A stretch of DNA of 64,000 bases, taken from contig NZ_AP027142.1 in the NCBI RefSeq assembly GCF_027925385.1, positions 1,470,001-1,534,000 of the forward strand, written 5' to 3'. The notes under the pieces were generated by a model that saw nothing but the letters and a program-made list of their open reading frames with translations, was not told where the DNA came from and ran no database searches. This document shows, in pieces, positions 1 through 64,000 of the stretch. The position numbers and the translations under genes are program-made. This DNA comes from Methylocystis iwaonis. Lineage in GTDB: Bacteria > Pseudomonadota > Alphaproteobacteria > Rhizobiales > Beijerinckiaceae. Numbering within the stretch: the first letter of the stretch is position 1; the number at the start of each line of letters is the position of its first letter.

Positions 1-1393
1 CGACGGTCAAGAGTGCGTTCTCGCTCACGCCGGCGGCGGGACGAATGGCCGTGACCTTGGGTTTGCCTTCGGTCAGCGTGCCGGTCTTGTCGACGACAAG
101 CGTATCGATCTTCTCGAAACGCTCCAAAGCCTCGGCGTTCTTGATGAGCACGCCATATTGCGCGCCGCGTCCGACGCCGACCATCACCGACATCGGCGTT
201 GCCAGGCCAAGTGCGCAGGGGCAGGCGATGATCAACACCGAGACGGCGGCGACGAGGCCATAGCTCATGCGTGGCTCCGGCCCCCAAACCGCCCACGCGG
301 CGAAAGCGAGAATTGCGATGAGGATCACAAGCGGCACGAACCAGCCGGAAATCTGATCCGCGAGCCGCTGAATGGGGGCGCGGCTCCGCTGGGCGGCGGC
401 GACCATGTCGACGATGCGCGACAGCATCGTATCGGCGCCGACCCTCTCGGCCCGCATGATGAAGCTCCCCGTCCGGTTGAGCGTCCCGCCGATAACCTTG
501 TCGCCGACGCTCTTCGTCACCGGCATGGACTCGCCAGTGACCATGGATTCGTCGACCGAGCTGCGGCCTTCGAGCAGCGCGCCGTCGACCGGCGCCTTCT
601 CGCCGGGGCGCACGCGCAACCTGTCGCCGACGTGAACCTGGTCCAGCGTGATCTCCTCATCGGACCCATCCTCCTTGATCCGCTTCGCCGTAACGGGCGC
701 GAGGTTGAGCAGCGCGCGGATGGCGCCCCCGGTCTGCTCGCGGGCGCGCAATTCGAGGACTTGGCCGAGCAACACCAGAACTGTGATGACGGCCGCCGCC
801 TCGAAATAGATCGGCGCCGAACCGTCCGGATTCCGAAAGGCGGGCGGGAATAGCGACGGCGCAAAAGTGGCGACGACGCTGTAAACCCAGGCGACGCCCG
901 TGCCCATGGCGATCAGGGTGAACATGTTGAGACTGCGCGTGACGAGCGATCTCGCGCCCCGCAGGAAGAACGGCCAACCGGCCCAGAGGACGACGGGCGT
1001 GGCGAGGACGAATTGGGCCCAGGTCGATATTTGTAGCGCGAGGTAGTGATGGAGATTTGAGAAATGGCCGCCCATTTCGAGAGCGACCACCGGGACGGTG
1101 AGGACGAGGCCAATCCAGAACCGCCGCGTCATATCGGTAAGCTCGGCGCTCGGGACGTCATCGGCCGTCGTCACAAGAGGCTCGAGCGTCATCCCGCAGA
1201 TCGGGCAATTGCCGGGACCAGCCTGGCGAATTTGCGGGTGCATCGGGCAGGTGTAGATGACGCCCGCTTCGGCCGCGGCGGGCGGCTCTAAACGCTCGCG
1301 GCTGGGCCCCTCGACGCCCGGCGGATGTTGGCGCCCCTGATGTCCGTGATGATTTCCATGCCCGGAATGATCGACAGGATGTTGGGGAGTCAT
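1..1393 (-). CDS. copA: Copper-type heavy-metal P-type ATPase (partial, C-terminus off the left edge)
   Basis: Inner-membrane P1B ATPase that pumps a soft metal, probably copper, out of the cytoplasm. About 464 codons are visible. After a His-rich start there is a small heavy-metal-binding domain (CPMHP ... CPICGM, about residues 49-67) instead of a CxxC HMA domain. Paired membrane helices follow, then the actuator TGES motif (about 285), the ion-channel CPC motif (about 391-393) and the phosphorylation motif DKTGT (about 435). The ATP-binding domain and last helices lie outside the window. I chose the ATG at 1393 because AGGAAGG sits seven bases upstream; the ATG at 1399 would leave one base. 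The DUF2933 gene just upstream is a usual partner. Copper is inferred from CPC and the N-terminal domain; the metal-defining last helices are not visible. Confidence 0.9.
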
Positions 1394-1429
1394 CGCCATG
1401 CCTTCCTGACAAAGGGGCTCGTCGCTCAA

Positions 1430-1612
1430 TTAGACGTCATCATTTGGCCGCCTCTCGTGGTGGCTTCCATGGTTGTGATGCATGAAGAGATGCATGAGCG
1501 GGCAGGCCAGCACCACGAGGAACGGTAAGGCGTCGAGGACATGCCGCCAATGCCAATAAAGAAGAAAGGCCGCAGCCAAGGCGTAGATGGCGAGCAGGGG
1601 CGCTTTTGTCAT
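1430..1612 (-). CDS. DUF2933 small membrane protein
   Basis: A 60-residue peptide with one or two hydrophobic stretches (about residues 5-24 and 28-42) and a His-rich tail ending in HHNHGSHHE and ERRPNDDV. This size and layout match DUF2933, a family commonly found beside copper P-type ATPases. It ends 36 bases before the ATPase start on the same strand, so the two are probably co-transcribed. The function is unknown. The terminal histidines and a membrane location make a metal-handling role plausible, but that is inference. Confidence 0.75.
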   Translation of the reverse strand: MTKAPLLAIYALAAAFLLYWHWRHVLDALPFLVVLACPLMHLFMHHNHGSHHERRPNDDV

Positions 1613-1734
1613 CGTTGGTCTCCACGATCGGTCGTTTCGATGAAAGAGGGCCTATTGTCGCGCCAAATCGGCTCGATTATCAAATAGCTGAGGTTGCGGA
1701 GCAAATCGGGCTGTTGCCGCTCGCCTTGCAACCT

Positions 1735-1920
1735 AGAGCCACGAAAGCGCTGGTTTTGCCCAGAGCCCGTCATTGCGAGCGAAGCGAAGCAATCCAGGGC
1801 GGCGGTGCGGCTCCGGATTGCTTCGTCGCTTCGCTCCTCGCAATGACGGCGGTGATTTCCTATGTGTCCAAACGGCGCGAGGTCGGGGATAGCGCCGAAC
1901 AAATCGAGCGGATTTCGTAT
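1735..1920. repeat. Dispersed palindromic repeat, family A, copy 1
   Basis: About 190 bp. The centre is an inverted pair built on GTCATTGCGAGCGAAGCGA and TCGCAATGACGG with internal GCAATCC/GGATTGC arms. The flanks are also conserved (AGAGCC...GCTGGTTTTGCC on the left, GTGTCCAAACGG...TCGTAT on the right). Matching copies lie at 10491-10680 and 14773-14960, with shorter or inverted copies at 47216-47300, 49277-49476 and 56759-56912. The rest of the 1613-2106 gap shows no convincing gene. Confidence 0.85.
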
Positions 1921-2106
1921 GACATGCTGCGCGCTCAACACTCTTAACGGACCCCATGCGCGGTTCCCTACGATCCGCGCCGGCGCAAATTTATCACTTC
2001 GATTTGTTCTCGCTGATAGCGGGGCGCAGAGACGCATATCCCTTGGCAAAAAAGCGGAGCGGATTTCAATGAAAGCGCGCCATGCGCGTCAAAGTGTTGG
2101 GGAACT

Positions 2107-2889
2107 CTATGTTTGCGACCTTTGCTGAAAGGCCTTCAAAAAGGTCGAAACGCCTGCCTCCATCACTTTCTGCGCTTCCGCTTCATTGGGGAGGTCGAGG
2201 CCCAGGGCGACGCGCATCGGCAGATCGCACAATACGAGATTGAGAAATTGGTTTGCCGCGACATGGGCGTCGTCGAAGGCCAGCGCGCCCGTCGCCTTGG
2301 CTTCTTCGAGAAAAGCGGCGACGAAATCCACAGCCCTCTCTCGCCCAGTGTTGAAATAGAGACGGCACAGTTCGGGAAAACGCGCGCGTTCGCTGGACAC
2401 AGCCTGGAAAAAGGCCGTCTCGTCCTTGATGAGAAAATGGATCACAAATTTCATGCCCATGGTGCGTAGCGCCCCCTCGATGCCGTCTTCGAAGGACGGC
2501 GCTGTGAAGAGGATGCGTTTCGCTTCGCATTCGTGCCCGATCAGATAGCTGAATAGAGCCTCTTTACTGGGGAAATAGGCGTAGAGCGTCGCCTTCGACA
2601 CATTTGCGGCGCGCGCGATCGCCTCCATGCTGGTTTCCGAGAAGCCCTGCTGGAGAAACGCATTACGCGCCGCATTCACGATCTGCGCCTCTTTAGGGCT
2701 CGAGCAATGCTCGGGCGCATGCATTGGATCTGGCGTCGATGCGTTCATGCCGAAAGATCCGAGCCTAAATGTCGCTTGTTCGCCATCGGCGACGTTCCCC
2801 TCCGTCTCGCGGCGACCTTCGCCCTTCCCGGGGCGCGCGCCGGCCTTTTCTTTATCCTGTTCAACAGGATGAGTGCGATCAAATTTCAT
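2107..2889 (-). CDS. TetR/AcrR-family transcriptional repressor, probable regulator of the divergent RND operon
   Basis: A 260-residue one-component regulator. The TetR helix-turn-helix lies at about residues 68-115 (AARNAFLQQGFSETSMEAIA ... SKATLYAYFPSKEAL). A helical ligand-binding and dimerisation domain of usual length follows. About 47 charged residues precede the HTH, longer than usual. A shorter product from the Met at position 48 (2748) is possible, but the first ATG has AGGA about eight bases upstream. It is divergent from the outer-membrane, adaptor and pump genes, and the shared intergenic region carries two TAAAC/GTTTA inverted repeats around a promoter. That arrangement is typical of a local repressor released by an efflux substrate; the inducer is unknown. 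Confidence 0.88.
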   Translation of the reverse strand: MKFDRTHPVEQDKEKAGARPGKGEGRRETEGNVADGEQATFRLGSFGMNASTPDPMHAPEHCSSPKEAQIVNAARNAFLQQGFSETSMEAIARAANVSKATLYAYFPSKEALFSYLIGHECEAKRILFTAPSFEDGIEGALRTMGMKFVIHFLIKDETAFFQAVSSERARFPELCRLYFNTGRERAVDFVAAFLEEAKATGALAFDDAHVAANQFLNLVLCDLPMRVALGLDLPNEAEAQKVMEAGVSTFLKAFQQRSQT

Positions 2890-2919
2890 TTTCTCATTCC
2901 TGCTTACGGGAATTTTTCC

Positions 2920-2940
2920 TAAACTGCACCGTTCAGTTTA
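2920..2940. promoter_or_regulatory. Candidate TetR operator 1
   Basis: Perfect 7-bp inverted repeat, TAAACTG and CAGTTTA, separated by seven bases. It lies 30 bases upstream of the regulator start and ends three bases before the -35 box of the efflux promoter. It shares GTTCAGTTTA with the second site at 2982-2997. The position between divergent regulator and target suits control of both directions. Confidence 0.65.
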
Positions 2941-2943
2941 GCA

Positions 2944-2972
2944 TTGACTTGGCCGCCGCGCAGCAGCATATT
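2944..2972 (+). promoter_or_regulatory. Sigma70-type promoter of the RND efflux operon
   Basis: A -35 TTGACT at 2944-2949, a 17-base spacer and a -10 CATATT at 2967-2972. It points into the outer-membrane factor gene that starts at 3014. The two inverted-repeat operators sit immediately before the -35 and just after the -10, so a bound repressor would block polymerase. Confidence 0.55.
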
Positions 2973-2981
2973 TGCACGAAC

Positions 2982-2997
2982 TAAACGGTTCAGTTTA
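2982..2997. promoter_or_regulatory. Candidate TetR operator 2
   Basis: Inverted repeat TAAAC...GTTTA with a six-base centre, followed by one more A. It shares the half-site GTTCAGTTTA with operator 1. It covers the expected transcription start of the efflux operon. Confidence 0.6.
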
Positions 2998-3013
2998 ATC
3001 TTGAGCAGGTTCA

Positions 3014-4681
3014 ATGGCGCGCGCAACCATTTATTTTTCAGCGGCTTCGCGGCTGCGTGCCGGTGGCGGTCGGCGAGAGCTGGACCGTTACGAGTCGCGG
3101 CGGGGGAGGGCTGCGGCGATCAGGCGCGCCGTTCCTTTCGTCGCCTGCGCCGTGGCGGCAGCCCTCGGCGGATGCGCGGTCGGGCCTGATTTCGTTGAGC
3201 CAGCCGCGCCCGAGGGCGCCGGATACGCCCGAAAACTATCGAAAAGCGTTGCAGATTCGCAGACGCCAGGGGGCGCCGGGCAGCGGTTCGAACTGGGTCG
3301 CGACGTGCCGGGCGAATGGTGGAAGCTGTTCCGCTCCAAGCAGATCTCGGCGCTCGTCGAGGAGGCGGTCCAGAATCACCCCAATATCGCGTCGGCCGAG
3401 GCCGCGCTGCGTCAGGCGCGCGAGACGCTGGAGGCCGATGCGGCGTCGTTTTTGCCCTCCGCGACAGGGACCAGCGGCGTTACCCGCCAGCAGCTTTCTC
3501 CGGCGCAATATGGTTCGTCGGGCTCGAGCTCTTCCTTCTCGACGCTCTATACGCTGTTCAACTCCAATGTCGCCGTCTCCTTCACGCCAGACGTTTTCGG
3601 CAAGACAATCCGCACGGTCGAGGGCGACGCGGCCGCGGCCGAATATCAGCGTTACCAACTGGAGGCCACCTATCTCGCTTTGACGGCCAATGTGATCTCG
3701 GCGGCCATCTCCGACGCGTCCTATGCCAAGCAAATCAAGGTCACCGAGGGTCTCGTCTCCGACTATCGCGCCCAGCTCGACATTCTCCAGAAGCGGTTCG
3801 ATCTCGGCGCCGTCAGTCTCGCCGACGTCACCTCCGAGCGCACATTGCTTGCGCAGGCGGAGGCGACATTGCCGCCCTTGCAGAAGGCGCGGGCGCAAAC
3901 GCGCAATCAGTTGATGGCTTATCTCGGCCGCTTCCCCAATGAGGACAAAGGCGAGGCGATCGATCTCGAGAATTTGCATTTGCCCAAGGAGTTGCCGCTC
4001 AGCCTTCCCTCGAAGCTGGTGCGGCAGCGCCCGGATATTCTCGCCGCCGAAAGTCAGCTTCATCAGGCCAGCGCCAATATCGGCGTCGCCACCGCGAATA
4101 TGTTGCCCCAGCTCACGCTCTCCGCTTCCGGCGGCAGTCAGGCGCTGACGGCGGCGCAGCTCTTCACGCCGCAAACCATGGCCTATAGTCTCGGCGCTTC
4201 CGTTTCCGGCCAGCTCTTCGACGGCGGCGGCTTGTTCCATAAGCGCGAGGCGAAGGTCGCCGCTTTCGAGCAGGCGACGGCGCAGTATCAGGGGACGGTT
4301 CTCACCGCCTTCCAGAATGTCGCCGACGCGCTGCAGGCCATCAAGCATGACGCGGCGACGCTGCGGGCGCAGGTTGCGGCCGAGAAGGCGGCCGCCGAAA
4401 GCTTCCAGATTGCGCAGGTCCAATATCGCGCCGGTTCGACGACCTATCCGACCGTCATCAATTCCGAGCAGAGCCTGCTCAACGCCCGCCTCAACCGCGT
4501 GAAGGCCCAGGCGGCGCGTTTCTCCGACACGGTGGCGCTGCTGCAAGCCTTGGGCGGCGGCTGGTGGAATCGAAACGACGAAACGCCCGCCGCTCGCGCC
4601 AAGCCCACCGATCCCATTTCCATGTCGCCGATAGCCGCCGCGTTGCGCGCGCAGGCGGAGGAGTCAACCAATGCTCACTAG
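3014..4681 (+). CDS. Outer-membrane efflux channel lipoprotein, NodT/OprM family
   Basis: TolC-type outer-membrane factor that carries drugs or other toxins from the RND pump to the outside. The 555 residues include a lipobox (LGGC) around residue 54 followed by AVGPDF, the usual start of mature NodT/OprM lipoproteins. Two outer-membrane efflux repeats rich in long helices follow (for example VRQRPDILAAESQLHQASANIG near the middle). The segment before the lipobox is longer than a normal signal peptide, so an unrecognised later start is possible; ATG 3014 has AGCAGG upstream. Its last 11 bases overlap the adaptor gene. It is the first gene of the TetR-regulated operon. Confidence 0.92.
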   Translation: MARATIYFSAASRLRAGGGRRELDRYESRRGRAAAIRRAVPFVACAVAAALGGCAVGPDFVEPAAPEGAGYARKLSKSVADSQTPGGAGQRFELGRDVPGEWWKLFRSKQISALVEEAVQNHPNIASAEAALRQARETLEADAASFLPSATGTSGVTRQQLSPAQYGSSGSSSSFSTLYTLFNSNVAVSFTPDVFGKTIRTVEGDAAAAEYQRYQLEATYLALTANVISAAISDASYAKQIKVTEGLVSDYRAQLDILQKRFDLGAVSLADVTSERTLLAQAEATLPPLQKARAQTRNQLMAYLGRFPNEDKGEAIDLENLHLPKELPLSLPSKLVRQRPDILAAESQLHQASANIGVATANMLPQLTLSASGGSQALTAAQLFTPQTMAYSLGASVSGQLFDGGGLFHKREAKVAAFEQATAQYQGTVLTAFQNVADALQAIKHDAATLRAQVAAEKAAAESFQIAQVQYRAGSTTYPTVINSEQSLLNARLNRVKAQAARFSDTVALLQALGGGWWNRNDETPAARAKPTDPISMSPIAAALRAQAEESTNAH

Positions 4682-5858
4682 CGCTCGGACAATCGCAAAA
4701 GACCGTTTCGGATCGTCGCTCAAGCCCATGCTCATCATGCTGGCGAGCGTCGGCCTCGTCTTCGCCGGCCTATACGGTTTCAACGCTTTTCGGTCGATCA
4801 TGATCGGGCGGTTTCTCGCCTCGATGGCCAATCCGCCGCAAACCGTTTCGGTCACGACCGCGAAGCTGGAGGAGTGGCGGCCGACGCTCGCGGCGATCGG
4901 CACCTTCAGAGCCGTCAGCGGCGCCGACCTGGCGCTCGAAGCCTCCGGCGTCGTCGAGAAAATATTGTTCAAGTCGGGCGAGGACGTCGCCGCCGGCCAG
5001 ATTCTTCTGGAGCTGCGCAAAGACACCGACAATGCGCGGCTCGAATCGCTCAAAGCGACGGCGGAGCTCAACGAGATCAATCTGCGCCGCGACCAGGCGC
5101 AATTGAAGCTCAAGGCCGTCAGCCAGGCGACGGTCGACTCCGACCTTGCCAATTTGAGGAGCGCCAAAGCCGAGGTGGCGCAGCAGGAAGCCGTGATCGC
5201 GCAGAAGACTTTGCGCGCGCCCTTCGCGGGACGGCTCGGCATTCGCTCGGTCGACATCGGGCAATATCTGAGCGCAGGCGCGACGGTCGTCACCCTGCAA
5301 GCGATCGACGCGCTTTATCTGGACTTCGTGCTGCCACAGCAGAATCTGAACGGCCTCGACGTCGGGCAGGGCGTGACAGCCTCGGTCGACGCCTATTCTG
5401 GCCAGACATTTGCCGGAAAAATCACGGCCATCAACTCGAAGGTCGATCAGGGCAGCCGAAACGTCCAGATACGCGCCACCTTTCCCAATCCCGATCGCAA
5501 GCTGAGGCCGGGCATGTTCGCCTCTGTTTCGATCGCCGTCGGCAAGCCCGAGCAGCTTGTCACCGTCCCGCAGACGGCGATCGTTCATGCCCCCTATGGC
5601 GCCTCGGTCTTTCTTGCGCAGAAGAACGCTTCGGCAGGGGAGGCGGGGAATGGCGAGAGCGGCGGCCTCGTCGCGCGGCAGAGCTTCGTGCAGCTTGGCG
5701 CGACGCGCGGCGACGAGATTGCGGTGGTCGAGGGTCTCAAAGCCGGCGAGGTCGTCGTCACCGCCGGTCAAATGAAGCTGCGCAACGACGTGCCGCTCAA
5801 GATCAGCAATACGCCCCAGCCGCCCGTCAATCCCGATCCGAAGCCCATCGACCGCTAG
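4671..5858 (+). CDS. RND efflux periplasmic adaptor (membrane fusion protein)
   Basis: A 395-residue HlyD/AcrA-type adaptor joining the inner-membrane pump to the outer-membrane channel. A single N-terminal membrane anchor (about residues 20-45) is followed by a lipoyl half-motif (ALEASGVVEKILFKSGEDV), a coiled-coil hairpin (about 110-170, containing LRSAKAEVAQQEAVIAQKTL), the second lipoyl half (RAPFAGRLGIRSVDIGQYL), a beta-barrel domain and a membrane-proximal domain. It overlaps the upstream gene by 11 bases, which suggests translational coupling. Its TAG stop lies at the edge of a family B repeat, so insertion of the repeat may have set the C-terminus. Confidence 0.93.
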   Translation: MLTSARTIAKDRFGSSLKPMLIMLASVGLVFAGLYGFNAFRSIMIGRFLASMANPPQTVSVTTAKLEEWRPTLAAIGTFRAVSGADLALEASGVVEKILFKSGEDVAAGQILLELRKDTDNARLESLKATAELNEINLRRDQAQLKLKAVSQATVDSDLANLRSAKAEVAQQEAVIAQKTLRAPFAGRLGIRSVDIGQYLSAGATVVTLQAIDALYLDFVLPQQNLNGLDVGQGVTASVDAYSGQTFAGKITAINSKVDQGSRNVQIRATFPNPDRKLRPGMFASVSIAVGKPEQLVTVPQTAIVHAPYGASVFLAQKNASAGEAGNGESGGLVARQSFVQLGATRGDEIAVVEGLKAGEVVVTAGQMKLRNDVPLKISNTPQPPVNPDPKPIDR

Positions 5859-5971
5859 AGCGCATTTCGCAAAAGTGGACAGGCTTTTGCGAAAAGAATG
5901 CGCTCCAGCTTTTTGCATCAGCGCGCTTTCTCATCGCTCGCATGATTCCATGCGAGCGGAAAGCGGGCTAA
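5857..5971. repeat. Dispersed inverted repeat, family B, copy 1
   Basis: Contains AGAGCGCATTTCGCAAAA and a partner arm TTTTGCGAAAAGAATGCGCT, then a second inverted pair GCGCTTTC...CATGCGAGCGGAAAGC. The AGAGCGCATTTCGCAAAA half recurs at 56033-56082; the second pair recurs near 38783-38831 and 57457-57500. It lies inside the efflux operon between adaptor and pump, so it may form a processing or attenuation hairpin in that mRNA. Confidence 0.75.
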
Positions 5972-5986
5972 GGGGGAGAACAACCC

Positions 5987-8900
5987 GTGTCCTTTACCGA
6001 CATTTTCGTTCGCCGCCCCGTCCTCGCGACAGTGGTGAGCCTGCTCATTCTGGTGCTCGGTCTGCGATCTCTGAGCGTTTTGCCAGTGCTGGAATATCCA
6101 CGCACGCAAAACGCCGTCGTCACCATCTCCACGCAATATTTCGGCGCCGATCCCGCGACGGTCGCGGGTTTCGTCACCACCCCGCTCGAGAACGTCATCG
6201 CGCAGGCTGACGGCATCGACTATATGACGTCGACGAGCCAGATCGGCACGAGCACCATCACCGCCTATCTGCGGTTGAACTTCGACTCCGGCAAGGCGCT
6301 GACGCAGATCAGCACCAAGGTCGACTCGGTGCTCAATCAATTGCCGGCCAATGTTCAGCGTCCCGTCATCACAGTGAAGATCGGGCAGTCGACCGACGCC
6401 ATGTATATCGGCTTTCGAAGCGACATCCTCTCGCCGAGTCAGGTCACCGATTATCTGATCCGCGTCGTGCAGCCGCGGCTGCAGTCCGTGACCGGGGTGC
6501 AGACCGCCGAGCTCATCGGCGCCAAGACCTTCGCGCTCCGGGCCTGGCTCGATCCCGAGAAGCTCGCCGCCTATGGGCTCACCGCGACAGAAATCTCGGC
6601 CGCGATTTCCGGCAACGACTATATCGCTGGTCTCGGCATGACCAAGGGAGAAATGGTGCAGGTGAATTTGGCGGCGTCGACGTCGCTGCATTCGCTCGAG
6701 GAGTTTCGCAATCTCGTCGTCAAGCAGGTCAATGGCGCGAATGTGAAGCTGAGGGACGTCGCCAATGTGACTCTCGGATCGGATGACTACGACTCTTCCG
6801 TGTCCTTCAATGGAAAACAGGCCATCTACATCGGCATCCAAATCGCGCCGACGGCCAATCTTCTCGATGTCATCAAAGGCGTGAAGGACATCTATCCGGG
6901 GATCGAGAAGGCGCTGCCTGCGGGGCTCACGAGCGAAATCGTCTATGACTCGACCGACTTCGTGAACAGCTCCATCGACGAAGTCGTCCACACGCTTGTC
7001 GAGGCGGTCCTGATCGTGACCGGCGTGGTTTTTCTGTTTCTTGGCTCGTGGCGGTCGGTGCTGATTCCGATCGTGGCGATTCCACTCTCGCTGGTCGGCG
7101 CCTTTACGATCCTGCTCGCCTTCGGCTTCTCGATCAATCTTTTGACTCTGCTGGCGCTGGTGCTGGCGATCGGGCTCGTGGTCGACGACGCGATCATTGT
7201 CGTCGAGAACGTCAACCGCCATTTGGCCGATGGCATGACGCCATTCAACGCCGCGCTGCAATCCGCGCGTGAGCTGACCGGTCCGATCATCGCCATGACG
7301 ATCGTGCTCATCGCGGTCTATGTCCCGATTGGATTCCAGAGCGGTCTCACAGGGGCCCTTTTCGTCGAATTCGCCTTCACGCTCGCCGGCGCGGTCGCCG
7401 TCTCCGCGATCATCGCTTTGACGCTCTCGCCGGTGAGTTGCTCGGCGATCCTCAGGGTTCCCCAGCCTGGAACCTTGGAAGCGCGGATCGTGGCGGCGAT
7501 CGACCAGACGATGGACCGCCTGCGCGAGCGTTATATCCATCTCCTCGACGCCTCGCTGCGGCATATGCCGGTGACGCTGACCTTCGGCGCGCTGGTGCTG
7601 CTGAGCACCTATTGGCTTTACGCGAACTCCAAAAGCGAGCTTGCTCCGGAGGAGGACAAGGGGCTTATTCTCGCGCAATCGACCTCGGCGCCGAATGCGA
7701 CTCTGAAGCAAAAGCTGTTCTATGGCGATCAGCTCTACAAGGTTCTGGCGAAACATCCGGAGACGGCCAGCGTCTTCCAGATCAATTCGGCTGCGATGAA
7801 TCTTTCTGGCATGGTGCTGAAGCCGGCCGACAAGCGCGACACCGTCGCAGGCGAGCTCCAGCGCATCATCCAGGGCGAGCTTGCGGAGATTCCGGGATCG
7901 CGCATTGTCGCCTTCCAGGAGCCGCCCTTGCCGGGAGCGATGGGCCTGCCGATCCAATTTATCATTCAGAGCCCGGACACCTTCGACAAGATGGACGGCG
8001 TGGCGCGCGATCTGCTGTCACAGGCGATGGCGACCGGCAAGTTCATGTTTCTCGACACGGACCTCAAGATCGACCAGCCGCAGGAAAAGCTCGTCATCGA
8101 CCGCGAGAAGGCGGCGCAGCTCGGCCTCAGAATGAATGATGTCGGCGGCGCACTGACCATGGCGCTGAGCGGCGGTTATACTCAATATTTCGATCTCGCC
8201 GGCCGTTCCTATAAAGTTGTGCCGCAGGTCGCCCAACGCTTCCGGCTCAACGCCGATCAGGTCTTGAATTATTACATCAAGACCGGCGACGGGTCGTCGG
8301 TGCCTCTGTCGACCGTCGCCAAGCTGCGCTCGACGACCGAGCCCGAGTCTCTCAACCACTTTCAGCAGGCGAACGCCGTCACCATCTCGGGGGTCGCCGC
8401 GCCGGGCGTCATCGCCGGCGAAGCGCTCGATACGTTGAAGGAGATCGCCGATCGCGTCTTGCCGCCCGGCTATATCGTCGACTACGCCGGGCCGTCGCGT
8501 CAGTTCGTTCAGGAGTCGGGCGGCTTCGCGACAACTTTCGGATTTGCGCTCATCATCATCTTCCTCGCCCTCGCTGCGCAGTTCGAAAGCTTCCGCGATC
8601 CGTTGATTATCCTCGTCTCGGTCCCGATGTCGATCGCCGGGGCGCTCGTCTTCATCATGCTGGGTTTCGGGGGCGCCAGCATCAATATCTACACGCAGGT
8701 GGGCTTGGTGACGCTGATGGGCCTGATCAGCAAGCACGGCATATTGATCGTGGAGTTCGCCAATGAGCTGCAGGCTTCCGGCATGGGGCGGCGGGAGGCG
8801 ATCATAGAGTCGGCCTCCATCCGCCTGCGACCCATTCTGATGACGACGGCGGCGATGGTGCTCGGCGTTCTGCCGCTCATTACGGCGAGCGGCGCGGGCG

Positions 8901-9064
8901 CCGCCTCTCGCTACAATATCGGGCTCGTGATCGCGTCCGGACTATCGCTCGGCACGCTGTTCACCTTGTTCGTGCTGCCGGCGGTCTATCTGGCGCTCGC
9001 CGCAAAGCATGCGCGTGCGGCTTCGGCCGCGCAACCGGAAGCATCGCATCTCGCGGGCGCATGA
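5987..9064 (+). CDS. RND multidrug efflux pump, HAE-1 family
   Basis: A 1025-residue inner-membrane proton-driven exporter of the AcrB/MexB class. It starts with GTG preceded by AGGGGGAGAA. The typical opening MSFTDIFVRRPVLATV is followed by TM1, a porter domain, and the cluster of helices with the proton-relay region (LVLAIGLVVDDAIIVVENV, about residues 395-415). The second half repeats this plan, ending with GLISKHGILIVEFANELQ and RLRPILMTTAAMVLGVLPL. Length and organisation are normal. It forms a tripartite pump with the two genes upstream, under the divergent TetR regulator. The substrates cannot be told from sequence. Confidence 0.95.
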   Translation: MSFTDIFVRRPVLATVVSLLILVLGLRSLSVLPVLEYPRTQNAVVTISTQYFGADPATVAGFVTTPLENVIAQADGIDYMTSTSQIGTSTITAYLRLNFDSGKALTQISTKVDSVLNQLPANVQRPVITVKIGQSTDAMYIGFRSDILSPSQVTDYLIRVVQPRLQSVTGVQTAELIGAKTFALRAWLDPEKLAAYGLTATEISAAISGNDYIAGLGMTKGEMVQVNLAASTSLHSLEEFRNLVVKQVNGANVKLRDVANVTLGSDDYDSSVSFNGKQAIYIGIQIAPTANLLDVIKGVKDIYPGIEKALPAGLTSEIVYDSTDFVNSSIDEVVHTLVEAVLIVTGVVFLFLGSWRSVLIPIVAIPLSLVGAFTILLAFGFSINLLTLLALVLAIGLVVDDAIIVVENVNRHLADGMTPFNAALQSARELTGPIIAMTIVLIAVYVPIGFQSGLTGALFVEFAFTLAGAVAVSAIIALTLSPVSCSAILRVPQPGTLEARIVAAIDQTMDRLRERYIHLLDASLRHMPVTLTFGALVLLSTYWLYANSKSELAPEEDKGLILAQSTSAPNATLKQKLFYGDQLYKVLAKHPETASVFQINSAAMNLSGMVLKPADKRDTVAGELQRIIQGELAEIPGSRIVAFQEPPLPGAMGLPIQFIIQSPDTFDKMDGVARDLLSQAMATGKFMFLDTDLKIDQPQEKLVIDREKAAQLGLRMNDVGGALTMALSGGYTQYFDLAGRSYKVVPQVAQRFRLNADQVLNYYIKTGDGSSVPLSTVAKLRSTTEPESLNHFQQANAVTISGVAAPGVIAGEALDTLKEIADRVLPPGYIVDYAGPSRQFVQESGGFATTFGFALIIIFLALAAQFESFRDPLIILVSVPMSIAGALVFIMLGFGGASINIYTQVGLVTLMGLISKHGILIVEFANELQASGMGRREAIIESASIRLRPILMTTAAMVLGVLPLITASGAGAASRYNIGLVIASGLSLGTLFTLFVLPAVYLALAAKHARAASAAQPEASHLAGA

Positions 9065-9158
9065 AACGGCGGCGAGGGCTCGGCGGAGCCCTCGCCAGCC
9101 TGAAGACAGCGCGAGCGCAGATGGTCTGGAGCGAAAACGCAGCGAGAAGGGAAGCGTC

Positions 9159-10370
9159 GTGACCAGGTTTGTCGGTGGGCTCGAAAGTGAACCCGAATGT
9201 GCTGCGCCGATCCTGGGACTGGCGACGATCGCGCGAATGGTCGCCAATGGGCGCGATCTCGAGCCGCTCAAGACGGAGCTCCTGCAGAAGACGGCGCGAA
9301 GCGACGCGGGCGCCTTGTTCGATTTATCGATCATCGAGAGGCTGAGCGGCAATTTCGAGTCGGCGAACCGCTTTCAGGCCGCCGCGCTACAGCGAGGTCG
9401 GCGATTTCAGCCGCCATTGGCGCCGAAGGCAATCGATCCGCTGCGCGTGCTCGCCCTGGCGGCGCCGGGCGACTTCATGTCGAATACGCCGATCGAGTTT
9501 CTCGTCGAAGGCCGCGAGGTGGCGCTCGAAACGCTTTATTTGAGCCCCGACGACGATTTCCCGCCCGCGCTACCCGAGCATGACGTCACCTTTGTCGCCG
9601 TGGCGGAGATGGACGCCAATCAGACCATCCTGGAGAAGATCGACGGGGCGATGCGGGCGTCGGCGCACAAGCTCGTCAATCAACCGAGCCTGATCGCGCG
9701 ACTGACGCGCGACGGCGCGTGGAGCCTTCTCCACGACGCGCCCGGCGTATCCTTTCCGGCCAATGCGCGCGTCGATCGCGAGCGCCTCGTCGCCATGGCG
9801 AAGGGGGAGGCTCCGGTCCATTATCCGATCATCGCACGGCCGGTGGGCTCCCATGCGGGCGACGGTCTGCGCAAGATCGAGAGCGCGGAAGCGATACTGG
9901 CGTTCCTCGACGAGCAATCCGCCTCGCAGTTCTATGTCGCGCCCTTTGTGGATTACCGCAGCGGCGACGGCTTGTTCCGCAAATATCGGATCGTGATGAT
10001 CGAGGGCGTCCCCTACGCCGTTCATATGGCGATCTCGAAAAATTGGATGGTCCATTATCTCAACGCGGACATGTTCGACAGCGAAGCGAACCGTGCGGAA
10101 GAAGCGCGTTTCATGGCGAGCTTCGACGCGGAATTTGCGCAACGGCACGCCGTGGCCCTGGCGGAGGCGCACCGCCGGACGGGGTTGGATTACCTGCTTC
10201 TGGATTGTTCCGAGACGCGCGACGGCAAGCTGCTGATCTTCGAAGCGGGGACGGCGATGGTCATCCATACGCTCGATTCCGAAGTGGTCTTTCCCTATAA
10301 GCGGCCCCAGATGGAGAAGATATTCGACGCTTTCGAAAAAATGCTTCGGGGCAAAGCGCAGGGGCGCTGA
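9159..10370 (+). CDS. ATP-grasp protein, RimK-like
   Basis: A 403-residue protein whose second half resembles an ATP-grasp ligase: IIARPVGSHAGDGLRKI forms the nucleotide-binding loop, then YVAPFVDYRSGDGLFRKYRIVMI and a final LLIFEAGTAMVIH metal-binding strand. The N-terminal 100 residues have a short helical, TPR-like look (LFDLSIIERLSGNFESANRFQAAAL). Such proteins usually join a carboxylate to an amine with ATP, but the substrate is not evident. I chose the GTG at 9159, preceded by AGAAGGGA; an open frame continues upstream into the pump gene without a better start. It lies 94 bases behind the RND gene and could be read through from it, though a functional link is unproven. Confidence 0.75.
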   Translation: MTRFVGGLESEPECAAPILGLATIARMVANGRDLEPLKTELLQKTARSDAGALFDLSIIERLSGNFESANRFQAAALQRGRRFQPPLAPKAIDPLRVLALAAPGDFMSNTPIEFLVEGREVALETLYLSPDDDFPPALPEHDVTFVAVAEMDANQTILEKIDGAMRASAHKLVNQPSLIARLTRDGAWSLLHDAPGVSFPANARVDRERLVAMAKGEAPVHYPIIARPVGSHAGDGLRKIESAEAILAFLDEQSASQFYVAPFVDYRSGDGLFRKYRIVMIEGVPYAVHMAISKNWMVHYLNADMFDSEANRAEEARFMASFDAEFAQRHAVALAEAHRRTGLDYLLLDCSETRDGKLLIFEAGTAMVIHTLDSEVVFPYKRPQMEKIFDAFEKMLRGKAQGR

Positions 10371-10453
10371 GGGCTGGTTCTGAAGTGGCGTTGACGCCCC
10401 TCTCGCTTCGAGACGGCTGCCATTTCAGTTTGAACAGCTCGCATCGGGAGCGC

Positions 10454-10680
10454 GTCATTCCCGGCGGGCTGAAAGCCCGAGCGGGAATCCAGAGCGACAA
10501 ATACGCTGGTTTTACCCAGCGCCCGTCATTGCGAGCGAAGCGACGCAATCCAGGGCGGCGATGCGGCCCTGGATTGCTTCGTCGGCTCCGCCTCCTCGCA
10601 ATGACGGCGGTGATTCCCCGTGTGTCCAAACGGTGCGAGCGTCGGAATGGCGCCGAACCAATCGCGCGGATCTCGTATTA
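10454..10680. repeat. Composite dispersed repeats: family D plus family A copy 2
   Basis: First a short family D palindrome (CGTCATTCCCGGCGGGCTGA with GCCCGAGCGGGAATCC), then a full family A unit from about 10491 with the CATTGCGAGCGAAGCGACG / CCTCGCAATGACGG arms and the conserved right flank GTGTCCAAACGGTGCGAGCG...CTCGTATT. Together they fill most of the 10371-10743 gap between the convergent ATP-grasp and MHYT genes. I see no gene or clear T-tailed terminator there. Confidence 0.85.
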
Positions 10681-10743
10681 CGCAGCCTCCTCAGCACGAG
10701 GGTTTTTTGCATTTGCGCAAAACACTTGGGCCTCGACGCCTAC

Positions 10744-13128
10744 TCAAGCGGCCGCCTTGTCCGCCTCCTTGGGCGCGCGGTCGACGATATTGACGAAAGC
10801 GTCGATGAGAGCCGGTCTTCCGATCAGATAGCCTTGCGCTTTGTCGCAGTGTTCGCCAGCAAGGAAGCGAAGCTCCTCCTGCGTTTCGACGCCCTCGGCG
10901 ACGACGGGCAGGCCGAGGCTGCGCCCGAGACCGAGCACGGCGCGGACGATGGTGGCCGACTGATCGCAGTTCGTGACCGAGCCGATGAAGGTGCGGTCGA
11001 TCTTCAATCTGTCGAAGGGAAAGGCGCGCAGATAAGTCAGCGACGAATAGCCGGTGCCAAAATCATCCATCGCAATCCTGACGCCCATGGCTTTGACGCT
11101 CAGCATGGTTTCGAGCGCCCGCTCGAAATCGACGATCAGGGTCGTTTCCGTGACCTCCAATTCGAGGCGGGCGGGGTCGAGACCGGACGCCGTGAGGATG
11201 TTGCGCAGGATCGCCGGGAAATGACGGTTGCGCAGGCTGGCGGCCGAAATATTGACGGAGATCGACAGCGGGTTGCGCCATTTGGCGGCTTCGCGGCAGG
11301 CGGCGGCCAGCACCCATTCGTCGAGGCGGAGCATGATCCTGCTCTCCTCCGCGATGGGGATGAAATCCGTTGGCGGAATGTTGCCGCGCGCAGGATGCGT
11401 CCAGCGCAGCAGGGCTTCGAAGCCGACGATTTCATTCGTCGAAATGTCGGTCTGGGGCTGATAGACGAGATGCAGCTCGTCGCCGTCGATCGCGCTGCGC
11501 AGATCCTGCTCGATGGCGCGGCGGTCGCGAATACGCGCCGCCATGACCGGGTCGAAGTGGCGATAGCCGCCGCGTTTTTCCGCCTTCGTCTGATAGAGCG
11601 CCATATCCGCGTGGGCGAGCAGCGTTTCGCGGTCGCCGCCGTCGGCGGGATGAAGGGCGATGCCGATGCTGGCCGACATGACGGCGCGCGATCGGTTCTT
11701 GTCATTCTCCATTTTGATCGCGTCGAGGATCGCCCGGGCGACGCGGCCGGCGGCGTCACGATCGGCGATGCCGGGCAGGATCGCGGCGAATTCGTCGCCG
11801 CCGAGCCGGGCGAGCGTCGCGCCGCCGCCCAACGCCGAGGAAACGACGCGCGCGAATGATTTGAGCATCGCGTCGCCCTCCGCGTGGCCGAAGAGGTCGT
11901 TCACTTCCTTGAAATGATCGAGGTCGATGAGCATCACCGCGAGGCGGCGTTCGGAATGAACAGACGCGGCGATCTCGGAATCGAGCATGTCGTAACAACT
12001 GCTCCGGTTCGGCAGGCCCGTCAGGACGTCGTGATGTGCGAGGAAGCGGATGCGGTCCTCGGCTTTTTGTCGGGCGCGAATATCCCGGACGGCGACGGCG
12101 ATATGGGGGCTACCCTCGAAGTCGATCGTGCGGCAGAGTAGCTCGACGCGGATCAGCCCGCCACTCTCGCAAATGAGATCGGTTTCAAACGGCGTTTTCT
12201 GCGCCGCTTGGGCGGCTTCGCAAACATTATCCTTGGGAAAGAAGGCGGAAAGATCAGCTCCGAGGACGGATGTGCGATCCCTGCCGACAAGGGCGAGGAA
12301 ACTGTCGTTGGCGGTGACGACGACGCCGTTGCAGCAAATCAGGAGCCCTTCGACGGCGGCGTTCGCGAGCCCGCGCATGCGCTCGGCTTCCGCGAGGCGG
12401 CGCCGGCGCTCGTTCTCGTTCAGAAGGCCGAACAGCGAAAACGTCACGATCAATATGCTCGACGCGGCGCTGACGATCGCCATCGCCGATGGCGAAATCG
12501 CGTTGGGAGGAATGGCGATCGTCGGATCGGGAATGACGGACATGGCGGCCATGCCGGTGAAATGGAGACCGCCGATCGCGGCGACCAGGAAGACCGCCGC
12601 CGCTGACCGCGCCGCCATCGAGGACGCGCGAAGGGCGCGGCTCAGGCCAAGCGCCGAGAAGGCCGCGCCGGCGATCACAGAGGCGGCCACGAGCGCGCCA
12701 TCCCATGACATGCGGCCGGCGACCCTGAAAGCCGTCGCGCCGAGATAATGCGTCGCCGCCAGGCCGATCCCGAAAAGCAGGCCCGCGAGAGGCGCGGCGA
12801 ATCTGAAATGCGCGGAAAGCGCCAGGCGGAACGCGAGGAAGCTCGACGCAATCGAGCCGAGGAGCGCGGCCAAGGCCAAGGCGGCGTCGTAGCCGTGGTC
12901 GACGCCAGGGGAATAGGCCAGCATGGCGACGAAATGCGTGGACCAGACGCCGAGGCCGATGGCCGTGGCGCAGACGGACAGCCAGGACAGGCGTTTTCCT
13001 GCCTCTGTCTCGGCCGCATGCGCGAGTAATGCGATGGCGGCGAACGCGGTCAGCGCGCAAACGCACGCGGCCAGGAAGACAAGCGATGGATCGTGCTGTT
13101 CAACCATACCAGCGTAGATGACAGGCAT
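10744..13128 (-). CDS. Membrane MHYT-PAS-GGDEF-EAL cyclic-di-GMP protein
   Basis: A 794-residue receptor that probably makes and/or degrades cyclic-di-GMP. The N-terminal half is a seven-helix MHYT sensor (about residues 15-235) with its hallmark His-aromatic motifs: STHFVAM (about 63), ATHYLGA (about 125) and GLHFTGM (about 187). This domain is proposed to bind copper and sense a gas such as O2, NO or CO. A PAS-like segment (about 250-350) links to GGDEF (motif intact at 443-447) and EAL (intact at 571-573, with DDFGTG and EGVET downstream). No RxxD inhibitory site precedes GGDEF. It stands alone on its strand. GGAGG lies about a dozen bases before the chosen ATG. Which activity dominates is unknown. 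Confidence 0.92.
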   Translation of the reverse strand: MPVIYAGMVEQHDPSLVFLAACVCALTAFAAIALLAHAAETEAGKRLSWLSVCATAIGLGVWSTHFVAMLAYSPGVDHGYDAALALAALLGSIASSFLAFRLALSAHFRFAAPLAGLLFGIGLAATHYLGATAFRVAGRMSWDGALVAASVIAGAAFSALGLSRALRASSMAARSAAAVFLVAAIGGLHFTGMAAMSVIPDPTIAIPPNAISPSAMAIVSAASSILIVTFSLFGLLNENERRRRLAEAERMRGLANAAVEGLLICCNGVVVTANDSFLALVGRDRTSVLGADLSAFFPKDNVCEAAQAAQKTPFETDLICESGGLIRVELLCRTIDFEGSPHIAVAVRDIRARQKAEDRIRFLAHHDVLTGLPNRSSCYDMLDSEIAASVHSERRLAVMLIDLDHFKEVNDLFGHAEGDAMLKSFARVVSSALGGGATLARLGGDEFAAILPGIADRDAAGRVARAILDAIKMENDKNRSRAVMSASIGIALHPADGGDRETLLAHADMALYQTKAEKRGGYRHFDPVMAARIRDRRAIEQDLRSAIDGDELHLVYQPQTDISTNEIVGFEALLRWTHPARGNIPPTDFIPIAEESRIMLRLDEWVLAAACREAAKWRNPLSISVNISAASLRNRHFPAILRNILTASGLDPARLELEVTETTLIVDFERALETMLSVKAMGVRIAMDDFGTGYSSLTYLRAFPFDRLKIDRTFIGSVTNCDQSATIVRAVLGLGRSLGLPVVAEGVETQEELRFLAGEHCDKAQGYLIGRPALIDAFVNIVDRAPKEADKAAA

Positions 13129-13430
13129 GAGTGGGTTTCGCCTCCGGCTGTCGCGGGCCGGGGCGGGGAACCGCGCCGTTCATGTCCGTCAACTGCGCGG
13201 CGTCATGCCGAGGGGCGGAACGCCCCTGTCCAGTCCCATGCGAGCATCATCGGAGGAGCCTTCAGCGACGTTAAAAGAATTAGGAAAAACCTCGGTGTAG
13301 CCAGAATCGCCAAGCGCGGCCATGGCGCTGGAGCACGTTAACCCGAATGCGGAACCCTGCGCTATTGGGCCGCGATTGCAAATGGCGGCCGATGCGCTTA
13401 TGCGGGGCCGATCCTTCGGAAGGTTGGCGC
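13129..13430. other. Divergent intergenic region
   Basis: About 300 bases between the MHYT gene and the glycosyltransferase, which are transcribed away from each other. It must hold both promoters, but I cannot pick convincing -35/-10 pairs. I see no repeat copy or RNA gene. Confidence 0.4.
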
Positions 13431-14750
13431 ATGACGGATTTCGACGCTCAGAATCGTATCGACGATTATCTTCGGCGCCAGGTCTTCGAGGAAGAATGCT
13501 TTCTGCGCGCCTATGAGATGGACCCCTATACACGTATCGTCTATCGGCGCTTTCGCGAATTGTACTGGACCGTCTCGAGACTGCTGAAGCGCGATAATGT
13601 GGCGAATGCGTCCAGCGCATTTCGCGCGCCGATCTTTCCGGCCGCCGTGCAGCTCCAGCCGGGGCCGCGTATTCTCATCGACGCGACCGATCTCGTGGCG
13701 AGCGGCAAGGCGACCGGCATCCAGCGCGTCGTCAAGGAGATTTCCGTCAACGCCGCAGCGCTCGGCCTCGGTCTTCCCGTCGTTGTGAAGGACGGAAAGC
13801 TCGTGGCGGCTTGCGGGGAGGGGGGCGAAACGATCGAGTGCCGAGAGGGCGACATATTGCTGCTTCTCGACGCCGGCTGGAACCGGCTCGACGATTACGC
13901 GCAGCTCCTGCAGGATTTTCGGGCGCGGGGCGGAAAGATCGTCGCTTGCCTCTACGATCTCTTCCCGCTGCTTTATCCGACGCTTTACACGCACACGCTG
14001 ATCGCGAATTTCGAAGCCTGGACGCATCGCGTTCTGCTGGATTGCGACGCCATTGTCGCCATTTCGAAGAGCGTCGCGGATCGTTTCGCCACCTATGTGA
14101 AAGGGCTAGAGCGCAAGCCGCGGGACGGGATGAAGCTGGGATGGTGGCGCCTCGGCGCTGATTTCAAGCAAGAGGACAAAAAAGCGCCCGCGCCGTCGAT
14201 CGAGGCGCTCGCGCGGCGCGCGCCGTTTTTTCTCAGCGTCGGGACAGTGGAAACCCGGAAAGGCTATCCGGTGGCTTTGGAGGCTTTCGAAAGACTCTGG
14301 GCGGAGGGGCTCGAGGCGAATTACATCATCGTCGGCCGACCGGGATGGAACGCCGCGGCTTTCGAAGACAGGTTGCGGAGGCATCGCGAGAAGGGGCGCC
14401 GGCTCTTCTGGCTCGACAACGCCAGCGACGCCGATTTGGCTTTTCTCTACCGCGAGGCCCGCGCGGTGGTTCTGCCGACCATGGCCGAAGGCTTCGGCCT
14501 GCCGCTCGTCGAAGCGGCGCATTTCGGCGCGCCCGTGATCGCCAGCGACATTGCCGTGTTTCGGGAGATCGGCGGCGACGCTGCGTGTTATTTCGATCTT
14601 CTGGACGCGGGGAGCCTCGTCGGGCGGATTCGCCAAATGCTTGCTGCGGAAAAACACGCGCCGGTTATCCCCCCATCGAGTTGGAGCGACTCGGCTGCCG
14701 AGCTGATGAGGATGCTGCGCGAGGATTGCTATCAGCGCAGCCTCGGTTGA
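13431..14750 (+). CDS. Glycosyltransferase, group 1 (GT4-like)
   Basis: A 439-residue cytosolic GT-B enzyme, probably adding sugar to a surface polysaccharide. The C-terminal donor-binding domain is clear: FLSVGTVETRKGYPVALEAF (about residues 266-285), then FLYREARAVVLPTMAEGFGL and PLVEAAHFGAPVIASD, the E-x7-E type signature of family 1 transferases. The N-terminal region contains ATGIQRVVKEI, which matches mannosyl- and rhamnosyltransferases that begin with this acceptor-domain motif. I chose the ATG at 13431 because GGAAGG precedes it; 28 further codons upstream are open but look non-coding. The acceptor and sugar are unknown. Confidence 0.85.
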   Translation: MTDFDAQNRIDDYLRRQVFEEECFLRAYEMDPYTRIVYRRFRELYWTVSRLLKRDNVANASSAFRAPIFPAAVQLQPGPRILIDATDLVASGKATGIQRVVKEISVNAAALGLGLPVVVKDGKLVAACGEGGETIECREGDILLLLDAGWNRLDDYAQLLQDFRARGGKIVACLYDLFPLLYPTLYTHTLIANFEAWTHRVLLDCDAIVAISKSVADRFATYVKGLERKPRDGMKLGWWRLGADFKQEDKKAPAPSIEALARRAPFFLSVGTVETRKGYPVALEAFERLWAEGLEANYIIVGRPGWNAAAFEDRLRRHREKGRRLFWLDNASDADLAFLYREARAVVLPTMAEGFGLPLVEAAHFGAPVIASDIAVFREIGGDAACYFDLLDAGSLVGRIRQMLAAEKHAPVIPPSSWSDSAAELMRMLREDCYQRSLG

Positions 14751-14772
14751 TCGCGTCTCATATAATGAATCC

Positions 14773-14960
14773 AGAGCCACAAGAGCGCTGGCTTTACTCA
14801 GAGCCCGTCATTGCGAGCGAAGCGAAGCAATCCAGGGCGGCGATGCGGCCCTGGATTGCTTCGTCGGCTCCGCCTCCTCGCAATGACGGCGGTGATTTCC
14901 TGTGTGTCCGAACGGCGGGAGCGTCGGGAATGACGCTGAAACGATTAAGCGGACCTCGTA
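14773..14960. repeat. Dispersed palindromic repeat, family A, copy 3
   Basis: A full-length family A copy in the same orientation as copies 1 and 2, with the left flank AGAGCCACAAGAGCGCTGG and right flank GTGTCCGAACGGCGGGAGCG...CTCGTAT. It sits between the convergent glycosyltransferase and methyltransferase genes. Its right border coincides with the methyltransferase stop codon. Confidence 0.85.
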
Positions 14961-15860
14961 TCAGAAGCGGAAAGCCCCGAGAATGTAATCAGGCTTGTCC
15001 GGCGAGCAGGGGGCGTCCAGGGGCGTCGGAAAGGTCTCCTGGCTCGGCTCGAAACGATAGCGCGCGCGGCTGGCGAAGGAGATTTCCAGAACATCGGGAA
15101 GCGGAATATTCGCGATGAGATTATAGGGGACGCAATTATTGGCGTGCACATGCGTCACGGCAAAGAGGCGATGCAGCTTTTCGAGGACGCGCTTGGCGCG
15201 AAAATAGAATTGCGGCGAAGCGAGCTGCGAGAGGTCGTGAAACTCGCACACGATCTGCGCGTGCTTGACCAGAAGCTCGTCGGGAGTTGCGTCGAAGACC
15301 TCCCATTCCCACCCTTCGATGTCCATTTTCAAGAACAGGTCGGGCGTGTCACTCTTGGAGAATTCCGCGACGAGCGCCGCAAGCGACTCGCTGTCCGGGC
15401 CAGGCTGGGCCGCGATCATTTTGCGGTGGAAGCGCAGAAGCGGGTGCGAGGAAGGCGCGTTTTCGACCGAGTGGTCGAACTGCTCGACTGGAACGCCAGC
15501 CTGCGCCATTGCGAGATCCCAGGCGTCGTCGTCACAGACGCCAAAGGAAAAAGCGTGGATCACGCCGGTAAGATCGTCGAGCTGGACATAGCCGCCGTCG
15601 CCAGCCGAGCCGACCCGCGCCTTGGCGACGCCGATCGCTTTTTGTGGCTCCAGTAGCCGAAGCGTTGCGCGCAATTCATCCTGCAGCGCTCGCGTGCCGC
15701 TCGCAGAGCTCTGCGGGAAACGAGGGAGCAGCAAATCCTTTATCTCGATGAGGCGCGCTCGGGTCTCCTCGTGACGCCAGTCTGCGTCATTGACGGATTG
15801 CGGCAAAGCCTTGCGCCGCCATTCATCGTATTTCTTTCCGAGCTCCCCCAGCGTCGTCAT
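14961..15860 (-). CDS. FkbM-like methyltransferase
   Basis: A 299-residue protein of the Methyltransf_21/FkbM type. The SAM-binding part can be followed through RVGSAGDGGYVQLDD, AFSFGVCDDDAWDLAMA (motif I region) and DLFLKMDIEGWEWEVFDA, the family's characteristic KMDIEG strand. The N-terminal 70 residues are helical. FkbM-like enzymes O-methylate sugars or other small acceptors, often in polysaccharide clusters, which fits the facing glycosyltransferase. Its start lies about 17 bases behind the OpgG/D stop on the same strand, so the two may share a transcript. The acceptor is unknown. Confidence 0.78.
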   Translation of the reverse strand: MTTLGELGKKYDEWRRKALPQSVNDADWRHEETRARLIEIKDLLLPRFPQSSASGTRALQDELRATLRLLEPQKAIGVAKARVGSAGDGGYVQLDDLTGVIHAFSFGVCDDDAWDLAMAQAGVPVEQFDHSVENAPSSHPLLRFHRKMIAAQPGPDSESLAALVAEFSKSDTPDLFLKMDIEGWEWEVFDATPDELLVKHAQIVCEFHDLSQLASPQFYFRAKRVLEKLHRLFAVTHVHANNCVPYNLIANIPLPDVLEISFASRARYRFEPSQETFPTPLDAPCSPDKPDYILGAFRF

Positions 15861-15877
15861 TTCCGCCCCTCCGCCCG

Positions 15878-17464
15878 TCAGAACGGGTGATATTGATACA
15901 GCCAGTTCTCCGAGATCACCTTATCGCCGTTCTTCAGGAAGAGGCGCATCTCCACCGGATCGGTTCCGTCGACGGTGAGGTCGAACTGGGCGCGCCAGTG
16001 GCCGGGCACGCCGTCGAAAACCGCTTCAGTATAAATGTAGGAGAAGGTCCCGCGCGAGGCCCAGAGAATGGGCTCGGGCTTCACGCCATAAGGGAGCTTG
16101 GCGAGCGGATCGCCCAGAAACTCGACCATGAATTTACGCACGCCCTTGGGCCGGGGCTTGCCCGGCTGGCCGCCATTGCCGAGCCGCGTCGCGACGCAGC
16201 GCGCCAGGCCGGCGGGGTAGGGCTCGTCGGCCAGCCAGTGCAGGCGGTAGGAAAATTCGAAGGCGGCGCCGGGGACAGCAGGCTTATCGGGAACCCACAT
16301 GGCGACGATATTGTCGTGGATTTCGTCGTCGGTCGGGATCTCGATGAGTTGCACCGCGCCCTTGCCCCAGTCGCCTTTCGGCTCGACCCAGACGCTCGGA
16401 CGGCGGTCGTAGAAGACATTGTCCTGGTAATGGTCGTAGCTGCGGTCGCGCTGCATCAGGCCGAACCCCTTCGGATTTTCGTCGCCGAAGGCCGAGGCGA
16501 CGACGCGCGAGGGGTTGTTGAGCGGTCGCCACAGGCGCTCGCCGGCGCCGGTCCACATGCTGAGGCCGTCGGAGTCGTGCACCTCCGGACGCCAGTCGAC
16601 GGCAGTCGGCTTCACAGTCTCGGAGAACCAATACATGGAGGTGAGCGGCGCAATGCCGAAGCGGGTGAATTTACCGCGAAGATAAAGCGCGCAGTCGATG
16701 TCCATCACGACGCCCTTGCCGCGCGTCATCAGGAACTTATAGGCGCCGACGATCGAGGGGCCTTCGAGCAGCGCGTGGAGCACCACGCCATCCTCGGTCT
16801 CCGGCCCGACATAGATATGCGTAAAGTCGGGGAATTCCTCGCTGGCGCCGGCCTGCCAGGTGTCGAGCGCAACGCCGCGCGCCGAAAGTCCGTATTGCCG
16901 CAACTCGCCGATGGCGCGGAAATAGGAGGCGCCGAGAAAAGCGACCCAGTCGTTCTTCTTCCAGTCGAGCGGGCCTTCCTTGGATTCCTGGATTCGGAAG
17001 CCTGCGAAGCCCGCCCCCGGCGGCAGTTGCCGCGCGATGGAATCGTCGGGCATGTTGAAATAGCTCGTGTCGTAAAGCACCTCGCGCGCCACGCCGTTTT
17101 CGACGGCGTGGATACGCACAGCCTTTTTGAAGAACATGCCGAGATGGAAAAACTCGATCGGAAATCGCTCCTTCGTGTCGGCGAAGAGCGCGTGATCGGT
17201 ATTGTAGGTGATGTGGCCCCACTTCTCGTAGTCGATCTGCGAGGTGATTTCCGGGGCCGGGATATTGGGCTTGCGATAGGGCTCCTTCACGAGCCGCTGC
17301 GCTTCCTGCTTCAGCGCCTCGTAGGAGAAGGGCGTGGGCTCGCCGAGCTTGACATTGGAGATGCGCGACGCCGCGGCTTCGGCCGGCCGGGCGCCGACGG
17401 CGCCGAGCGCGCTCGTCGCGGCCGCGACTTTGAGGAAGGAACGGCGGTCCTGCTTCTCGATCAT
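15878..17464 (-). CDS. Periplasmic glucan biosynthesis protein, OpgG/OpgD (MdoG/MdoD) family
   Basis: A 528-residue exported protein needed to build or trim osmoregulated periplasmic glucans. A twin-arginine signal, DRRSFLKVAAATSALGAVGA, opens the protein and ends near AEA. The mature part starts FSYEALKQEAQRLVKEPYR and carries typical family blocks (YDTSYFNMPDD, GFAGFRI, FLGASYFRAIGE, GLSARGVALDT, TSMYWF, HDSDGL). A Tat signal is known for OpgD more than for OpgG, so OpgD is somewhat favoured. AGGGA lies about eight bases before ATG 17464; an upstream ATG at 17491 would add nine residues. A glycosyltransferase-type OpgH is not adjacent, although it often is. Confidence 0.92.
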   Translation of the reverse strand: MIEKQDRRSFLKVAAATSALGAVGARPAEAAASRISNVKLGEPTPFSYEALKQEAQRLVKEPYRKPNIPAPEITSQIDYEKWGHITYNTDHALFADTKERFPIEFFHLGMFFKKAVRIHAVENGVAREVLYDTSYFNMPDDSIARQLPPGAGFAGFRIQESKEGPLDWKKNDWVAFLGASYFRAIGELRQYGLSARGVALDTWQAGASEEFPDFTHIYVGPETEDGVVLHALLEGPSIVGAYKFLMTRGKGVVMDIDCALYLRGKFTRFGIAPLTSMYWFSETVKPTAVDWRPEVHDSDGLSMWTGAGERLWRPLNNPSRVVASAFGDENPKGFGLMQRDRSYDHYQDNVFYDRRPSVWVEPKGDWGKGAVQLIEIPTDDEIHDNIVAMWVPDKPAVPGAAFEFSYRLHWLADEPYPAGLARCVATRLGNGGQPGKPRPKGVRKFMVEFLGDPLAKLPYGVKPEPILWASRGTFSYIYTEAVFDGVPGHWRAQFDLTVDGTDPVEMRLFLKNGDKVISENWLYQYHPF

Positions 17465-17563
17465 CTCAAGTTCCCTATCGACGAAAACCAAGGAGCCTAT
17501 GGCGTCGCAATGCGGCGCTCTCTGGGCGGAACGCTCGACGCTTCAACGAGGGCTTGGGCGCGC

Positions 17564-17797
17564 TCAGCCGCGGATCGGCTCGTTGCGGATCGCGGTCTTC
17601 ATAAAGAAATAGAGGCCGATGAGGCCAAAAGCCGCGAAGACGATCTCAATGCCGCGGCTGATCATCGGGTCGAGCTGGAACAGGCCGCCGAGCGCCCAGC
17701 CAGCCGCCCAGGATGCGCCGACAAGCTCCGTCCCGACGAGGATCGCGACGGCGACCAGCGTGGAAAGGTGCAGGTAGTTGATCGGCTTCTGGCTCAT
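17564..17797 (-). CDS. Small two-helix membrane protein
   Basis: A 77-residue hypothetical protein with two hydrophobic spans (about residues 11-37 and 46-67) joined by a short Asp-containing loop, and a basic C-terminus. I do not recognise a family. It lies 99 bases upstream of the OpgG/D gene on the same strand and may be co-transcribed with it. Codon usage resembles that of neighbouring genes. Confidence 0.6.
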   Translation of the reverse strand: MSQKPINYLHLSTLVAVAILVGTELVGASWAAGWALGGLFQLDPMISRGIEIVFAAFGLIGLYFFMKTAIRNEPIRG

Positions 17798-17897
17798 GTC
17801 CGGCTCTCGATGGCGGCGCGGCGCCGCGTAAGCCCTGCTATATCAAAGGAAGGCGCGAGGCAATACCGCGCCCTTTCTCCGCATCGCTCCCAGCGGC

Positions 17898-18422
17898 TCA
17901 GAACGGAATATCGTCGTCGAGCTGATCGGAAAGGCGACCGCCGCCCGCGGGCGGAGCCGGTCGGCGCTCGGCGGGCGCGCGCTCCATGGGCGAGGAGCGG
18001 CCGAAGGAGCCGCCGCCACTGCTCTGGCCATAGCCGCCGCCTTCGTAATCGCCCTCGCCGCGGCCGCCGCCCTTGCTGTCGAGCAGCGTCATCTCGCCCC
18101 GGAAACGCGGCACGACGACTTCGGTCACGCGACGCTGATTGCCGTCCTTATCCGTATATTCGCGGGTCTGGAGCTGGCCTTCGAGATAGATCTTGGCGCC
18201 CTTGCGGCAATATTGCTCGGCGATCTTGCCCAGAGCCTCGTTGAAGATCTGGACATTGTGCCACTCGGTGCGGTCCTTGCGCTCGCCCGTGCTCTTGTCG
18301 CGCCAGGACTCGGTGGTCGCGAGCGAGAAGGAAACGACGCGGTCGCCTGACGGGAAGGTCCGCACTTCCGGATCGCGGCCCAGATTGCCGACCAGAATGA
18401 CCTTGTTCACGCTACCCGCCAT
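17898..18422 (-). CDS. ssb: Single-stranded DNA-binding protein
   Basis: A 174-residue SSB that coats single-stranded DNA during replication, recombination and repair. The OB-fold spans about residues 3-112 (SVNKVILVGNLGRDPEVR ... WRDKSTGERKDRTEWHNVQIF). A Gly-rich flexible linker follows, and the acidic tip ends in DDDIPF, the site that recruits partner proteins. The ATG at 18422 has GGAGAGAG just upstream, and the open frame before it is not conserved in character. Length is normal for alphaproteobacteria. uvrA is nearby but not adjacent, unlike in many relatives. Confidence 0.97.
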   Translation of the reverse strand: MAGSVNKVILVGNLGRDPEVRTFPSGDRVVSFSLATTESWRDKSTGERKDRTEWHNVQIFNEALGKIAEQYCRKGAKIYLEGQLQTREYTDKDGNQRRVTEVVVPRFRGEMTLLDSKGGGRGEGDYEGGGYGQSSGGGSFGRSSPMERAPAERRPAPPAGGGRLSDQLDDDIPF

Positions 18423-18571
18423 GTCTCTCTCCACTTGCTTTCTGCGGAGCACTCTAGTGCAACGGTTTGCCTATCTCGCGCGCGGGAATCATTTGTCCAC
18501 AGATGATGCGTCGGCGCCGCCGGGCTCATGTTCTTTTTTTGTTCTAGCATCCGACAGGCGTCGGCGCAAGC

Positions 18572-18740
18572 GCCCTCATCCGACCCTCGCTTACGCGAGG
18601 GCCACCTTCTCCCGCAAGTGCGATCGCGCGCGGGAGAAGGAGACGTGTTGAAAGATCTGTGATCCAAAACTTGGGCGGCTCTCCCTTCTCCCGTTTACGG
18701 GAGAAGGTGGCCCCTGCGTCAGCAGGGGTCGGATGAGGGC
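18572..18740. repeat. Large inverted repeat, family C, copy 1
   Basis: Outer arms GCCCTCATCCGACCC and GGGTCGGATGAGGGC, with inner hairpins around GAGGGCCACCTTCTCCCG and CTTCTCCCGTTTACGGGAG. The same element lies at 33835-33990. Here the right arm runs into the symporter gene and encodes its last residues and stop. It can fold into strong cruciform hairpins and may end transcription. Confidence 0.85.
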
Positions 18741-19981
18741 GCCAGCTCCGCCGCCAGCTTCTCCCGATCGAGTTCATCCTCCCAGGCCGAGACCACGATC
18801 GTCGCCACGCCATTGCCGATGAAATTGGTCAGCGCGCGGCATTCGCTCATGAATTTGTCGATCCCCAGCACGAAGGACATGCCCGGCGCCAGCGAGGGAT
18901 CGACGGCGGTGAGCGTCGCGGCCAGCGTCACGAAGCCCGCGCCGGAGACCCCGCTCGCGCCCTTGGAGGTCAGCATGGCGACGACAAGGATCGTCGCCTG
19001 ATGGGTGAAATCCAGCTCGACGCCCATGGCCCGCGCGATGAACAGGCTCGTCAGCGTCATATAGATATTCGTGCCGTCGAGATTGAAGCTGTAGCCCATC
19101 GGCACGACGAGGCCGACGACGGATTGGGAGCAGCCGAGGCGCCGGAGCTTCTCCATCAAGGCGGGCAGGGCGCTTTCGGAAGAAGACGTGCCCAGCACGA
19201 TCAACAGCTCGTCTTTGAGAAAGGCCAGGAAACGGAAGATGTTGAAGCCCACCGCCGCCGCGATCACGCCGAGCACGATGGCGACGAAAAGCGCCGACGT
19301 CAGGTAGAAGGCGCCGATCAGGCCGCCCAGCGACAGAAGCGCCGCCGAGCCGTATTTTCCGACCGTATAGGCCATGGCGCCGAAGGCGCCGATGGGCGCG
19401 GCCTTCATCACGATGCCGATGAGCGCGAACATGGCGTGGCCGGCGTCGTCGACCCAATGGCGCATCGGCCGCCCTTTCTCGCCGAGCGACAGTAGCGCAA
19501 AGCCGAAAAGCAGGGAGAAAAGCAGCACCTGAAGAATATCGCCCTTGGCGAAGGCGCCGATGGCGCTCTCCGGGATGATGTCGAGAAGGAAATCGACGCC
19601 GCTGTGCTTGGCGGCGGCTTCGGTATATTTCGCGACCGCCGCCGCGTCGGGCTTGCCGGCGAAACCCGTGCCGGGCTGCAGCAGATTGCCGACCAGAAGC
19701 CCGATCGCCAGCGCAAAGGTGGAGACAATCTCGAAATAGAGGAGCGCCTTGACGCCGACGCGGCCGACTTTCTTGGCGTCTTCGATGTGCGAGACGCCTG
19801 AAACCACTGTGCAGAAGATGATCGGCGCGATCGCCATTTTGATGAGCTTCACGAAACCGTCGCCGAGCGCCTTCACCCAATCGGCGGCGGCGATCTCCGG
19901 CGCGAGCCAGCCGAATAGCGCCCCGAGGGCAATCGCGACGAGGACCTGGACGTAGAGCAGGTGGTGAAGGGGTTTCTTCAT
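18719..19981 (-). CDS. dctA: Dicarboxylate/amino acid:cation symporter, DAACS family
   Basis: A 420-residue inner-membrane carrier that takes up C4-dicarboxylates or acidic amino acids with protons or sodium. The N-terminus [20 protein letters not shown] is typical of DctA. Further family marks are a Ser-rich re-entrant loop ([16 protein letters not shown], about residues 260-275), [15 protein letters not shown] and [20 protein letters not shown]. Helix number and length are normal. The last residues (PSSDPC) and stop are encoded by a family C repeat, so the natural C-terminus was probably replaced when the repeat arrived. The exact substrate is not certain. Confidence 0.9.
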
Positions 19982-20108
19982 GCCGGTCTCTGGCGCAGCC
20001 TCTATAGGCCGCGCTTATGGCGGCAAAATCCGAGCGCGTCCACGTTGGAAGATTGTTCGCAGGCGGGAGCGTCGCTAAGATTCAGCCAGATTCCAACGGG
20101 AGGAGCGC

Positions 20109-21059
20109 ATGAGCGCGGGCGATAATGAGACCTCATTTCTCGGGCAGGGTATCCAGGGCGGCGGCTCCTTTCTCGGGGGCGGCGGTCTGACGCAATGGAG
20201 CGCCGCCGAGCCCGCGCTGCAGGCGGGCGAGGGGCTCGCCTTCGAGATCAAGGGCCATGAGCTGCAGTTCCTCGAAGCCGAGCTGCGTCCCGGCGAGGCG
20301 ATGATCGCCGAGGCCGGCCAGATGATGTTCAAGGATGCGGCGGTCTCGATGGAGACCATCTTCGGCGACGGCAGCGAGCAGAATACCGGCTTTTTCGGCA
20401 AGCTCCTTGGCGGCGCCAAGCGGGTGCTCTCGGGCGCGACTTTGTTCATGACGCGTTTCGCCAATGTGAGCGGGGGCCCGGCGCGCGTCGCCTTCTCGGC
20501 GCCCTATCCGGGCAAGATCCTGGCGCTGCGTCCCGACCGCTATGGCGGCGAGTTGTTTTGCCAGCGCGAGACCTTCCTCGCGGCGGCGCAGGGCGTGAAG
20601 ATCGACGTGGCCTTTCAGAAGAAGATCATGACCGGGCTTTTCGGCGGCGAAGGCTTCATCATGCAGCGCCTCGCCGGGCAGGATTGGGTGTTTGTCCACG
20701 CCGGCGGCATGGTGGTGGAGCGTGAGCTCGCGCCGGGGGAGGAGATTCACGTCGACGCCGGCTGCCTCGTCGCGCAGACCGCGACGGTCAGTTTCGACGT
20801 TGTGCCCGTCGGCGGGATCAAATCCATGATCTTCGGCGGCGAGGGCTTCTTTTTTGCGCGGCTGATCGGGCCGGGCCACGTCTGGCTGCAATCCATGCCA
20901 GTTTCTCGGCTTGCCGGCCAAATCCTGTCGCGCGCGCCGGCCCATGCCGAGGTGGGCGTGGGCCATAGCTGGGGCGGGGGCTCCGGCGGATCGTCGGGGG
21001 ACTCGTCGTCGTTCGGCTCCTGGGGCGACTCGTCGGGTTCCGGCGGCGACGACGCCTGA
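20109..21059 (+). CDS. TIGR00266 / AIM24-family protein
   Basis: A 316-residue cytosolic protein of the AIM24-like TIGR00266 family, a double-stranded beta-helix fold whose role is not settled. Visible blocks are MIAEAGQMMFKDAAVSMETIF, GLFGGEGFIMQRLAGQDWVF, GEEIHVDAGCLVAQTATV and IFGGEGFFFARLIGPGHVWLQSM; the GGEGF repeats are diagnostic. About 40 Gly-rich residues precede the core, and the C-terminus is a low-complexity Gly/Ser tail after HSWGGG. GGGAGGAGCGC lies directly before the ATG. It is monocistronic here. Confidence 0.85.
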   Translation: MSAGDNETSFLGQGIQGGGSFLGGGGLTQWSAAEPALQAGEGLAFEIKGHELQFLEAELRPGEAMIAEAGQMMFKDAAVSMETIFGDGSEQNTGFFGKLLGGAKRVLSGATLFMTRFANVSGGPARVAFSAPYPGKILALRPDRYGGELFCQRETFLAAAQGVKIDVAFQKKIMTGLFGGEGFIMQRLAGQDWVFVHAGGMVVERELAPGEEIHVDAGCLVAQTATVSFDVVPVGGIKSMIFGGEGFFFARLIGPGHVWLQSMPVSRLAGQILSRAPAHAEVGVGHSWGGGSGGSSGDSSSFGSWGDSSGSGGDDA

Positions 21060-21108
21060 CGTCTCTAACTGTCCTCCCAGGGCTAGGGGAGCCACAGATT
21101 TCGGGAGC

Positions 21109-21264
21109 GTCATGGCCGGGCTTGTCCCGGCCACCCACGCCGAGGGGCACAGTCCTAACTGGACGCGTGGTCGTGAATGATAAGTTTAGGCAGGGCGTCG
21201 ATGTACGCCCAGCGGTCGCCGTGGTTTGCGCGGCGTGGGTGGCCGGGACAAGCCCGGCCATGAC
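21109..21264. repeat. Inverted repeat, family E
   Basis: Arms GTCATGGCCGGGCTTGTCC and GGACAAGCCCGGCCATGAC flank the inner pair CCACCCACGCC/GGCGTGGGTGG with an unrelated centre. It makes up most of the 308-base gap between the AIM24-like gene and the small secreted protein. I see no gene in the rest of that gap. Confidence 0.8.
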
Positions 21265-21367
21265 GTGGTGTGCATTTGGTGGCCCTCTAGGGGAAGTTTG
21301 GCTGGGCGAGCCTGATCGACGAAGCAAATTATGAACGGCATTTTTTACTCACCCGTTTGAGGCCCAA

Positions 21368-21775
21368 ATGAAACCTATCGAGCTGATATTTGCGTTGGGC
21401 GCCGGCGTTTTCTTCTCCGGCGTGGCTCATGGTGCCGGCTGTCAGCCCGGCAATGAAAAATGCCCGCTTATTTTGAAAATGAAGCGGGGTTCGGATACGA
21501 TCTCGTTCTCCTGCATGTTGTCATCCGCCAAGCCGGGCTGCGCCGCGGCGTTCGAAGCCCGCGCCGGTCAGGTTGCGACCCTGCGGGGCGACCCCATCGC
21601 GCATGAAAATTTGGTCTTTCCCAGCGGCGACGGCACGGACGAGCTCGAATTGGGTCCCTACCCCCTGCCGGAAACAGGGACGTACACGCTCAAATTGTCC
21701 TATGGCGCATCCATGATGTCCCGAGACGCGAACGACCGCCCGGCGAAATACCGCTGGACGCTTCGCGTCCATTGA
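21368..21775 (+). CDS. Small secreted protein of unknown function
   Basis: A 135-residue protein with a Sec signal peptide (about residues 1-22, ending SGVAHGA). The mature part has four cysteines that could form disulfides and ends with strands typical of a beta-sandwich (LPETGTYTLKLSYGAS ... YRWTLRVH). I do not recognise a family. It stands alone between a repeat region and uvrA. The start is the first ATG after the gap; no strong ribosome-binding site is seen. Confidence 0.65.
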   Translation: MKPIELIFALGAGVFFSGVAHGAGCQPGNEKCPLILKMKRGSDTISFSCMLSSAKPGCAAAFEARAGQVATLRGDPIAHENLVFPSGDGTDELELGPYPLPETGTYTLKLSYGASMMSRDANDRPAKYRWTLRVH

Positions 21776-21903
21776 CCCTTTTCTGCCGGGCGCAGCTCAG
21801 GGGGCCCTGCGCATCGTCTGCGATTTCCGCAACGCAACAAGTGGCGTTTGTCCCCGGCAGCGCTTAGATTAACGTTTCCCGCGTTTCTACCAGCCTTCGG
21901 CAA

Positions 21904-24906
<3,003 letters not shown>

Positions 24907-26146
24907 GGGGCTCCTGGCCTCGGTAGACCCACCTCTGCCGCTGCGCTTCGAGGCCCCAGACGGCGCCGAGCATGAAGAAGACGAAGCGCCAGTGGTCGAC
25001 ATCGATCTGGAAGCCTTGCAGGAACAGGCCGATCGCCGCGGGCACGACGGCTTGCGCCTGACGCTGCGCGGGCGAGAGCGTAAACATCAGCCGCAAGCCG
25101 ATGAAGACTGTCACGCCGACGAGCAGAAAGAAGAGAAAGCCGCCGAGCCAGCCATTGTTGGCGAAGGCGCCGACATAGGAATTATGCGGCTCGAGATCAA
25201 AAATGAGACGGAAACGCAGCGGCCCGAACCCCATGAAACGGTCGAGCAACATCGGGATCGAGCGGAGCTGATTGCCGAAACGGCCGGTGGAGCCTTCGTC
25301 ATAGTCTTGCGTGGCGGCGGTGCGCTGGGAGAAGAATTCCCGTGTCTCGGGGACTGAGAGAACCACGGCGATCACGACGCCGATCATCGCCACCGCGCCG
25401 AATGCCGCCATGACGATCCGGCGTTTCATCTTCCTGTTTGTCGAGCTGACGAAGACGGAGGCGAGCATCAGAACGAAAGCGACGACCGTCGCGCCATAGG
25501 AGCCGCGCGAGAAAGACAGAAACATGCCGAGGAAAACGACGAGCAGCATCGCGCCTGTGAGAATGACGCTGCGCGTTGGTCCGACAATCAGCCGGTGCGC
25601 CAGAGCGACGATCGGCAGCACGAGAAAGGAGCCGAGAACATTGGGGTCTTTGAACGTGCCGGAGGCGCGGCCCGCATGCAGGAAAACGCCTTCGCCAAAC
25701 CCGGGGATGCCGGAATAGCCAAGAATGCCGGCGATCGACGCGATCAGCGCGCCAGCGATATAAGCATTAAGACATAAACCCACGCGGCGGTTCGTTTCAT
25801 TGCCCATGAAGAGCGCATAGAACAGGCCGGTGAGAACGAGATAGGCCGACTGATACTGGTAGAGTGATGAATCGGCGCTGTCCCAATAGGGAATGAGCGC
25901 CAGAAAGCCCATAATCGTATAGGCGATGATCAGAAAGGCGAAGACGAGAAAGCTGCGGTTGATCGAAAAGCCGCCGAGAAACCAGAGCGGCATGGCGACG
26001 AGCGAGGCGAAGTCATAGGGCGAGGGCTCGATGATCGCGATGGCGCCGCAAGCCACGAATATAAAGACGGCGACGTCGACGAGGCGCTGGTAGTTGACGA
26101 CCAAGCCGGTCTTTTGCGCGGCGGCGTCTATCATCCGTTGCGACTC

Positions 26147-27313
26147 TCAGCGGTCTGCGGCCCGCGCCGCAATGGCGTCGCGATAGCCTTGCAGAACATC
26201 GTCGACCATGCGCGAGACCGAAAACCGCGAGGCGACATAAGTCGAGAGCGCCCGCGCTTCCTCATGGAGCGTCTCCGCCGGTTGGGAGAGGAGACGCGCG
26301 AGAGCGTCCGCCAGGATTTCCGGGTTGTCGGGTTGAATGAGGCGATCTGCATAGGGCCCGAAGATTTCCGGCACGCCGCCTACATTGGTGGCGACGAGCG
26401 GAACGCCCGCCGCCGCCGCTTCCAGCACGATATAGGGTAGGGATTCGAAGCGGCTCGGCACGACCATCGCGCGCCCCAAAGCGAAAGCCTCGCGCGCGGG
26501 CCGCGGGCTCCCGAAAACGATCCTGTCCGCCAGACCGGCCTCTTGCGCCTGGCGTTCGAGCGCAGCTCTATTTGGCCCGCCGCCGATCAGCAGAAGGCGT
26601 GGCGTCAGGCCGCGTCGACCCAGCAACACCATGGCGTCGATCAGCGTGTCGATGCCTTTGGCGTCGCGCAGCTCGCCGACATAAAGCAGATCCACGGCGT
26701 CCGCCCGCGGTTGCACGGGCGCGAATTCGTCCTCGGAAACGCCATTGGGAATGATGCGCGCGAGGCCCTTCGGCTTGCCGACGAACGCCTCGAAGCGGGA
26801 GGCGATAAAGGCGCTCTCGAACAACAGCGCGTCGGTGCGCGTGGCAAGCAAGGCTTCCATCGCCATGAAGATGCGATGGCTGAGAGAGCCGGGCTCGTAA
26901 TTGAGGCTTCCGCCATGCGGCGTGTAGATGCGGACGGGGCTATTATCCCCGGAGAACAAGCCGTTCGCGCGCGCATAAACGCCGCCCTTCGAGCCATGGC
27001 CATGGACGACATCGGGTTTCAACGCCGCGATGCGCTTGTTGATCGCGATGGCGGCCCCAAGGTCGGAGGGATGCGGCAAACGGTGGATCGGCAGGCGCAT
27101 GACGCCGAGAGAAAGCTTGGGGAGCAGTTCGGCGAATTGTTTTTCAGCCGCCGCGCCGCCGGTGGTCGAGTCCGCGATCAGGCCGACCGCATGGCCGCGC
27201 GCGATTTGCGCTCGCGTCAGATCGAGCACATGGCGAAACAGGCCGCCCACGGGGGCGCGAAACACATGCACAATGCGTAGCGGCGCTGCCGAATGTTCCG
27301 CGGACTGCTGCAC
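26147..27313 (-). CDS. Glycosyltransferase family 4
   Basis: A 388-residue GT-B glycosyltransferase. The N-terminal domain begins LRIVHVFRAPVGGLFRHVLDL, the usual GT4 acceptor-side start. The donor-binding half shows LLYVGELRDAKGIDTLIDAM, LLIGGGPNRAALERQAQEAG, RIVFGSPRPAREAFALGRAM and PSRFESLPYIVLEAAAAGVPLVAT, the E-x7-E signature. It probably extends a surface polysaccharide handled by the neighbouring ligase. It is the first gene of this two-gene unit. Confidence 0.9.
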   Translation of the reverse strand: MQQSAEHSAAPLRIVHVFRAPVGGLFRHVLDLTRAQIARGHAVGLIADSTTGGAAAEKQFAELLPKLSLGVMRLPIHRLPHPSDLGAAIAINKRIAALKPDVVHGHGSKGGVYARANGLFSGDNSPVRIYTPHGGSLNYEPGSLSHRIFMAMEALLATRTDALLFESAFIASRFEAFVGKPKGLARIIPNGVSEDEFAPVQPRADAVDLLYVGELRDAKGIDTLIDAMVLLGRRGLTPRLLLIGGGPNRAALERQAQEAGLADRIVFGSPRPAREAFALGRAMVVPSRFESLPYIVLEAAAAGVPLVATNVGGVPEIFGPYADRLIQPDNPEILADALARLLSQPAETLHEEARALSTYVASRFSVSRMVDDVLQGYRDAIAARAADR

Positions 27314-27410
27314 CAGGGATGTCCTTTTCCCTCTGCTTTATCGCGCCGCTCAGCAGAGTCGCCCATTTTCGCCCCAAGCGACTATTTTGCTTCTTGCTTA
27401 AGAATAAGTT

Positions 27411-27437
27411 AGCGGCGCCCGAGGATCGGGCGCCGCT
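27411..27437. terminator. Strong GC-rich hairpin
   Basis: Perfect 12-bp stem AGCGGCGCCCGA / TCGGGCGCCGCT with a three-base loop. Only short T-runs follow on either strand (ATTTTTG on the plus side), so it is a plausible but not classic terminator. The rest of the 27314-27644 gap carries promoter-like AT-rich sequence and the MqsRA operator. Confidence 0.4.
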
Positions 27438-27621
27438 GCAGGAATTTTTGCTCTTCATAGCCACTGTCATTCCTCACCTTATTGAGGATTTCGATCACCA
27501 TTTGCTCTATGGGTTCGCGTGGGCGCGTAGTGGCCCAGCATTCGGGCAGCGAAGCGCTTGCCGAGGCTGCTTTGCAAAAGCGGGCCGCGCGTGAAGGCGG
27601 AACGATAATTGCCTTGACTGA

Positions 27622-27636
27622 ACACCATTATGGTGT
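27622..27636. promoter_or_regulatory. Candidate MqsA operator
   Basis: Perfect inverted repeat ACACCAT / ATGGTGT with one central base, ending eight bases before the MqsR start. MqsA represses its own operon through short palindromes in the promoter, so this is the obvious binding site. TTGACT at 27614-27619 overlaps upstream and may be part of the promoter. Confidence 0.55.
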
Positions 27637-27644
27637 AACGCCGT

Positions 27645-27962
27645 ATGAATGAAAAGCGGAAGCCGACCTACGATTTGGCAGCTTTTAAGTTGGCTTGCGG
27701 GGACGCCGATAAGCTCAATGCTACGGGCACGGCTGTGCGGAGCGCTGCGGCCTTGGGTTTCGGCCGAGTGGACATCGCCGCAACGATTCAGACCATGCAG
27801 CGCGACCATTTCTACAAATCCATGACCTCTTACGCAGATCATCGGATTTGGCAGGACGTCTATCACGTGCCCTCGCCGGTCGGCGCGCTTTACATCAAGT
27901 TCACGGCCGACGCCGTGACGGAATTTTTGTTGCTGTCGTTCAAGGAGAAAGACAATGACTAA
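27645..27962 (+). CDS. mqsR: MqsR-family type II toxin
   Basis: A 105-residue RelE-fold mRNA interferase-type toxin. It has the family layout: basic N-terminus (MNEKRKPTYDLAAFK), a helical middle, then the catalytic sheet with MTSYADHRIWQDVYHVPSPVG and YIKFTADAVTEFLLLSFKEK. The MxSYADxxxWQDVYH stretch is a conserved MqsR mark. It would cleave mRNA in the cytoplasm, in E. coli at GCU. It precedes the antitoxin, the usual order for mqsRA, and overlaps it by eight bases. No good ribosome-binding site precedes the ATG. Confidence 0.9.
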   Translation: MNEKRKPTYDLAAFKLACGDADKLNATGTAVRSAAALGFGRVDIAATIQTMQRDHFYKSMTSYADHRIWQDVYHVPSPVGALYIKFTADAVTEFLLLSFKEKDND

Positions 27963-28404
27963 TCCAGTCTGTCCGACGACGGGAGCGCCGATGCAGCGCG
28001 GGGTGCGTCCCATGACCCTCGACTACAAAGGCGCGAGCATCACCTTCGACATGCCCGGCTGGTATTGTGAGGAGTCCGGCGAAAGCATCCACACGGGCGA
28101 GGACATGAAGGTGTCCGACCGCGCCCTTAATCGGCTCAAAGCCGAGAGAGAGGGCTTGCCTTCGCCGGAGGAGATCAAGCGCATTCGTACCAAGCTGGGG
28201 TTGACCCAAGAGCAAGCCGGCGAGCTAATCGGCGGCGGGCCGCGCGCCTTCCAAAAATACGAGGCGGGCGATCTTCTGCCCAGTCGTGCGATTGGCAGTG
28301 CGCTCGCATTGCTCGATCATGACCCTTCGGGCTTGGCCGTGCTGTCTGCACGGCCGCGTCCGGCCTCCCCGCCTTCGTTCGGCGAACTCCGCGCGGGCGA
28401 TTAA
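27955..28404 (+). CDS. mqsA: MqsA-family antitoxin / repressor
   Basis: A 149-residue antitoxin. The N-terminal zinc-binding half has CPTTGAPM and a YCEESGES segment, equivalent to the two CxxC pairs of MqsA, although here only one Cys of each pair is kept (CPTTG, WYCEESG). The C-terminal half is a Xre-like HTH (IKRIRTKLGLTQEQAGELIG and PRAFQKYEAGDLLPSRA), ending in a Pro-rich tail. It neutralises MqsR and represses the operon. The loss of canonical zinc cysteines is worth noting. Confidence 0.9.
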   Translation: MTNPVCPTTGAPMQRGVRPMTLDYKGASITFDMPGWYCEESGESIHTGEDMKVSDRALNRLKAEREGLPSPEEIKRIRTKLGLTQEQAGELIGGGPRAFQKYEAGDLLPSRAIGSALALLDHDPSGLAVLSARPRPASPPSFGELRAGD

Positions 28405-28507
28405 TGGGGCAGTTTTGACTGAGGCAATTTCGTAGCTTTGCTGCAGCAAATGGCAAGGACGGGCGAACAGTCCGACCGCCCGTAAATGCTTTCGCAAGAC
28501 TCTCGAC

Positions 28508-28586
28508 CGGAAACCAGAGCCAAGCTGCGCTGCTCTGGATCCCCGACGCTTCGCTTACGCGAAGCGTCGGGGACGACGCTCAAGCT
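28508..28586. repeat. Hairpin repeat related to family D
   Basis: Contains CCCCGACGCTTCGC and GCGAAGCGTCGGGG around a TTAC loop, preceded by an imperfect CCAGAGC...GCTCTGG pair. It lies between the convergent mqsA and clpA genes and could stop transcription from both sides, although no T-tract follows. Confidence 0.6.
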
Positions 28587-28590
28587 AGCC

Positions 28591-31023
28591 TCAGTTGCGC
28601 ACCGAAGCCGGCTTCTGATCGGGCTCCGACGACTCGGGGCCACCGGCCGTCGCTTCCGGCTCGTCGGCGCTCGCGCGCTTCTTGCCGGCTTCGATAATGT
28701 CGCGCTCGGGACGCGGCAGCACCGGGCCTTCCGGGAAGACGAAGCCGAGCTTCTTCTCGCCCTTGTCGTCGCCGACGACCACCACGCGCACGGCGCCGCC
28801 ATTCTTGAGGCGGCCGAACAGCACCTCGTCGGCCAGCGGCGTCTTGATCGACTGATGGATGACGCGGGACATCGGCCGCGCGCCCATCGCCTCGTCATAG
28901 CCGTGCTCGACGAGCCAGCCGCGCGCTTCATCGGTGAGCTCGATAGTGACGTTGCGGTCGGCGAGCTGCGCCTCGAGCTGCATGATGAATTTGTCGACGA
29001 CACGCTTGATGACATCCACCGGCAGATGGCCGAAGGGCACGATCGCGTCGAGACGGTTGCGGAATTCCGGCGCGAACAGCCGGTTGATCGCCTCGCTGTC
29101 GTCGAGATGGGCGCGGGTGCGGGTAAAGCCGATCGGCGTGCGGGCGAGATCGGCCGCGCCCGCATTGGTCGTCATGATGAGAATGACATTGCGGAAGTCG
29201 ATCGTCTTGCCGTTGTGGTCGGTGAGCTTCCCGTGGTCCATGACCTGCAGCAGAATATTGTAGAGGTCGGGATGCGCCTTCTCGATCTCGTCGAGTAGCA
29301 GAACGCAATGCGGATGCTGGTCGATTGCGTCGGTCAGCAGGCCGCCCTGGTCGAAGCCGACATAGCCGGGAGGCGCGCCGATAAGCCGGCTCACCGTGTG
29401 GCGCTCCATATATTCCGACATGTCGAAGCGCACGAGCTCGATGCCGAGCGAAGTGGCAAGTTGGCGCGCGGCCTCTGTCTTGCCGACGCCCGTGGGGCCC
29501 GAGAAGAGATAGCAGCCGATCGGCTTCTCTTGGTCGCGCAAGCCGGCGCGCGCGAGCTTGATCGCCGAGGTGAGGGCGCCGATCGCCTTCTCCTGACCGT
29601 AGACCACGCGCCGCAGCGTCTCGTCGAGATGGGCGAGCACTTCGGCGTCGTCCTTGGAGACGGTCTTGGGCGGGATGCGCGCCATGGTGGCGATTGTCGC
29701 CTCGATCTCTTTGAGGCCGATCGTCTTCTTGCGCTTGTTCTCGGCGAGCAGCATCTGCGCCGCGCCGGTCTCGTCGATCACGTCGATGGCTTTGTCGGGA
29801 AGCTTACGGTCGTGAATGTAACGGGCCGAAAGCTCCACCGCCGCCTTCAAAGCGTCATTGGTGTAGCGGATCTTGTGGAACTCTTCGAAATAGGGCTTCA
29901 GACCCTTGATGATTTCGATGGCGTCCGGGATCGACGGCTCATTGACGTCGATCTTCTGGAAGCGACGCACGAGCGCGCGATCCTTTTCGAAATACTGGCG
30001 GTATTCCTTATAGGTCGTCGAGCCGATGCAGCGCAGCACGCCCTGGGCGAGCGCGGGCTTCAACAGATTGGAGGCGTCCATGGCGCCGCCCGAGGTGGCG
30101 CCGGCGCCGATGACGGTGTGAATTTCGTCGATGAAGAGGATCGCGTCCTTGTGGTTCTCGATCTCTTTGACGACCTGCTTCAAGCGCTCCTCGAAATCGC
30201 CGCGGTAGCGCGTGCCGGCGAGCAGGGCGCCCATATCAAGCGCGAAGACCGTGGCGTTGCCCAGCACATCCGGAACCTCGCCCTGGATGATCTTGCGCGC
30301 CAGGCCTTCGGCGATCGCCGTCTTGCCGACGCCGGGGTCGCCGACGAGGAGCGGATTGTTCTTGTGGCGGCGGCAGAGGACCTGAATCGTGCGCAAAACC
30401 TCGGCCTCACGGCCGATCAGCGGGTCGATGCGGCCGTCGCGCGCCTTTTTGTTCAGATTGACGCAATAGGCCTCGAGCGCGCCCTCTTTCTTACGGCTCT
30501 CGCCGTCGCGGGTCTCGCGCCCTTCCGCGCGTTCGCCATCCTCCTCGACGCCGCGCGGGGCGCGGGTCTGGTCGGAAAGGCCGGGGCGCTTGGCGATGCC
30601 GTGGCTGATGTAGTTCACGGCGTCATAGCGCGTCATATCCTGCTCCTGCAGGAAGTAGACGGCATGGCTCTCGCGCTCGGCGAAGAGCGCCACGAGCACA
30701 TTTGCGCCGCTCACATCCTCGCGCCCGGAGGATTGCACGCTGATGATGGCGCGCTGAACTACGCGCTGGAAGCCGGCGGTCGGCTTGCACTCATCGGCGT
30801 CCTCATTGACCAGATTGTCGAGTTCTCGGTCGATGTAGTCGCGCAAATTCTTGGCGAGTAGCTCGAGATCGACGGAGCAGGCCCGCAGCACGGCGGAGGC
30901 GTCGGCGTCCTCTATCAGGCTTAGCAGCAGATGTTCGAGGGTGGCGTATTCGTGATGACGCTCGCGCGCGGAGGCGAGGGCGCGGTCCAGGGTCTGTTTC
31001 AGATTGCGCGAGAACGTCGGCAT
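28591..31023 (-). CDS. clpA: ATP-dependent Clp protease ATP-binding subunit ClpA
   Basis: An 810-residue AAA+ unfoldase that feeds ClpP. The N-domain (two Clp repeats, about residues 1-145) binds ClpS. AAA module 1 has GDPGVGKTAIAEG and module 2 has GPTGVGKTEAARQ, with arginine-finger and Walker B blocks (AILFIDEIHTVIGAG, VLLLDEIEKAHPD). The IGL/F-type ClpP-docking loop lies in module 2. The C-terminus has an acidic, Ser/Pro-rich extension of about 40 residues. It starts 15 bases after the clpS stop, the usual clpS-clpA operon. Confidence 0.97.
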   Translation of the reverse strand: MPTFSRNLKQTLDRALASARERHHEYATLEHLLLSLIEDADASAVLRACSVDLELLAKNLRDYIDRELDNLVNEDADECKPTAGFQRVVQRAIISVQSSGREDVSGANVLVALFAERESHAVYFLQEQDMTRYDAVNYISHGIAKRPGLSDQTRAPRGVEEDGERAEGRETRDGESRKKEGALEAYCVNLNKKARDGRIDPLIGREAEVLRTIQVLCRRHKNNPLLVGDPGVGKTAIAEGLARKIIQGEVPDVLGNATVFALDMGALLAGTRYRGDFEERLKQVVKEIENHKDAILFIDEIHTVIGAGATSGGAMDASNLLKPALAQGVLRCIGSTTYKEYRQYFEKDRALVRRFQKIDVNEPSIPDAIEIIKGLKPYFEEFHKIRYTNDALKAAVELSARYIHDRKLPDKAIDVIDETGAAQMLLAENKRKKTIGLKEIEATIATMARIPPKTVSKDDAEVLAHLDETLRRVVYGQEKAIGALTSAIKLARAGLRDQEKPIGCYLFSGPTGVGKTEAARQLATSLGIELVRFDMSEYMERHTVSRLIGAPPGYVGFDQGGLLTDAIDQHPHCVLLLDEIEKAHPDLYNILLQVMDHGKLTDHNGKTIDFRNVILIMTTNAGAADLARTPIGFTRTRAHLDDSEAINRLFAPEFRNRLDAIVPFGHLPVDVIKRVVDKFIMQLEAQLADRNVTIELTDEARGWLVEHGYDEAMGARPMSRVIHQSIKTPLADEVLFGRLKNGGAVRVVVVGDDKGEKKLGFVFPEGPVLPRPERDIIEAGKKRASADEPEATAGGPESSEPDQKPASVRN

Positions 31024-31038
31024 ATGCTGCGAGCCTCT

Positions 31039-31494
31039 CTATTTTTTCTCCATGATGCACTGCAAAGGATGCTGATGCTTCCTTGCGAAATCCATCACTT
31101 GGGTGACCTTCGTTTCGGCGACTTCATAGGTGTAGACACCGCATTCGCCGACGCCATGGTTGTGGACGTGCAGCATGATGCGCGTAGCTTCCTCGACAGA
31201 TTTGTTGAAGTATTTACGCAGAACGATCACAACGAACTCTTGTGTCGTATAATCGTCATTGAGCAACAATACCCGGTACATATTCGGACGGCGCGTCTGC
31301 TGGCGGGTGCGCGTGATGAGCGCCGTGCCAGCGGAGCCGCCGTCGCCTGATTTCTTTGGCTCTTTGCCGGCCCTCAGAGGCAAGCCCAGCGGCTTGCCGC
31401 CCCAAAAAGGGGCCGGGCCCGGCCGGGAAATCGCCTGTTGGGTTTGGATAGATGTCAACGCCGCCACGTCCGTCTCGTCCCCGGTCCTTTCCAT
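31039..31494 (-). CDS. clpS: Clp protease adaptor ClpS
   Basis: Adaptor that delivers N-end-rule substrates to ClpA. The conserved core is in the last 85 residues: [20 protein letters not shown], then [35 protein letters not shown] and the C-terminal [11 protein letters not shown]. The substrate pocket residues (NDDYT, the Met/His helix, His of HNHG) are present. ATG 31494 gives 151 residues; the frame is open for another 60 codons and the ribosome-binding site is weak (GGGA), so the N-terminus is uncertain. The N-terminal 65 residues look disordered and may partly be untranslated. Confidence 0.93.
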
Positions 31495-31714
31495 GTAGGT
31501 CCCATGAAATGGTCTTTCAGGGGCGCATGGAGCAATTTCTTTGCCGCGGCCGCTCGAACAAAAATCGAAGGCGGGGGCGCGATCCCTCACAGCATTCTGC
31601 TTCGTGAGGGCCTTGGCAAGAGGCAAGGAGCCGCCCGGCTGGCCAAAGGCTGTCGTGAACGGGATATTTACCATATCGCGGCAAAGAAGGGCGCGATCCT
31701 AAACAGGCGCTTCC

Positions 31715-32041
31715 ATGTCCAGATTCGACAAAAATGATACCGCCCGGTCATTCTCCTGGAGCGGATCTTTCCGGAACTTCGCCGCTGTCGCCGCCGTTGC
31801 TTTTTTTTGCAGCGTCGTGGGAGCCAAGCTCATGTCGAAACTCGTAGATAGTGACGAGTTTTCAAGGCTTGCCTATGAGCGATCCATGCGCAATGTGGCG
31901 CGCAATCTCGAGCCGCCGCCGGCGCAGGCCTATTCGATCGTGCGGAGCGTGGGCGTCGATGGCGTGACCACGGCGACGATTCCCTTGCCCGGGCCGGCGC
32001 CGGTCTCGCCTTGCGGCGGCGCCGAGCAGCCAAAAAGATAA
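31715..32041 (+). CDS. Hypothetical single-helix membrane protein
   Basis: A 108-residue protein with one hydrophobic span (about residues 22-40, FAAVAAVAFFCSVVGAKL) after a basic N-terminus, then a helical segment and a Pro-rich C-terminus. It is probably anchored in the inner membrane with its tail in the periplasm. I recognise no family. It is divergent from clpS and stands alone. Confidence 0.5.
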   Translation: MSRFDKNDTARSFSWSGSFRNFAAVAAVAFFCSVVGAKLMSKLVDSDEFSRLAYERSMRNVARNLEPPPAQAYSIVRSVGVDGVTTATIPLPGPAPVSPCGGAEQPKR

Positions 32042-32312
32042 TTCTTGGGCGGTTTTTTTACGAAATTGCACGGTTTGTCGTGGCCATGACCGAGAAAATT
32101 CGTTCGAGGGCTCGCAAATTCATTGACATCTGCCCATTTGTTCTCCAAGCATGCGGCTGAGGCTCTCGCCCCCGCTCCTTTGCGGCGATGGTATGCGAGC
32201 TCTTCCGTCCTCGCGGCGATGACGGCGCCCTCTCTCAGGACATCTTGCGCGCTTTTCGATCGGCTGGCGCGCAGCGGCCTCCCGCTCTCGTAAGCCGTAA
32301 CCAGGATAATTG

Positions 32313-33833
32313 ATGACATTCAACGAATTGGGCCTTTCGGAAAAGGTTCTCGCGGCCGTGCAAGCGGCAGGCTACGCCAATCCGACGCCCATCCAGGCGC
32401 AGGCCATACCGCCGGCGCTTCAAGGCCGTGACATCCTCGGCATCGCCCAGACCGGCACCGGCAAAACTGCCGCCTTCACCCTGCCGATGCTCAGCCGCCT
32501 CGAGCAGGGCCGCGCCCGGGCCCGAATGCCCCGGACGCTGATTCTCGAACCCACGCGCGAACTCGCGGCGCAGGTCGAGGAAAGCTTCAATAAATACGGC
32601 TCCCAACACAAGCTCAACGTCGCGCTGCTCATCGGCGGCGTCGCCTTCGGCGATCAGGAAGCCAAGATCATGCGCGGCGCAGACGTGCTGATCGCGACGC
32701 CGGGCCGCCTTCTCGACTTCTTCGACCGCGGCAAGCTGCTGCTGACAGGCATCGAGATTCTCGTCATCGACGAAGCCGACCGCATGCTCGATATGGGCTT
32801 CATCCCCGACATCGAGCGCGTCTGCAAGCTCGTTCCCTTTACCCGCCAGACGCTCTTCTTCTCGGCGACCATGCCGCCTGAGATCACCCGCCTCACCGAG
32901 GCCTTCCTGCATAATCCGGTCAGGATCGAGGTCGCCCGCGCTTCCACCACGGCCTCGACGATCCGCCAGGCGCTCGTCGCCTCGCATGGCCACGCCGACA
33001 AGCGCGAAACGCTCCGCAATCTCATCCGCGGCGCCGAAAACCTCAAGAACGCGATCATCTTCTGCAACCGCAAGCGCGACGTGGCGATCCTGCATCGCTC
33101 CCTCGCGAAGCATGGCTTCTCGGTCGGCGCGTTGCATGGCGACATGGACCAGCTCGCCCGCATGGCCTCGCTCGACGCCTTCAAGACCGGCGACGTGTCG
33201 CTGCTCGTCTGCTCGGATGTCGCGGCGCGCGGCCTCGATATTCCGGACGTCAGCCATGTCTTCAATTTCGACGTGCCGACGCACAGCGAAGACTATGTGC
33301 ATCGAATCGGCCGCACAGGCCGCGCGGGCCGCTCGGGCGTTGCGATCACGATCGCCACCGAGGACGACGCCAAATATGTCGATCAGATCCAGAGCCTGAT
33401 CGGCAAGGCGATCGACTGGGAAGGGCCGGGCTTCAACGAGCTGCCGCCGCCCATGGAGACATCGCACGGGCATGAGCATCGCCGCGGTGGTAGAAGCGAA
33501 CGCGGCGGGCGCCGCGAGCGTGGGGCGGAGCGCGGCCGCAGCAGGGCCGAGCGCGGCGAGCGTGCGGAGCGGACCGAGCGTCCGGCGCGCGTTGAACGGG
33601 TCGAACGGGTCGAAGCCGAAGGTCCGGTGGCCATGGGCCGCCCGGCGCATGCGCCCCGGCGCCCGGACGCCGAACCGACGCGCCCGCGCCCGCAAATGGA
33701 CGATCGCCGCGACCGGCGCCCGCGCCGCCATCATGAGGACGACGGCCCGCCCGTCATTGGCTTGGGCGACCATGTGCCATCCTTCCTGCTGCGGCCGGTG
33801 ACGCTGCGGCCGGCGAAGGTGGTGGAGGAGTAA
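32313..33833 (+). CDS. DEAD-box ATP-dependent RNA helicase, RhlE-like
   Basis: A 506-residue RNA helicase that remodels RNA, for example in ribosome assembly or decay. The motifs run in order: Q motif (YANPTPIQAQAIP), motif I AQTGTGKT, Ia PTRELAAQ, II VIDEADRMLD, III SATMP, IV IIFCNRK, V VAARGLDI and VI HRIGRTGRAG. After the core (about residues 1-375) comes a long Arg-rich tail with RGGRSERGGRRERGAERG-type low complexity, typical of RhlE tails that hold RNA. The ATG at 32313 has AGGA upstream; a TTG just before it is open but unlikely. The 5' leader is about 160 nt if TTGACA at 32123 is the -35. Confidence 0.93.
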   Translation: MTFNELGLSEKVLAAVQAAGYANPTPIQAQAIPPALQGRDILGIAQTGTGKTAAFTLPMLSRLEQGRARARMPRTLILEPTRELAAQVEESFNKYGSQHKLNVALLIGGVAFGDQEAKIMRGADVLIATPGRLLDFFDRGKLLLTGIEILVIDEADRMLDMGFIPDIERVCKLVPFTRQTLFFSATMPPEITRLTEAFLHNPVRIEVARASTTASTIRQALVASHGHADKRETLRNLIRGAENLKNAIIFCNRKRDVAILHRSLAKHGFSVGALHGDMDQLARMASLDAFKTGDVSLLVCSDVAARGLDIPDVSHVFNFDVPTHSEDYVHRIGRTGRAGRSGVAITIATEDDAKYVDQIQSLIGKAIDWEGPGFNELPPPMETSHGHEHRRGGRSERGGRRERGAERGRSRAERGERAERTERPARVERVERVEAEGPVAMGRPAHAPRRPDAEPTRPRPQMDDRRDRRPRRHHEDDGPPVIGLGDHVPSFLLRPVTLRPAKVVEE

Positions 33834-33834
33834 G

Positions 33835-33990
33835 GCCCTCATCCGACCCTCGCTAACGCGAGGGCCACCTTCTCCCGTAAACGGGAGAAGGAAGAGCCCT
33901 AGGTTACTGGATCACCAATTAACGGGTGTGACCCCTTCTCCCGCTTGCGGGAGAAGGTGGCCCCTGCGTGAGCAGGGGTCGGATGAGGGC
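33835..33990. repeat. Large inverted repeat, family C, copy 2
   Basis: Second copy of the element at 18572-18740, with arms GCCCTCATCCGACCCTCGC and GGGTCGGATGAGGGC and two inner CTTCTCCCG hairpins. It starts one base after the helicase stop and ends a few bases before the HIT stop, so it fills a convergent junction and could act as a bidirectional terminator. Confidence 0.85.
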
Positions 33991-33996
33991 TGACCC

Positions 33997-34431
33997 TCAA
34001 CCCACAAACGGCGTCAGCGCCGCTTTGATCTTTTCAGCCTGCTCCGCAAGCTTGTCGTTATCCCCCATCGTTCCCGGCGGGCGAAGGGAGACGCCATCCC
34101 AGCGCGGCAGCAGATGGAAGTGCAGGTGGTAGATCACCTGTCCGCCAGCGCTCTCGTTGAATTGATGCAGGGTCAGGCCGTCGCATTGGAAGGCGGCCTG
34201 CAGCCCCTTGGCGACATGTTGCACGCGCTTGATCAGTTCCGCGAGCGTCGCCGGCGACACATCGACGAGCGTGCGCGCGCCCTCTTTGGGGATCACCAGC
34301 GTATGGCCCTCGGTGCGCGGCATGATGTCCATGAAGGCAAGAGCGACGTCGTCTTCATAGATCTTGTGCGCGGGGATCTCGCCGCGCAGAATCTTGCCGA
34401 AGATATTGTTCGGATCATATGCGGCGGCCAT
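33997..34431 (-). CDS. HIT-family nucleotide hydrolase
   Basis: A 144-residue histidine-triad protein that hydrolyses nucleoside phosphoramidates or AMP-lysyl-type compounds. The histidine triad is HLHFHLLPRW at about residues 102-111, with the central His as nucleophile. The N-terminal NIFGKILRGEIPAHKIYED and MPRTEGHTLVIPK are standard HinT-like blocks. It lies 15 bases downstream of pheA on the same strand and may share its transcript. Confidence 0.92.
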   Translation of the reverse strand: MAAAYDPNNIFGKILRGEIPAHKIYEDDVALAFMDIMPRTEGHTLVIPKEGARTLVDVSPATLAELIKRVQHVAKGLQAAFQCDGLTLHQFNESAGGQVIYHLHFHLLPRWDGVSLRPPGTMGDNDKLAEQAEKIKAALTPFVG

Positions 34432-34446
34432 GTCTCTTCCCCCTGG

Positions 34447-35325
34447 TCAGTCCCCATATTCGAAGGCGCGGATATTGGTGACGCGGAACGCCGCCGCCGG
34501 GTAAACGCCGAGTATCTCCACTTCCTTCGAGAAGAAGCGCAGCTCCTCCAGCGCGCGGGCGAGGGCCGGCTGCTCGGGATGGCCGTCGACATCGGCGAGA
34601 AACTGCGTCGCCGCGAATTCGCCGCCGACCATATAGCTTTCCAGCTTGGTCATGTTGACGCCATTCGTCGCGAAGCCGCCGAGCGCCTTGTAAAGGGCGG
34701 CGGGCACGTTGCGCACGCGGAAGATGAAAGTCGTCATCGTCGCGCCGCCATTGACGGGCGCCCATTGGCTCGTCTTCGACAGCACGACGAAGCGCGTCGT
34801 GTTATGCGCTTCGTCCTCGACATTCTCGCCGAGCACGTCGAGACCGTAGATGTCGGCCGCAAGCCGCGGCGCCAGCGCCGCTTTCGTGGGATCGTTCCAT
34901 TCCGCCACCTCGCGCGCGGCGCCGGCGGTGTCGCCCGCCGTATGGGCGACGAGCCCGAGATCGCGAATCACGCGGCGGCATTGACCGAGCGCATGGACAT
35001 GGCTGTAGACGGCGCGCAATCCCTCGCGCGTCGCGCCTTTGGGCGCCATCAGATGAAAATGGATCGGCAGAAAATGCTCGCCGACGATATGCAGGCCCGA
35101 ATGCGGCAGGAAATGATGAATGTCCGCGACACGGCCGGCGATCGAATTTTCGATCGGAATCATCCCGAGCGCGGCGCGGCCTTCGGTCACGGCCGCGAAG
35201 GCGTCTTCGAAGCTCGCGCAGGGGAGGGGGGTGAGGTCGGGATAGGCTTCGCGGCAGACGATGTCGGAGTTCGCGCCGGGCTCTCCCTGATAAGCGATGA
35301 ACTGGTTCACTTGCGGAACTTTCAC
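34447..35325 (-). CDS. pheA: Prephenate dehydratase
   Basis: A 292-residue monofunctional enzyme that turns prephenate into phenylpyruvate for phenylalanine synthesis. The dehydratase domain (about residues 8-185) has AYQGEPGANSD, GMIPIENSIAGRVAD and the catalytic TRF motif (NTTRFVVLSK). The C-terminal ACT domain (about 200-285) carries the phenylalanine feedback site (NGVNMTKLESYMVGGEF). There is no chorismate mutase domain. It overlaps kdsB by four bases, so the two are translationally coupled. Confidence 0.95.
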   Translation of the reverse strand: MKVPQVNQFIAYQGEPGANSDIVCREAYPDLTPLPCASFEDAFAAVTEGRAALGMIPIENSIAGRVADIHHFLPHSGLHIVGEHFLPIHFHLMAPKGATREGLRAVYSHVHALGQCRRVIRDLGLVAHTAGDTAGAAREVAEWNDPTKAALAPRLAADIYGLDVLGENVEDEAHNTTRFVVLSKTSQWAPVNGGATMTTFIFRVRNVPAALYKALGGFATNGVNMTKLESYMVGGEFAATQFLADVDGHPEQPALARALEELRFFSKEVEILGVYPAAAFRVTNIRAFEYGD

Positions 35326-36071
35326 GATTCGCTCATCCCTCGGGACGAGGAAACTCGGCGCACGGCTTCGAGGTCGCGCCCGGTATCTACCGATGGGCTC
35401 GTTTTGTCCAGCACAGTCGCGTCGATCCGCATTCCCGCCTCGAGCGCCCGCAATTGTTCGAGGCGCTCGCTCAGCTCGAGCGGAGACGGCGCAAGCGACG
35501 CGAAGCGCTCCAGCGCGGCGCGGCGGAAAGCGTAGACGCCAATATGCTTGTAATGCGGCCCTTCGCCCCAGGGCGCGCGGGCGCGGGTGAAATAGAGCGC
35601 GCGCAGGCGGCGCGGCGTGACATGCGTTCCAACAAGCTTGACCGCATTCGGATCGTCGGCCTCTTGCGGCGCGGCGGGCGCGGCGACCGTTCCGATGTCG
35701 ACGACCGGGTCATCGAGCAGGGCCAAAGCCCCCGCAAGCGCGTCCTCCGGAAGGAAGGGGTTGTCGCCCTGGAGGTTGACGACAGAGTCGTATCGGCCCT
35801 CCGGGTCGATTGCGCGCAGCGCCTCGGCGGCGCGGTCGCTGCCGCACAGATGCGCGCCCGTCGTAAGCAGAGTCTCGCCGCCGGCGGCCCGAACGACTGT
35901 CGCGATTTCCTGCGAATCCGTCGCAACGACGACGGGGCCCAGCGCCGCTTCGATGGCGCGCGACAAGACGTGAACCACCATCGGCCGCCCGCCGATGTCG
36001 GCGAGCGCCTTTCCCGGCAGCCGGGTCGAGCCCAGCCGCGCGGGGATCACGACAAGCGCACGCGGTTCCAA
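35322..36071 (-). CDS. kdsB: 3-deoxy-manno-octulosonate cytidylyltransferase (CMP-KDO synthetase)
   Basis: A 249-residue cytosolic enzyme that activates KDO with CTP for lipopolysaccharide inner-core synthesis. It begins ALVVIPARLGSTRLPGKALAD, the nucleotide-binding loop, then MVVHVLSRA, VATDSQEI and VVNLQGDNPFL (LQGD binds the metal-CTP). HIGVYAFRRAALERFA and PSPLELSERLEQLRALE follow. Normal length. The kdsB-pheA order is common in alphaproteobacteria. Confidence 0.95.
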   Translation of the reverse strand: MEPRALVVIPARLGSTRLPGKALADIGGRPMVVHVLSRAIEAALGPVVVATDSQEIATVVRAAGGETLLTTGAHLCGSDRAAEALRAIDPEGRYDSVVNLQGDNPFLPEDALAGALALLDDPVVDIGTVAAPAAPQEADDPNAVKLVGTHVTPRRLRALYFTRARAPWGEGPHYKHIGVYAFRRAALERFASLAPSPLELSERLEQLRALEAGMRIDATVLDKTSPSVDTGRDLEAVRRVSSSRGMSES

Positions 36072-36076
36072 GAGAC

Positions 36077-36481
36077 TCAGTAGACGTTGTTGTCTTCGGC
36101 CATCCAGCCTTTGTCGGTTTTCACGAAATGCAGCGTGCCTTCGCTCGTATGCACTTCGGCTTTTGCAAAGGTGCGATCCTCATCGAGGCCGAGGAAGGCG
36201 CATTTTCCGCGCTCGTGCTCTTCGCGGCACTTGGCCTCGAAGCCTTCGGGGAACTGGATTTCCGCCTCGTACATCAGCTCGAAGGCGTCGACCTTGTCGT
36301 GATTGACCTCGCGCGCGTTGACCTTCTTGAAGGAGACGATCTTGGCGCCGACGCCATTCTTCTCGAGAATGTTGCGCAACACTTTCGCGCCGGTGGCGTC
36401 GCCGGGCTGGTGATCGCCGCAACCAGCGAGCGCCAAAGCGGTCACGAGCCCGATGGACAGGCGCAAACCATGAGCAGTCAT
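36077..36481 (-). CDS. Hypothetical lipoprotein
   Basis: A 134-residue protein with a lipoprotein signal: hydrophobic run SIGLVTALALAGC, lipobox LAGC with the modified Cys at about residue 21, then DHQPGDATG. The mature part is a charged domain with two further Cys (KCREEHERGKCAF) and ends GWMAEDNNVY. I do not recognise the family. It sits five bases upstream of kdsB on the same strand and may be co-transcribed. It is probably anchored in the outer membrane. Confidence 0.7.
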   Translation of the reverse strand: MTAHGLRLSIGLVTALALAGCGDHQPGDATGAKVLRNILEKNGVGAKIVSFKKVNAREVNHDKVDAFELMYEAEIQFPEGFEAKCREEHERGKCAFLGLDEDRTFAKAEVHTSEGTLHFVKTDKGWMAEDNNVY

Positions 36482-36784
36482 CTATTTCCTCCGAAGCGGG
36501 CGCGTCTGGGGCGCGCGTTTTTTGGTCTCTTTAGCGGAAAAGCGCCGGTTCGTCGCGGTCTTTCATTTTTCAAATTGCCCCATTGTGAAAAACCATATCA
36601 GGCGGTTGCAATTTTGTGCAGCCGGGGTAACTTGATGCCCGCCAACTGGATTACGTGGCCGGGCGGCGGCGCAAGGGCTAGCAATAAAGCCCACGCCGTA
36701 AGTTAAGCGTTCGATGCGTAACGGCAGAACTCGAATACCCTGCGGAGTGCTCAGGTCCGCCGCATCTCCTGGGTCCGTGGGGTT

Positions 36785-36863
36785 GGCCGGCTGACGATGG
36801 TTGGAGTGGCCTCCTTGAAGCCATTGTCAGTCGGCCGCCTTCATCCTGTTGGATGAAGGCGGT
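36785..36863 (+). ncRNA. Candidate structured RNA (two strong adjacent hairpins)
   Basis: Stem 1 pairs 36785-36800 with 36821-36836 (GGCCGGCTGAC... with ...GTCAGTCGGCC; 16 pairs counting two G-U). Its 20-base loop carries an inner GGAG/CTCC pair. Stem 2, 36835-36846 with 36851-36862, is 12 perfect pairs (CCGCCTTCATCC / GGATGAAGGCGG) closed by TGTT. A possible promoter is TTGCAA...TAACTT around 36607-36634. There is no T-tract, so strand and identity are unsure. It could also be a mobile-element end. The rest of 36482-36961 shows no gene. Confidence 0.35.
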
Positions 36864-36961
36864 CGCATCAGGCGTTCTTCTTTCGACAACTCGTCTCAGC
36901 CGATTCGTCTCTTCGCATCCGGAAGGCGATCGTTGGGCGTTGTCGATTCGTGCCTATGGCC

Positions 36962-36991
36962 AAAAAAATTGGCCCCGCTGTCGGCGAGGCC
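36962..36991 (-). terminator. Rho-independent terminator of rpmG
   Basis: Read on the minus strand, a hairpin GGCCTCGCCGACAGCGGGGCC is followed by AATTTTTTTG. It lies about 40 bases after the rpmG stop and is the clear end of that transcript. Confidence 0.75.
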
Positions 36992-37032
36992 ATTTCGCGA
37001 CGATAAAGAGCGGCGGCGTGGCCGCCGACGCT

Positions 37033-37200
37033 TTACTTGATCTTGGTTTCCTTGAACTCGACATGCTTGCGCACGACGGGGTCGTATTTCTTGAAGGCGA
37101 GCTTCTCGGTCTTGGTGCGCGCGTTCTTCTTGGTGACGTAGAAATAGCCCGTATCCGCCGTGGACAGGAGCTTGATCTTGATCATGGCGGACTTGGCCAT
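37033..37200 (-). CDS. rpmG: 50S ribosomal protein L33
   Basis: A 55-residue ribosomal protein with the sequence start [18 protein letters not shown], then [20 protein letters not shown] and the end [10 protein letters not shown], the standard bacterial L33. This version lacks the CxxC zinc pairs. It sits alone, with a T-tailed terminator downstream at 36962-36991. Confidence 0.95.
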
Positions 37201-37453
37201 AGCGCTCGTTCCGATTCGAGTGAGAATAGAAAATCGTCCCCGCCGCAGCGAGCGGCGGGCGACGAATTGGCGCGCAACATACGTGCGGCGCGTGGGATGT
37301 CAAGCTATATAGGCGGGGGCCGAAAGGCGATCGCGTGACAGACGGGTTCTTCCGTCGCCGCCGCCACCGCCAAAATCTCTCCTGCTACAACACGCCCCTA
37401 TGGTGGTGCGTGAGCGAAAAGTGTATCCATCGCCGCCCAAGGAGTTACAGGCA

Positions 37454-37936
37454 ATGGCAGGTTTTGCACCCGGCGACATCGCCGCGGCGCCCGTCCCGGG
37501 CGCGCGGATTCTCGTCGTCGCGGCCAGATTCAACGCCGACGTCGTCGGCTTGCTGCGCGAGGGCGCGTTGGCGGCGATCGAGCGGCTCGGCGCTGACGCG
37601 ACGGTCATCGACGTGCCCGGCGCGTTGGAAATCGCAACCGCGGCCGCGATCGCGCTCGACGCGGCCGAGCGAGCCGGCGCGCCCTATGATGGTCTTGTGG
37701 CGCTCGGCTGCGTCATTCGCGGCGAGACCTATCACTTCGAAATCGTGGCGAATGAAAGCTCGCGCGCCTTGACCGACCTTTCGGTCGCGCGGCGGCTCCC
37801 CTTCGGGAATGGAATTCTCACAGTGGAAAATGACGAACAGGCGATTGTGCGCGCCGATCCGAAACAGGGCGACAAGGGCGCCGACGCGGCGCTCGCGGCA
37901 TTGTCCCTCATCCGCCTGAAGCGGAGCCTCGCATGA
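37454..37936 (+). CDS. ribH: 6,7-dimethyl-8-ribityllumazine synthase
   Basis: A 160-residue enzyme of riboflavin synthesis that condenses the pyrimidine and dihydroxybutanone-phosphate precursors and assembles into a cage or pentamer. Typical blocks are ILVVAARFNADVVGLLREGA, VIDVPGALEIATAA, LVALGCVIRGETYHFEIVANE (with the catalytic His of TYHFE) and PFGNGILTVENDEQA. ATG 37454 has AAGGAG nine bases upstream; an open stretch of 18 codons before it is not family-like. It overlaps nusB by four bases, a common pairing. Confidence 0.95.
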   Translation: MAGFAPGDIAAAPVPGARILVVAARFNADVVGLLREGALAAIERLGADATVIDVPGALEIATAAAIALDAAERAGAPYDGLVALGCVIRGETYHFEIVANESSRALTDLSVARRLPFGNGILTVENDEQAIVRADPKQGDKGADAALAALSLIRLKRSLA

Positions 37937-38385
37937 GCCTCGATCAACGCTCCGCCGCGCGTCTCGCTATCGTGCAGGCGCTTTATCAGATGGAGGTCGC
38001 GGGTAAGGGCCTCAACGAGATTTACGCGGAATTCGAAGCCCATTGGATCGGCCGCGAGATCGAGGGCGTGCAATATAAGCCCGCCGAGCTGACGTTCTTT
38101 CGCGACGTGCTGCAGGGCGTGCTGACGGATCAGGTGGCGATCGACCGGCAGATCGACCGCGTGCTTTCCGGCGGCTGGCCGCTGGCGCGCATCGAGGCCG
38201 TGATGCGCGCCGCCTTGCGCGCCGGCGCCTATGAGCTGCGGTCCCGGAAGGATGTGCCGGCCCGCGCCGTGATCAAGGAATATGTCGACGTCGCCGGCGC
38301 CTTTTTCGGGCCGACGGAATCGGGCATGGTCAACGCCGTGCTCGATAAGGTCGCGCGGGAAGAGCGGGCTGGGGAGATGGGGTAG
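37933..38385 (+). CDS. nusB: Transcription antitermination factor NusB
   Basis: A 150-residue all-helical protein that binds boxA RNA with NusE (S10) to support rRNA antitermination. It begins RSAARLAIVQALYQMEVAG and ends in the conserved region ELRSRKDVPARAVIKEYVDVAGAFF then ESGMVNAVLDKVARE. It overlaps ribH by four bases (ATGA), so the two are translationally coupled. Confidence 0.95.
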   Translation: MSLDQRSAARLAIVQALYQMEVAGKGLNEIYAEFEAHWIGREIEGVQYKPAELTFFRDVLQGVLTDQVAIDRQIDRVLSGGWPLARIEAVMRAALRAGAYELRSRKDVPARAVIKEYVDVAGAFFGPTESGMVNAVLDKVAREERAGEMG

Positions 38386-38455
38386 CCCCCCCTTCTGCCG
38401 TCTAAGGCCGCTAGGCGCGGGCCATCTCCCCACGAAGGAGAGGGCGCGCCGGCGG

Positions 38456-38641
38456 TCATTTTCGGAAAAACGCCTCGGCCGCGGACGTCGCTGCGCGTTT
38501 GGCCTGCGCGGCCGCCTCGAGGCGGGCGATCTCTTCTTGCAGCATCAGAATTCGCGACTCGATTTCCGCAATCGACAAAAGTTCGAGGGGCTGGCCGACG
38601 TCATAGGCGGGGCGGGGGCGGGGCGCGTCGTCTTCCGTCAT
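38456..38641 (-). CDS. DUF1192 small protein
   Basis: A 61-residue cytosolic protein with the family pattern: acidic start, GQPLELLSIAEIESRILMLQ, then a coiled-coil EEIARLEAAAQAKR and a short Ala-rich end. DUF1192 proteins are widespread in Hyphomicrobiales and their function is unknown. It is convergent with nusB. Confidence 0.8.
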   Translation of the reverse strand: MTEDDAPRPRPAYDVGQPLELLSIAEIESRILMLQEEIARLEAAAQAKRAATSAAEAFFRK

Positions 38642-39023
38642 GAGCTTTCCTCTCGAGGGTCAATCGACAAAATAGCTCTGATGCGCGCGCATGGAAATGT
38701 GACGCGCGCCGGGGCGCCTATTATAGCCCAAGCGGATGTATTTCCTGGAGTAATGCGCATGCGCCGCGTTTCGTTGGCTCGTTCCCCCGCGCTCGCGCGC
38801 TTTCCGCTCGCATTGGGTCATGCGAGCGATAAGCAATCGCGGTAAGTAAAAATCGGAGACCGGCGCCCCAGCGGGGCTGGTTGGGGCGCGGGCCGAAAAA
38901 TCAGCCCTCGTCGCGACAATTGTTTAGGCCTATCTGCTATTGTGCGCCCGCGAAGCCGAACGGGGTTCGTCCGGCCGCGGCCAAGACCAGCATTCGACCG
39001 TCATTGGCGGAAAGACGAGAGCG
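38642..39023. other. Intergenic region upstream of ppdK
   Basis: Holds a partial family B palindrome (GCGCTTTCCGCTCGCATTG...CATGCGAGCGATAAGC, about 38783-38831) and a hairpin GCGCCCCA / TGGGGCGC at 38863-38889. The AT-richer stretch near 38918-38945 is the likely ppdK promoter region, but I cannot assign boxes with confidence. Confidence 0.45.
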
Positions 39024-41702
39024 ATGACGAAGTGGGTTTACAGTTTCGGCGGCGGCGCGTCCGAGGGCTCGGCGGCCATGCGAGACCTTCTGGGCGGCAA
39101 GGGCGCCAATCTCGCCGAAATGGCGGCCCTTGGGCTGCCTGTTCCGCCGGGCTTCACCATCACCACTGAGGTCTGCGCCCATTTTTACGCCAAAGGCCGC
39201 AGCTTTCCGGCCGATCTCGAGGCGCAGGTCGAGGCCGCGCTCGCGGAGATCGGGCGCGTCGCCGGCCACGCTTTCGACGACCCCAATTGGCCGCTGCTCG
39301 TCTCCGTGCGCTCGGGCGCCCGCGCCTCCATGCCGGGCATGATGGATACGGTGCTCAATCTCGGCCTCAACGACGAGACCGTCGAGGCGCTCGCCAATTA
39401 CTCGGGCGACGCGCGCTTCGCCTGGGACTGCTACCGGCGCTTCGTCGAGATGTATTCCTCGGTCGTGCTCGGCGTCGAGCATCATATTTTCGAGGATGCG
39501 CTGGAGGAGCTGAAAGAATCCAAGGGGCTGACGCTCGACACGCAGTTGACGGCCGATGATTGGCGCGCGGCGGTGAAGCAGTTCAAGGCCATCATCGAAG
39601 CCAATGCCGGCGTCGCCTTCCCGCAGGACCCGCGCGCGCAGCTCTGGGGCGCGATCAAGGCGGTCTTTTCCTCCTGGATGAACCACCGCGCCATCGTCTA
39701 TCGCCATTTGCATAATATCCCGGAAAACTGGGGCACGGCCGTCAATGTGCAGGCCATGGTGTTTGGCAATCTCGACGCCAATTCCGCGACCGGCGTCGCC
39801 TTCACGCGCAATCCGTCGACCGGCGTGAAGGAGCTCTACGGCGAATATCTGCTGAACGCTCAAGGCGAAGACGTCGTCGCCGGCCTGCGCACGCCGCAGC
39901 CGCTGACCGAAGTCGCGAGCCGCGCCTCGCCGGGCGAGAAGATTTCGCTCGAGGCGACCATGCCCAAGGTCTTCGCGGAATTCGTTGAGGTCGCCGTTCG
40001 TCTCGAACGCCATTATCGCGACATGCAGGACATGGAGTTCACCATCGAGCGCGGCAAATTGTGGATGCTGCAAACGCGCGCCGGCAAGCGCACGGCGCGC
40101 GCCGCCTTGAAGCTCGCGGTCGATATGGCGAAAGAGGGCCTCATCACGCGGGAAGAAGCGCTGCTGCGCGTCGAGCCGACCTCGCTCGATCAACTATTGC
40201 ATCCGACGATCGACCCTGCCGCCCGGCGCGACATTCTGGCGACCGGCCTGCCGGCCTCACCGGGCGCGGCCTTCGGCGAGATCGTCTTCAATCCGGAAGA
40301 AGCGGCGGCCTTCGCGGCCTCGGGGCGCAAGGTCATTCTGGTGCGCACCGAGACGAGCCCGGAAGACATTCATGGGATGCACGCCGCCGAGGGCATTCTG
40401 ACGGCGCGCGGCGGCATGACCTCACATGCGGCGGTCGTGGCGCGCGGCATGGGCAAGCCCTGCGTGACGGGCGTCGGCGCCTTGCGCATCGATTACGAGG
40501 AGCAATGCTTCACCATCGCCGGCAAGCGTTTCGTGAAGGGCGACAAGCTGACGATCGACGGCTCCGCCGGCCATGTCATCGCCGGCGAAGTGAAGATGCA
40601 GCGGCCCGAACTTACCGGCGAATTCGCCGTGCTGATGGGCTGGGCCGATCAGGTGCGCCGCCTCAAGGTGCGGGCCAACGCCGAGACGCCGTCGGACGCG
40701 CGCGCGGCGCGCCGCTTCGGCGCCGAGGGCATCGGCCTCGCGCGCACCGAGCATATGTTCTTCGAGGGCGAGCGTATCGTCGCCGTGCGCGAGATGATCC
40801 TGGCCGATGACGCGGAGGGGCGGCGCGCGGCGCTCGCCAAGCTGCTGCCGATCCAGCGCGAGGACTTCAAGCATCTCTTCGAGATCATGGCCGGGCTGCC
40901 GGTGACGATCCGCCTGCTCGATCCGCCCTTGCACGAGTTCTTGCCGCACACCGACGGCGAGCTTGCGCAGGTGGCGCGCGCCATGGGCGCAGACCCCGTG
41001 AAGCTGCGCCGCCGCGCGCTGCAGCTTTCCGAATTCAATCCGATGCTGGGTTTTCGCGGCGTGCGTCTCGCGGTGGTGTTCCCCGAGATCGTCGATATGC
41101 AGGCGCGCGCCATCTTCGAGGCGGCGATCGAGGCGAGCCTCTCGACTGGCGCGCCCGCGCAGATCGAGATCATGGCGCCGCTCGTGTTTTCGCGGGCCGA
41201 GCTCGATCTCGTCAACGCCCGCGTCGACGCCATGGCGAAGCTCGTCGAGGACGAGACGGGCCTTCGCCCGCGCTACCACATCGGCACAATGATCGAGCTG
41301 CCGCGCGCCGCGCTGCGGGCCGGGGAGATCGCGCCATCGGCCGATTTCTTCTCCTTCGGCACCAACGACCTCACACAGACGACGCTTGGCATTTCCCGCG
41401 ACGATTCGGGCTCGTTCCTCGGCGCCTATATCGAGAAGGGCGTGCTGCCGCACGATCCCTTCGTGTCGATCGACCAGGAGGGCGTCGGCGAGCTTGTCGC
41501 GCTCGGCTGCCAGCGGGCGCGCGCCGCGCGCCCCGACATTGCGCTCGGCGTCTGCGGCGAGCATGGCGGCGATCCGGCGTCGGTCGCCTTCTTCGGGAAG
41601 ATCGGCATCGATTACGTGTCGTGCTCGCCCTTCCGCGTGCCGATCGCGCGGCTCGCCGCGGCGCAGGCGGCCTTGGGAAAGACGGCGGAAGGCACGGCGT
41701 AG
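39024..41702 (+). CDS. ppdK: Pyruvate, phosphate dikinase
   Basis: An 892-residue enzyme that interconverts pyruvate, ATP and phosphate with phosphoenolpyruvate, AMP and pyrophosphate, linking central metabolism with gluconeogenesis. The N-terminal ATP-grasp begins WVYSFGGGASEGSAAMRDLL and includes SVRSGARASMPGMMDTVLNL. The swivelling phospho-His domain carries GGMTSHAAVVARGMGKPC (about residue 470). The C-terminal TIM barrel has ARTEHMFFE, FGTNDLTQT and the catalytic Cys in GVCGEHGGDP. I chose ATG 39024; 28 open codons upstream do not match the family. Usual length. Confidence 0.97.
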   Translation: MTKWVYSFGGGASEGSAAMRDLLGGKGANLAEMAALGLPVPPGFTITTEVCAHFYAKGRSFPADLEAQVEAALAEIGRVAGHAFDDPNWPLLVSVRSGARASMPGMMDTVLNLGLNDETVEALANYSGDARFAWDCYRRFVEMYSSVVLGVEHHIFEDALEELKESKGLTLDTQLTADDWRAAVKQFKAIIEANAGVAFPQDPRAQLWGAIKAVFSSWMNHRAIVYRHLHNIPENWGTAVNVQAMVFGNLDANSATGVAFTRNPSTGVKELYGEYLLNAQGEDVVAGLRTPQPLTEVASRASPGEKISLEATMPKVFAEFVEVAVRLERHYRDMQDMEFTIERGKLWMLQTRAGKRTARAALKLAVDMAKEGLITREEALLRVEPTSLDQLLHPTIDPAARRDILATGLPASPGAAFGEIVFNPEEAAAFAASGRKVILVRTETSPEDIHGMHAAEGILTARGGMTSHAAVVARGMGKPCVTGVGALRIDYEEQCFTIAGKRFVKGDKLTIDGSAGHVIAGEVKMQRPELTGEFAVLMGWADQVRRLKVRANAETPSDARAARRFGAEGIGLARTEHMFFEGERIVAVREMILADDAEGRRAALAKLLPIQREDFKHLFEIMAGLPVTIRLLDPPLHEFLPHTDGELAQVARAMGADPVKLRRRALQLSEFNPMLGFRGVRLAVVFPEIVDMQARAIFEAAIEASLSTGAPAQIEIMAPLVFSRAELDLVNARVDAMAKLVEDETGLRPRYHIGTMIELPRAALRAGEIAPSADFFSFGTNDLTQTTLGISRDDSGSFLGAYIEKGVLPHDPFVSIDQEGVGELVALGCQRARAARPDIALGVCGEHGGDPASVAFFGKIGIDYVSCSPFRVPIARLAAAQAALGKTAEGTA

Positions 41703-41720
41703 CGCCGGTCCGGCCGTTCG

Positions 41721-42425
41721 TCAGACCTGCTCGGGGGCGGCGGCGGGTTGGAGAGGGGCTCCCGCCATATCGTCTTCGACGTGGTTTTCCTCGAACCGGC
41801 GCACGATCAGCCGCACGAGATAAAGTCCGAATTCCGGGTTCTGAAAATAGAGCTGCTCGAACTGCTCATAGGTGATCGCCAGCAGGCGGACGTCCGTGAC
41901 GCAACGCGCGCTCGCCGTGCGCTTGCCGGTCTTGGTGAAAAGCGCCATCTCGCCGAAGAGCGCGCCGGGTCCGATCGTCACGCCGCGCTCGATGATCTCG
42001 ACCTGGCCTTCGACCACGACATAGGCTTCGCCGCCGACGTCGCCCTTCTTGAAGATGAAGTCCGTCGCGGGCAGGCTCTCCGGGTGCATGAAGGGCTTCA
42101 GCCATTCGATGTTGAGATCGTTGGCGTTGGCTTCGCGCACGCTGTCGATCAGGCGGCGCATCTCCCGCAGGCGTGAGAAGTTGAGCGGCAGATTGATCGC
42201 ATGCTTGGCGATGGTCGGGAAGGTTCCGGTCAGCAGCCCGTAGGTCAAGCCGAGGCAATTGCAGACCATGGCGGTGATCCGCAACGGAATCATGCGCTTC
42301 ATATAGGCGCTGCCGACAACGGTCGCGGCTTCCGCCCAGGCCAGGGCGGCTAAGGCGACGCCTCCGGCGGCCTTGCCGGCGTCGGAGGTCGCCCAGGTCG
42401 TGACGGCGTCGATCAGGTCGGACAT
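41721..42425 (-). CDS. Membrane protein with C-terminal cyclic nucleotide-binding domain
   Basis: A 234-residue protein. Two hydrophobic stretches (about residues 18-40 and 47-70) probably anchor it. The C-terminal cyclic nucleotide-binding domain (about 108-222) has IFKKGDVGGEAYVVVEGQVEI and the phosphate-binding cassette GPGALFGEMALFTKTGKRTASA, with the Arg/Thr pair that holds cAMP or cGMP. There is no DNA-binding or enzymatic domain. It is convergent with ppdK. A signalling role in the membrane is inferred; the ligand is unknown. Confidence 0.82.
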   Translation of the reverse strand: MSDLIDAVTTWATSDAGKAAGGVALAALAWAEAATVVGSAYMKRMIPLRITAMVCNCLGLTYGLLTGTFPTIAKHAINLPLNFSRLREMRRLIDSVREANANDLNIEWLKPFMHPESLPATDFIFKKGDVGGEAYVVVEGQVEIIERGVTIGPGALFGEMALFTKTGKRTASARCVTDVRLLAITYEQFEQLYFQNPEFGLYLVRLIVRRFEENHVEDDMAGAPLQPAAAPEQV

Positions 42426-42535
42426 TCTCGCTCCTTGCGGTTGCGTCCGCGCTTACCTGTTGCGTGGGCCGCAGACAAGCGTTCATACGCCTTCGGCTGC
42501 TGGACTTTCCCGCGCGCTTACGCACATCTCTCGTC

Positions 42536-42952
42536 ATGCGACAGGCGACGAGACTCCTCAAAATTGAGACAGGCGGGCGCGGCTTTCACGAGTTCACGCC
42601 GGCGCTTGCGGATTTCTTGCGCAGCGCACGCATGGGCGAGGGGCTGCTGACGGTCTTTTGCCGGCACACCTCGGCGTCGCTTCTCATTCAGGAAAACGCC
42701 GATCCGAGCGTTTTGCGAGATCTGGAGAATGTCTTCGCGCGGCTCGCGCCCGAGGGCGCGGATTACGCGCATGACACTGAGGGCCCCGACGACATGCCCG
42801 CGCATATTCGCGCGGCGCTGACGCAGACGCAGTTGTCGATCCCGATTATCGGCGGCGCGCTGGCCCTCGGCACGTGGCAGGGCGCCTTCCTCTTCGAGCA
42901 CCGGCGGCGGCCGCACCGGCGCGAGATCGCCTTGCATGCGATCGGGGAATGA
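42536..42952 (+). CDS. YjbQ / UPF0047 family protein
   Basis: A 138-residue protein of the YjbQ family, reported to have thiamine-phosphate synthase side activity; the true role is uncertain. Core blocks: GFHEFTPALADFLRS, LLTVFCRHTSASLLIQENAD (the conserved H-T-S-A-S-L), DLENVFARLAP and LALGTWQGAFLFEHRRRPHRRE. ATG 42536 fits the family start; an open frame upstream is not conserved in character. It is divergent from the cyclic nucleotide-binding protein. Confidence 0.88.
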   Translation: MRQATRLLKIETGGRGFHEFTPALADFLRSARMGEGLLTVFCRHTSASLLIQENADPSVLRDLENVFARLAPEGADYAHDTEGPDDMPAHIRAALTQTQLSIPIIGGALALGTWQGAFLFEHRRRPHRREIALHAIGE

Positions 42953-42977
42953 CACTATTTCCGAATGGCGCGCATGG

Positions 42978-43086
42978 GGACGTGTCATTCCCGGCGGGCT
43001 GAAAGCCCGACCGGGAATCCAGAGCCGCAAAAGCGCTGGTTTTGCTCTGGATTCCCCATCGCTCGCGTTGCGAGCGTCGGGAATGA
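42978..43086. repeat. Dispersed palindrome, family D
   Basis: GTGTCATTCCCGGCGGGCTG, then AAGCCCGACCGGGAATCCAG, then a CCAGAGC...GCTCTGG pair and GAATGACA at the end. Related copies lie at 10454-10497, 28508-28586 and within 49277-49476. It fills the gap between the convergent YjbQ and UbiH-type genes. Confidence 0.75.
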
Positions 43087-43105
43087 CATTGCTCCAAGTC
43101 GGCGC

Positions 43106-44359
43106 TTAACCTGCGTGTGCGCGCACGGGGTGGCGCATCATCCGGGGCAGCACGAGATGCGGCAGCACGCCCTCGCGGATCACCGCGCGGCGCAACGGTC
43201 CGAGCGCCGCGACGGCGATGAAGCTTGCGCCGCGGAAGAGATCGACGGGCAGGTAGGGAATGATGAGCGAGCGGTTCAGCACGTCGACGCCATTGGTGCG
43301 GAAGCCGATGTCGGCGCGGCGGTGCCTGTCGTAGCGGACAAGCGCGCGCGACAGCTCGCGCTCGTTGCGCAGATCGACGCTCGCAAGGCAGTCTTCGAGA
43401 TCGGCGACGTCGCGCAGGCTGAGGTTCAACCCCTGCGCACCGATCGGCGGGAAGATGTGGCAGGTCTCGCCGACGAGCGCCAGGCGCCCTTTGGCGTGCT
43501 GCGACACCTGCATCCCGCCCATGCGGAACTGGCCGATGTCGCTTTCGATCTTCATCGCGCCGAACTCGGACTTGGCGTAGTCCTCGATCTCATATTCCAG
43601 CTCCTCGCGCGGCTTGGCGAGGCGGCGGCGCGCGTCGTCGACGCTCATCAGCCAGACGAGGCTCGAGCGATGCGGCGCGTCGTCGCGCGGGGGCAGCGGC
43701 ACCAGCGTGAAGGGGCCCGAGCGCGTATGCCACTCGGTCGAAATATTGTCGTGCGGGAATTCGTGCCGCAGCATCATGGTGAGCGCGACCTGCGGATAGG
43801 TCCACTCTTTCACGTCGATGCCGGCGACGGCGCGCGCGCGGCTGTTGCGGCCGTCGGCGGCGACGATGAAATCCGCCTCCAGCCGCCGTCCGTCGGCGAG
43901 AAGGGCGGCGGCGCAAGCGCCATTGACCTCATAATCGGCGATGTCGGCGTCGATGAACTGGATCTCCGGAGACGCGCGCACGAGGTCGAGCAGCACGCCG
44001 ACCAGCTCATCGTTGGAGATATTGACGCCCAGCGCCGGCAGGTCGATCTCGCTCGCGCGCAGCGTCAGCTCCGGCACGGGGAAGAGCTGATCCGTGTCGT
44101 CGATCATGCGGATGCCCTCGATCGGGCAGGCAAGCGCCTTCACCCGCTCCAACGCGCCGAGCGCGTCGAGGAAGCGGACGGAGGCCTCGAAGAGCGCGAT
44201 GGTGCGGCCGGGCAGGGGCGGCGGAATGCGGCCGACCAGCGCCGTCTTGAGCCCCGAGCGCGCAAAGGCCAGCGCCGCCGCGAGCCCGGTCGAGCCGGCG
44301 CCGGCCACGAGAATATCGGTCTTCGTCGTCTCGCCGGTCGGCGCGGAAGGCTGGGTCAT
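43106..44359 (-). CDS. FAD-dependent UbiH/UbiF/COQ6-type hydroxylase
   Basis: A 417-residue flavoprotein monooxygenase, probably of ubiquinone ring hydroxylation. The FAD dinucleotide fold is DILVAGAGSTGLAAALAFARSG (about residues 15-36). The second motif is ADFIVAADGRNSRAR (the DG motif), and the third is GRLALVGETCHIFPPIGAQGLNLSLRDVADL, including the conserved GD-type stretch and the GQGLN-like loop. Here the usual GDAAH is GETCH, an uncommon variant. It is probably peripheral at the inner membrane. Which ring position it hydroxylates (UbiH, UbiF, UbiI or the alphaproteobacterial UbiL) cannot be told. Confidence 0.88.
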   Translation of the reverse strand: MTQPSAPTGETTKTDILVAGAGSTGLAAALAFARSGLKTALVGRIPPPLPGRTIALFEASVRFLDALGALERVKALACPIEGIRMIDDTDQLFPVPELTLRASEIDLPALGVNISNDELVGVLLDLVRASPEIQFIDADIADYEVNGACAAALLADGRRLEADFIVAADGRNSRARAVAGIDVKEWTYPQVALTMMLRHEFPHDNISTEWHTRSGPFTLVPLPPRDDAPHRSSLVWLMSVDDARRRLAKPREELEYEIEDYAKSEFGAMKIESDIGQFRMGGMQVSQHAKGRLALVGETCHIFPPIGAQGLNLSLRDVADLEDCLASVDLRNERELSRALVRYDRHRRADIGFRTNGVDVLNRSLIIPYLPVDLFRGASFIAVAALGPLRRAVIREGVLPHLVLPRMMRHPVRAHAG

Positions 44360-44540
44360 CGCTCATGATCTCCTTGATCTTCGCGCTCTCTATATAGGGG
44401 GAGGCGCGCAAGGGCGAGGGCGGTTGCGCGCGCCTAAGGTTGCGGCTTTGAGCTTTGCGAGTTTGGGCGGTAAATGGGGCGACAGGCGGGACGGTCTCCC
44501 CGGTTTTTCCCGCCGTTTGCATTGGCGAGTGGAGGTTTCG

Positions 44541-45512
44541 ATGGTCAAGGCGATTCGCGTGCACCACCCGGGCGGCCCCGAGGCGCTGCAGCTCGAAGAG
44601 GTGGACCTGCCGGCCCCGGGGCCGGGCGAGGTGCAGATTCGCCATCGCGCCATCGGCGTGAACTTTATCGACATCTATCGCCGGACGGGAGCGTATCCGG
44701 CGCAATATCCTTTCATTCCCGGCCATGAAGGGGCGGGGCAGATTGTCGCGGTCGGCGAGGGCGTGACGGATTTCGAGGAAGGCGACCGCGTCGCCTATGT
44801 GGGCGCGCTCGGCGGCTACAGCGAGGCGCGCAACATCGCCGCCGATTCGGTGATCCATCTGCCGAAGTCGGTGAGCTATGAGCAGGGCGCCGTGGTGATG
44901 CTCAAGGGCCTCACCGCGCAATATCTCCTGCGCCGCACCTTCCGGGTGAAGAAGGGCCATCGCGTGCTGGTGCATGCCGGGGCGGGCGGCGTCGGCCAGC
45001 TTCTGTGCCAATGGGCGGACGCGCTCGGGGCCAAGGTCATCGCCACTGTGGGCTCGCCCGACAAGGCGGAGATCGCTCTCAAAGCCGGCGCGCGGGACGC
45101 CATTCTTTACCGCACCGAGAAATTCGAGGAGCGCGTGAAGGAGATCACCAAGGGCAAATTATGCGACGTCGTCTATGACGGCGTCGGACGCGCGACCTTC
45201 CCGGCTTCGCTCGACTGTCTCGCGCCCTTCGGCTTGTTCGTGAGCTTCGGCTCGGCCTCCGGGCCGATCGAGAGCTTCGACATCGGGCTGTTGACGCAGA
45301 AAGGCTCGCTCTTTGCGACCCGGCCCTCGCTGTTCGACCATATCGCCAAGCGCCGCGACTATGAGGATATGGCCGAGGACATGTTCCACGCCATCAAGCG
45401 GGGCCATCTGACGATCGAGCCGCCGCAAAGCTTTCCGCTGGCGGAGGCGGCGCAGGTCCATGCGGCGCTCGAATCGCGCCAGACGGCGGGATCGATGGTG
45501 CTGATTCCCTGA
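44541..45512 (+). CDS. Quinone oxidoreductase (zeta-crystallin-like, MDR family)
   Basis: A 323-residue NADPH:quinone reductase. The N-terminal GroES-like part starts VKAIRVHHPGGPEALQLEEV and has NFIDIYRRTGAYPAQYPFIP and GHEGAGQIVAVGEGV. The Rossmann fold is VLVHAGAGGVGQLLCQWADAL (about residues 143-163). No catalytic or structural zinc cysteines are present, as expected for QOR. GGAGG lies six bases before the ATG. Confidence 0.93.
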   Translation: MVKAIRVHHPGGPEALQLEEVDLPAPGPGEVQIRHRAIGVNFIDIYRRTGAYPAQYPFIPGHEGAGQIVAVGEGVTDFEEGDRVAYVGALGGYSEARNIAADSVIHLPKSVSYEQGAVVMLKGLTAQYLLRRTFRVKKGHRVLVHAGAGGVGQLLCQWADALGAKVIATVGSPDKAEIALKAGARDAILYRTEKFEERVKEITKGKLCDVVYDGVGRATFPASLDCLAPFGLFVSFGSASGPIESFDIGLLTQKGSLFATRPSLFDHIAKRRDYEDMAEDMFHAIKRGHLTIEPPQSFPLAEAAQVHAALESRQTAGSMVLIP

Positions 45513-45819
45513 CGCCATTCCTGTTTGAATGGCGCGCCGTGGGAAATCCGGAGCTGCCGGTCCAATCGAGTGATTCGGGGGTTCCTAGCCCGATCGGATG
45601 ACTTCCGAATTACAATTCATGCTTGTGTTGCCGATTGGCCACGCGCGAAACGGAGTCGGTTGTAAATTGCTCACAACATTTTGAAATCATGCTCGTTTCT
45701 AGTGGGCATCGGGTCGTTGGGCGTTGAAAAATCCAGTGGAAAACCGGGGTTTTTGGCGCTCCAGCTCGAGCCTGCGACGAAAAAGGCGCGAGCATTTTCC
45801 CCAAAATGGGCTATCTTGA

Positions 45820-45905
45820 ATATGTTCCGGCTTTGAGGTTCCTCCCACCTCTCGATTAGCCCGAACCGCCTCAAAGACCCGGCCGTCGACGCCGGGTTTT
45901 TTTCG
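45820..45905 (+). ncRNA. Candidate small regulatory RNA with anti-Shine-Dalgarno loop
   Basis: A hairpin GAGGT / ACCTC (45835-45839 with 45847-45851) exposes the loop TCCTCCC, complementary to ribosome-binding sites. About 25 bases later a terminator stem ACCCGGC / GCCGGGT (45877-45883 with 45891-45897) is followed by seven Ts. The nearest upstream plus-strand gene ends more than 300 bases away, so the terminator needs its own transcript. This plan resembles known Hyphomicrobiales trans-acting sRNAs with CCUCC loops. The 5' end is a guess; CTATCTTGAATAT near 45811 may be the -10. Confidence 0.5.
45877..45904 (+). terminator. Rho-independent terminator
   Basis: Seven-pair stem ACCCGGC / GCCGGGT with loop CGTCGAC, followed by TTTTTT. 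It ends the candidate sRNA rather than the distant quinone reductase gene. Confidence 0.75.
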
Positions 45906-45995
45906 GCTCCCGCGCGGCAGCCGGGCCGCTTTCATGTTGCAATCCGGGACAAAGAGTCCCATCCTCTTGGCGCGGCCGGAAATTGGCCGTGAAGC

Positions 45996-46421
45996 ATGAG
46001 GGTTGCAACGCTGTCGACAAGTGTTCATCCGGGAGCGGGCGTCACCGTCTCCCAGCCGAAGATCGGCGCGCGAGCGCCGCTTGGCGGCTCGATCGTGCAA
46101 AATGTCCTCAACGCCCTGGACGAGACAAAGGCCGAGGACATCATCTCCATCGATCTGCGCGGAAAGACGGCGCTCGCCGATGAAATGATCATCGCGACGG
46201 GCCGCTCGACCGTGCATGTCGGCGCCATCGCCGACAAGGCGATCAAGGCCTTCAAGGCGGCGGGCGTTTCGGCGCGCGTCGAGGGCCTGCCCCAGTGCGA
46301 CTGGGTGCTGATCGACGCCGGCGACATCATCGTCCACATTTTCCGTCCCGAGGTGCGCCAGTTCTACAACCTCGAGAAAATGTGGGGCGGCGATCGCCCG
46401 GTGGAGATGCGGCTGGTCTGA
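45996..46421 (+). CDS. rsfS: Ribosome silencing factor RsfS
   Basis: A 141-residue factor that binds L14 on the large subunit and blocks subunit joining in starvation. The core begins at about residue 33 (VQNVLNALDETKAEDIISIDL) and has EMIIATGRSTVHVGAIAD, WVLIDAGDIIVHIFRPEVRQFYNLEKMW, ending in the family's usual W. The first 30 residues are not conserved in type and the start could be later. It lies 18 bases upstream of rlmH, the typical order. Confidence 0.95.
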   Translation: MRVATLSTSVHPGAGVTVSQPKIGARAPLGGSIVQNVLNALDETKAEDIISIDLRGKTALADEMIIATGRSTVHVGAIADKAIKAFKAAGVSARVEGLPQCDWVLIDAGDIIVHIFRPEVRQFYNLEKMWGGDRPVEMRLV

Positions 46422-46439
46422 CACGATAGACCGGCGACC

Positions 46440-46919
46440 GTGCGATTGGGCATTATTTGCGTGGGCCGGTTGAAAGCCGGCCCCGAGCGCGAGATTTACG
46501 CGCGTTACGCCGAGCGCATCGCTGCGCTGCGGCGCATCGGGCTCGACGGCCTCGACCTCAAGGAAATCGACGAAAGCAAAGCCAAGAGCCCGGCCGAGCG
46601 CATGGCGCGCGAGGGCGAGGAGATGCTCGCGCTGCTGCCTGAGGATTCGGCGCTCATCGTCTTCGACGAGCGCGGCAAGGCGGCGGATAGCGCGGCTTTC
46701 GCCGCCTTCATCGGCCGCGAGCGCGACGCCGGGCGCAAGGCCATGTGGTTCGCGATCGGCGGCTCGGAGGGGCTCGATGCTCGCGTACGGGCGCGGGCGA
46801 CGGCGGTGTTTTCCTTTGGCGCGATGACGCTGCCGCATCAGATTGTTCGCATACTGGCGGCTGAGCAGATTTACCGGGCGACGACGATTTTATCGGGCCA
46901 CCCCTATCATCGGGCGTGA
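46440..46919 (+). CDS. rlmH: 23S rRNA pseudouridine-1915 N3-methyltransferase RlmH
   Basis: A 159-residue SPOUT-type methyltransferase that modifies helix 69 of 23S rRNA. It starts with GTG (MRLGIICVGRLKAGPEREIY) and has LIVFDERGKAADSAAFAAFI, WFAIGGSEGLDARVRARA and the knot-forming end FGAMTLPHQIVRILAAEQIYRATTI then HPYHRA, all signatures of the family. Probably translated from one transcript with rsfS. Confidence 0.96.
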   Translation: MRLGIICVGRLKAGPEREIYARYAERIAALRRIGLDGLDLKEIDESKAKSPAERMAREGEEMLALLPEDSALIVFDERGKAADSAAFAAFIGRERDAGRKAMWFAIGGSEGLDARVRARATAVFSFGAMTLPHQIVRILAAEQIYRATTILSGHPYHRA

Positions 46920-46955
46920 GGCGGGCTTGCCGTTCGTCATGCAAGCGAGAGGCGC

Positions 46956-47177
46956 TTAATTATTAGCCAACGCGCGCAGTGTGTTGCGATAGCGCCGCAT
47001 AATCTCGTCCGCCTTCTCGATCTTCTTTGGGTCGTAGGGCGTCAGTAGATAGCCGCCGTCCGCAGCCTCGATGGCGTAAAGTGTATTGCCCTTTCCGACG
47101 TTCATCCGCGTAAGCATCTCCTTAGGCAGGACGACGCCGGTAGACGTTCCGATTGGGATGAGTTTCAGCTTCGTCAT
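46956..47177 (-). CDS. Orphan AbrB/MazE-family antitoxin
   Basis: A 73-residue swapped-hairpin DNA-binding protein. It opens KLKLIPIGTSTGVVLPKEML, the SpoVT/AbrB pattern, and ends YDPKKIEKADEIMRRYRNTL and RALANN, a tail typical of antitoxins paired with Doc (death-on-curing) toxins. Only 36 bases separate its stop from the convergent rlmH end, and no toxin lies there, so the partner is missing. The frame is open upstream into a family A repeat; ATG 47177 is the family-like start. Confidence 0.8.
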   Translation of the reverse strand: MTKLKLIPIGTSTGVVLPKEMLTRMNVGKGNTLYAIEAADGGYLLTPYDPKKIEKADEIMRRYRNTLRALANN

Positions 47178-47215
47178 CGCGCTCTCAACAATAAGAATGT
47201 TTTGTAATACCGGGT

Positions 47216-47300
47216 GGCCGTCATTGCGAGGAGCAAAGCGACGAAGCAATCCAGAGCCACATTGCTGCCCTGGATTGCTTCGCTTCGCTCGCAATGACGG
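47216..47300. repeat. Dispersed palindromic repeat, family A, short copy
   Basis: Only the central inverted pair is present (GTCATTGCGAGGAGC ... CGCTCGCAATGACGG with GCAATCC/GGATTGC inside); the flanks of the long copies are missing. It lies upstream of the orphan antitoxin and may contain part of its promoter region. Confidence 0.8.
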
Positions 47301-47311
47301 ATGGTAGCCCC

Positions 47312-47761
47312 CTACACCCGCTGCTCATGCATCGTCTTCTGCAGCCGGCCCATGGCCTGCTCTACTTTCTGGAAATCGCCGCGCAAGGCTTTCAGCGCAT
47401 AGCGTTCCTGGTCGATCTCATGCTGGGTGCGGAAGCCCAGCCGGCGCAGCAGCGGCAGCGGCGGACACCAGCCCTGGACGGCGTGCTGGAACAGGAAGCC
47501 GGCGACGAAGACCGGCAGGGCGAGCCAGCGGCGGTCGGCGACGATCCCCGCCGCGAGACCCGCGAGGGCCAGCGTCGAGGCGTTGGCTTCGAGCGCGCGC
47601 TCGACGTCCCATTCGCGATCGAGCTCGTCGATGCGCTCGTCGATCTTGCCGGGATGCAGCGCGAAATAGACGAGCCGCTCCGTCATCGCCTCGTGGATCA
47701 TGCGGTTGACGGCTTCGCTCGTGTGGTTCTGGACGCGATCGACGGCTGCGGCTGTGGCCAT
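47312..47761 (-). CDS. DUF2892-type membrane protein
   Basis: A 149-residue protein. After a helical N-terminus (ERIDELDREWDVERALEANA) come two hydrophobic spans (about residues 62-76 and 80-92) around DRRW, then GWCPPLPLLRRLGFRTQHEI and a coiled C-terminus. This is the DUF2892 (YgaP transmembrane-like) pattern. The function is unknown. It is divergent from purA. Confidence 0.72.
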   Translation of the reverse strand: MATAAAVDRVQNHTSEAVNRMIHEAMTERLVYFALHPGKIDERIDELDREWDVERALEANASTLALAGLAAGIVADRRWLALPVFVAGFLFQHAVQGWCPPLPLLRRLGFRTQHEIDQERYALKALRGDFQKVEQAMGRLQKTMHEQRV

Positions 47762-47948
47762 GGCGAGGACCTCTCCTGACCAAGCGCCAACCGGCGAGCC
47801 GCCGCGAAGTTCCCTCGGGCGGACCGTCGGCGGCGCGGGGATTACGGTCTTTACCGCCCCGCCGTCCTGCGCTAAACCTCACCCGTAACGAGCCCTTCGC
47901 GTTACCGCGTGGGGCTTTTGCCGTTTTAAGAAGCGTGAAGACAAGATC

Positions 47949-49244
47949 ATGGCGAATGTGGCGGTGGTCGGCGCCCAATGGGGCGACGAGGGCAAGGGCA
48001 AGATCGTCGACTGGCTGTCGCTGGAGGCGGATGTCGTCGTGCGCTTCCAGGGCGGCCACAACGCCGGCCATACGCTTGTCATCGACAGCACGACCTATAA
48101 GCTCGCGCTGCTGCCCTCCGGCATCGTCCGGCCGGGCAAGCTCTCGGTCATCGGCAATGGCGTCGTGGTCGATCCACACTTCCTCGTGGGCGAGATCGAG
48201 CGGCTGCGGGCGCAGGGCGTCGCGATCACGCCGGAGAATTTCAAGGTCGCCGAAAACGCGCCGCTCATCCTGTCGCTGCATCGCGAACTCGACGCTCACC
48301 GCGAGGAAGCCTCCGGCGGCGGCGCCAAGATCGGCACCACCAAGCGCGGCATCGGCCCCGCCTATGAGGACAAGGTCGGCCGCCGCGCCATCCGCCTGAT
48401 GGACCTCGCCGAGCCGGATACGCTCGACGACAAGATCGAGCGCGTTCTCGCCCATCACAATCCGCTGCGCCGGGGCCTCGGCCTACCGGAAGTCGCGCCG
48501 CAGACGCTGCGCGAGGAGCTGCTCTCGGTCGCGCCGAAAATCCTGCCCTTCATGGACGCGGTGTGGGACCTGCTCGACGATCAGCGCCGCGCCGGCAAGC
48601 GCATCCTGTTCGAGGGCGCGCAGGGCGTGCTGCTCGACGTCGACCACGGCACCTATCCCTATGTCACCTCCTCCAACACCGTCGCGGCTTCGGCGGCGAG
48701 CGGCTCGGGGCTGGGGCCGGGGTCGATCGGCTATGTGCTCGGCATCGCCAAGGCGTATACGACGCGCGTCGGCGGCGGGCCGTTCCCGACCGAACTGACC
48801 GACAGCATTGGCGAGCTGATCGGCGACCGCGGCCATGAATTCGGCACCAATACGGGCCGGCGCCGGCGCTGCGGCTGGTTCGACGCCGTGCTGACGCGGC
48901 AGGCGGTGAAGACCTCCGGCATCAACGGCATCGCGCTCACCAAGCTCGATATTCTCGACGGCTTCGACGAGATCAAGATCTGCACGCATTATATGCTCGA
49001 CGGCAAGCGCATCGACCGCCTGCCGGCCTCGCAGTCGGCGCAGGCGCGGGTGACGCCCGTCTATGAAAGCTTCCCCGGCTGGAAGGAGACGACGAGCGGC
49101 GCGCGTAGCTGGGCGGAGCTTCCGGCGCAGGCGATCAAATATGTCCGCCGCATCGAGGAGCTGATCGGCGCGCCCGTGGCGTTGCTCTCGACCAGCCCCG
49201 AGCGCGACGACACCATACTGGTGCATAATCCTTTCCAGGATTGA
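47949..49244 (+). CDS. purA: Adenylosuccinate synthetase
   Basis: A 431-residue GTP-dependent enzyme that converts IMP and aspartate to adenylosuccinate in AMP synthesis. It begins [20 protein letters not shown] (catalytic Asp and GTP loop), then [13 protein letters not shown] (catalytic His), [33 protein letters not shown] and TTSGARSW. Normal length. A GTAACG/CGTTAC hairpin lies in the leader at about 47886-47906; I would not call it a riboswitch. Confidence 0.97.
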
Positions 49245-49276
49245 CGACATCGGCTTGAGCGGCTCGCATTGGGGAG

Positions 49277-49476
49277 TGTCATTTCCGGCCGACGCTCGCG
49301 CCGTTTGGACAGGCAAGAAATCACCGCCGTCATTGCGAGGAGCGCAGCGACGAAGCAATCCAGAGCCGTATCGCCGCCTTGGCTTGCTTCGCTTCGCTCG
49401 CAAGGACGGGCTCTGGGCAAAACCGCGCTCATGTGCCCTCGATTCCCGATCGCTCGCTTCGCGAGCGTGGGGCATG
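49277..49476. repeat. Composite repeat, family A inverted copy with family D parts
   Basis: An inverted family A unit (CGCCGTTTGGACAGG...AAATCACCGCCGTCATTGCG on the left, GCTTCGCTCGCAAGGACGGG on the right), flanked by GTGTCATTTCCGG and by a GCTCGCTTCGCGAGCG hairpin. It fills most of the 49245-49498 gap between the convergent purA and the cyclic-di-GMP gene, whose stop lies at its edge. Confidence 0.78.
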
Positions 49477-49498
49477 ACATGCGCGAGCGGAAGGCGCG

Positions 49499-52207
49499 TT
49501 AAGCCCGGCGCCGGTGGCGCCCGCCGGGCTTTTCACCGGCCGGGCCGGTGCGCGGCAGGAGCTGGGTCAGCGGGGCAGGCGCGCCATGTTGCGTGAGCAG
49601 CGCTTCCATGCCCGCGGCGTCGAGCGGGCGGCTGAACAGAAAGCCCTGCGCTTCCTCGCAGCCTAAACCCTTCAAAAACTCGGCTTGAGCCGCAGTTTCG
49701 ATTCCCTCCGCCAGGACTTTCAGATGCAGGCTGTGGCCCAGCGCGACGATCGCGCGGGTGATCGCCGCTTCATTCTCGCCGCTGGGAAGATCGGAGACGA
49801 AGGAGCGGTCGATCTTCAGCTTATTGACGGGCAGGCGTTTCAGATAGGCCAGGGAGGATTGCCCCGTTCCGAAATCGTCGATCGCCAGCGATACGCCGCA
49901 AGAGCGAAGCCCGTCGAGAACTTTCACGTTCTTCTGGGCTTGCCGCATGACATAGGTCTCGGTGATCTCTAGCTCGAGAAATTTGGACGGCAATCCCGTC
50001 TCGACCAGGACATCCGCCACGAGGCCGACGAGATCCGAGCGCTCGATCTGCACGCCGGAAATATTCACGGCGATGCGATGCAGCCCCAATCCCTTGCGCA
50101 TCCATTCCATTGCCTGGCGGCAGGCGGCGCGCAGCGCCCATTCGCCGAGCTGCGTTATCAGGCTCGTCTCTTCGGCGATGGGAATGAATTTATCGGGCGG
50201 AATGATCCCGCGCTCGGGGTGGCGCCAGCGCAAGAGCGCCTCGGAGCCGACGAGTCTTCCGTCGGCCAGATCGACTTGCGGCTGATAGTTCAGGAACAGC
50301 TCGCCCTGTTCCAGCGCCTTGCGCAGCTCGCCTTCCAGGAATTGCCGCTCCTGCGCCTGATCGGTCAGATGCGATCTGTAGAACAGATATTTGCCGCGCC
50401 CTTCCTCCTTGGCTTGATACATCGCGAGATCGGCGTTCTTGATCAGCGTCGCAGAGTCTTCGCCGTCGCCAGGATAGCAGCTCAGGCCGATCGACGCGCC
50501 GACCTCCAGCCGATGGCCTTGCACGATGAAGGGGCTGGATAAAACCGCGATGATCTTGTGGGCGACCTCCTGGCCGTCCTCCGGACCTTGGGTGTTTTGC
50601 AGCAGCACGACGAATTCGTCGCCGCCCAAACGGGCGATCATGGCGCCCTGCCGCAGGTTCTGCATCAACCGCCGCGCGACGGCGCGCAAAAGCTCGTCGC
50701 CGATGGGGTGGCCCAGGCTGTCATTGATATATTTGAACCGATCGAGGTCGAGAAAGAGCAGACACATTTTTCTCCCGGTCCGATGAGCCAATTTCGTGGC
50801 CTGCTCGCAGCGTTCGTTGAAGAGCTGGCGGTTGGGAAGATCGGTGAGGGAGTCGTAATAGGCCAAATGGTGGATATGCGCCGCCGAACGCTTCTGCTCG
50901 GTCAGATCGTAGAAGACGCTGATGTAGTTCTTCACGCTGCCGTCGCCGCCGCGCACCGCCGAAATATTCTGCCAAAGCGGGATGCTGTCGCCGTCCTTGC
51001 GGCGATCCCAGATTTCGCCGTGCCATTCGCCCTCGCTCTTCAGCTTGCTCCAAAGCTGCTTGAAGAAGGCGGCGCTATGCCGTTTCGATCTGAAGATATT
51101 CGTTCTCTTGCCGATGACGTCGTCGGGGGCGTAACCGAGAATACGGCTGAACGCGGGATTGACCTTGATGATCCGCGCCTCTGCGTCGGTGATCACCACG
51201 CCGTTCAGGCTGGTTTCGAAAACGCTGGCCGCCAGGCTCAACTGCTCGTCGGTCTGCCGCTGGGCGGTGACGTCCTGCAGGGTTCCGTTCGCCCGTACTG
51301 GTCTTCCGTTTTCGTCGCAGAGCGTCACGCCCCGGAGCTGCGCCCATTTTATCCTGCCGCCCGAGAGACGGAGGCGGCAGCTTGCGTTGAAAAGGCGACG
51401 GTCGCGGATCGACGCCTGGAAGGCTTCGTCCACCGCCTGGCGGTCCTCGGGATGGATGATTGCGAGACAATCGTCGTATCGTCGTGGCAGCGCGCTCGTC
51501 TCGCAGATATGGGCCATTTCCTCGGAACGATAGATCACCTCATTCGTGGTCAGATCGACTTCCCAGCGGCCGATTTGGGCGATGCGCTGCGCTTCCCTTA
51601 GCTCCCGCTCGCTGTCGAGCAGCGCGTCATGTTGCTTCTTGATTGCGGTGATGTCGGTGGCGCAGACGACAGCCCCTTCCTCCTTGCCCTTGGGGTCGTG
51701 CTGGAGGGTCGCCTCCAGCCAGTAGAAGCGATACTGGCCGTCTTTCGCGAGGAGCCGATGTTCGGCCGCATAGGAGCCTGAGCCGCGCACGCGCTCGAAC
51801 AATGGCGAATGCGCCGGCCAGGGCAGGCGGGGGAGCGATTGCTCGAGCCGGCGCCTTTCCTCCGGCGGCAGCCATTCGTCGAGGACGCGCTCCGCGATCT
51901 CTCCCTCCGGCGCGCATAGATCGACGGAGAAGCGACGATTGACCTGGCCGATCCGTCCCTCGGGTCCGAGAACGATCAGCAGGGCGCTGGACGTGTCCAT
52001 CACGCGCTGGGTGAAGGTCGCCAGATTGGCCTGCCGCTGATTGGCCTCCTGCAGGGCCTCCGCCTGCAGCTCCATCGTGCGCAGCATCTCGTCCGTCTGC
52101 GCGGCGTCGAGGCTCATCTGCTCCTGAATGGCGGCGTTGGCGAGGCGGAGCGACTCGACCTCGGCGCGCAGGCGTTCCACTTCTTGTGTGAGCGCGTCTT
52201 CACTCAT
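49499..52207 (-). CDS. Cytosolic coiled-coil, triple PAS, GGDEF, EAL protein; output of the hydrogenase sensor
   Basis: A soluble protein of about 902 residues that probably makes and/or degrades cyclic-di-GMP. An N-terminal coiled coil (about residues 4-65) is followed by three PAS domains (about 70-195, 205-320, 330-445), the last with VVITDAEARIIKVNPAFSRI. GGDEF follows (ARLGGDEF, motif intact near 530) and then EAL (SEALLRWRHPERG, intact near 658, with ITETYV, DDFGTGQSS and AEGIET). There are no membrane helices and no RxxD inhibitory site. It overlaps the maturation protease by eight bases (ATGAGTGA), so it is coupled to the hydrogenase operon. An ATG nine bases earlier (52216) is equally possible. 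In hydrogenase sensors a PAS protein typically receives the signal. Confidence 0.92.
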   Translation of the reverse strand: MSEDALTQEVERLRAEVESLRLANAAIQEQMSLDAAQTDEMLRTMELQAEALQEANQRQANLATFTQRVMDTSSALLIVLGPEGRIGQVNRRFSVDLCAPEGEIAERVLDEWLPPEERRRLEQSLPRLPWPAHSPLFERVRGSGSYAAEHRLLAKDGQYRFYWLEATLQHDPKGKEEGAVVCATDITAIKKQHDALLDSERELREAQRIAQIGRWEVDLTTNEVIYRSEEMAHICETSALPRRYDDCLAIIHPEDRQAVDEAFQASIRDRRLFNASCRLRLSGGRIKWAQLRGVTLCDENGRPVRANGTLQDVTAQRQTDEQLSLAASVFETSLNGVVITDAEARIIKVNPAFSRILGYAPDDVIGKRTNIFRSKRHSAAFFKQLWSKLKSEGEWHGEIWDRRKDGDSIPLWQNISAVRGGDGSVKNYISVFYDLTEQKRSAAHIHHLAYYDSLTDLPNRQLFNERCEQATKLAHRTGRKMCLLFLDLDRFKYINDSLGHPIGDELLRAVARRLMQNLRQGAMIARLGGDEFVVLLQNTQGPEDGQEVAHKIIAVLSSPFIVQGHRLEVGASIGLSCYPGDGEDSATLIKNADLAMYQAKEEGRGKYLFYRSHLTDQAQERQFLEGELRKALEQGELFLNYQPQVDLADGRLVGSEALLRWRHPERGIIPPDKFIPIAEETSLITQLGEWALRAACRQAMEWMRKGLGLHRIAVNISGVQIERSDLVGLVADVLVETGLPSKFLELEITETYVMRQAQKNVKVLDGLRSCGVSLAIDDFGTGQSSLAYLKRLPVNKLKIDRSFVSDLPSGENEAAITRAIVALGHSLHLKVLAEGIETAAQAEFLKGLGCEEAQGFLFSRPLDAAGMEALLTQHGAPAPLTQLLPRTGPAGEKPGGRHRRRA

Positions 52208-52679
52208 GGCGGTCATTCTCGAAATAGGCGCCGAGCAGCATGGCGACCTCGTCCACGGCGCGCGCTACCGGCTCTGAAAGCCCAATGTGAAATGGCGTAA
52301 TAGTCTCGACTTCCGCCCCGATGATCTTAATGGCCGGGGAGGTTTCGGGAAATGCGGCGAGCGCGCGCAGGACATAGCCGAGGCCAAGCCCGTGGGCTGC
52401 GGGCGTCGCTTCTTCCATGATCATGGCGAGGGAGGGCCGATGCACGCGGCCGGGCTTTCCTGCGGGCGCCAGGGCGTCGACGATGACGACTTCGTCGCAG
52501 TCCTCGAAGAGCGCCAGCGCCGCCGGGCCGGGCGCGCCAGCTTCCGTCAGGCGCAGATCGGGCGGGCGCTCGCGCGCCGCCAGCCGTTCATAGACCGCCG
52601 GGCCGAAGCCGTCGTCGCCATGCAGCGGATTGCCGAAGCAGACGATATGGCGCCGGATGATGGAAGGACTCTGGTTCAT
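52200..52679 (-). CDS. Hydrogenase maturation endopeptidase (HupW/HybD-like)
   Basis: A 159-residue nickel-dependent protease that trims the C-terminal tail of the hydrogenase large subunit after metal insertion. The core motif is IVCFGNPLHGDDGFGPAVYERL (about residues 13-34). Further metal-ligand regions are DEVVIVDALAPAGKPG (Asp) and PAAHGLGLGYVLRAL (His). ATG 52679 overlaps the large-subunit stop by four bases. The large subunit keeps a 12-residue tail to be cut, so the pair is self-consistent. Confidence 0.92.
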   Translation of the reverse strand: MNQSPSIIRRHIVCFGNPLHGDDGFGPAVYERLAARERPPDLRLTEAGAPGPAALALFEDCDEVVIVDALAPAGKPGRVHRPSLAMIMEEATPAAHGLGLGYVLRALAAFPETSPAIKIIGAEVETITPFHIGLSEPVARAVDEVAMLLGAYFENDRHE

Positions 52680-54193
52680 GCGTTGAAATGAACCTTCCTC
52701 CCAGTGTCCAGCATATGGACCGTGCAGACCAGGCAGGGATCGTGGGAGCGGATGATGTGGCCGATCTCGACCGGATCGTCCGGGTCGCGCACCTCGACGC
52801 CGACCAGGCTCTGCTCCCAATGGCCGGGCTGGCCGGCGCTGTCGCGGGGCGAGGCGTTCCAGGCGGTGGGCGTGACGATCTGATATTTTTCGATGACGCC
52901 GTCTTTGATCTTGATCCAGTGGCCGAGCGCGCCACGCGCCGCCATGATCAGGCCGTAGCCGTCGCCATCTGCTTCATTGGCGGGCGGAATGAAGTGCTCG
53001 CCGGAGAGATCGGCGGCAAGTTGGTCGAGCATGCGCCGCGCATGCAAGAATTCATGGGCGATGCGCCGCGCCCGCGCGAATTGCCGCAACCAGGCGCCGC
53101 CGCCCTCCAAAGCGTTGAGCGAGGCGATCAAAGGATCGCCGCCGATAAGCAATTCCGCGAGCGGGCCGGTCTGGACGACCTTGTCGCCATAGCGCGGCGC
53201 CTTGGACCATGTGTAGCGGTCGCCGCCGGGCTCGTAATTGGGGATGGTTTCGCCGTTCCACGGATGCCTGCCGCCCTCATAGTGCCGGAACCAGGAATGG
53301 CGCACATGCTCATTGATCTGGGTCTGATCGAGAGGCGCAATGGCCCCCGTCTCGCCGTCGTAAAAGCCCGACGCCAACAGAGTTGCATCGGCGTCGGTCG
53401 TCGCAGGATCGCGCCAGGCGCCGTAGCTCAACATATGTTTGGCGCCCGCCGCCGAGCGATGAAGCCCCAGCGCGCGCACGCAACGGCTGAGCATGCCAAG
53501 CGCGCTCGCCGCATGGGCGGGCGCGTCGAGCCAGGCGAAATAGTCCTCCGCTTTGTCGAGCGCCAGCCAGCGCTCGAGCGGCGCGCCGATGATGCGCTGC
53601 TCATACCAGCGTTGCGCGTCGTCCAGCACGGCGCGGCAGGCGGAAATCCGGCGCAGATCGGCGGGAAGCGTCACGCCGCCGGGCGCCATATAGGAGGAAT
53701 GCGGCCACTGTCCGCCGAAATGCGCCACGATCTGCACGACCTTCCGCGTCACCGCGAGAGTTTCGAGATAGATCGCGCCGCGAAACGGCTCGAAGGCCGC
53801 CATCATTTCGTCGAACCAGGGTTCGGCGGCGTAGCGCGGATTGCAGAAGTCCGGCGTAAAGAACAGAAAGGTCTGGCGCAGATCGTTCTGAATGCCTTCC
53901 GCCATCAGGCAGAGATTGCGGATGCGCGTGGCGTTGGGAGGCGGGACGGCGCCCCAGGCGCGCTCCAAAGCGAGCGCCGACGAATAAAGATGCGCGGTTC
54001 CGCAAATGCCGCAGACTCGCGGCGTGATCACAAGGGCGTCGCGCGGCGCCCGGCCGATGAGAATCTGCTCGAAGCCGCGATACATCGTGCCGATGGTGCG
54101 GGCTTCCGCCACCACGCCGTCGTCCAGCGTCACGGCGAGCTCGAGATCGCCCTCGACGCGGTTGAGGCTGACATTGAGCTCGACGCGCGCCAT
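52676..54193 (-). CDS. [NiFe]-hydrogenase large subunit, group 2 (HupL-like), probable H2 sensor
   Basis: A 505-residue catalytic subunit that holds the NiFe(CN)2CO site. The N-terminal ligands are Cys61 and Cys64 in PRVCGICGTAH, and the C-terminal ones Cys487 and Cys490 in DPCLVCTVH. The tail after His493 (12 residues, MLDTGRKVHFNA) should be removed by the adjacent protease. NRVEGD near the start replaces the more common RIEGH. The sequence resembles cyanobacterial uptake HupL, placing it in group 2. It starts one base after the small-subunit stop. The HupV type of sensor usually lacks a cleavable tail; this one keeps it. Maturation genes hypA-F are not in this window. Confidence 0.93.
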   Translation of the reverse strand: MARVELNVSLNRVEGDLELAVTLDDGVVAEARTIGTMYRGFEQILIGRAPRDALVITPRVCGICGTAHLYSSALALERAWGAVPPPNATRIRNLCLMAEGIQNDLRQTFLFFTPDFCNPRYAAEPWFDEMMAAFEPFRGAIYLETLAVTRKVVQIVAHFGGQWPHSSYMAPGGVTLPADLRRISACRAVLDDAQRWYEQRIIGAPLERWLALDKAEDYFAWLDAPAHAASALGMLSRCVRALGLHRSAAGAKHMLSYGAWRDPATTDADATLLASGFYDGETGAIAPLDQTQINEHVRHSWFRHYEGGRHPWNGETIPNYEPGGDRYTWSKAPRYGDKVVQTGPLAELLIGGDPLIASLNALEGGGAWLRQFARARRIAHEFLHARRMLDQLAADLSGEHFIPPANEADGDGYGLIMAARGALGHWIKIKDGVIEKYQIVTPTAWNASPRDSAGQPGHWEQSLVGVEVRDPDDPVEIGHIIRSHDPCLVCTVHMLDTGRKVHFNA

Positions 54194-54194
54194 G

Positions 54195-55136
54195 TCAAAC
54201 GTCCATCTTCTTGTTTCGGACGCGCGCGGGCGCGGCGGCGCGGGCGAGATTCTTATAGGCCATGTAGCGGGCGCGCTCGACGCCGACCGGCAGGCGCAGC
54301 GGAATGTCGCCGATCTTCGCCGTTGCGAAGAGGTCCGTTTCGCGCGGGAAATTGGGCGCCGTGCAGCCGAAGCAGGGGACGCCCGCCCGCGTCTTGCTGT
54401 TGACGCCGTTCCAAAGATCGCTGTTGCAGACCGCCTGGGTCAGCGGGCCCTGGCAGCCCAGATTATAGAACAGGCAGGCGCGACCGCCGAGCTCCAAGTC
54501 CTCGATGTCATATTCGTGGTATTCGTTCCGGGTGCAGCCCTGATGCGCCAGCGTGCTGAAAAAGGCGCTCGGCCGGTTCAGCGGATCGAGGGCGAGCGGC
54601 AGGTCCTGGGCGATCGCCTCCAGCGTCTGGGTCATGGCGTGGGGATGGGCCGGGCAGCCGGCGATATTGATGACCGGCAGGCCCGAACCGGCGCGCCAGT
54701 CCGCCGGCAAAAGGCCGCCCGGCGTCTCCCGGTCGAATTGCAGGCCGATGCAATCGGCGGGGTTGGGGCTCGCCGCGTGAACGCCGCCAAAACTGGCGCA
54801 CGTGCCCATGGCGACGACGATGTTTGCGCGCCGGGCGAGCGCGCGCGTGATCTCCATACGCGCCCGGCCCCGGTAACTGTCGTAAAGGCCGGTGCCGCGC
54901 GGCGCGGTGACGACGCTGCCCTCGACGCAGAGGATGTCGAGCTTTTGGGCGCCCGACGCGATGTTTTCGATCAGCGCGTCGAAACGCTTCATCGGCGCAT
55001 GCGAGAGGGAGGGGTGCCAGAGCAGCTCGATCCCGCAGGAGGCGAATAATTGCTCGAAGCTCGGCGCTTCAGCGCTCAGAATTGCAAGCGAGTCGCCGCC
55101 GCAGGCCCCGGTCTGCAACCAGAACAAGGTTTTCAC
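54195..55136 (-). CDS. [NiFe]-hydrogenase small subunit, group 2 (HupS-like), soluble
   Basis: A 313-residue electron-transfer subunit with GTG start (GAGAG upstream) and no twin-arginine signal, so the enzyme is cytosolic. Proximal cluster region: FWLQTGACGGDSL with Cys12 but Asp15 where many families have Cys; Cys113 (GTCASFGG) and Cys161 (AGCPAHP) complete it. Distal: His198, Cys201, Cys221, Cys228. Medial: Cys237, Cys255, Cys258 in SKTRAGVPCFGC. The layout and HPSLSHAP, EGSVVTAP and CIGLQFDRE blocks match cyanobacterial HupS. No membrane anchor is present. It heads the tightly packed hydrogenase, protease and PAS-GGDEF-EAL set. Confidence 0.93.
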   Translation of the reverse strand: MKTLFWLQTGACGGDSLAILSAEAPSFEQLFASCGIELLWHPSLSHAPMKRFDALIENIASGAQKLDILCVEGSVVTAPRGTGLYDSYRGRARMEITRALARRANIVVAMGTCASFGGVHAASPNPADCIGLQFDRETPGGLLPADWRAGSGLPVINIAGCPAHPHAMTQTLEAIAQDLPLALDPLNRPSAFFSTLAHQGCTRNEYHEYDIEDLELGGRACLFYNLGCQGPLTQAVCNSDLWNGVNSKTRAGVPCFGCTAPNFPRETDLFATAKIGDIPLRLPVGVERARYMAYKNLARAAAPARVRNKKMDV

Positions 55137-55284
55137 GAGCGCCTCTCTCCATCACGCGCACGCCGCGATTAGGCGCTCAAAAGCTTGAGACTTCTTGAAT
55201 GGTTTAGCTAGCCCTAAAATTCGCGGCTTGGTTGAGTAAGGCCGTTCGGTTGCTGTCCGGCGCCAGCGAACGCCGTTTTTTAAA

Positions 55285-56013
55285 TCACGCGATCCCGTCA
55301 AAAAGCGCGGCGGCCTCGCCGAGATCGAATTCGGCGATGAGCGCGGGAGACAAAGGGTCTTCGCCGCCGAGCCAGGACTCGATCGCCGCGGGAGCCCGCA
55401 AGGCGATCTCCAGCGCTTTGGTGATCTCGTATAGACCCCAGGCGAGGCCCGACTGGCGCATGGCGTTCATCATGGCGTTTTGCACGAGACTGCGCACGAC
55501 CAGATGCGGCGTCGATACGGTCGCCTCGTCTCCATCTCCGTCGGCCGCCGAAATGCAGGCGAGCTTATCCAACGCCGCATGACCGCGGCACGCAAGCGGG
55601 CGGAGCCGATAGGCGAGGCAGAGGTCTTTCTCGATCAGCGGGCAATAATGCTTGGCCGCCAAGCGCGAGGCTTCATCCAGGCTTCCAACCGTATTCGCCG
55701 CCTCGCCGATGCGGCGCGGAAGGTCGATCCCCCGCGCCTCGAACGCCGGGGCGTTGACGTCCACGAAACGGGCCAGCAGGAAAACCTCGGGCGCCGTCGC
55801 CACGACGCGAAGACGGCAGCACGCCGCGCATTCGCCATGACAGGCGATCGCCGGCGCGCCTTCGGCCTGGATGACGACATTTTTCTCGAAAAGGTCGAAA
55901 GCCTGCGCGCAAAGGGCGCCGACGAGATCAGCCTGGTTGCGTCGCGCGGCGACCGTATCGCCGAACGCCCGGCTTGTCGCCCGGAAGAAGGAAGCGGGCC
56001 CGTCCTTGCGCAT
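55285..56013 (-). CDS. YkgJ-family cysteine cluster protein
   Basis: A 242-residue cytosolic protein of the YkgJ/CxxCC family, proposed to bind zinc or iron. The Cys motif is CHGECAACCRLR (about residues 59-70), and a second group appears as YCPLIEKDLCLAYRLRPLACRGH (about 123-145). The helical C-terminus resembles nothing else known to me. It lies 148 bases upstream of the hydrogenase small subunit on the same strand, with no clear terminator between, so it may belong to the operon. Its role is unknown; metal supply or electron transfer would be guesses. Confidence 0.82.
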   Translation of the reverse strand: MRKDGPASFFRATSRAFGDTVAARRNQADLVGALCAQAFDLFEKNVVIQAEGAPAIACHGECAACCRLRVVATAPEVFLLARFVDVNAPAFEARGIDLPRRIGEAANTVGSLDEASRLAAKHYCPLIEKDLCLAYRLRPLACRGHAALDKLACISAADGDGDEATVSTPHLVVRSLVQNAMMNAMRQSGLAWGLYEITKALEIALRAPAAIESWLGGEDPLSPALIAEFDLGEAAALFDGIA

Positions 56014-56032
56014 GTTTTCGAGTCCCTGTCGT

Positions 56033-56082
56033 TAGAGCGCATTTCGCAAAACTCGATAGACTTTTGCGGAATGCGCTCCAGC
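56033..56082. repeat. Dispersed inverted repeat, family B, copy 2
   Basis: TTAGAGCGCATTTCGCAAAA with its partner CTTTTGCGGAATGCGCTC, matching 5857-5913. It lies 20 bases upstream of the YkgJ gene, where that gene's promoter or leader would be. Confidence 0.8.
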
Positions 56083-56263
56083 TTTCTCGTCCATCCGCAA
56101 AACCTATATCCCAGTTTGGCGACGACCTGCGCGGCGCGCCAGGGAAGTGGATTCCGGTGCTGGACGCTTGCTGATAATAGCTGGCGCCGAGCCGCGCAAC
56201 GCTCGACGGCGCGGTCAAGGGCAGGACTCTAGGCGCGGCGACGCCGTTGCGAGCGGCGCGGCG

Positions 56264-56686
56264 TCAATGCGCTTTGTCGTGCGCGTTGTCGGGATCGTTA
56301 CGCATCCAATCGGCGAGCTTGGCGAGCGCCTGCGCGATCGACCCTCGCGCCGCCGGATCGGTTATGCACGCGTCCAGCGCCGCGTCCATGCAGATGAGCC
56401 AGGCGTCGCGCTCCGCGGGGCCGATGTGGAAACGCGCGTGACGCATTCTGAGCCGCGGATGGCCGCGTTTCGCCGAATAATTCGCGGGGCCGCCCAGCCA
56501 TTCGGTCAGATAGAGCTTCAGGATCGCCTTGGTCGGACCGAGGTCTGTCGTATGCATGGCGCGTATCCCCCGCGCCGCCTCCATCGTGTCCATGTTGCGG
56601 TAGAACGCTTCCACCAATTGGTCGACAGTGGAGGCGCCGCCGATATGGTCGTACAAGGTCGCATTCTGAGCGTTATTCGTCGTCAT
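56264..56686 (-). CDS. Group II truncated haemoglobin
   Basis: A 140-residue 2-on-2 globin that binds O2 or NO with haem. It begins TLYDHIGGASTVDQLVEAFY (about residues 10-29), then AMHTTDLGPTKAILKLYLTEWLGGP, RGHPRLRMRHARFHIGPAERDAWLICM, the last with the proximal His region (RHARFHIG) and the group II Trp (G8). ATG 56686 has GGAAGTCGGAG upstream. It lies upstream of the YkgJ gene with a 250-base gap. It could protect the cell or the nearby H2 sensor from O2 or NO, which is inference only. Confidence 0.9.
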   Translation of the reverse strand: MTTNNAQNATLYDHIGGASTVDQLVEAFYRNMDTMEAARGIRAMHTTDLGPTKAILKLYLTEWLGGPANYSAKRGHPRLRMRHARFHIGPAERDAWLICMDAALDACITDPAARGSIAQALAKLADWMRNDPDNAHDKAH

Positions 56687-56758
56687 CTCCGACTTCCAGC
56701 AACATGGGCGCCAGGGCGAGGCCCTCATAGCATCTGCGGTTGAACAGCGCGCATCGGG

Positions 56759-56912
56759 TTGTCATTCCCGACAAGCCGAAGGCCCGACCAGAGCCCGTCA
56801 TCGCGCGCGACGCGAAGCAATCCAGAGCGGCGATGCGGCCCTGGATTGCGTCGTCGGCCTCGCCTCCTCGCAATGACGGCGGCAATCCAATCGAGCGGAA
56901 CGCATATTATTC
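56759..56912. repeat. Dispersed palindromic repeat, family A, divergent copy
   Basis: GTCATTCCCGACAAGCC, then GAGCCCGTCATCGCGCGCGA and the GCAATCC/GGATTGC core, then CCTCGCAATGACGGCGGCAA and CGAGCGGAACGCATATT. Less conserved than the 190-bp copies. Together with the terminator at 56976-57011 it accounts for most of the 56687-57066 gap. Confidence 0.78.
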
Positions 56913-56975
56913 GTTGGCCCTCCCGACGATCATGCGGCGGCGAAGGCGATGGAGACGAGGGCAATTTGCTTTCCT

Positions 56976-57011
56976 AAAACAAAACGGATCGAGAGCGTCG
57001 TCTCGATCCGT
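56976..57011 (-). terminator. Rho-independent terminator of the Gly/His-rich gene
   Basis: Eleven perfect pairs, ACGGATCGAGA (56984-56994) with TCTCGATCCGT (57001-57011), loop of six. On the minus strand TTTTGTTTTA follows. It lies about 55 bases after the stop of the gene at 57067-57405. Confidence 0.78.
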
Positions 57012-57066
57012 GTCTCTTGTGCGCTTTCCGCGCGCATGAGGTCATGCGCGCGAGTGCAGCGTTCGA

Positions 57067-57405
57067 TTACCAATGGCCGTGATGACCGCCGCCGTGATGG
57101 CCGCCGTGATGACCCCACCCGCCGTGATGTCCCCACCCGCCATGATGACCCCAGCCGCCGTGGTGGCCCCAGCCGTAACCGCCGCCCCAGCCATAGCCGC
57201 CGTGGTAATGGCCGGAATGGCTCCACCAGCAGCGGCCGTAGCGGCAGACCCAGACTGCATGAGCCTGCTGCAGCCCCGCAGAGTCGTTCGACTGCGCGAG
57301 CGCGTCCTTCGAGGCCGCGGGCATGGCCGAGGCGGTGAGCGGATTGGCGGCGAGCGCCGCGATCGCGACAAGCGACGCAGCCATCGTTTTGGCGTAAGCG
57401 TTCAT
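57067..57405 (-). CDS. Secreted Gly/His/Trp-rich repeat protein
   Basis: A 112-residue protein with a Sec signal peptide (about residues 1-28, ending TASA). After a short linker and a WVCRYGRCWW segment, the C-terminal third is a low-complexity array: GGYGWGGGYGWG, then four GWGHHG units, then GGHHGGGHHGHW. The His-rich tail could bind copper, nickel or zinc in the periplasm. GAGAGGA precedes the ATG at 57405. The family is unknown; similar signal-plus-repeat proteins are frequent in Hyphomicrobiales. Confidence 0.75.
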   Translation of the reverse strand: MNAYAKTMAASLVAIAALAANPLTASAMPAASKDALAQSNDSAGLQQAHAVWVCRYGRCWWSHSGHYHGGYGWGGGYGWGHHGGWGHHGGWGHHGGWGHHGGHHGGGHHGHW

Positions 57406-57456
57406 GTAAATCCTCTCGGTTACGGGGTTGAAAAAAGCAGAGTCGCCGGCGCGCTT

Positions 57457-57500
57457 TCTGATCGCGCGCACGATTTTCATGCGAGCGGAAAGCGCGCTAG
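57457..57500. repeat. Partial family B palindrome
   Basis: GCGCTTTCTGATCGCGCGC and CATGCGAGCGGAAAGCGC, the second half of the family B element at 5857-5971. It overlaps the stop of the YARHG gene, so it supplies the 3' end there. Confidence 0.65.
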
Positions 57501-57787
57501 TTGCAGCCATTGCGGCTTTCCCACATCTGGATTTCATTCACCCTGCGACGCTCCCATCCGCGCAGGTCGCCATAGGGCGGGAAACAGCCGGGGCCGAATT
57601 CGGCGCGGGCCCGCGCTGTCTTGAAGCAATATCCGTTGCGCGCATAAATTTTGTTGCGCTCGTACCAGAGCTGGCCGCAAGACATTTCAGACGGATGCTG
57701 CGCTTTCGCCGGCGCTGCGACGAGCGCCGTCCCGGCGACAACGGCCGCAAAGCTCACGCGCGCGCAAGAGAACCAAAATTGTTTCAT
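57497..57787 (-). CDS. Secreted YARHG-domain protein
   Basis: A 96-residue exported protein with a signal peptide (about residues 1-29, ending PAKA). The mature part is one YARHG domain: CGQLWYERNKIYARNGYCFKT, then YGDLRGWERRRVNEIQ. Three or four cysteines may form disulfides. YARHG domains are thought to bind extracellular ligands, probably cell-wall related, but this is unproven. AAGGAG precedes the ATG. A family B palindrome overlaps its end. Confidence 0.82.
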   Translation of the reverse strand: MKQFWFSCARVSFAAVVAGTALVAAPAKAQHPSEMSCGQLWYERNKIYARNGYCFKTARARAEFGPGCFPPYGDLRGWERRRVNEIQMWESRNGCN

Positions 57788-58433
57788 TCTTGCTCCTTCA
57801 TGCGCCCCCGAAGAGAAGCTAAAGGATCTGCTTAACCTTATATTTTCAAAGCATTTTATTCGCCGCAGCCCTGTGGGGGCATGACTGGGCGGCGCAACAG
57901 TATATTACGCGAGCCTAACGAATGGTTCGAAAATCTCGCCCGTTTTGAGCATTGCCCACAGGAGATCGCGGCCCTGCGCGAAGCCGGGCGCACACGCGGC
58001 GCGGAGATGTAGAAGGTAATTGGCGCTCCCTAGGGAAGGCGCGGAAATAAGTAATTTCGTCTGCTTGACAGGAGGTTTGGGCAATCTTGCTGCTACTGAT
58101 TCCAAAGGTCTTTCCCGACGGGTCCCCAAACCATTTGGACCGCGTCTCCAACGAGGCTCTTTCGTTCGGGATGCGGGATTCGGAGCCCCTCCTAAACGTC
58201 TCCCTGCCCCAGCTTTAAATTCTTCGATGAACTACCGTGGTGTTGAAACCTTCGAGGCGGGTGTCTGCCTATTTGCGAACTGCCAACGATTACTTTTGCG
58301 TGATCCTCCACCGATCGTAATGGAACGCGGAAGGCGTCCAGCTGCCAGGGGCGATTTTAAAGCCAGCTTGCTGGAATTCCAGACAAAAAAGCGTATTCTC
58401 TTAATCAGCATTGCAGGAGGAGGGGAGTTCCGA
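57788..58433. other. Long gap before the low-GC island gene
   Basis: About 650 bases with no recognisable gene, repeat copy or RNA. Base composition falls from the GC-rich average towards the gene at 58434. A frame is open from a TTG at 58020 into that gene, but its translation has no family-like character and lacks a ribosome-binding site. Confidence 0.45.
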
Positions 58434-60419
58434 ATGCCCATTGCGAACAAATTTTGGATTGCAGTCCTCGCGCTCTTATCCACTTTTTTCACGACCGCGG
58501 CGATTGCGAGTTGTCCCGATTGTCATGACGAGCAATGTGTCCCTGGGACAACGATTTGCTGGTGTGTGCCTCGGATTGGTTGCAAGATCCCTATTCCGAC
58601 AGGCGGCACGCCGCCGGGGTCATTGGTTCCCACTTCGCCTATTCCACTACCGGCACCGATTCAGGCGGAGATAGACAAGTTAGGCCAAGCTGCCTCTCGC
58701 AAGGTAGAAAAGCTTGGCGGCGACACGCTTACCACCGTCAAAGAGTCTAGTGGTGACACTATACGTGCCCTGCAGAAAGCAGGCGGGGATACGATTGCCA
58801 CCGTCCAGAAGGCTGGCGATGACAGTATAAAGACAATCTACAAGGCCGCAGGTGACGCCACTGCCACGTATGTCAAGGCGTGGCGCGACATAGGTGAACA
58901 AGGCAAGCGGAGCTTCAAAGACATAGTTGATGCCGGGCAAGCAGTTGTTCACTTCGTCGAGAATGAAAACAACGCGCATGCGATGACGTTTAGCAACGCC
59001 GAAAAACGAATGCGCGAAGGAAAAGTCATCGATTCCATGTGGGGGTTAGCTACCGAGCCAGCTAAATCAGGCGAAGAAAACTTCGCAAAGGCAACTCAGG
59101 AGAGTGAAGTCGTCAACGCGGCGGCCGCTACAGCAGCGGCTGCTTATGGCGGCCCCGCCGGCGCAGCGGCCTACGCAGCTTGGTCGACGTACCGAAGGAC
59201 AGGCAACGCGGATATGGCTATCCGTGCTGGCATACTTGCTGCCGTAACAGCACAGACTGGTAGTTCAATCGCAAAAATGCCTTCGGGCACAACAGACGAA
59301 ATTATCAAGAAAGCCGCACTGTCTGGCGCTGCGGGAGGTATCTCGGTGGCCGCTGCCGGAGGCGACGAGCAGGCAATAAAGGACGGCTTCCTAAAATCTG
59401 CGGGAGCCGTGCTAATACAAGGCGGTTCTGATAAGCTTAAGGCGTACTCGCCGGAGGCGAAGGAGGTGTATGAGACCGCACGCTGTATCTCTGCCCGCGA
59501 CCTGGCGTGTATGTCAGGCACGCTCTGGGCGCGAGACGTGGAAGGCAAAATTCTGTACGATGAAAATGGAAAACCCAGGATCGATCCTGACAAGCTCAAG
59601 GAGTATACAGCGAAAGCCAAGGATGCTTATGACGCGGTTCAGTGTATCTCCGCCCGAGACGTGGACTGCATTTCAAATACAACGTGGGCCCGGGACGTCA
59701 AAGGCAAAATTCTCTATGATGAAAACGGAAAACCCAGGATTGATACGGGTGATATCGATCCAAAGCAGTATGTCGGAAAATGGAGCGGACTCGATCCGAA
59801 GTCAGCTGAAGGTGTCGAGAACGCGTTGATAACGCAGGGATCCAAATTGCCAAAGATGGAGGCGATTCCCGTTCTGAAAAACAAGTGGGTGCTAACCTGG
59901 GCTTTGGGCCAGGACGCTGAAATTGAATATAAGAAACCAACTGTGGTTCTCTCCTATATTGGCGATACTCAGCCTTACGTATCAGCGGCGCAATACAGCT
60001 TGCCGACGAGTCCTGCGCCTGTCGACAATACATCCCTAGAAGGGGCTAGTGTTTTTTCAGGCGTTACCGTTGCATATTACGTAAAGCGTAGAGATGGAAC
60101 TAAGATTTCAGATGTGCTGCAGCAGCGATCTATCCCCTACACCCCGATATATTATGTAGCGCCTGGCCACGAGGGGACGCTTTCAAATGCACTGAGGTGT
60201 GGCCCTGATACGCCGGTCAAAGCCTTAAAAGAGGTTGCGTTCGCGCTTATGGATGAAGGCGTAGAGCTTAAGTATATCGAAACGCAGAACGACATACGTC
60301 CTCGGCAAATATTGATTGTAAATAGCTTGAACCCAGACTTCTCGCCGATGACATCTCCAAGTCTCACTCGGAATCAAATCGCGGCGCTGTCTGAATGCCC
60401 ATCTTGGCTGCAGAACTAA
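58434..60419 (+). CDS. Lower-GC secreted protein with internal repeats, unknown function
   Basis: A 661-residue protein preceded by a very strong ribosome-binding site (AGGAGGAGGGGAG). A signal peptide (about residues 1-25, ending AIAS) is followed by a Cys-rich patch CPDCHDEQCVPGTTICWCV. Next come about four 11-residue coiled repeats of the type GGDTIATVQKA (about 80-125), an Ala/Gly-rich stretch that could insert in a membrane (about 210-255), and two copies of a roughly 65-residue unit, each with CISARD, WARDV, GKILYDENGKPRID and DP/DAYDAVQ parts (about 345-440). The C-terminal 200 residues look globular. Base composition is clearly more AT-rich than its neighbours. I do not recognise the family; secretion and repeats suggest a surface or effector-type protein. 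Confidence 0.72.
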   Translation: MPIANKFWIAVLALLSTFFTTAAIASCPDCHDEQCVPGTTICWCVPRIGCKIPIPTGGTPPGSLVPTSPIPLPAPIQAEIDKLGQAASRKVEKLGGDTLTTVKESSGDTIRALQKAGGDTIATVQKAGDDSIKTIYKAAGDATATYVKAWRDIGEQGKRSFKDIVDAGQAVVHFVENENNAHAMTFSNAEKRMREGKVIDSMWGLATEPAKSGEENFAKATQESEVVNAAAATAAAAYGGPAGAAAYAAWSTYRRTGNADMAIRAGILAAVTAQTGSSIAKMPSGTTDEIIKKAALSGAAGGISVAAAGGDEQAIKDGFLKSAGAVLIQGGSDKLKAYSPEAKEVYETARCISARDLACMSGTLWARDVEGKILYDENGKPRIDPDKLKEYTAKAKDAYDAVQCISARDVDCISNTTWARDVKGKILYDENGKPRIDTGDIDPKQYVGKWSGLDPKSAEGVENALITQGSKLPKMEAIPVLKNKWVLTWALGQDAEIEYKKPTVVLSYIGDTQPYVSAAQYSLPTSPAPVDNTSLEGASVFSGVTVAYYVKRRDGTKISDVLQQRSIPYTPIYYVAPGHEGTLSNALRCGPDTPVKALKEVAFALMDEGVELKYIETQNDIRPRQILIVNSLNPDFSPMTSPSLTRNQIAALSECPSWLQN

Positions 60420-60614
60420 CGGTGCGACGGGTGCTGGGAAGCGATGGCTTGAACATGTGTTGAGTCTAAGCCTGCTTCGCCATTCAATTCTGTTGGTGAA
60501 AATCGGTGGAATTCGTTCCACCCCAGTTCCTCCTCATCGCCGCGCTTCGCCCCACTGCGGCGGAGATCCTCAAAGAACAAGAGTAGCTCCTCCCTTTGAC
60601 CTGCCCCCGAACTT

Positions 60615-60875
60615 TCATCCAGCAGCAATTAGAGTCCCTGCGTTTGATACGCCCGAGGGCGCAGATGTAGCAACGGGCGATCGGCGGAGCTGGTCCGGGT
60701 TGCGCAGCCGATCGCCTGTTGCGGTGAGACTGGCCGCATTCTCTGCTGGCGTCGCGTAGCCGAGTGAAGAATGCGGGCACCGATGACCCACGCGCCGATC
60801 TTCGCCCGCGCGTGGTCGAGGCCGAAAGAGCAGCGTTTCATTCAGAAGCTCGTCGCGCATGCGGCCGGCGGCGGC
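60615..60875 (-). pseudogene. IS3-family transposase remnant (OrfB C-terminus)
   Basis: Read on the minus strand, pieces of the C-terminus of an IS3-family DDE transposase can be followed across frames: GRMRDELLNETLLF, then GLDHARAKIGAWV in another frame, then PHSSLGYATPAENAASLTAT and the end SNAGTLIAAG. The frame breaks and the missing catalytic domain show it is dead. TGACCTGCCCCC at 60597-60608 may be the element's terminal repeat. The 60420-60614 part of this gap has nothing else recognisable. Confidence 0.7.
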
Positions 60876-60939
60876 GCGGCGTCGCCGCACCGAAGCCGAT
60901 TCGCGGAAAATGCCCAAGAGTGTGTTGTGGTCTCTTAAG

Positions 60940-61587
60940 TCACTGACCAATAAACCCGAGCCCTCTCAGGCTCGCGTTACCGTGGCAGCCGACGATCAGG
61001 TGGTCGTGCACACCTATCCCGAAAAGTTTCGCGGCGGCTACTAGCTCGTTGGTCCTACATATGTCTGCCATCGAGGGTGTCGGATCGCCAGACGGGTGGT
61101 TATGCGCGAGGATCAGCCCGCTCGCGCCAAGCTCCAGCGCACGGCGCAAAACCTCGCGTGGATAGACTGGCGTTTGGTCGACCGTGCCGACGCTTAGCAC
61201 TTCATCGGCGATAAGGCCATTCTGGTTATCGAGAAACAAAGCGCGAAATTGCTCGCGGTCTTCATGCGCCATCACGGTATTGCAGTATTCCATGACTGTA
61301 TAAAGGGAATCCATCTTTTTGCGCGAAAACAATGTAGCGCGCGCTAAGAGTTTGGCGCTCTTTTCTACGGCCTTCAGCGCTGAAATCGACCTGTCGTCTA
61401 CCCCCTCGACTTCGCGGAGCCGATCGACATGCGCGCAAACCACATCACCATAGCTTCCAAAGCGATCCAACAACCTCTTGACGACCTCCTTTCTCCTTTT
61501 CTTTGATTTGATGCCAGAAAGGACACTTTCGAGCATTTCGGAATCGCTCATTCCTTCGGCCAATGCCGCCGAATCGACTCTAAACAT
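60940..61587 (-). CDS. radC: RadC / JAB-domain protein
   Basis: A 215-residue protein. An HhH-like N-terminal part (about residues 40-75, FGSYGDVVCAHVDRLREVEG) precedes the RadC JAMM domain with the metal motif HNHPSGDPTPS (about 165-175) and its Glu partner region. RadC-family proteins are common on mobile elements, and the DNA repair role is doubtful. GGAG lies eight bases before ATG 61587. It lies between an IS remnant and a phage-like module, which fits cargo of a mobile region. Confidence 0.88.
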   Translation of the reverse strand: MFRVDSAALAEGMSDSEMLESVLSGIKSKKRRKEVVKRLLDRFGSYGDVVCAHVDRLREVEGVDDRSISALKAVEKSAKLLARATLFSRKKMDSLYTVMEYCNTVMAHEDREQFRALFLDNQNGLIADEVLSVGTVDQTPVYPREVLRRALELGASGLILAHNHPSGDPTPSMADICRTNELVAAAKLFGIGVHDHLIVGCHGNASLRGLGFIGQ

Positions 61588-61680
61588 GATCACTCCACCC
61601 AATTAAATAAAAAACGACGTTTCAGCGTCGCCTTCGCCGTGCTCGCCTGTCAACTCCCAAAAATGGGAGGGAACGTATAG

Positions 61681-61718
61681 AAAACGAAAAAGCCCCTCCA
61701 ACAAAGGCGAGAGGGGCT
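61681..61718 (-). terminator. Rho-independent terminator of the phage lysis operon
   Basis: Eight pairs AGCCCCTC / GAGGGGCT with a 12-base loop. On the minus strand TTTTTCGTTTT follows. It closes the operon running from the tail genes to the small membrane protein. Confidence 0.8.
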
Positions 61719-61764
61719 GAAAGTCGTGGCTCTATAAGTTGGTGCTGTAGTTTAACTATTTGCG

Positions 61765-62010
61765 TCAGTTAGTCCGTTGGACGCGGGCTTCCTTCCAAAT
61801 CTGGACCCAGGTCAGAATGATTTTCGAAATGACGAAGAGGCCGGCAAGGATTGGCCCTACGAGGGCTGCAAGCTCGGAGATTTCCCGAGCCTGCTCTTTC
61901 CAAAGCGGCGCCGACCCGGCGACGCCTGCGACAGCAAAAGCCACGCGATCACTCGTCGTGCTCAGCATGCCGCCGAGCAGGTTTTGCAGATGATATTGCG
62001 GCGTCGGCAT
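61765..62010 (-). CDS. Small membrane protein, possible holin
   Basis: An 81-residue protein with one clear hydrophobic span (about residues 46-66, ALVGPILAGLFVISKIILTW) and a weaker one near 22-34. Its charged C-terminus and place two bases after an N-acetylmuramidase gene suggest a holin that lets the endolysin reach the wall. Family membership is not recognised, so this is contextual. Confidence 0.55.
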   Translation of the reverse strand: MPTPQYHLQNLLGGMLSTTSDRVAFAVAGVAGSAPLWKEQAREISELAALVGPILAGLFVISKIILTWVQIWKEARVQRTN

Positions 62011-62013
62011 GGG

Positions 62014-63006
62014 TCAAATTCGTCCAGCGCTGGCCATGGCGTTGCGCTCCTGGTCGAGACGTGCGGCCTCCGCTGCGTGCATCGCGCACCAGACGCGCCA
62101 CGCGAAATAGGCGGCGACCATTGTAGCCAGCACAACGAGCAAGAGAGGCCAATAGCTCTTAGCCAGCTCTAGCCAGCCCGCGCCGGCCCTCAACCCCTCT
62201 GCCAAATCCTGCGTTTGCGAGACGACGTCGCCGGCCTGCGTCATGGCGGCGCTCGCCGTCGCGCCGGCGGCCGTCACCGCTTGCACGGCCGCCTTTGCTT
62301 CGCCCGTCGCGGCGATCGTGCGCGAGCCGGCGGCGTGCAGGTCGGCCGCCGTCAGTTGCGCTCGGGGCTTCGCCAGGATAGCGAACCATTTCTCATAGGC
62401 GCGGGCGAGGCGCTCGTCATAACGGTTTTTGGCATAGCCGGGCCCATTGTAGCGCCGTGCGAAACCTGCCCAATCCTTGCGGCGTAGATTGTCCGACAAG
62501 CGCTGCGTGAGGATAAAGCTCGCCATCTGGCGCAACTGCTCGCCCTCGCTCTCCTTCGCGGCCTCGAACATCGCGCGCGCGCTTTCATGGCCGGCAGCCT
62601 TGTAATTCTCGCCCATGATCTGCCCAAGGCCAATCGACACAGAGCGGAACGCCGCCTCTTCGTCGATTTCGATCGCGGCCGCCAGGCGTGCATAATTGCC
62701 GTCGCTCGATTTCGGATAGGGCTTTTCGCCCCAATTCTGATAGGCGAGGCCCGCCTTGGCGGCGCGGTGGAGCTTCGAGCCGGGGCCATTCAACTCGCCA
62801 TCTCTGCGCATCGCGGCGAGCAAATTGCTCCAGAATTTATGCGGCTCGAAAAGAATGATCGGCCGCCCCTTGGCGTCATAGCCGCTGTTGCGCGCCTCGA
62901 CGTCATTGACCGCGCGAATGCACGCGACGCTCACGCGCGCGAGCGCCGCTGCCGCTTCGAAATCCGCCGCCGTCGCGCGGCGCGCCGAGCCTTTGAAATA
63001 TTCCAT
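62014..63006 (-). CDS. N-acetylmuramidase endolysin with C-terminal membrane anchor
   Basis: A 330-residue peptidoglycan hydrolase. The N-terminal domain (about residues 20-200) is of the DUF3380/N-acetylmuramidase type: VNDVEARNSGYDAKGRPIIL with the catalytic Glu, LFEPHKFW, ALFRSVSIGLGQIMG-like stretch (FRSVSIGLGQIMGENYKAAG) and FARRYNGPGYAKN. Then an Ala-rich linker and a hydrophobic span (about 283-300, WPLLLVVLATMVAAYFAW). A C-terminal anchor is unusual for a free endolysin and suggests retention in the membrane until lysis. Confidence 0.85.
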   Translation of the reverse strand: MEYFKGSARRATAADFEAAAALARVSVACIRAVNDVEARNSGYDAKGRPIILFEPHKFWSNLLAAMRRDGELNGPGSKLHRAAKAGLAYQNWGEKPYPKSSDGNYARLAAAIEIDEEAAFRSVSIGLGQIMGENYKAAGHESARAMFEAAKESEGEQLRQMASFILTQRLSDNLRRKDWAGFARRYNGPGYAKNRYDERLARAYEKWFAILAKPRAQLTAADLHAAGSRTIAATGEAKAAVQAVTAAGATASAAMTQAGDVVSQTQDLAEGLRAGAGWLELAKSYWPLLLVVLATMVAAYFAWRVWCAMHAAEAARLDQERNAMASAGRI

Positions 63007-63094
63007 CGTCTATCCTTTCAGCCATGCGTTATCGCCGCGCGCCTTTTCGGCGCGCGGCGCTCACCACGATTGCGGTTTGGGGAGTGGGGAGAGG

Positions 63095-63817
63095 TTAGGC
63101 GTCCGCCCAGGTCGGCATCAGATAATGGATCGTCATGCGCACTTGGCCGCCGGTGAAATTGCCGCCCGCCGCCGTGTAGAGAACGGGCGTGTCAGAATAG
63201 AAAGGGTTGGGCCCTATGAGCCCGCGATTGGTTGCGCCGGCGCCAACGCCGAGCGACGAACCGAACCAACTGGCGTTGCCGGCGACGCCGCAACTGTAAG
63301 AGGCCGCCCCGGCGATCGGCGTGACGACGCGGTTGGAAACCGCGAACAGCAACGCGCCGTTGGGAATCAGAACAGATGAATTGGTCGTAGCGCCCGCGAG
63401 CGTGATCAGCTCTTCGGCGCAATAGGCGTCGATCTTCCCGCCATGCGCGGCCTTGGCGAGCAGCATGGGCGAACCGATGTCGACGAGCGGCGCCCATGCG
63501 GCTCCCTTCCAGACAAAGACGGCGGAGATGCTCGCGACCCAGGCAAGCCAGCCGGGTTTCGGCGCATAGAACATCCATGCGCCGCTCTGCCAGGCCGCGA
63601 TATAACCGGCCTTGCCGGACCAGGCGCCCGAGGGCGCGGCGGCGACGATATAGCGGTCGCCATCCGCGGGAGACGGCGGCGGCGCGGCGAGCGCATTGTC
63701 GATAACGGAAAGCTGCACGACCGCGTCGAGGGCGGTCAGCGCCTCATTGTGCGTGACGTGCTTTTGGCTTTGGTTCTGGTCGATAAAGGGAAGGATGAGA
63801 TTGGGCGTCGTCGCCAT
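63095..63817 (-). CDS. DUF2793 phage tail-associated protein
   Basis: A 240-residue protein with the DUF2793 core in its first 110 residues (LPFIDQNQSQKHVTHNEALTALD, DGDRYIVAAAPSGAW, YIAAWQSGAWMFYAPKPGWLAWV). The C-terminal half is different and rich in Gly and Thr, fit for a receptor-binding tip. DUF2793 proteins lie next to tail genes of prophages and gene transfer agents. It starts 10 bases after the stop of the upstream tail gene. Confidence 0.82.
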   Translation of the reverse strand: MATTPNLILPFIDQNQSQKHVTHNEALTALDAVVQLSVIDNALAAPPPSPADGDRYIVAAAPSGAWSGKAGYIAAWQSGAWMFYAPKPGWLAWVASISAVFVWKGAAWAPLVDIGSPMLLAKAAHGGKIDAYCAEELITLAGATTNSSVLIPNGALLFAVSNRVVTPIAGAASYSCGVAGNASWFGSSLGVGAGATNRGLIGPNPFYSDTPVLYTAAGGNFTGGQVRMTIHYLMPTWADA

Positions 63818-63826
63818 ATCGAAGCC

Positions 63827-64000
63827 TTACAAATTGACGTTGGCTTTGGCCGGCTGGCCGCGGCCGATCTGTCCGGAAATCTGATAGACGCGGATGGGGT
63901 AGACGTTCTGAGGCCCGCCCCAATCGGTCGTTTGCTCGGCGAGCGCATAGGTCCATGTGGGCGACGCGAGCCCCGAAACCGTGCGCAGCACATTGCCGGC
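63827..64000 (-). CDS. Phage / GTA-like tail (baseplate) protein, C-terminal fragment
   Basis: The last 57 codons of a gene that continues past the right edge. The end reads TWTYALAEQTTDWGGPQNV then IRVYQISGQIGRGQPAKANV, very like the C-terminus of gene-transfer-agent-type baseplate/host-specificity proteins (the WxYxxAEQxxD...V.QxS pattern). It therefore belongs to a tail module to the right. Which phage or GTA cannot be decided from this fragment. Confidence 0.75.
   Translation of the reverse strand, partial: AGNVLRTVSGLASPTWTYALAEQTTDWGGPQNVYPIRVYQISGQIGRGQPAKANVNL

Follow-up and report, generated by a model that had tools for sequence, protein, structure and literature searches.

How might a cytosolic [NiFe]-hydrogenase be connected to a cyclic-di-GMP enzyme encoded in the same operon? 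The question is raised by a minus-strand gene cluster in the window, the 64,000-nucleotide stretch of Methylocystis iwaonis DNA analysed here. We think it probable that this operon encodes a group 2c hydrogenase that senses H2 and acts on cyclic-di-GMP. That the proteins dock, that the effect depends on H2 and in which direction it runs are the parts that we infer. If this is true, biofilm or motility state would be set by H2 in methanotrophs and other bacteria.

Layout of the hydrogenase operon

The window open reading frames give the order small subunit, large subunit, maturation protease and PAS-GGDEF-EAL protein (Table 1). As originally predicted, the genes abut or overlap from the small subunit on: the junction DNA has a 1-base gap between the subunit genes, a 4-base overlap (ATGA) between large subunit and protease and, given the second ATG (52207) as sensor start, an 8-base overlap (ATGAGTGA) between protease and sensor. 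The expected conservation of gene order was also found. Among 80 related loci, the best 80 of 245 relatives by likeness to the window small subunit, the large subunit directly follows the small one in 80/80, and the protease directly follows the large subunit in all 76 where a protease was found. Pfam models identify the large subunit (NiFeSe_Hases, 1.9e-86), the small subunit (Oxidored_q6, 1.3e-25; NiFe_hyd_SSU_C, 5.7e-23) and the protease (HycI, 2.3e-14), the last also matching TIGR00072 at 102 bits (cut-off 47). Because the small subunit starts as (V/M)KTLFWLQTGACGGD, the mature N-terminus, it carries no Tat signal, and no membrane anchor helix was visible by eye on the hydrogenase; both absences had been predicted.

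Table 1 Features of the hydrogenase locus in the window
Feature	Position	Strand	Basis or remark
[NiFe]-hydrogenase small subunit	54195..55136	-	GTG start; cytosolic; no Tat signal; proximal-cluster motif CGGD
[NiFe]-hydrogenase large subunit	52676..54193	-	L1 RVCGICGTAH, L2 SHDPCLVCTVH; trees
Large-subunit C-terminal extension, 12 residues	52679..52714	-	Sequence comparison with relatives
Hydrogenase maturation protease (HycI family)	52200..52679	-	ATG at 52679; Pfam, TIGR00072
Coil-PAS-PAS-PAS-GGDEF-EAL protein	49499..52207 (or start 52216)	-	ORF, Pfam
Conserved input module (60-residue helix + PAS), aa 15-208	51593..52174	-	Module model; predicted structure
Second PAS (PF08447), aa 228-312	51281..51535	-	Pfam
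Third PAS (PF08448), aa 336-443	50888..51211	-	Pfam
GGDEF domain	50393..50863	-	RLGGDEF intact; RxxD site degenerate (RQGA)
EAL domain	49625..50329	-	Catalytic motifs intact by eye
YkgJ-type Cys cluster protein	55285..56013	-	Upstream; outside conserved unit

The partner protein matches EAL (4.1e-75), GGDEF (7.8e-50) and several PAS models, in line with the three PAS domains and two intact catalytic motifs first described for it. Read by eye against the EAL catalytic motif set, SEALLRW, VNIS, EITET, DDFGTG, KID, AEGIET and EAQG are all intact. The inhibitory RxxD site before GGDEF is, in our reading, RQGA in the window and in one relative (L009), and is kept in the other 33 of 35 proteins.

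Genes for Hyp maturation proteins lie elsewhere in the genome, away from the operon. HupUV was not found in this genome; most of our whole-genome searches scored only part of the first-look candidates. A sigma-54 pattern matched 11 times in the window, where chance alone would give 23 matches, and promoter and terminator scans of the window stayed at chance level. The YkgJ-type gene 148 bp upstream of the operon (CxxCxxCC, 4.5e-05, just over the Pfam cut-off) had been counted as part of the circuit. It recurs in 1/80 loci (L009; upstream sequence of at least 2 kb is available for 71 of the 80) and in G656 and G711, two genomes of the same genus; we rejected its membership on conservation.

The hydrogenase clade and its group 2a neighbours

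Two trees, built without HydDB-labelled sequences or 2d and 2e references and with reference groups that we labelled from annotation and neighbouring genes, set the clade of the window apart from groups 2a, 2b and 1: in one, 78 clade rows lie on one side of a single branch (SH-aLRT 100), and in the other, 20 clade rows are separated with support 100/100. An unannotated 2b candidate (L101) was left out of both. In each tree the window large subunit falls outside the 2a clade, as its sister (support 91 and 90/86), and does not group with HoxC/HupV of group 2b. The earlier expectation that the subunits would stand apart from respiratory uptake enzymes held for the large subunit and the group 1 respiratory references; the nearest references are group 2a uptake enzymes.

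On the sequence evidence we identify the clade with group 2c, a putative assignment whose name rests on Methylobacter tundripaludum (L031), which falls within the clade and, of the 2c matches that PMC4853749 names, is the best one. The L2 motif printed there for group 2c, SFDxCLVCTVH, is matched by the window except at one named position, H for F, a departure that the same source accepts for Thiomargarita. The adjoining GGDEF-EAL gene (Pfam) matches the diguanylate cyclase/phosphodiesterase neighbourhood of 2c. HydDB lists this group as 'diguanylate cyclase-linked (putative)' (PMC5037454), so the core idea has already been published, as putative; group 2c is the sensory group 2 subtype to which the original prediction referred.

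All 81 small subunits of the clade have the proximal-cluster motif C-x-G-[DE], with Asp or Glu at the last position, where 3/3 aligned 2a references have Asn. A C-terminal extension of 12-16 residues is present in each of the 78 large subunits (of 81) with a visible end. The best solved-structure match by far for both subunits is 'Hydrogenase-2' (7uus/7uur), which we take to be Huc of M. smegmatis. This match, the moderately supported sister position to group 2a, and the extension and protease, which are shared with 2a references and are uptake-like, favour an enzyme that does the work of an uptake hydrogenase and recycles H2, the cyclic-di-GMP enzyme being in the operon for some other reason; the nearness to 2a and the uptake-like tail and protease also speak against an H2 sensor. 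We nevertheless regard this as unlikely, since the partner keeps its input module while outputs differ and is fused in relatives to protease and Rieske-type domains, and since no Rieske or HucE-type gene was found by Pfam among the six window proteins scanned, although the YkgJ-type protein is one of these six.

A conserved input module with different outputs

Partner proteins were compared in 72 readable loci plus the window (73 in total); eight loci cut by contig ends (L010, L021, L024, L029, L030, L037, L051 and L052) were kept out of the counts, L024 showing a partial module. A clean model of 32 rows found the full coil-PAS module in 72/73 partners and a partial one in L062, which, like L057, has a broken reading frame. 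A model from GGDEF-EAL members alone recovered the module in 36/37 others (lowest 101 bits; best control 66 bits), and one from the non-GGDEF-EAL members alone recovered it in all 36 of the GGDEF-EAL proteins (120 bits at the lowest, against 83 bits for the best control). As each split-class model recovers the other output class, the count is not circular. It was repeated with these models because our first one had been grown on proteins later matched and had absorbed neighbouring PAS domains; that first model gave the bounds for the residue-column and distance analyses. The window protein alone, as query, found the N-terminal stretch in 65/72 loci by our count. In surveys of further genomes, all 5 matches from column 1 at E <= 1e-20 adjoin 2c genes, and a survey of 48 genomes around G299 gave no matches beyond two known earlier. 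Module and large-subunit distances correlate at r = 0.92 over 71 loci (L009 and L062 left out; largest of 999 permutations 0.11), a correlation also expected from joint inheritance of one unit.

Outputs were assigned to every partner by motif, with Pfam run as well on the window partner and on 23 relatives; they were GGDEF-EAL in 36/73, histidine kinase in 36/73 and unclassified in one. The predicted cyclic-di-GMP partner is right for the window and the GGDEF-EAL class, but about half of the relatives read join the same module to a histidine kinase. The GGDEF-EAL class includes L013, from the laboratory strain Methylotuvimicrobium buryatense 5G. Two GGDEF members (L015 and L056) lack the EAL motif by pattern; according to Pfam each has an EAL domain, that of L056 being truncated where the contig stops. 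The tree requires one output switch, and we do not claim repeated swapping. Among nine kinase-type loci checked, no cyclic-di-GMP domain follows the kinase; a receiver-kinase hybrid follows only in the Vibrionaceae loci L048 and L067, and a His_kinase protein in L061. A Rieske-type [2Fe-2S] motif precedes the module in 27/73 partners, L031 and L045 among them (PF00355 in 27/28 stretches tested), and a maturation protease is fused in frame ahead of it in 14/73 (HycI by Pfam in 7/7 tested). The window partner has neither addition. Relatives with a Rieske-type domain, fused protease or other output are natural experiments on H2 signalling from hydrogenase to partner.

The protease fusions, together with the protease gene directly after the large subunit in 76/76 loci and the tail-less 2b sensors (4/4 references; PMC7294309), could instead point to a maturation or nickel checkpoint, in which the partner reads hydrogenase processing rather than H2. 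This seems improbable: the Rieske-type domains point to redox, and three 2a operons have the protease directly after the large subunit and no such partner in the annotated stretch. About equally improbable, and marginally the least likely, is that the PAS domains detect oxygen or redox through a cofactor of their own, the hydrogenase being only an electron source; the partner does have three PAS domains, and Foldseek neighbours of the predicted module structure (pLDDT 89.7) include flavin-binding LOV and NifL, and also DosP, but in the module, which holds the first PAS, no His, Cys, Trp or Tyr is invariant over 32 sequences, the best column being Tyr in 22/32.

In the H2-sensor reading that we prefer, a cytosolic small-large dimer would be matured by Hyp proteins and by its own protease, which would trim the large-subunit tail. 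The mature dimer may then dock on the N-terminal coil-PAS of the GGDEF-EAL protein, by analogy with the accepted action of HoxBC on HoxJ. On binding or oxidizing H2 the dimer would change in redox state or conformation, and the coil-PAS would read this change, shifting the GGDEF/EAL balance and with it cyclic-di-GMP. In about a third of relatives the Rieske-type domain ahead of the module could accept hydrogenase electrons; as the window partner has none, the proposed mechanism needs direct contact with the hydrogenase here. Our guess at direction, held with low confidence, is that phosphodiesterase activity prevails when H2 is absent and weakens when it is present; H2 would then raise cyclic-di-GMP. 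The conserved module, the protease and Rieske fusions, the distance correlation and the failure to find HupUV in the genome searches argue for this H2 sensor; besides the uptake-like features, the plain window partner, a module that HoxJ/HupT resembles no more closely than control coil-PAS proteins do, and the single output change, which leaves no repeated pattern, argue against it. The controls slightly lowered our confidence in this reading.

More tentatively, and with the balance of our judgement somewhat against it, group 2c may be a modular H2-sensing platform, with the coil-PAS as reader, a Rieske-type electron entry in about a third, the protease as a built-in part for docking or quality control elsewhere in the family, and an output switched between cyclic-di-GMP and phosphorelay. 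If true, this would be the first known case in which an electron-transfer domain connects a signalling protein with a hydrogenase.

Comparison with known hydrogenase systems

The operon resembles the group 2b HupUV/HoxBC systems in pairing a cytosolic dimer with a partner that has a coil-PAS N-terminus. However, group 2b is a separate clade with a kinase partner, whereas the window output is GGDEF-EAL; its sensors lack the tail, the large subunits ending in CTVH in 4/4 references, where the window has its 12-residue extension; and its proximal motif is CGGC in 2/3 aligned references (the two covering the motif) against CGGD in the window. An alignment of the module with HupT/HoxJ spans coil and PAS (165 columns; hhalign 99.5), but control coil-PAS proteins align as well: single comparisons gave 97.1-98.6 for four HupT/HoxJ proteins and 97.6-99.2 for six controls. 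By profile score, too, the ranges of the ten HupT/HoxJ proteins and of other coil-PAS proteins overlap, L138 from the latter set scoring above all ten, and a coil-only profile separates the two weakly. In a class survey, 4/9 non-self matches were HupT-type, and G043, one of five HupUV genomes, gave another PAS protein. We accordingly make no claim that the module is specially related to HoxJ/HupT.

Group 2a (Huc) is the nearest reference clade and, unlike 2b, shares the large-subunit tail and protease gene; its proximal motif is C[NS]GN in 3/3 aligned references, against CGGD in the window. HucE, which has a Rieske-type motif and without which M. smegmatis reportedly cannot oxidize H2 (PMC6883350), parallels the Rieske-type domain of 27/73 partners but is a separate NifU-like protein outside any PAS sensor.

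With HydDB group 2c the operon shares a group 2 enzyme adjoining a GGDEF-EAL protein (PMC5037454). Here, by comparison with 2c as described, half of the partners read have a histidine kinase output, and some carry Rieske-type and protease additions of which the 2c descriptions in PMC5037454 and PMC4853749, as far as consulted, make no mention; a literature search returned no paper joining Rieske, diguanylate cyclase, hydrogenase and PAS domain. New here are the adjacency of the hydrogenase genes across 80 loci and, in the 73 readable partners, the shared coil-PAS module, the varied outputs and the Rieske and protease additions.

A coil-PAS module shared by two outputs

The protein encoded after the maturation protease, here called the partner, had been predicted in the window to be a cyclic-di-GMP enzyme. 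Among 73 partners 36 were GGDEF-EAL proteins, including the window's, but 36 others were histidine kinases and one (locus L057) was unclassified as to output. The set comprised the window and the 72 of 80 related loci (the best 80 of 245) in which this gene was readable, the other 8 being cut by contig ends. Pfam agreed with output class in all partners tested (8 GGDEF members besides the window and 15 kinases; of these kinases, 11 contain receiver domains and Hpt occurs in 6).

Both classes share an input module, predicted to fold as a 60-residue helix followed by a PAS domain (pLDDT 89.7). A model of 32 module rows found it in full in 72 of 73 partners, including the window's; the L062 partner, whose frame is broken, matched columns 94–195 only. 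Because these rows came from the same proteins being tested, we split them by output class. The model from 13 GGDEF rows found the module in 36 of 37 non-GGDEF partners (at least 101 bits) and that from 19 non-GGDEF rows in 36 of 36 GGDEF partners (at least 120 bits), versus at most 66 and 83 bits, respectively, for HupT, HoxJ and control coil-PAS proteins. E5, G73, N79, G163 and G167 were invariant in the module, and no His, Cys, Trp or Tyr was.

Output class needed one change on the tree, and the additions ahead of the module at least five. These additions were a CxH-x(n)-CxxH motif in 27 of the 73 partners and an in-frame fused protease in 14, with neither in 32, including the window's. The Rieske-type addition occurred in 17 GGDEF-EAL partners, 9 kinases and the L057 partner; PF00355 matched 27 of 28 such stretches, all but one of which (L137) had been picked by motif, and all four Rieske ligands were invariant. 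The top PDB matches of a modelled stretch (pLDDT 77.5) were Rieske ferredoxins, although the best E-value was just 3.5e-3. The fused protease occurred with kinases only, in loci including Thiorhodococcus, Imhoffiella, Dechloromonas and proteobacterial MAGs; L065, where the reading frame starts with the protease, brings 13 other fusion loci to 14.

The strongest module matches that start at column 1 lay beside group 2c genes, those of the window's hydrogenase clade. A class survey (289 genomes, E ≤ 1e-12) matched 9 genomes, the window's own at 1.7e-73 and eight others at about 1e-13 to 1e-16: four HupT-type kinases and four other PAS proteins. Three of the HupT-type matches lay directly before HupUV genes; the fourth (L110), 39–47% identical to HupT/HoxJ, was not on the same contig as HupUV. 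HupUV occurred in 5 of the 289 genomes, in one of which (G043) the module match was another PAS protein, and 2c genes in the window's genome only. A phylum survey (398 genomes, E ≤ 1e-22) matched the window's genome, G299, which holds a further 2c operon whose small subunit shares 57% identity with that of the window, and G305, where the match was confined to columns 29–194 and a search of the 11 kb read yielded no hydrogenase gene. All 4 matches among 61 genomes of relatives (E ≤ 1e-20) adjoined 2c genes, so in these last two surveys 5 of 5 matches starting at column 1 did so. Within the genus (39 genomes), 2c small subunits occurred in 5 genomes and 2b small subunits in 11. One genome, G678 (L141, L156), has a 2c operon plus a 2b small subunit elsewhere, making it useful for comparing 2c and 2b sensors within one cell.

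The hydrogenase and its genomic setting

Reading of the ORFs and junction DNA placed the operon genes on the minus strand, as predicted, with junctions correct to the base, and Pfam confirmed the small and large hydrogenase subunits, assigned the protease to the HycI family and recognised PAS, GGDEF and EAL domains in the partner. From the small subunit on, gene order is conserved: wherever a protease gene was found (76 of 76 loci), it followed that of the large subunit, and the remaining 4 of 80 loci are cut. The closest named record, Methylocystis sp. Sn-Cys (L009), is 98–99% identical over six proteins.

Large-subunit trees, proposed earlier as a check, placed the window protein in one clade apart from the references we labelled 2a (5), 2b (4) and group 1 (4), with support of 100 in a quick run (91 rows) and 100/100 in a careful run (33 rows). 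This clade was sister to 2a at supports short of the starred level (91 in the quick run, 90/86 in the careful one), and both runs warn of long branches meeting; with 2a rows removed from the careful tree, it remained one side of a branch (support 99). We name it group 2c because Methylobacter tundripaludum SV96 (L031) falls inside it and, in the available text of PMC4853749, that species is the best match to a 2c sequence. The proximal-cluster site reads C-x-G-[DE] in 81 of 81 small subunits of the clade, in contrast to CGGC in 2b references (2 of 2 covering the site) and C[NS]GN in 2a references (3 of 3). A large-subunit C-terminal extension of 12–16 residues is present in 78 of 78 members whose end was seen, whereas 4 of 4 2b references lack it, and accessible portions of PMC7294309 describe 2b and 2d large subunits without one.

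Other PF00374 matches in the window's genome were two large subunits, a full one of group 1 type and one of group 3 type (the type names are our reading), together with a HupK-like protein and, weakly, a complex I 49-kDa homologue; the group 1 cluster has Hyp genes near by. HupUV was not found, since the only small subunits at E ≤ 1e-30 were the window's and one adjoining the group 1 enzyme. Across the window, the sigma-54 pattern did not exceed the frequency expected by chance.

Features recorded in the window and at related loci
Location	Coordinates (strand)	Feature
Window	56264-56728 (-)	Gene for a truncated globin (PF01152) on the upstream side of YkgJ; elsewhere found next to the operon only in L009 and L143
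Window	56698-56713 (-)	Sigma-54-like site, one mismatch, inside start of globin ORF
Window	36735-36841 (+)	EcpR1 small RNA (Rfam RF02500), 98.4 bits versus gathering score 60; distant from operon
L137 (G299)	3049-9103 (+)	2c operon; partner Rieske-PAS-GGDEF-EAL
L138	2691-4889 (-)	PAS protein, module columns 29-194, 91-95 bits, above every HupT compared; no hydrogenase gene found in 11 kb read
L047	10913-13000 (+)	Kinase partner, Rieske-like N-terminus that has lost ligand pattern
L048 (Vibrionaceae)	13218-14447 (+)	Receiver-histidine kinase hybrid after coil-PAS kinase
L067 (Vibrionaceae)	13120-14361 (+)	Receiver-histidine kinase hybrid after coil-PAS kinase
L065, L068, L069, L073, L076, L077, L079-L081, L083-L087		Protease fused in frame to coil-PAS histidine kinase

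A putative hydrogen sensor and its known parallels

Adjacency, protease fusion and joint inheritance, the last with r = 0.92 across 71 loci, argue that partner and hydrogenase act together, and a sensor would be expected to combine one constant input module with differing outputs. In some members a Rieske-type domain precedes the module, which suggests that H2-derived electrons pass into the partner there. HucE, reported as essential for mycobacterial H2 oxidation in the available text of PMC6883350, likewise has a Rieske-type motif. Because the window partner has no such domain, our preferred mechanism there would be contact sensing of the hydrogenase. The net activity of this partner may, at a guess, be that of a phosphodiesterase, given a degenerate RxxD site and the NCBIfam ranking, in which the top five models are all phosphodiesterase models but none reaches its cut-off. 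The sign of its H2 response would, by analogy, be that of HoxJ, which the accessible part of PMC10073562 describes as phosphorylating HoxA when H2 is absent.

The sensory group 2 subtype mentioned in the original prediction is 2c, listed as putative: the available HydDB text names both class and hypothesis, the latter repeated in PMC4853749, and the window locus adds a member to this already named class 2c. In the accessible text of the literature searched, which covered few subscription journals, we found no description of one module serving both output classes, of kinase outputs, or of partners with Rieske-type additions or fused proteases; these may already be published somewhere.

The alignment between the module and a profile of ten HupT/HoxJ N-termini spanned 165 columns and took in the coil (score 99.5), and four single HupT/HoxJ sequences scored 97.1–98.6. 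Six other coil-PAS proteins scored similarly (97.6–99.2), which deprives the alignment of special meaning, and PAS 3 from the window protein's family reached 97.8, with the coil not covered. Because controls match as well, the parallel between the window partner and HoxJ/HupT is one of layout and setting rather than demonstrated common descent.
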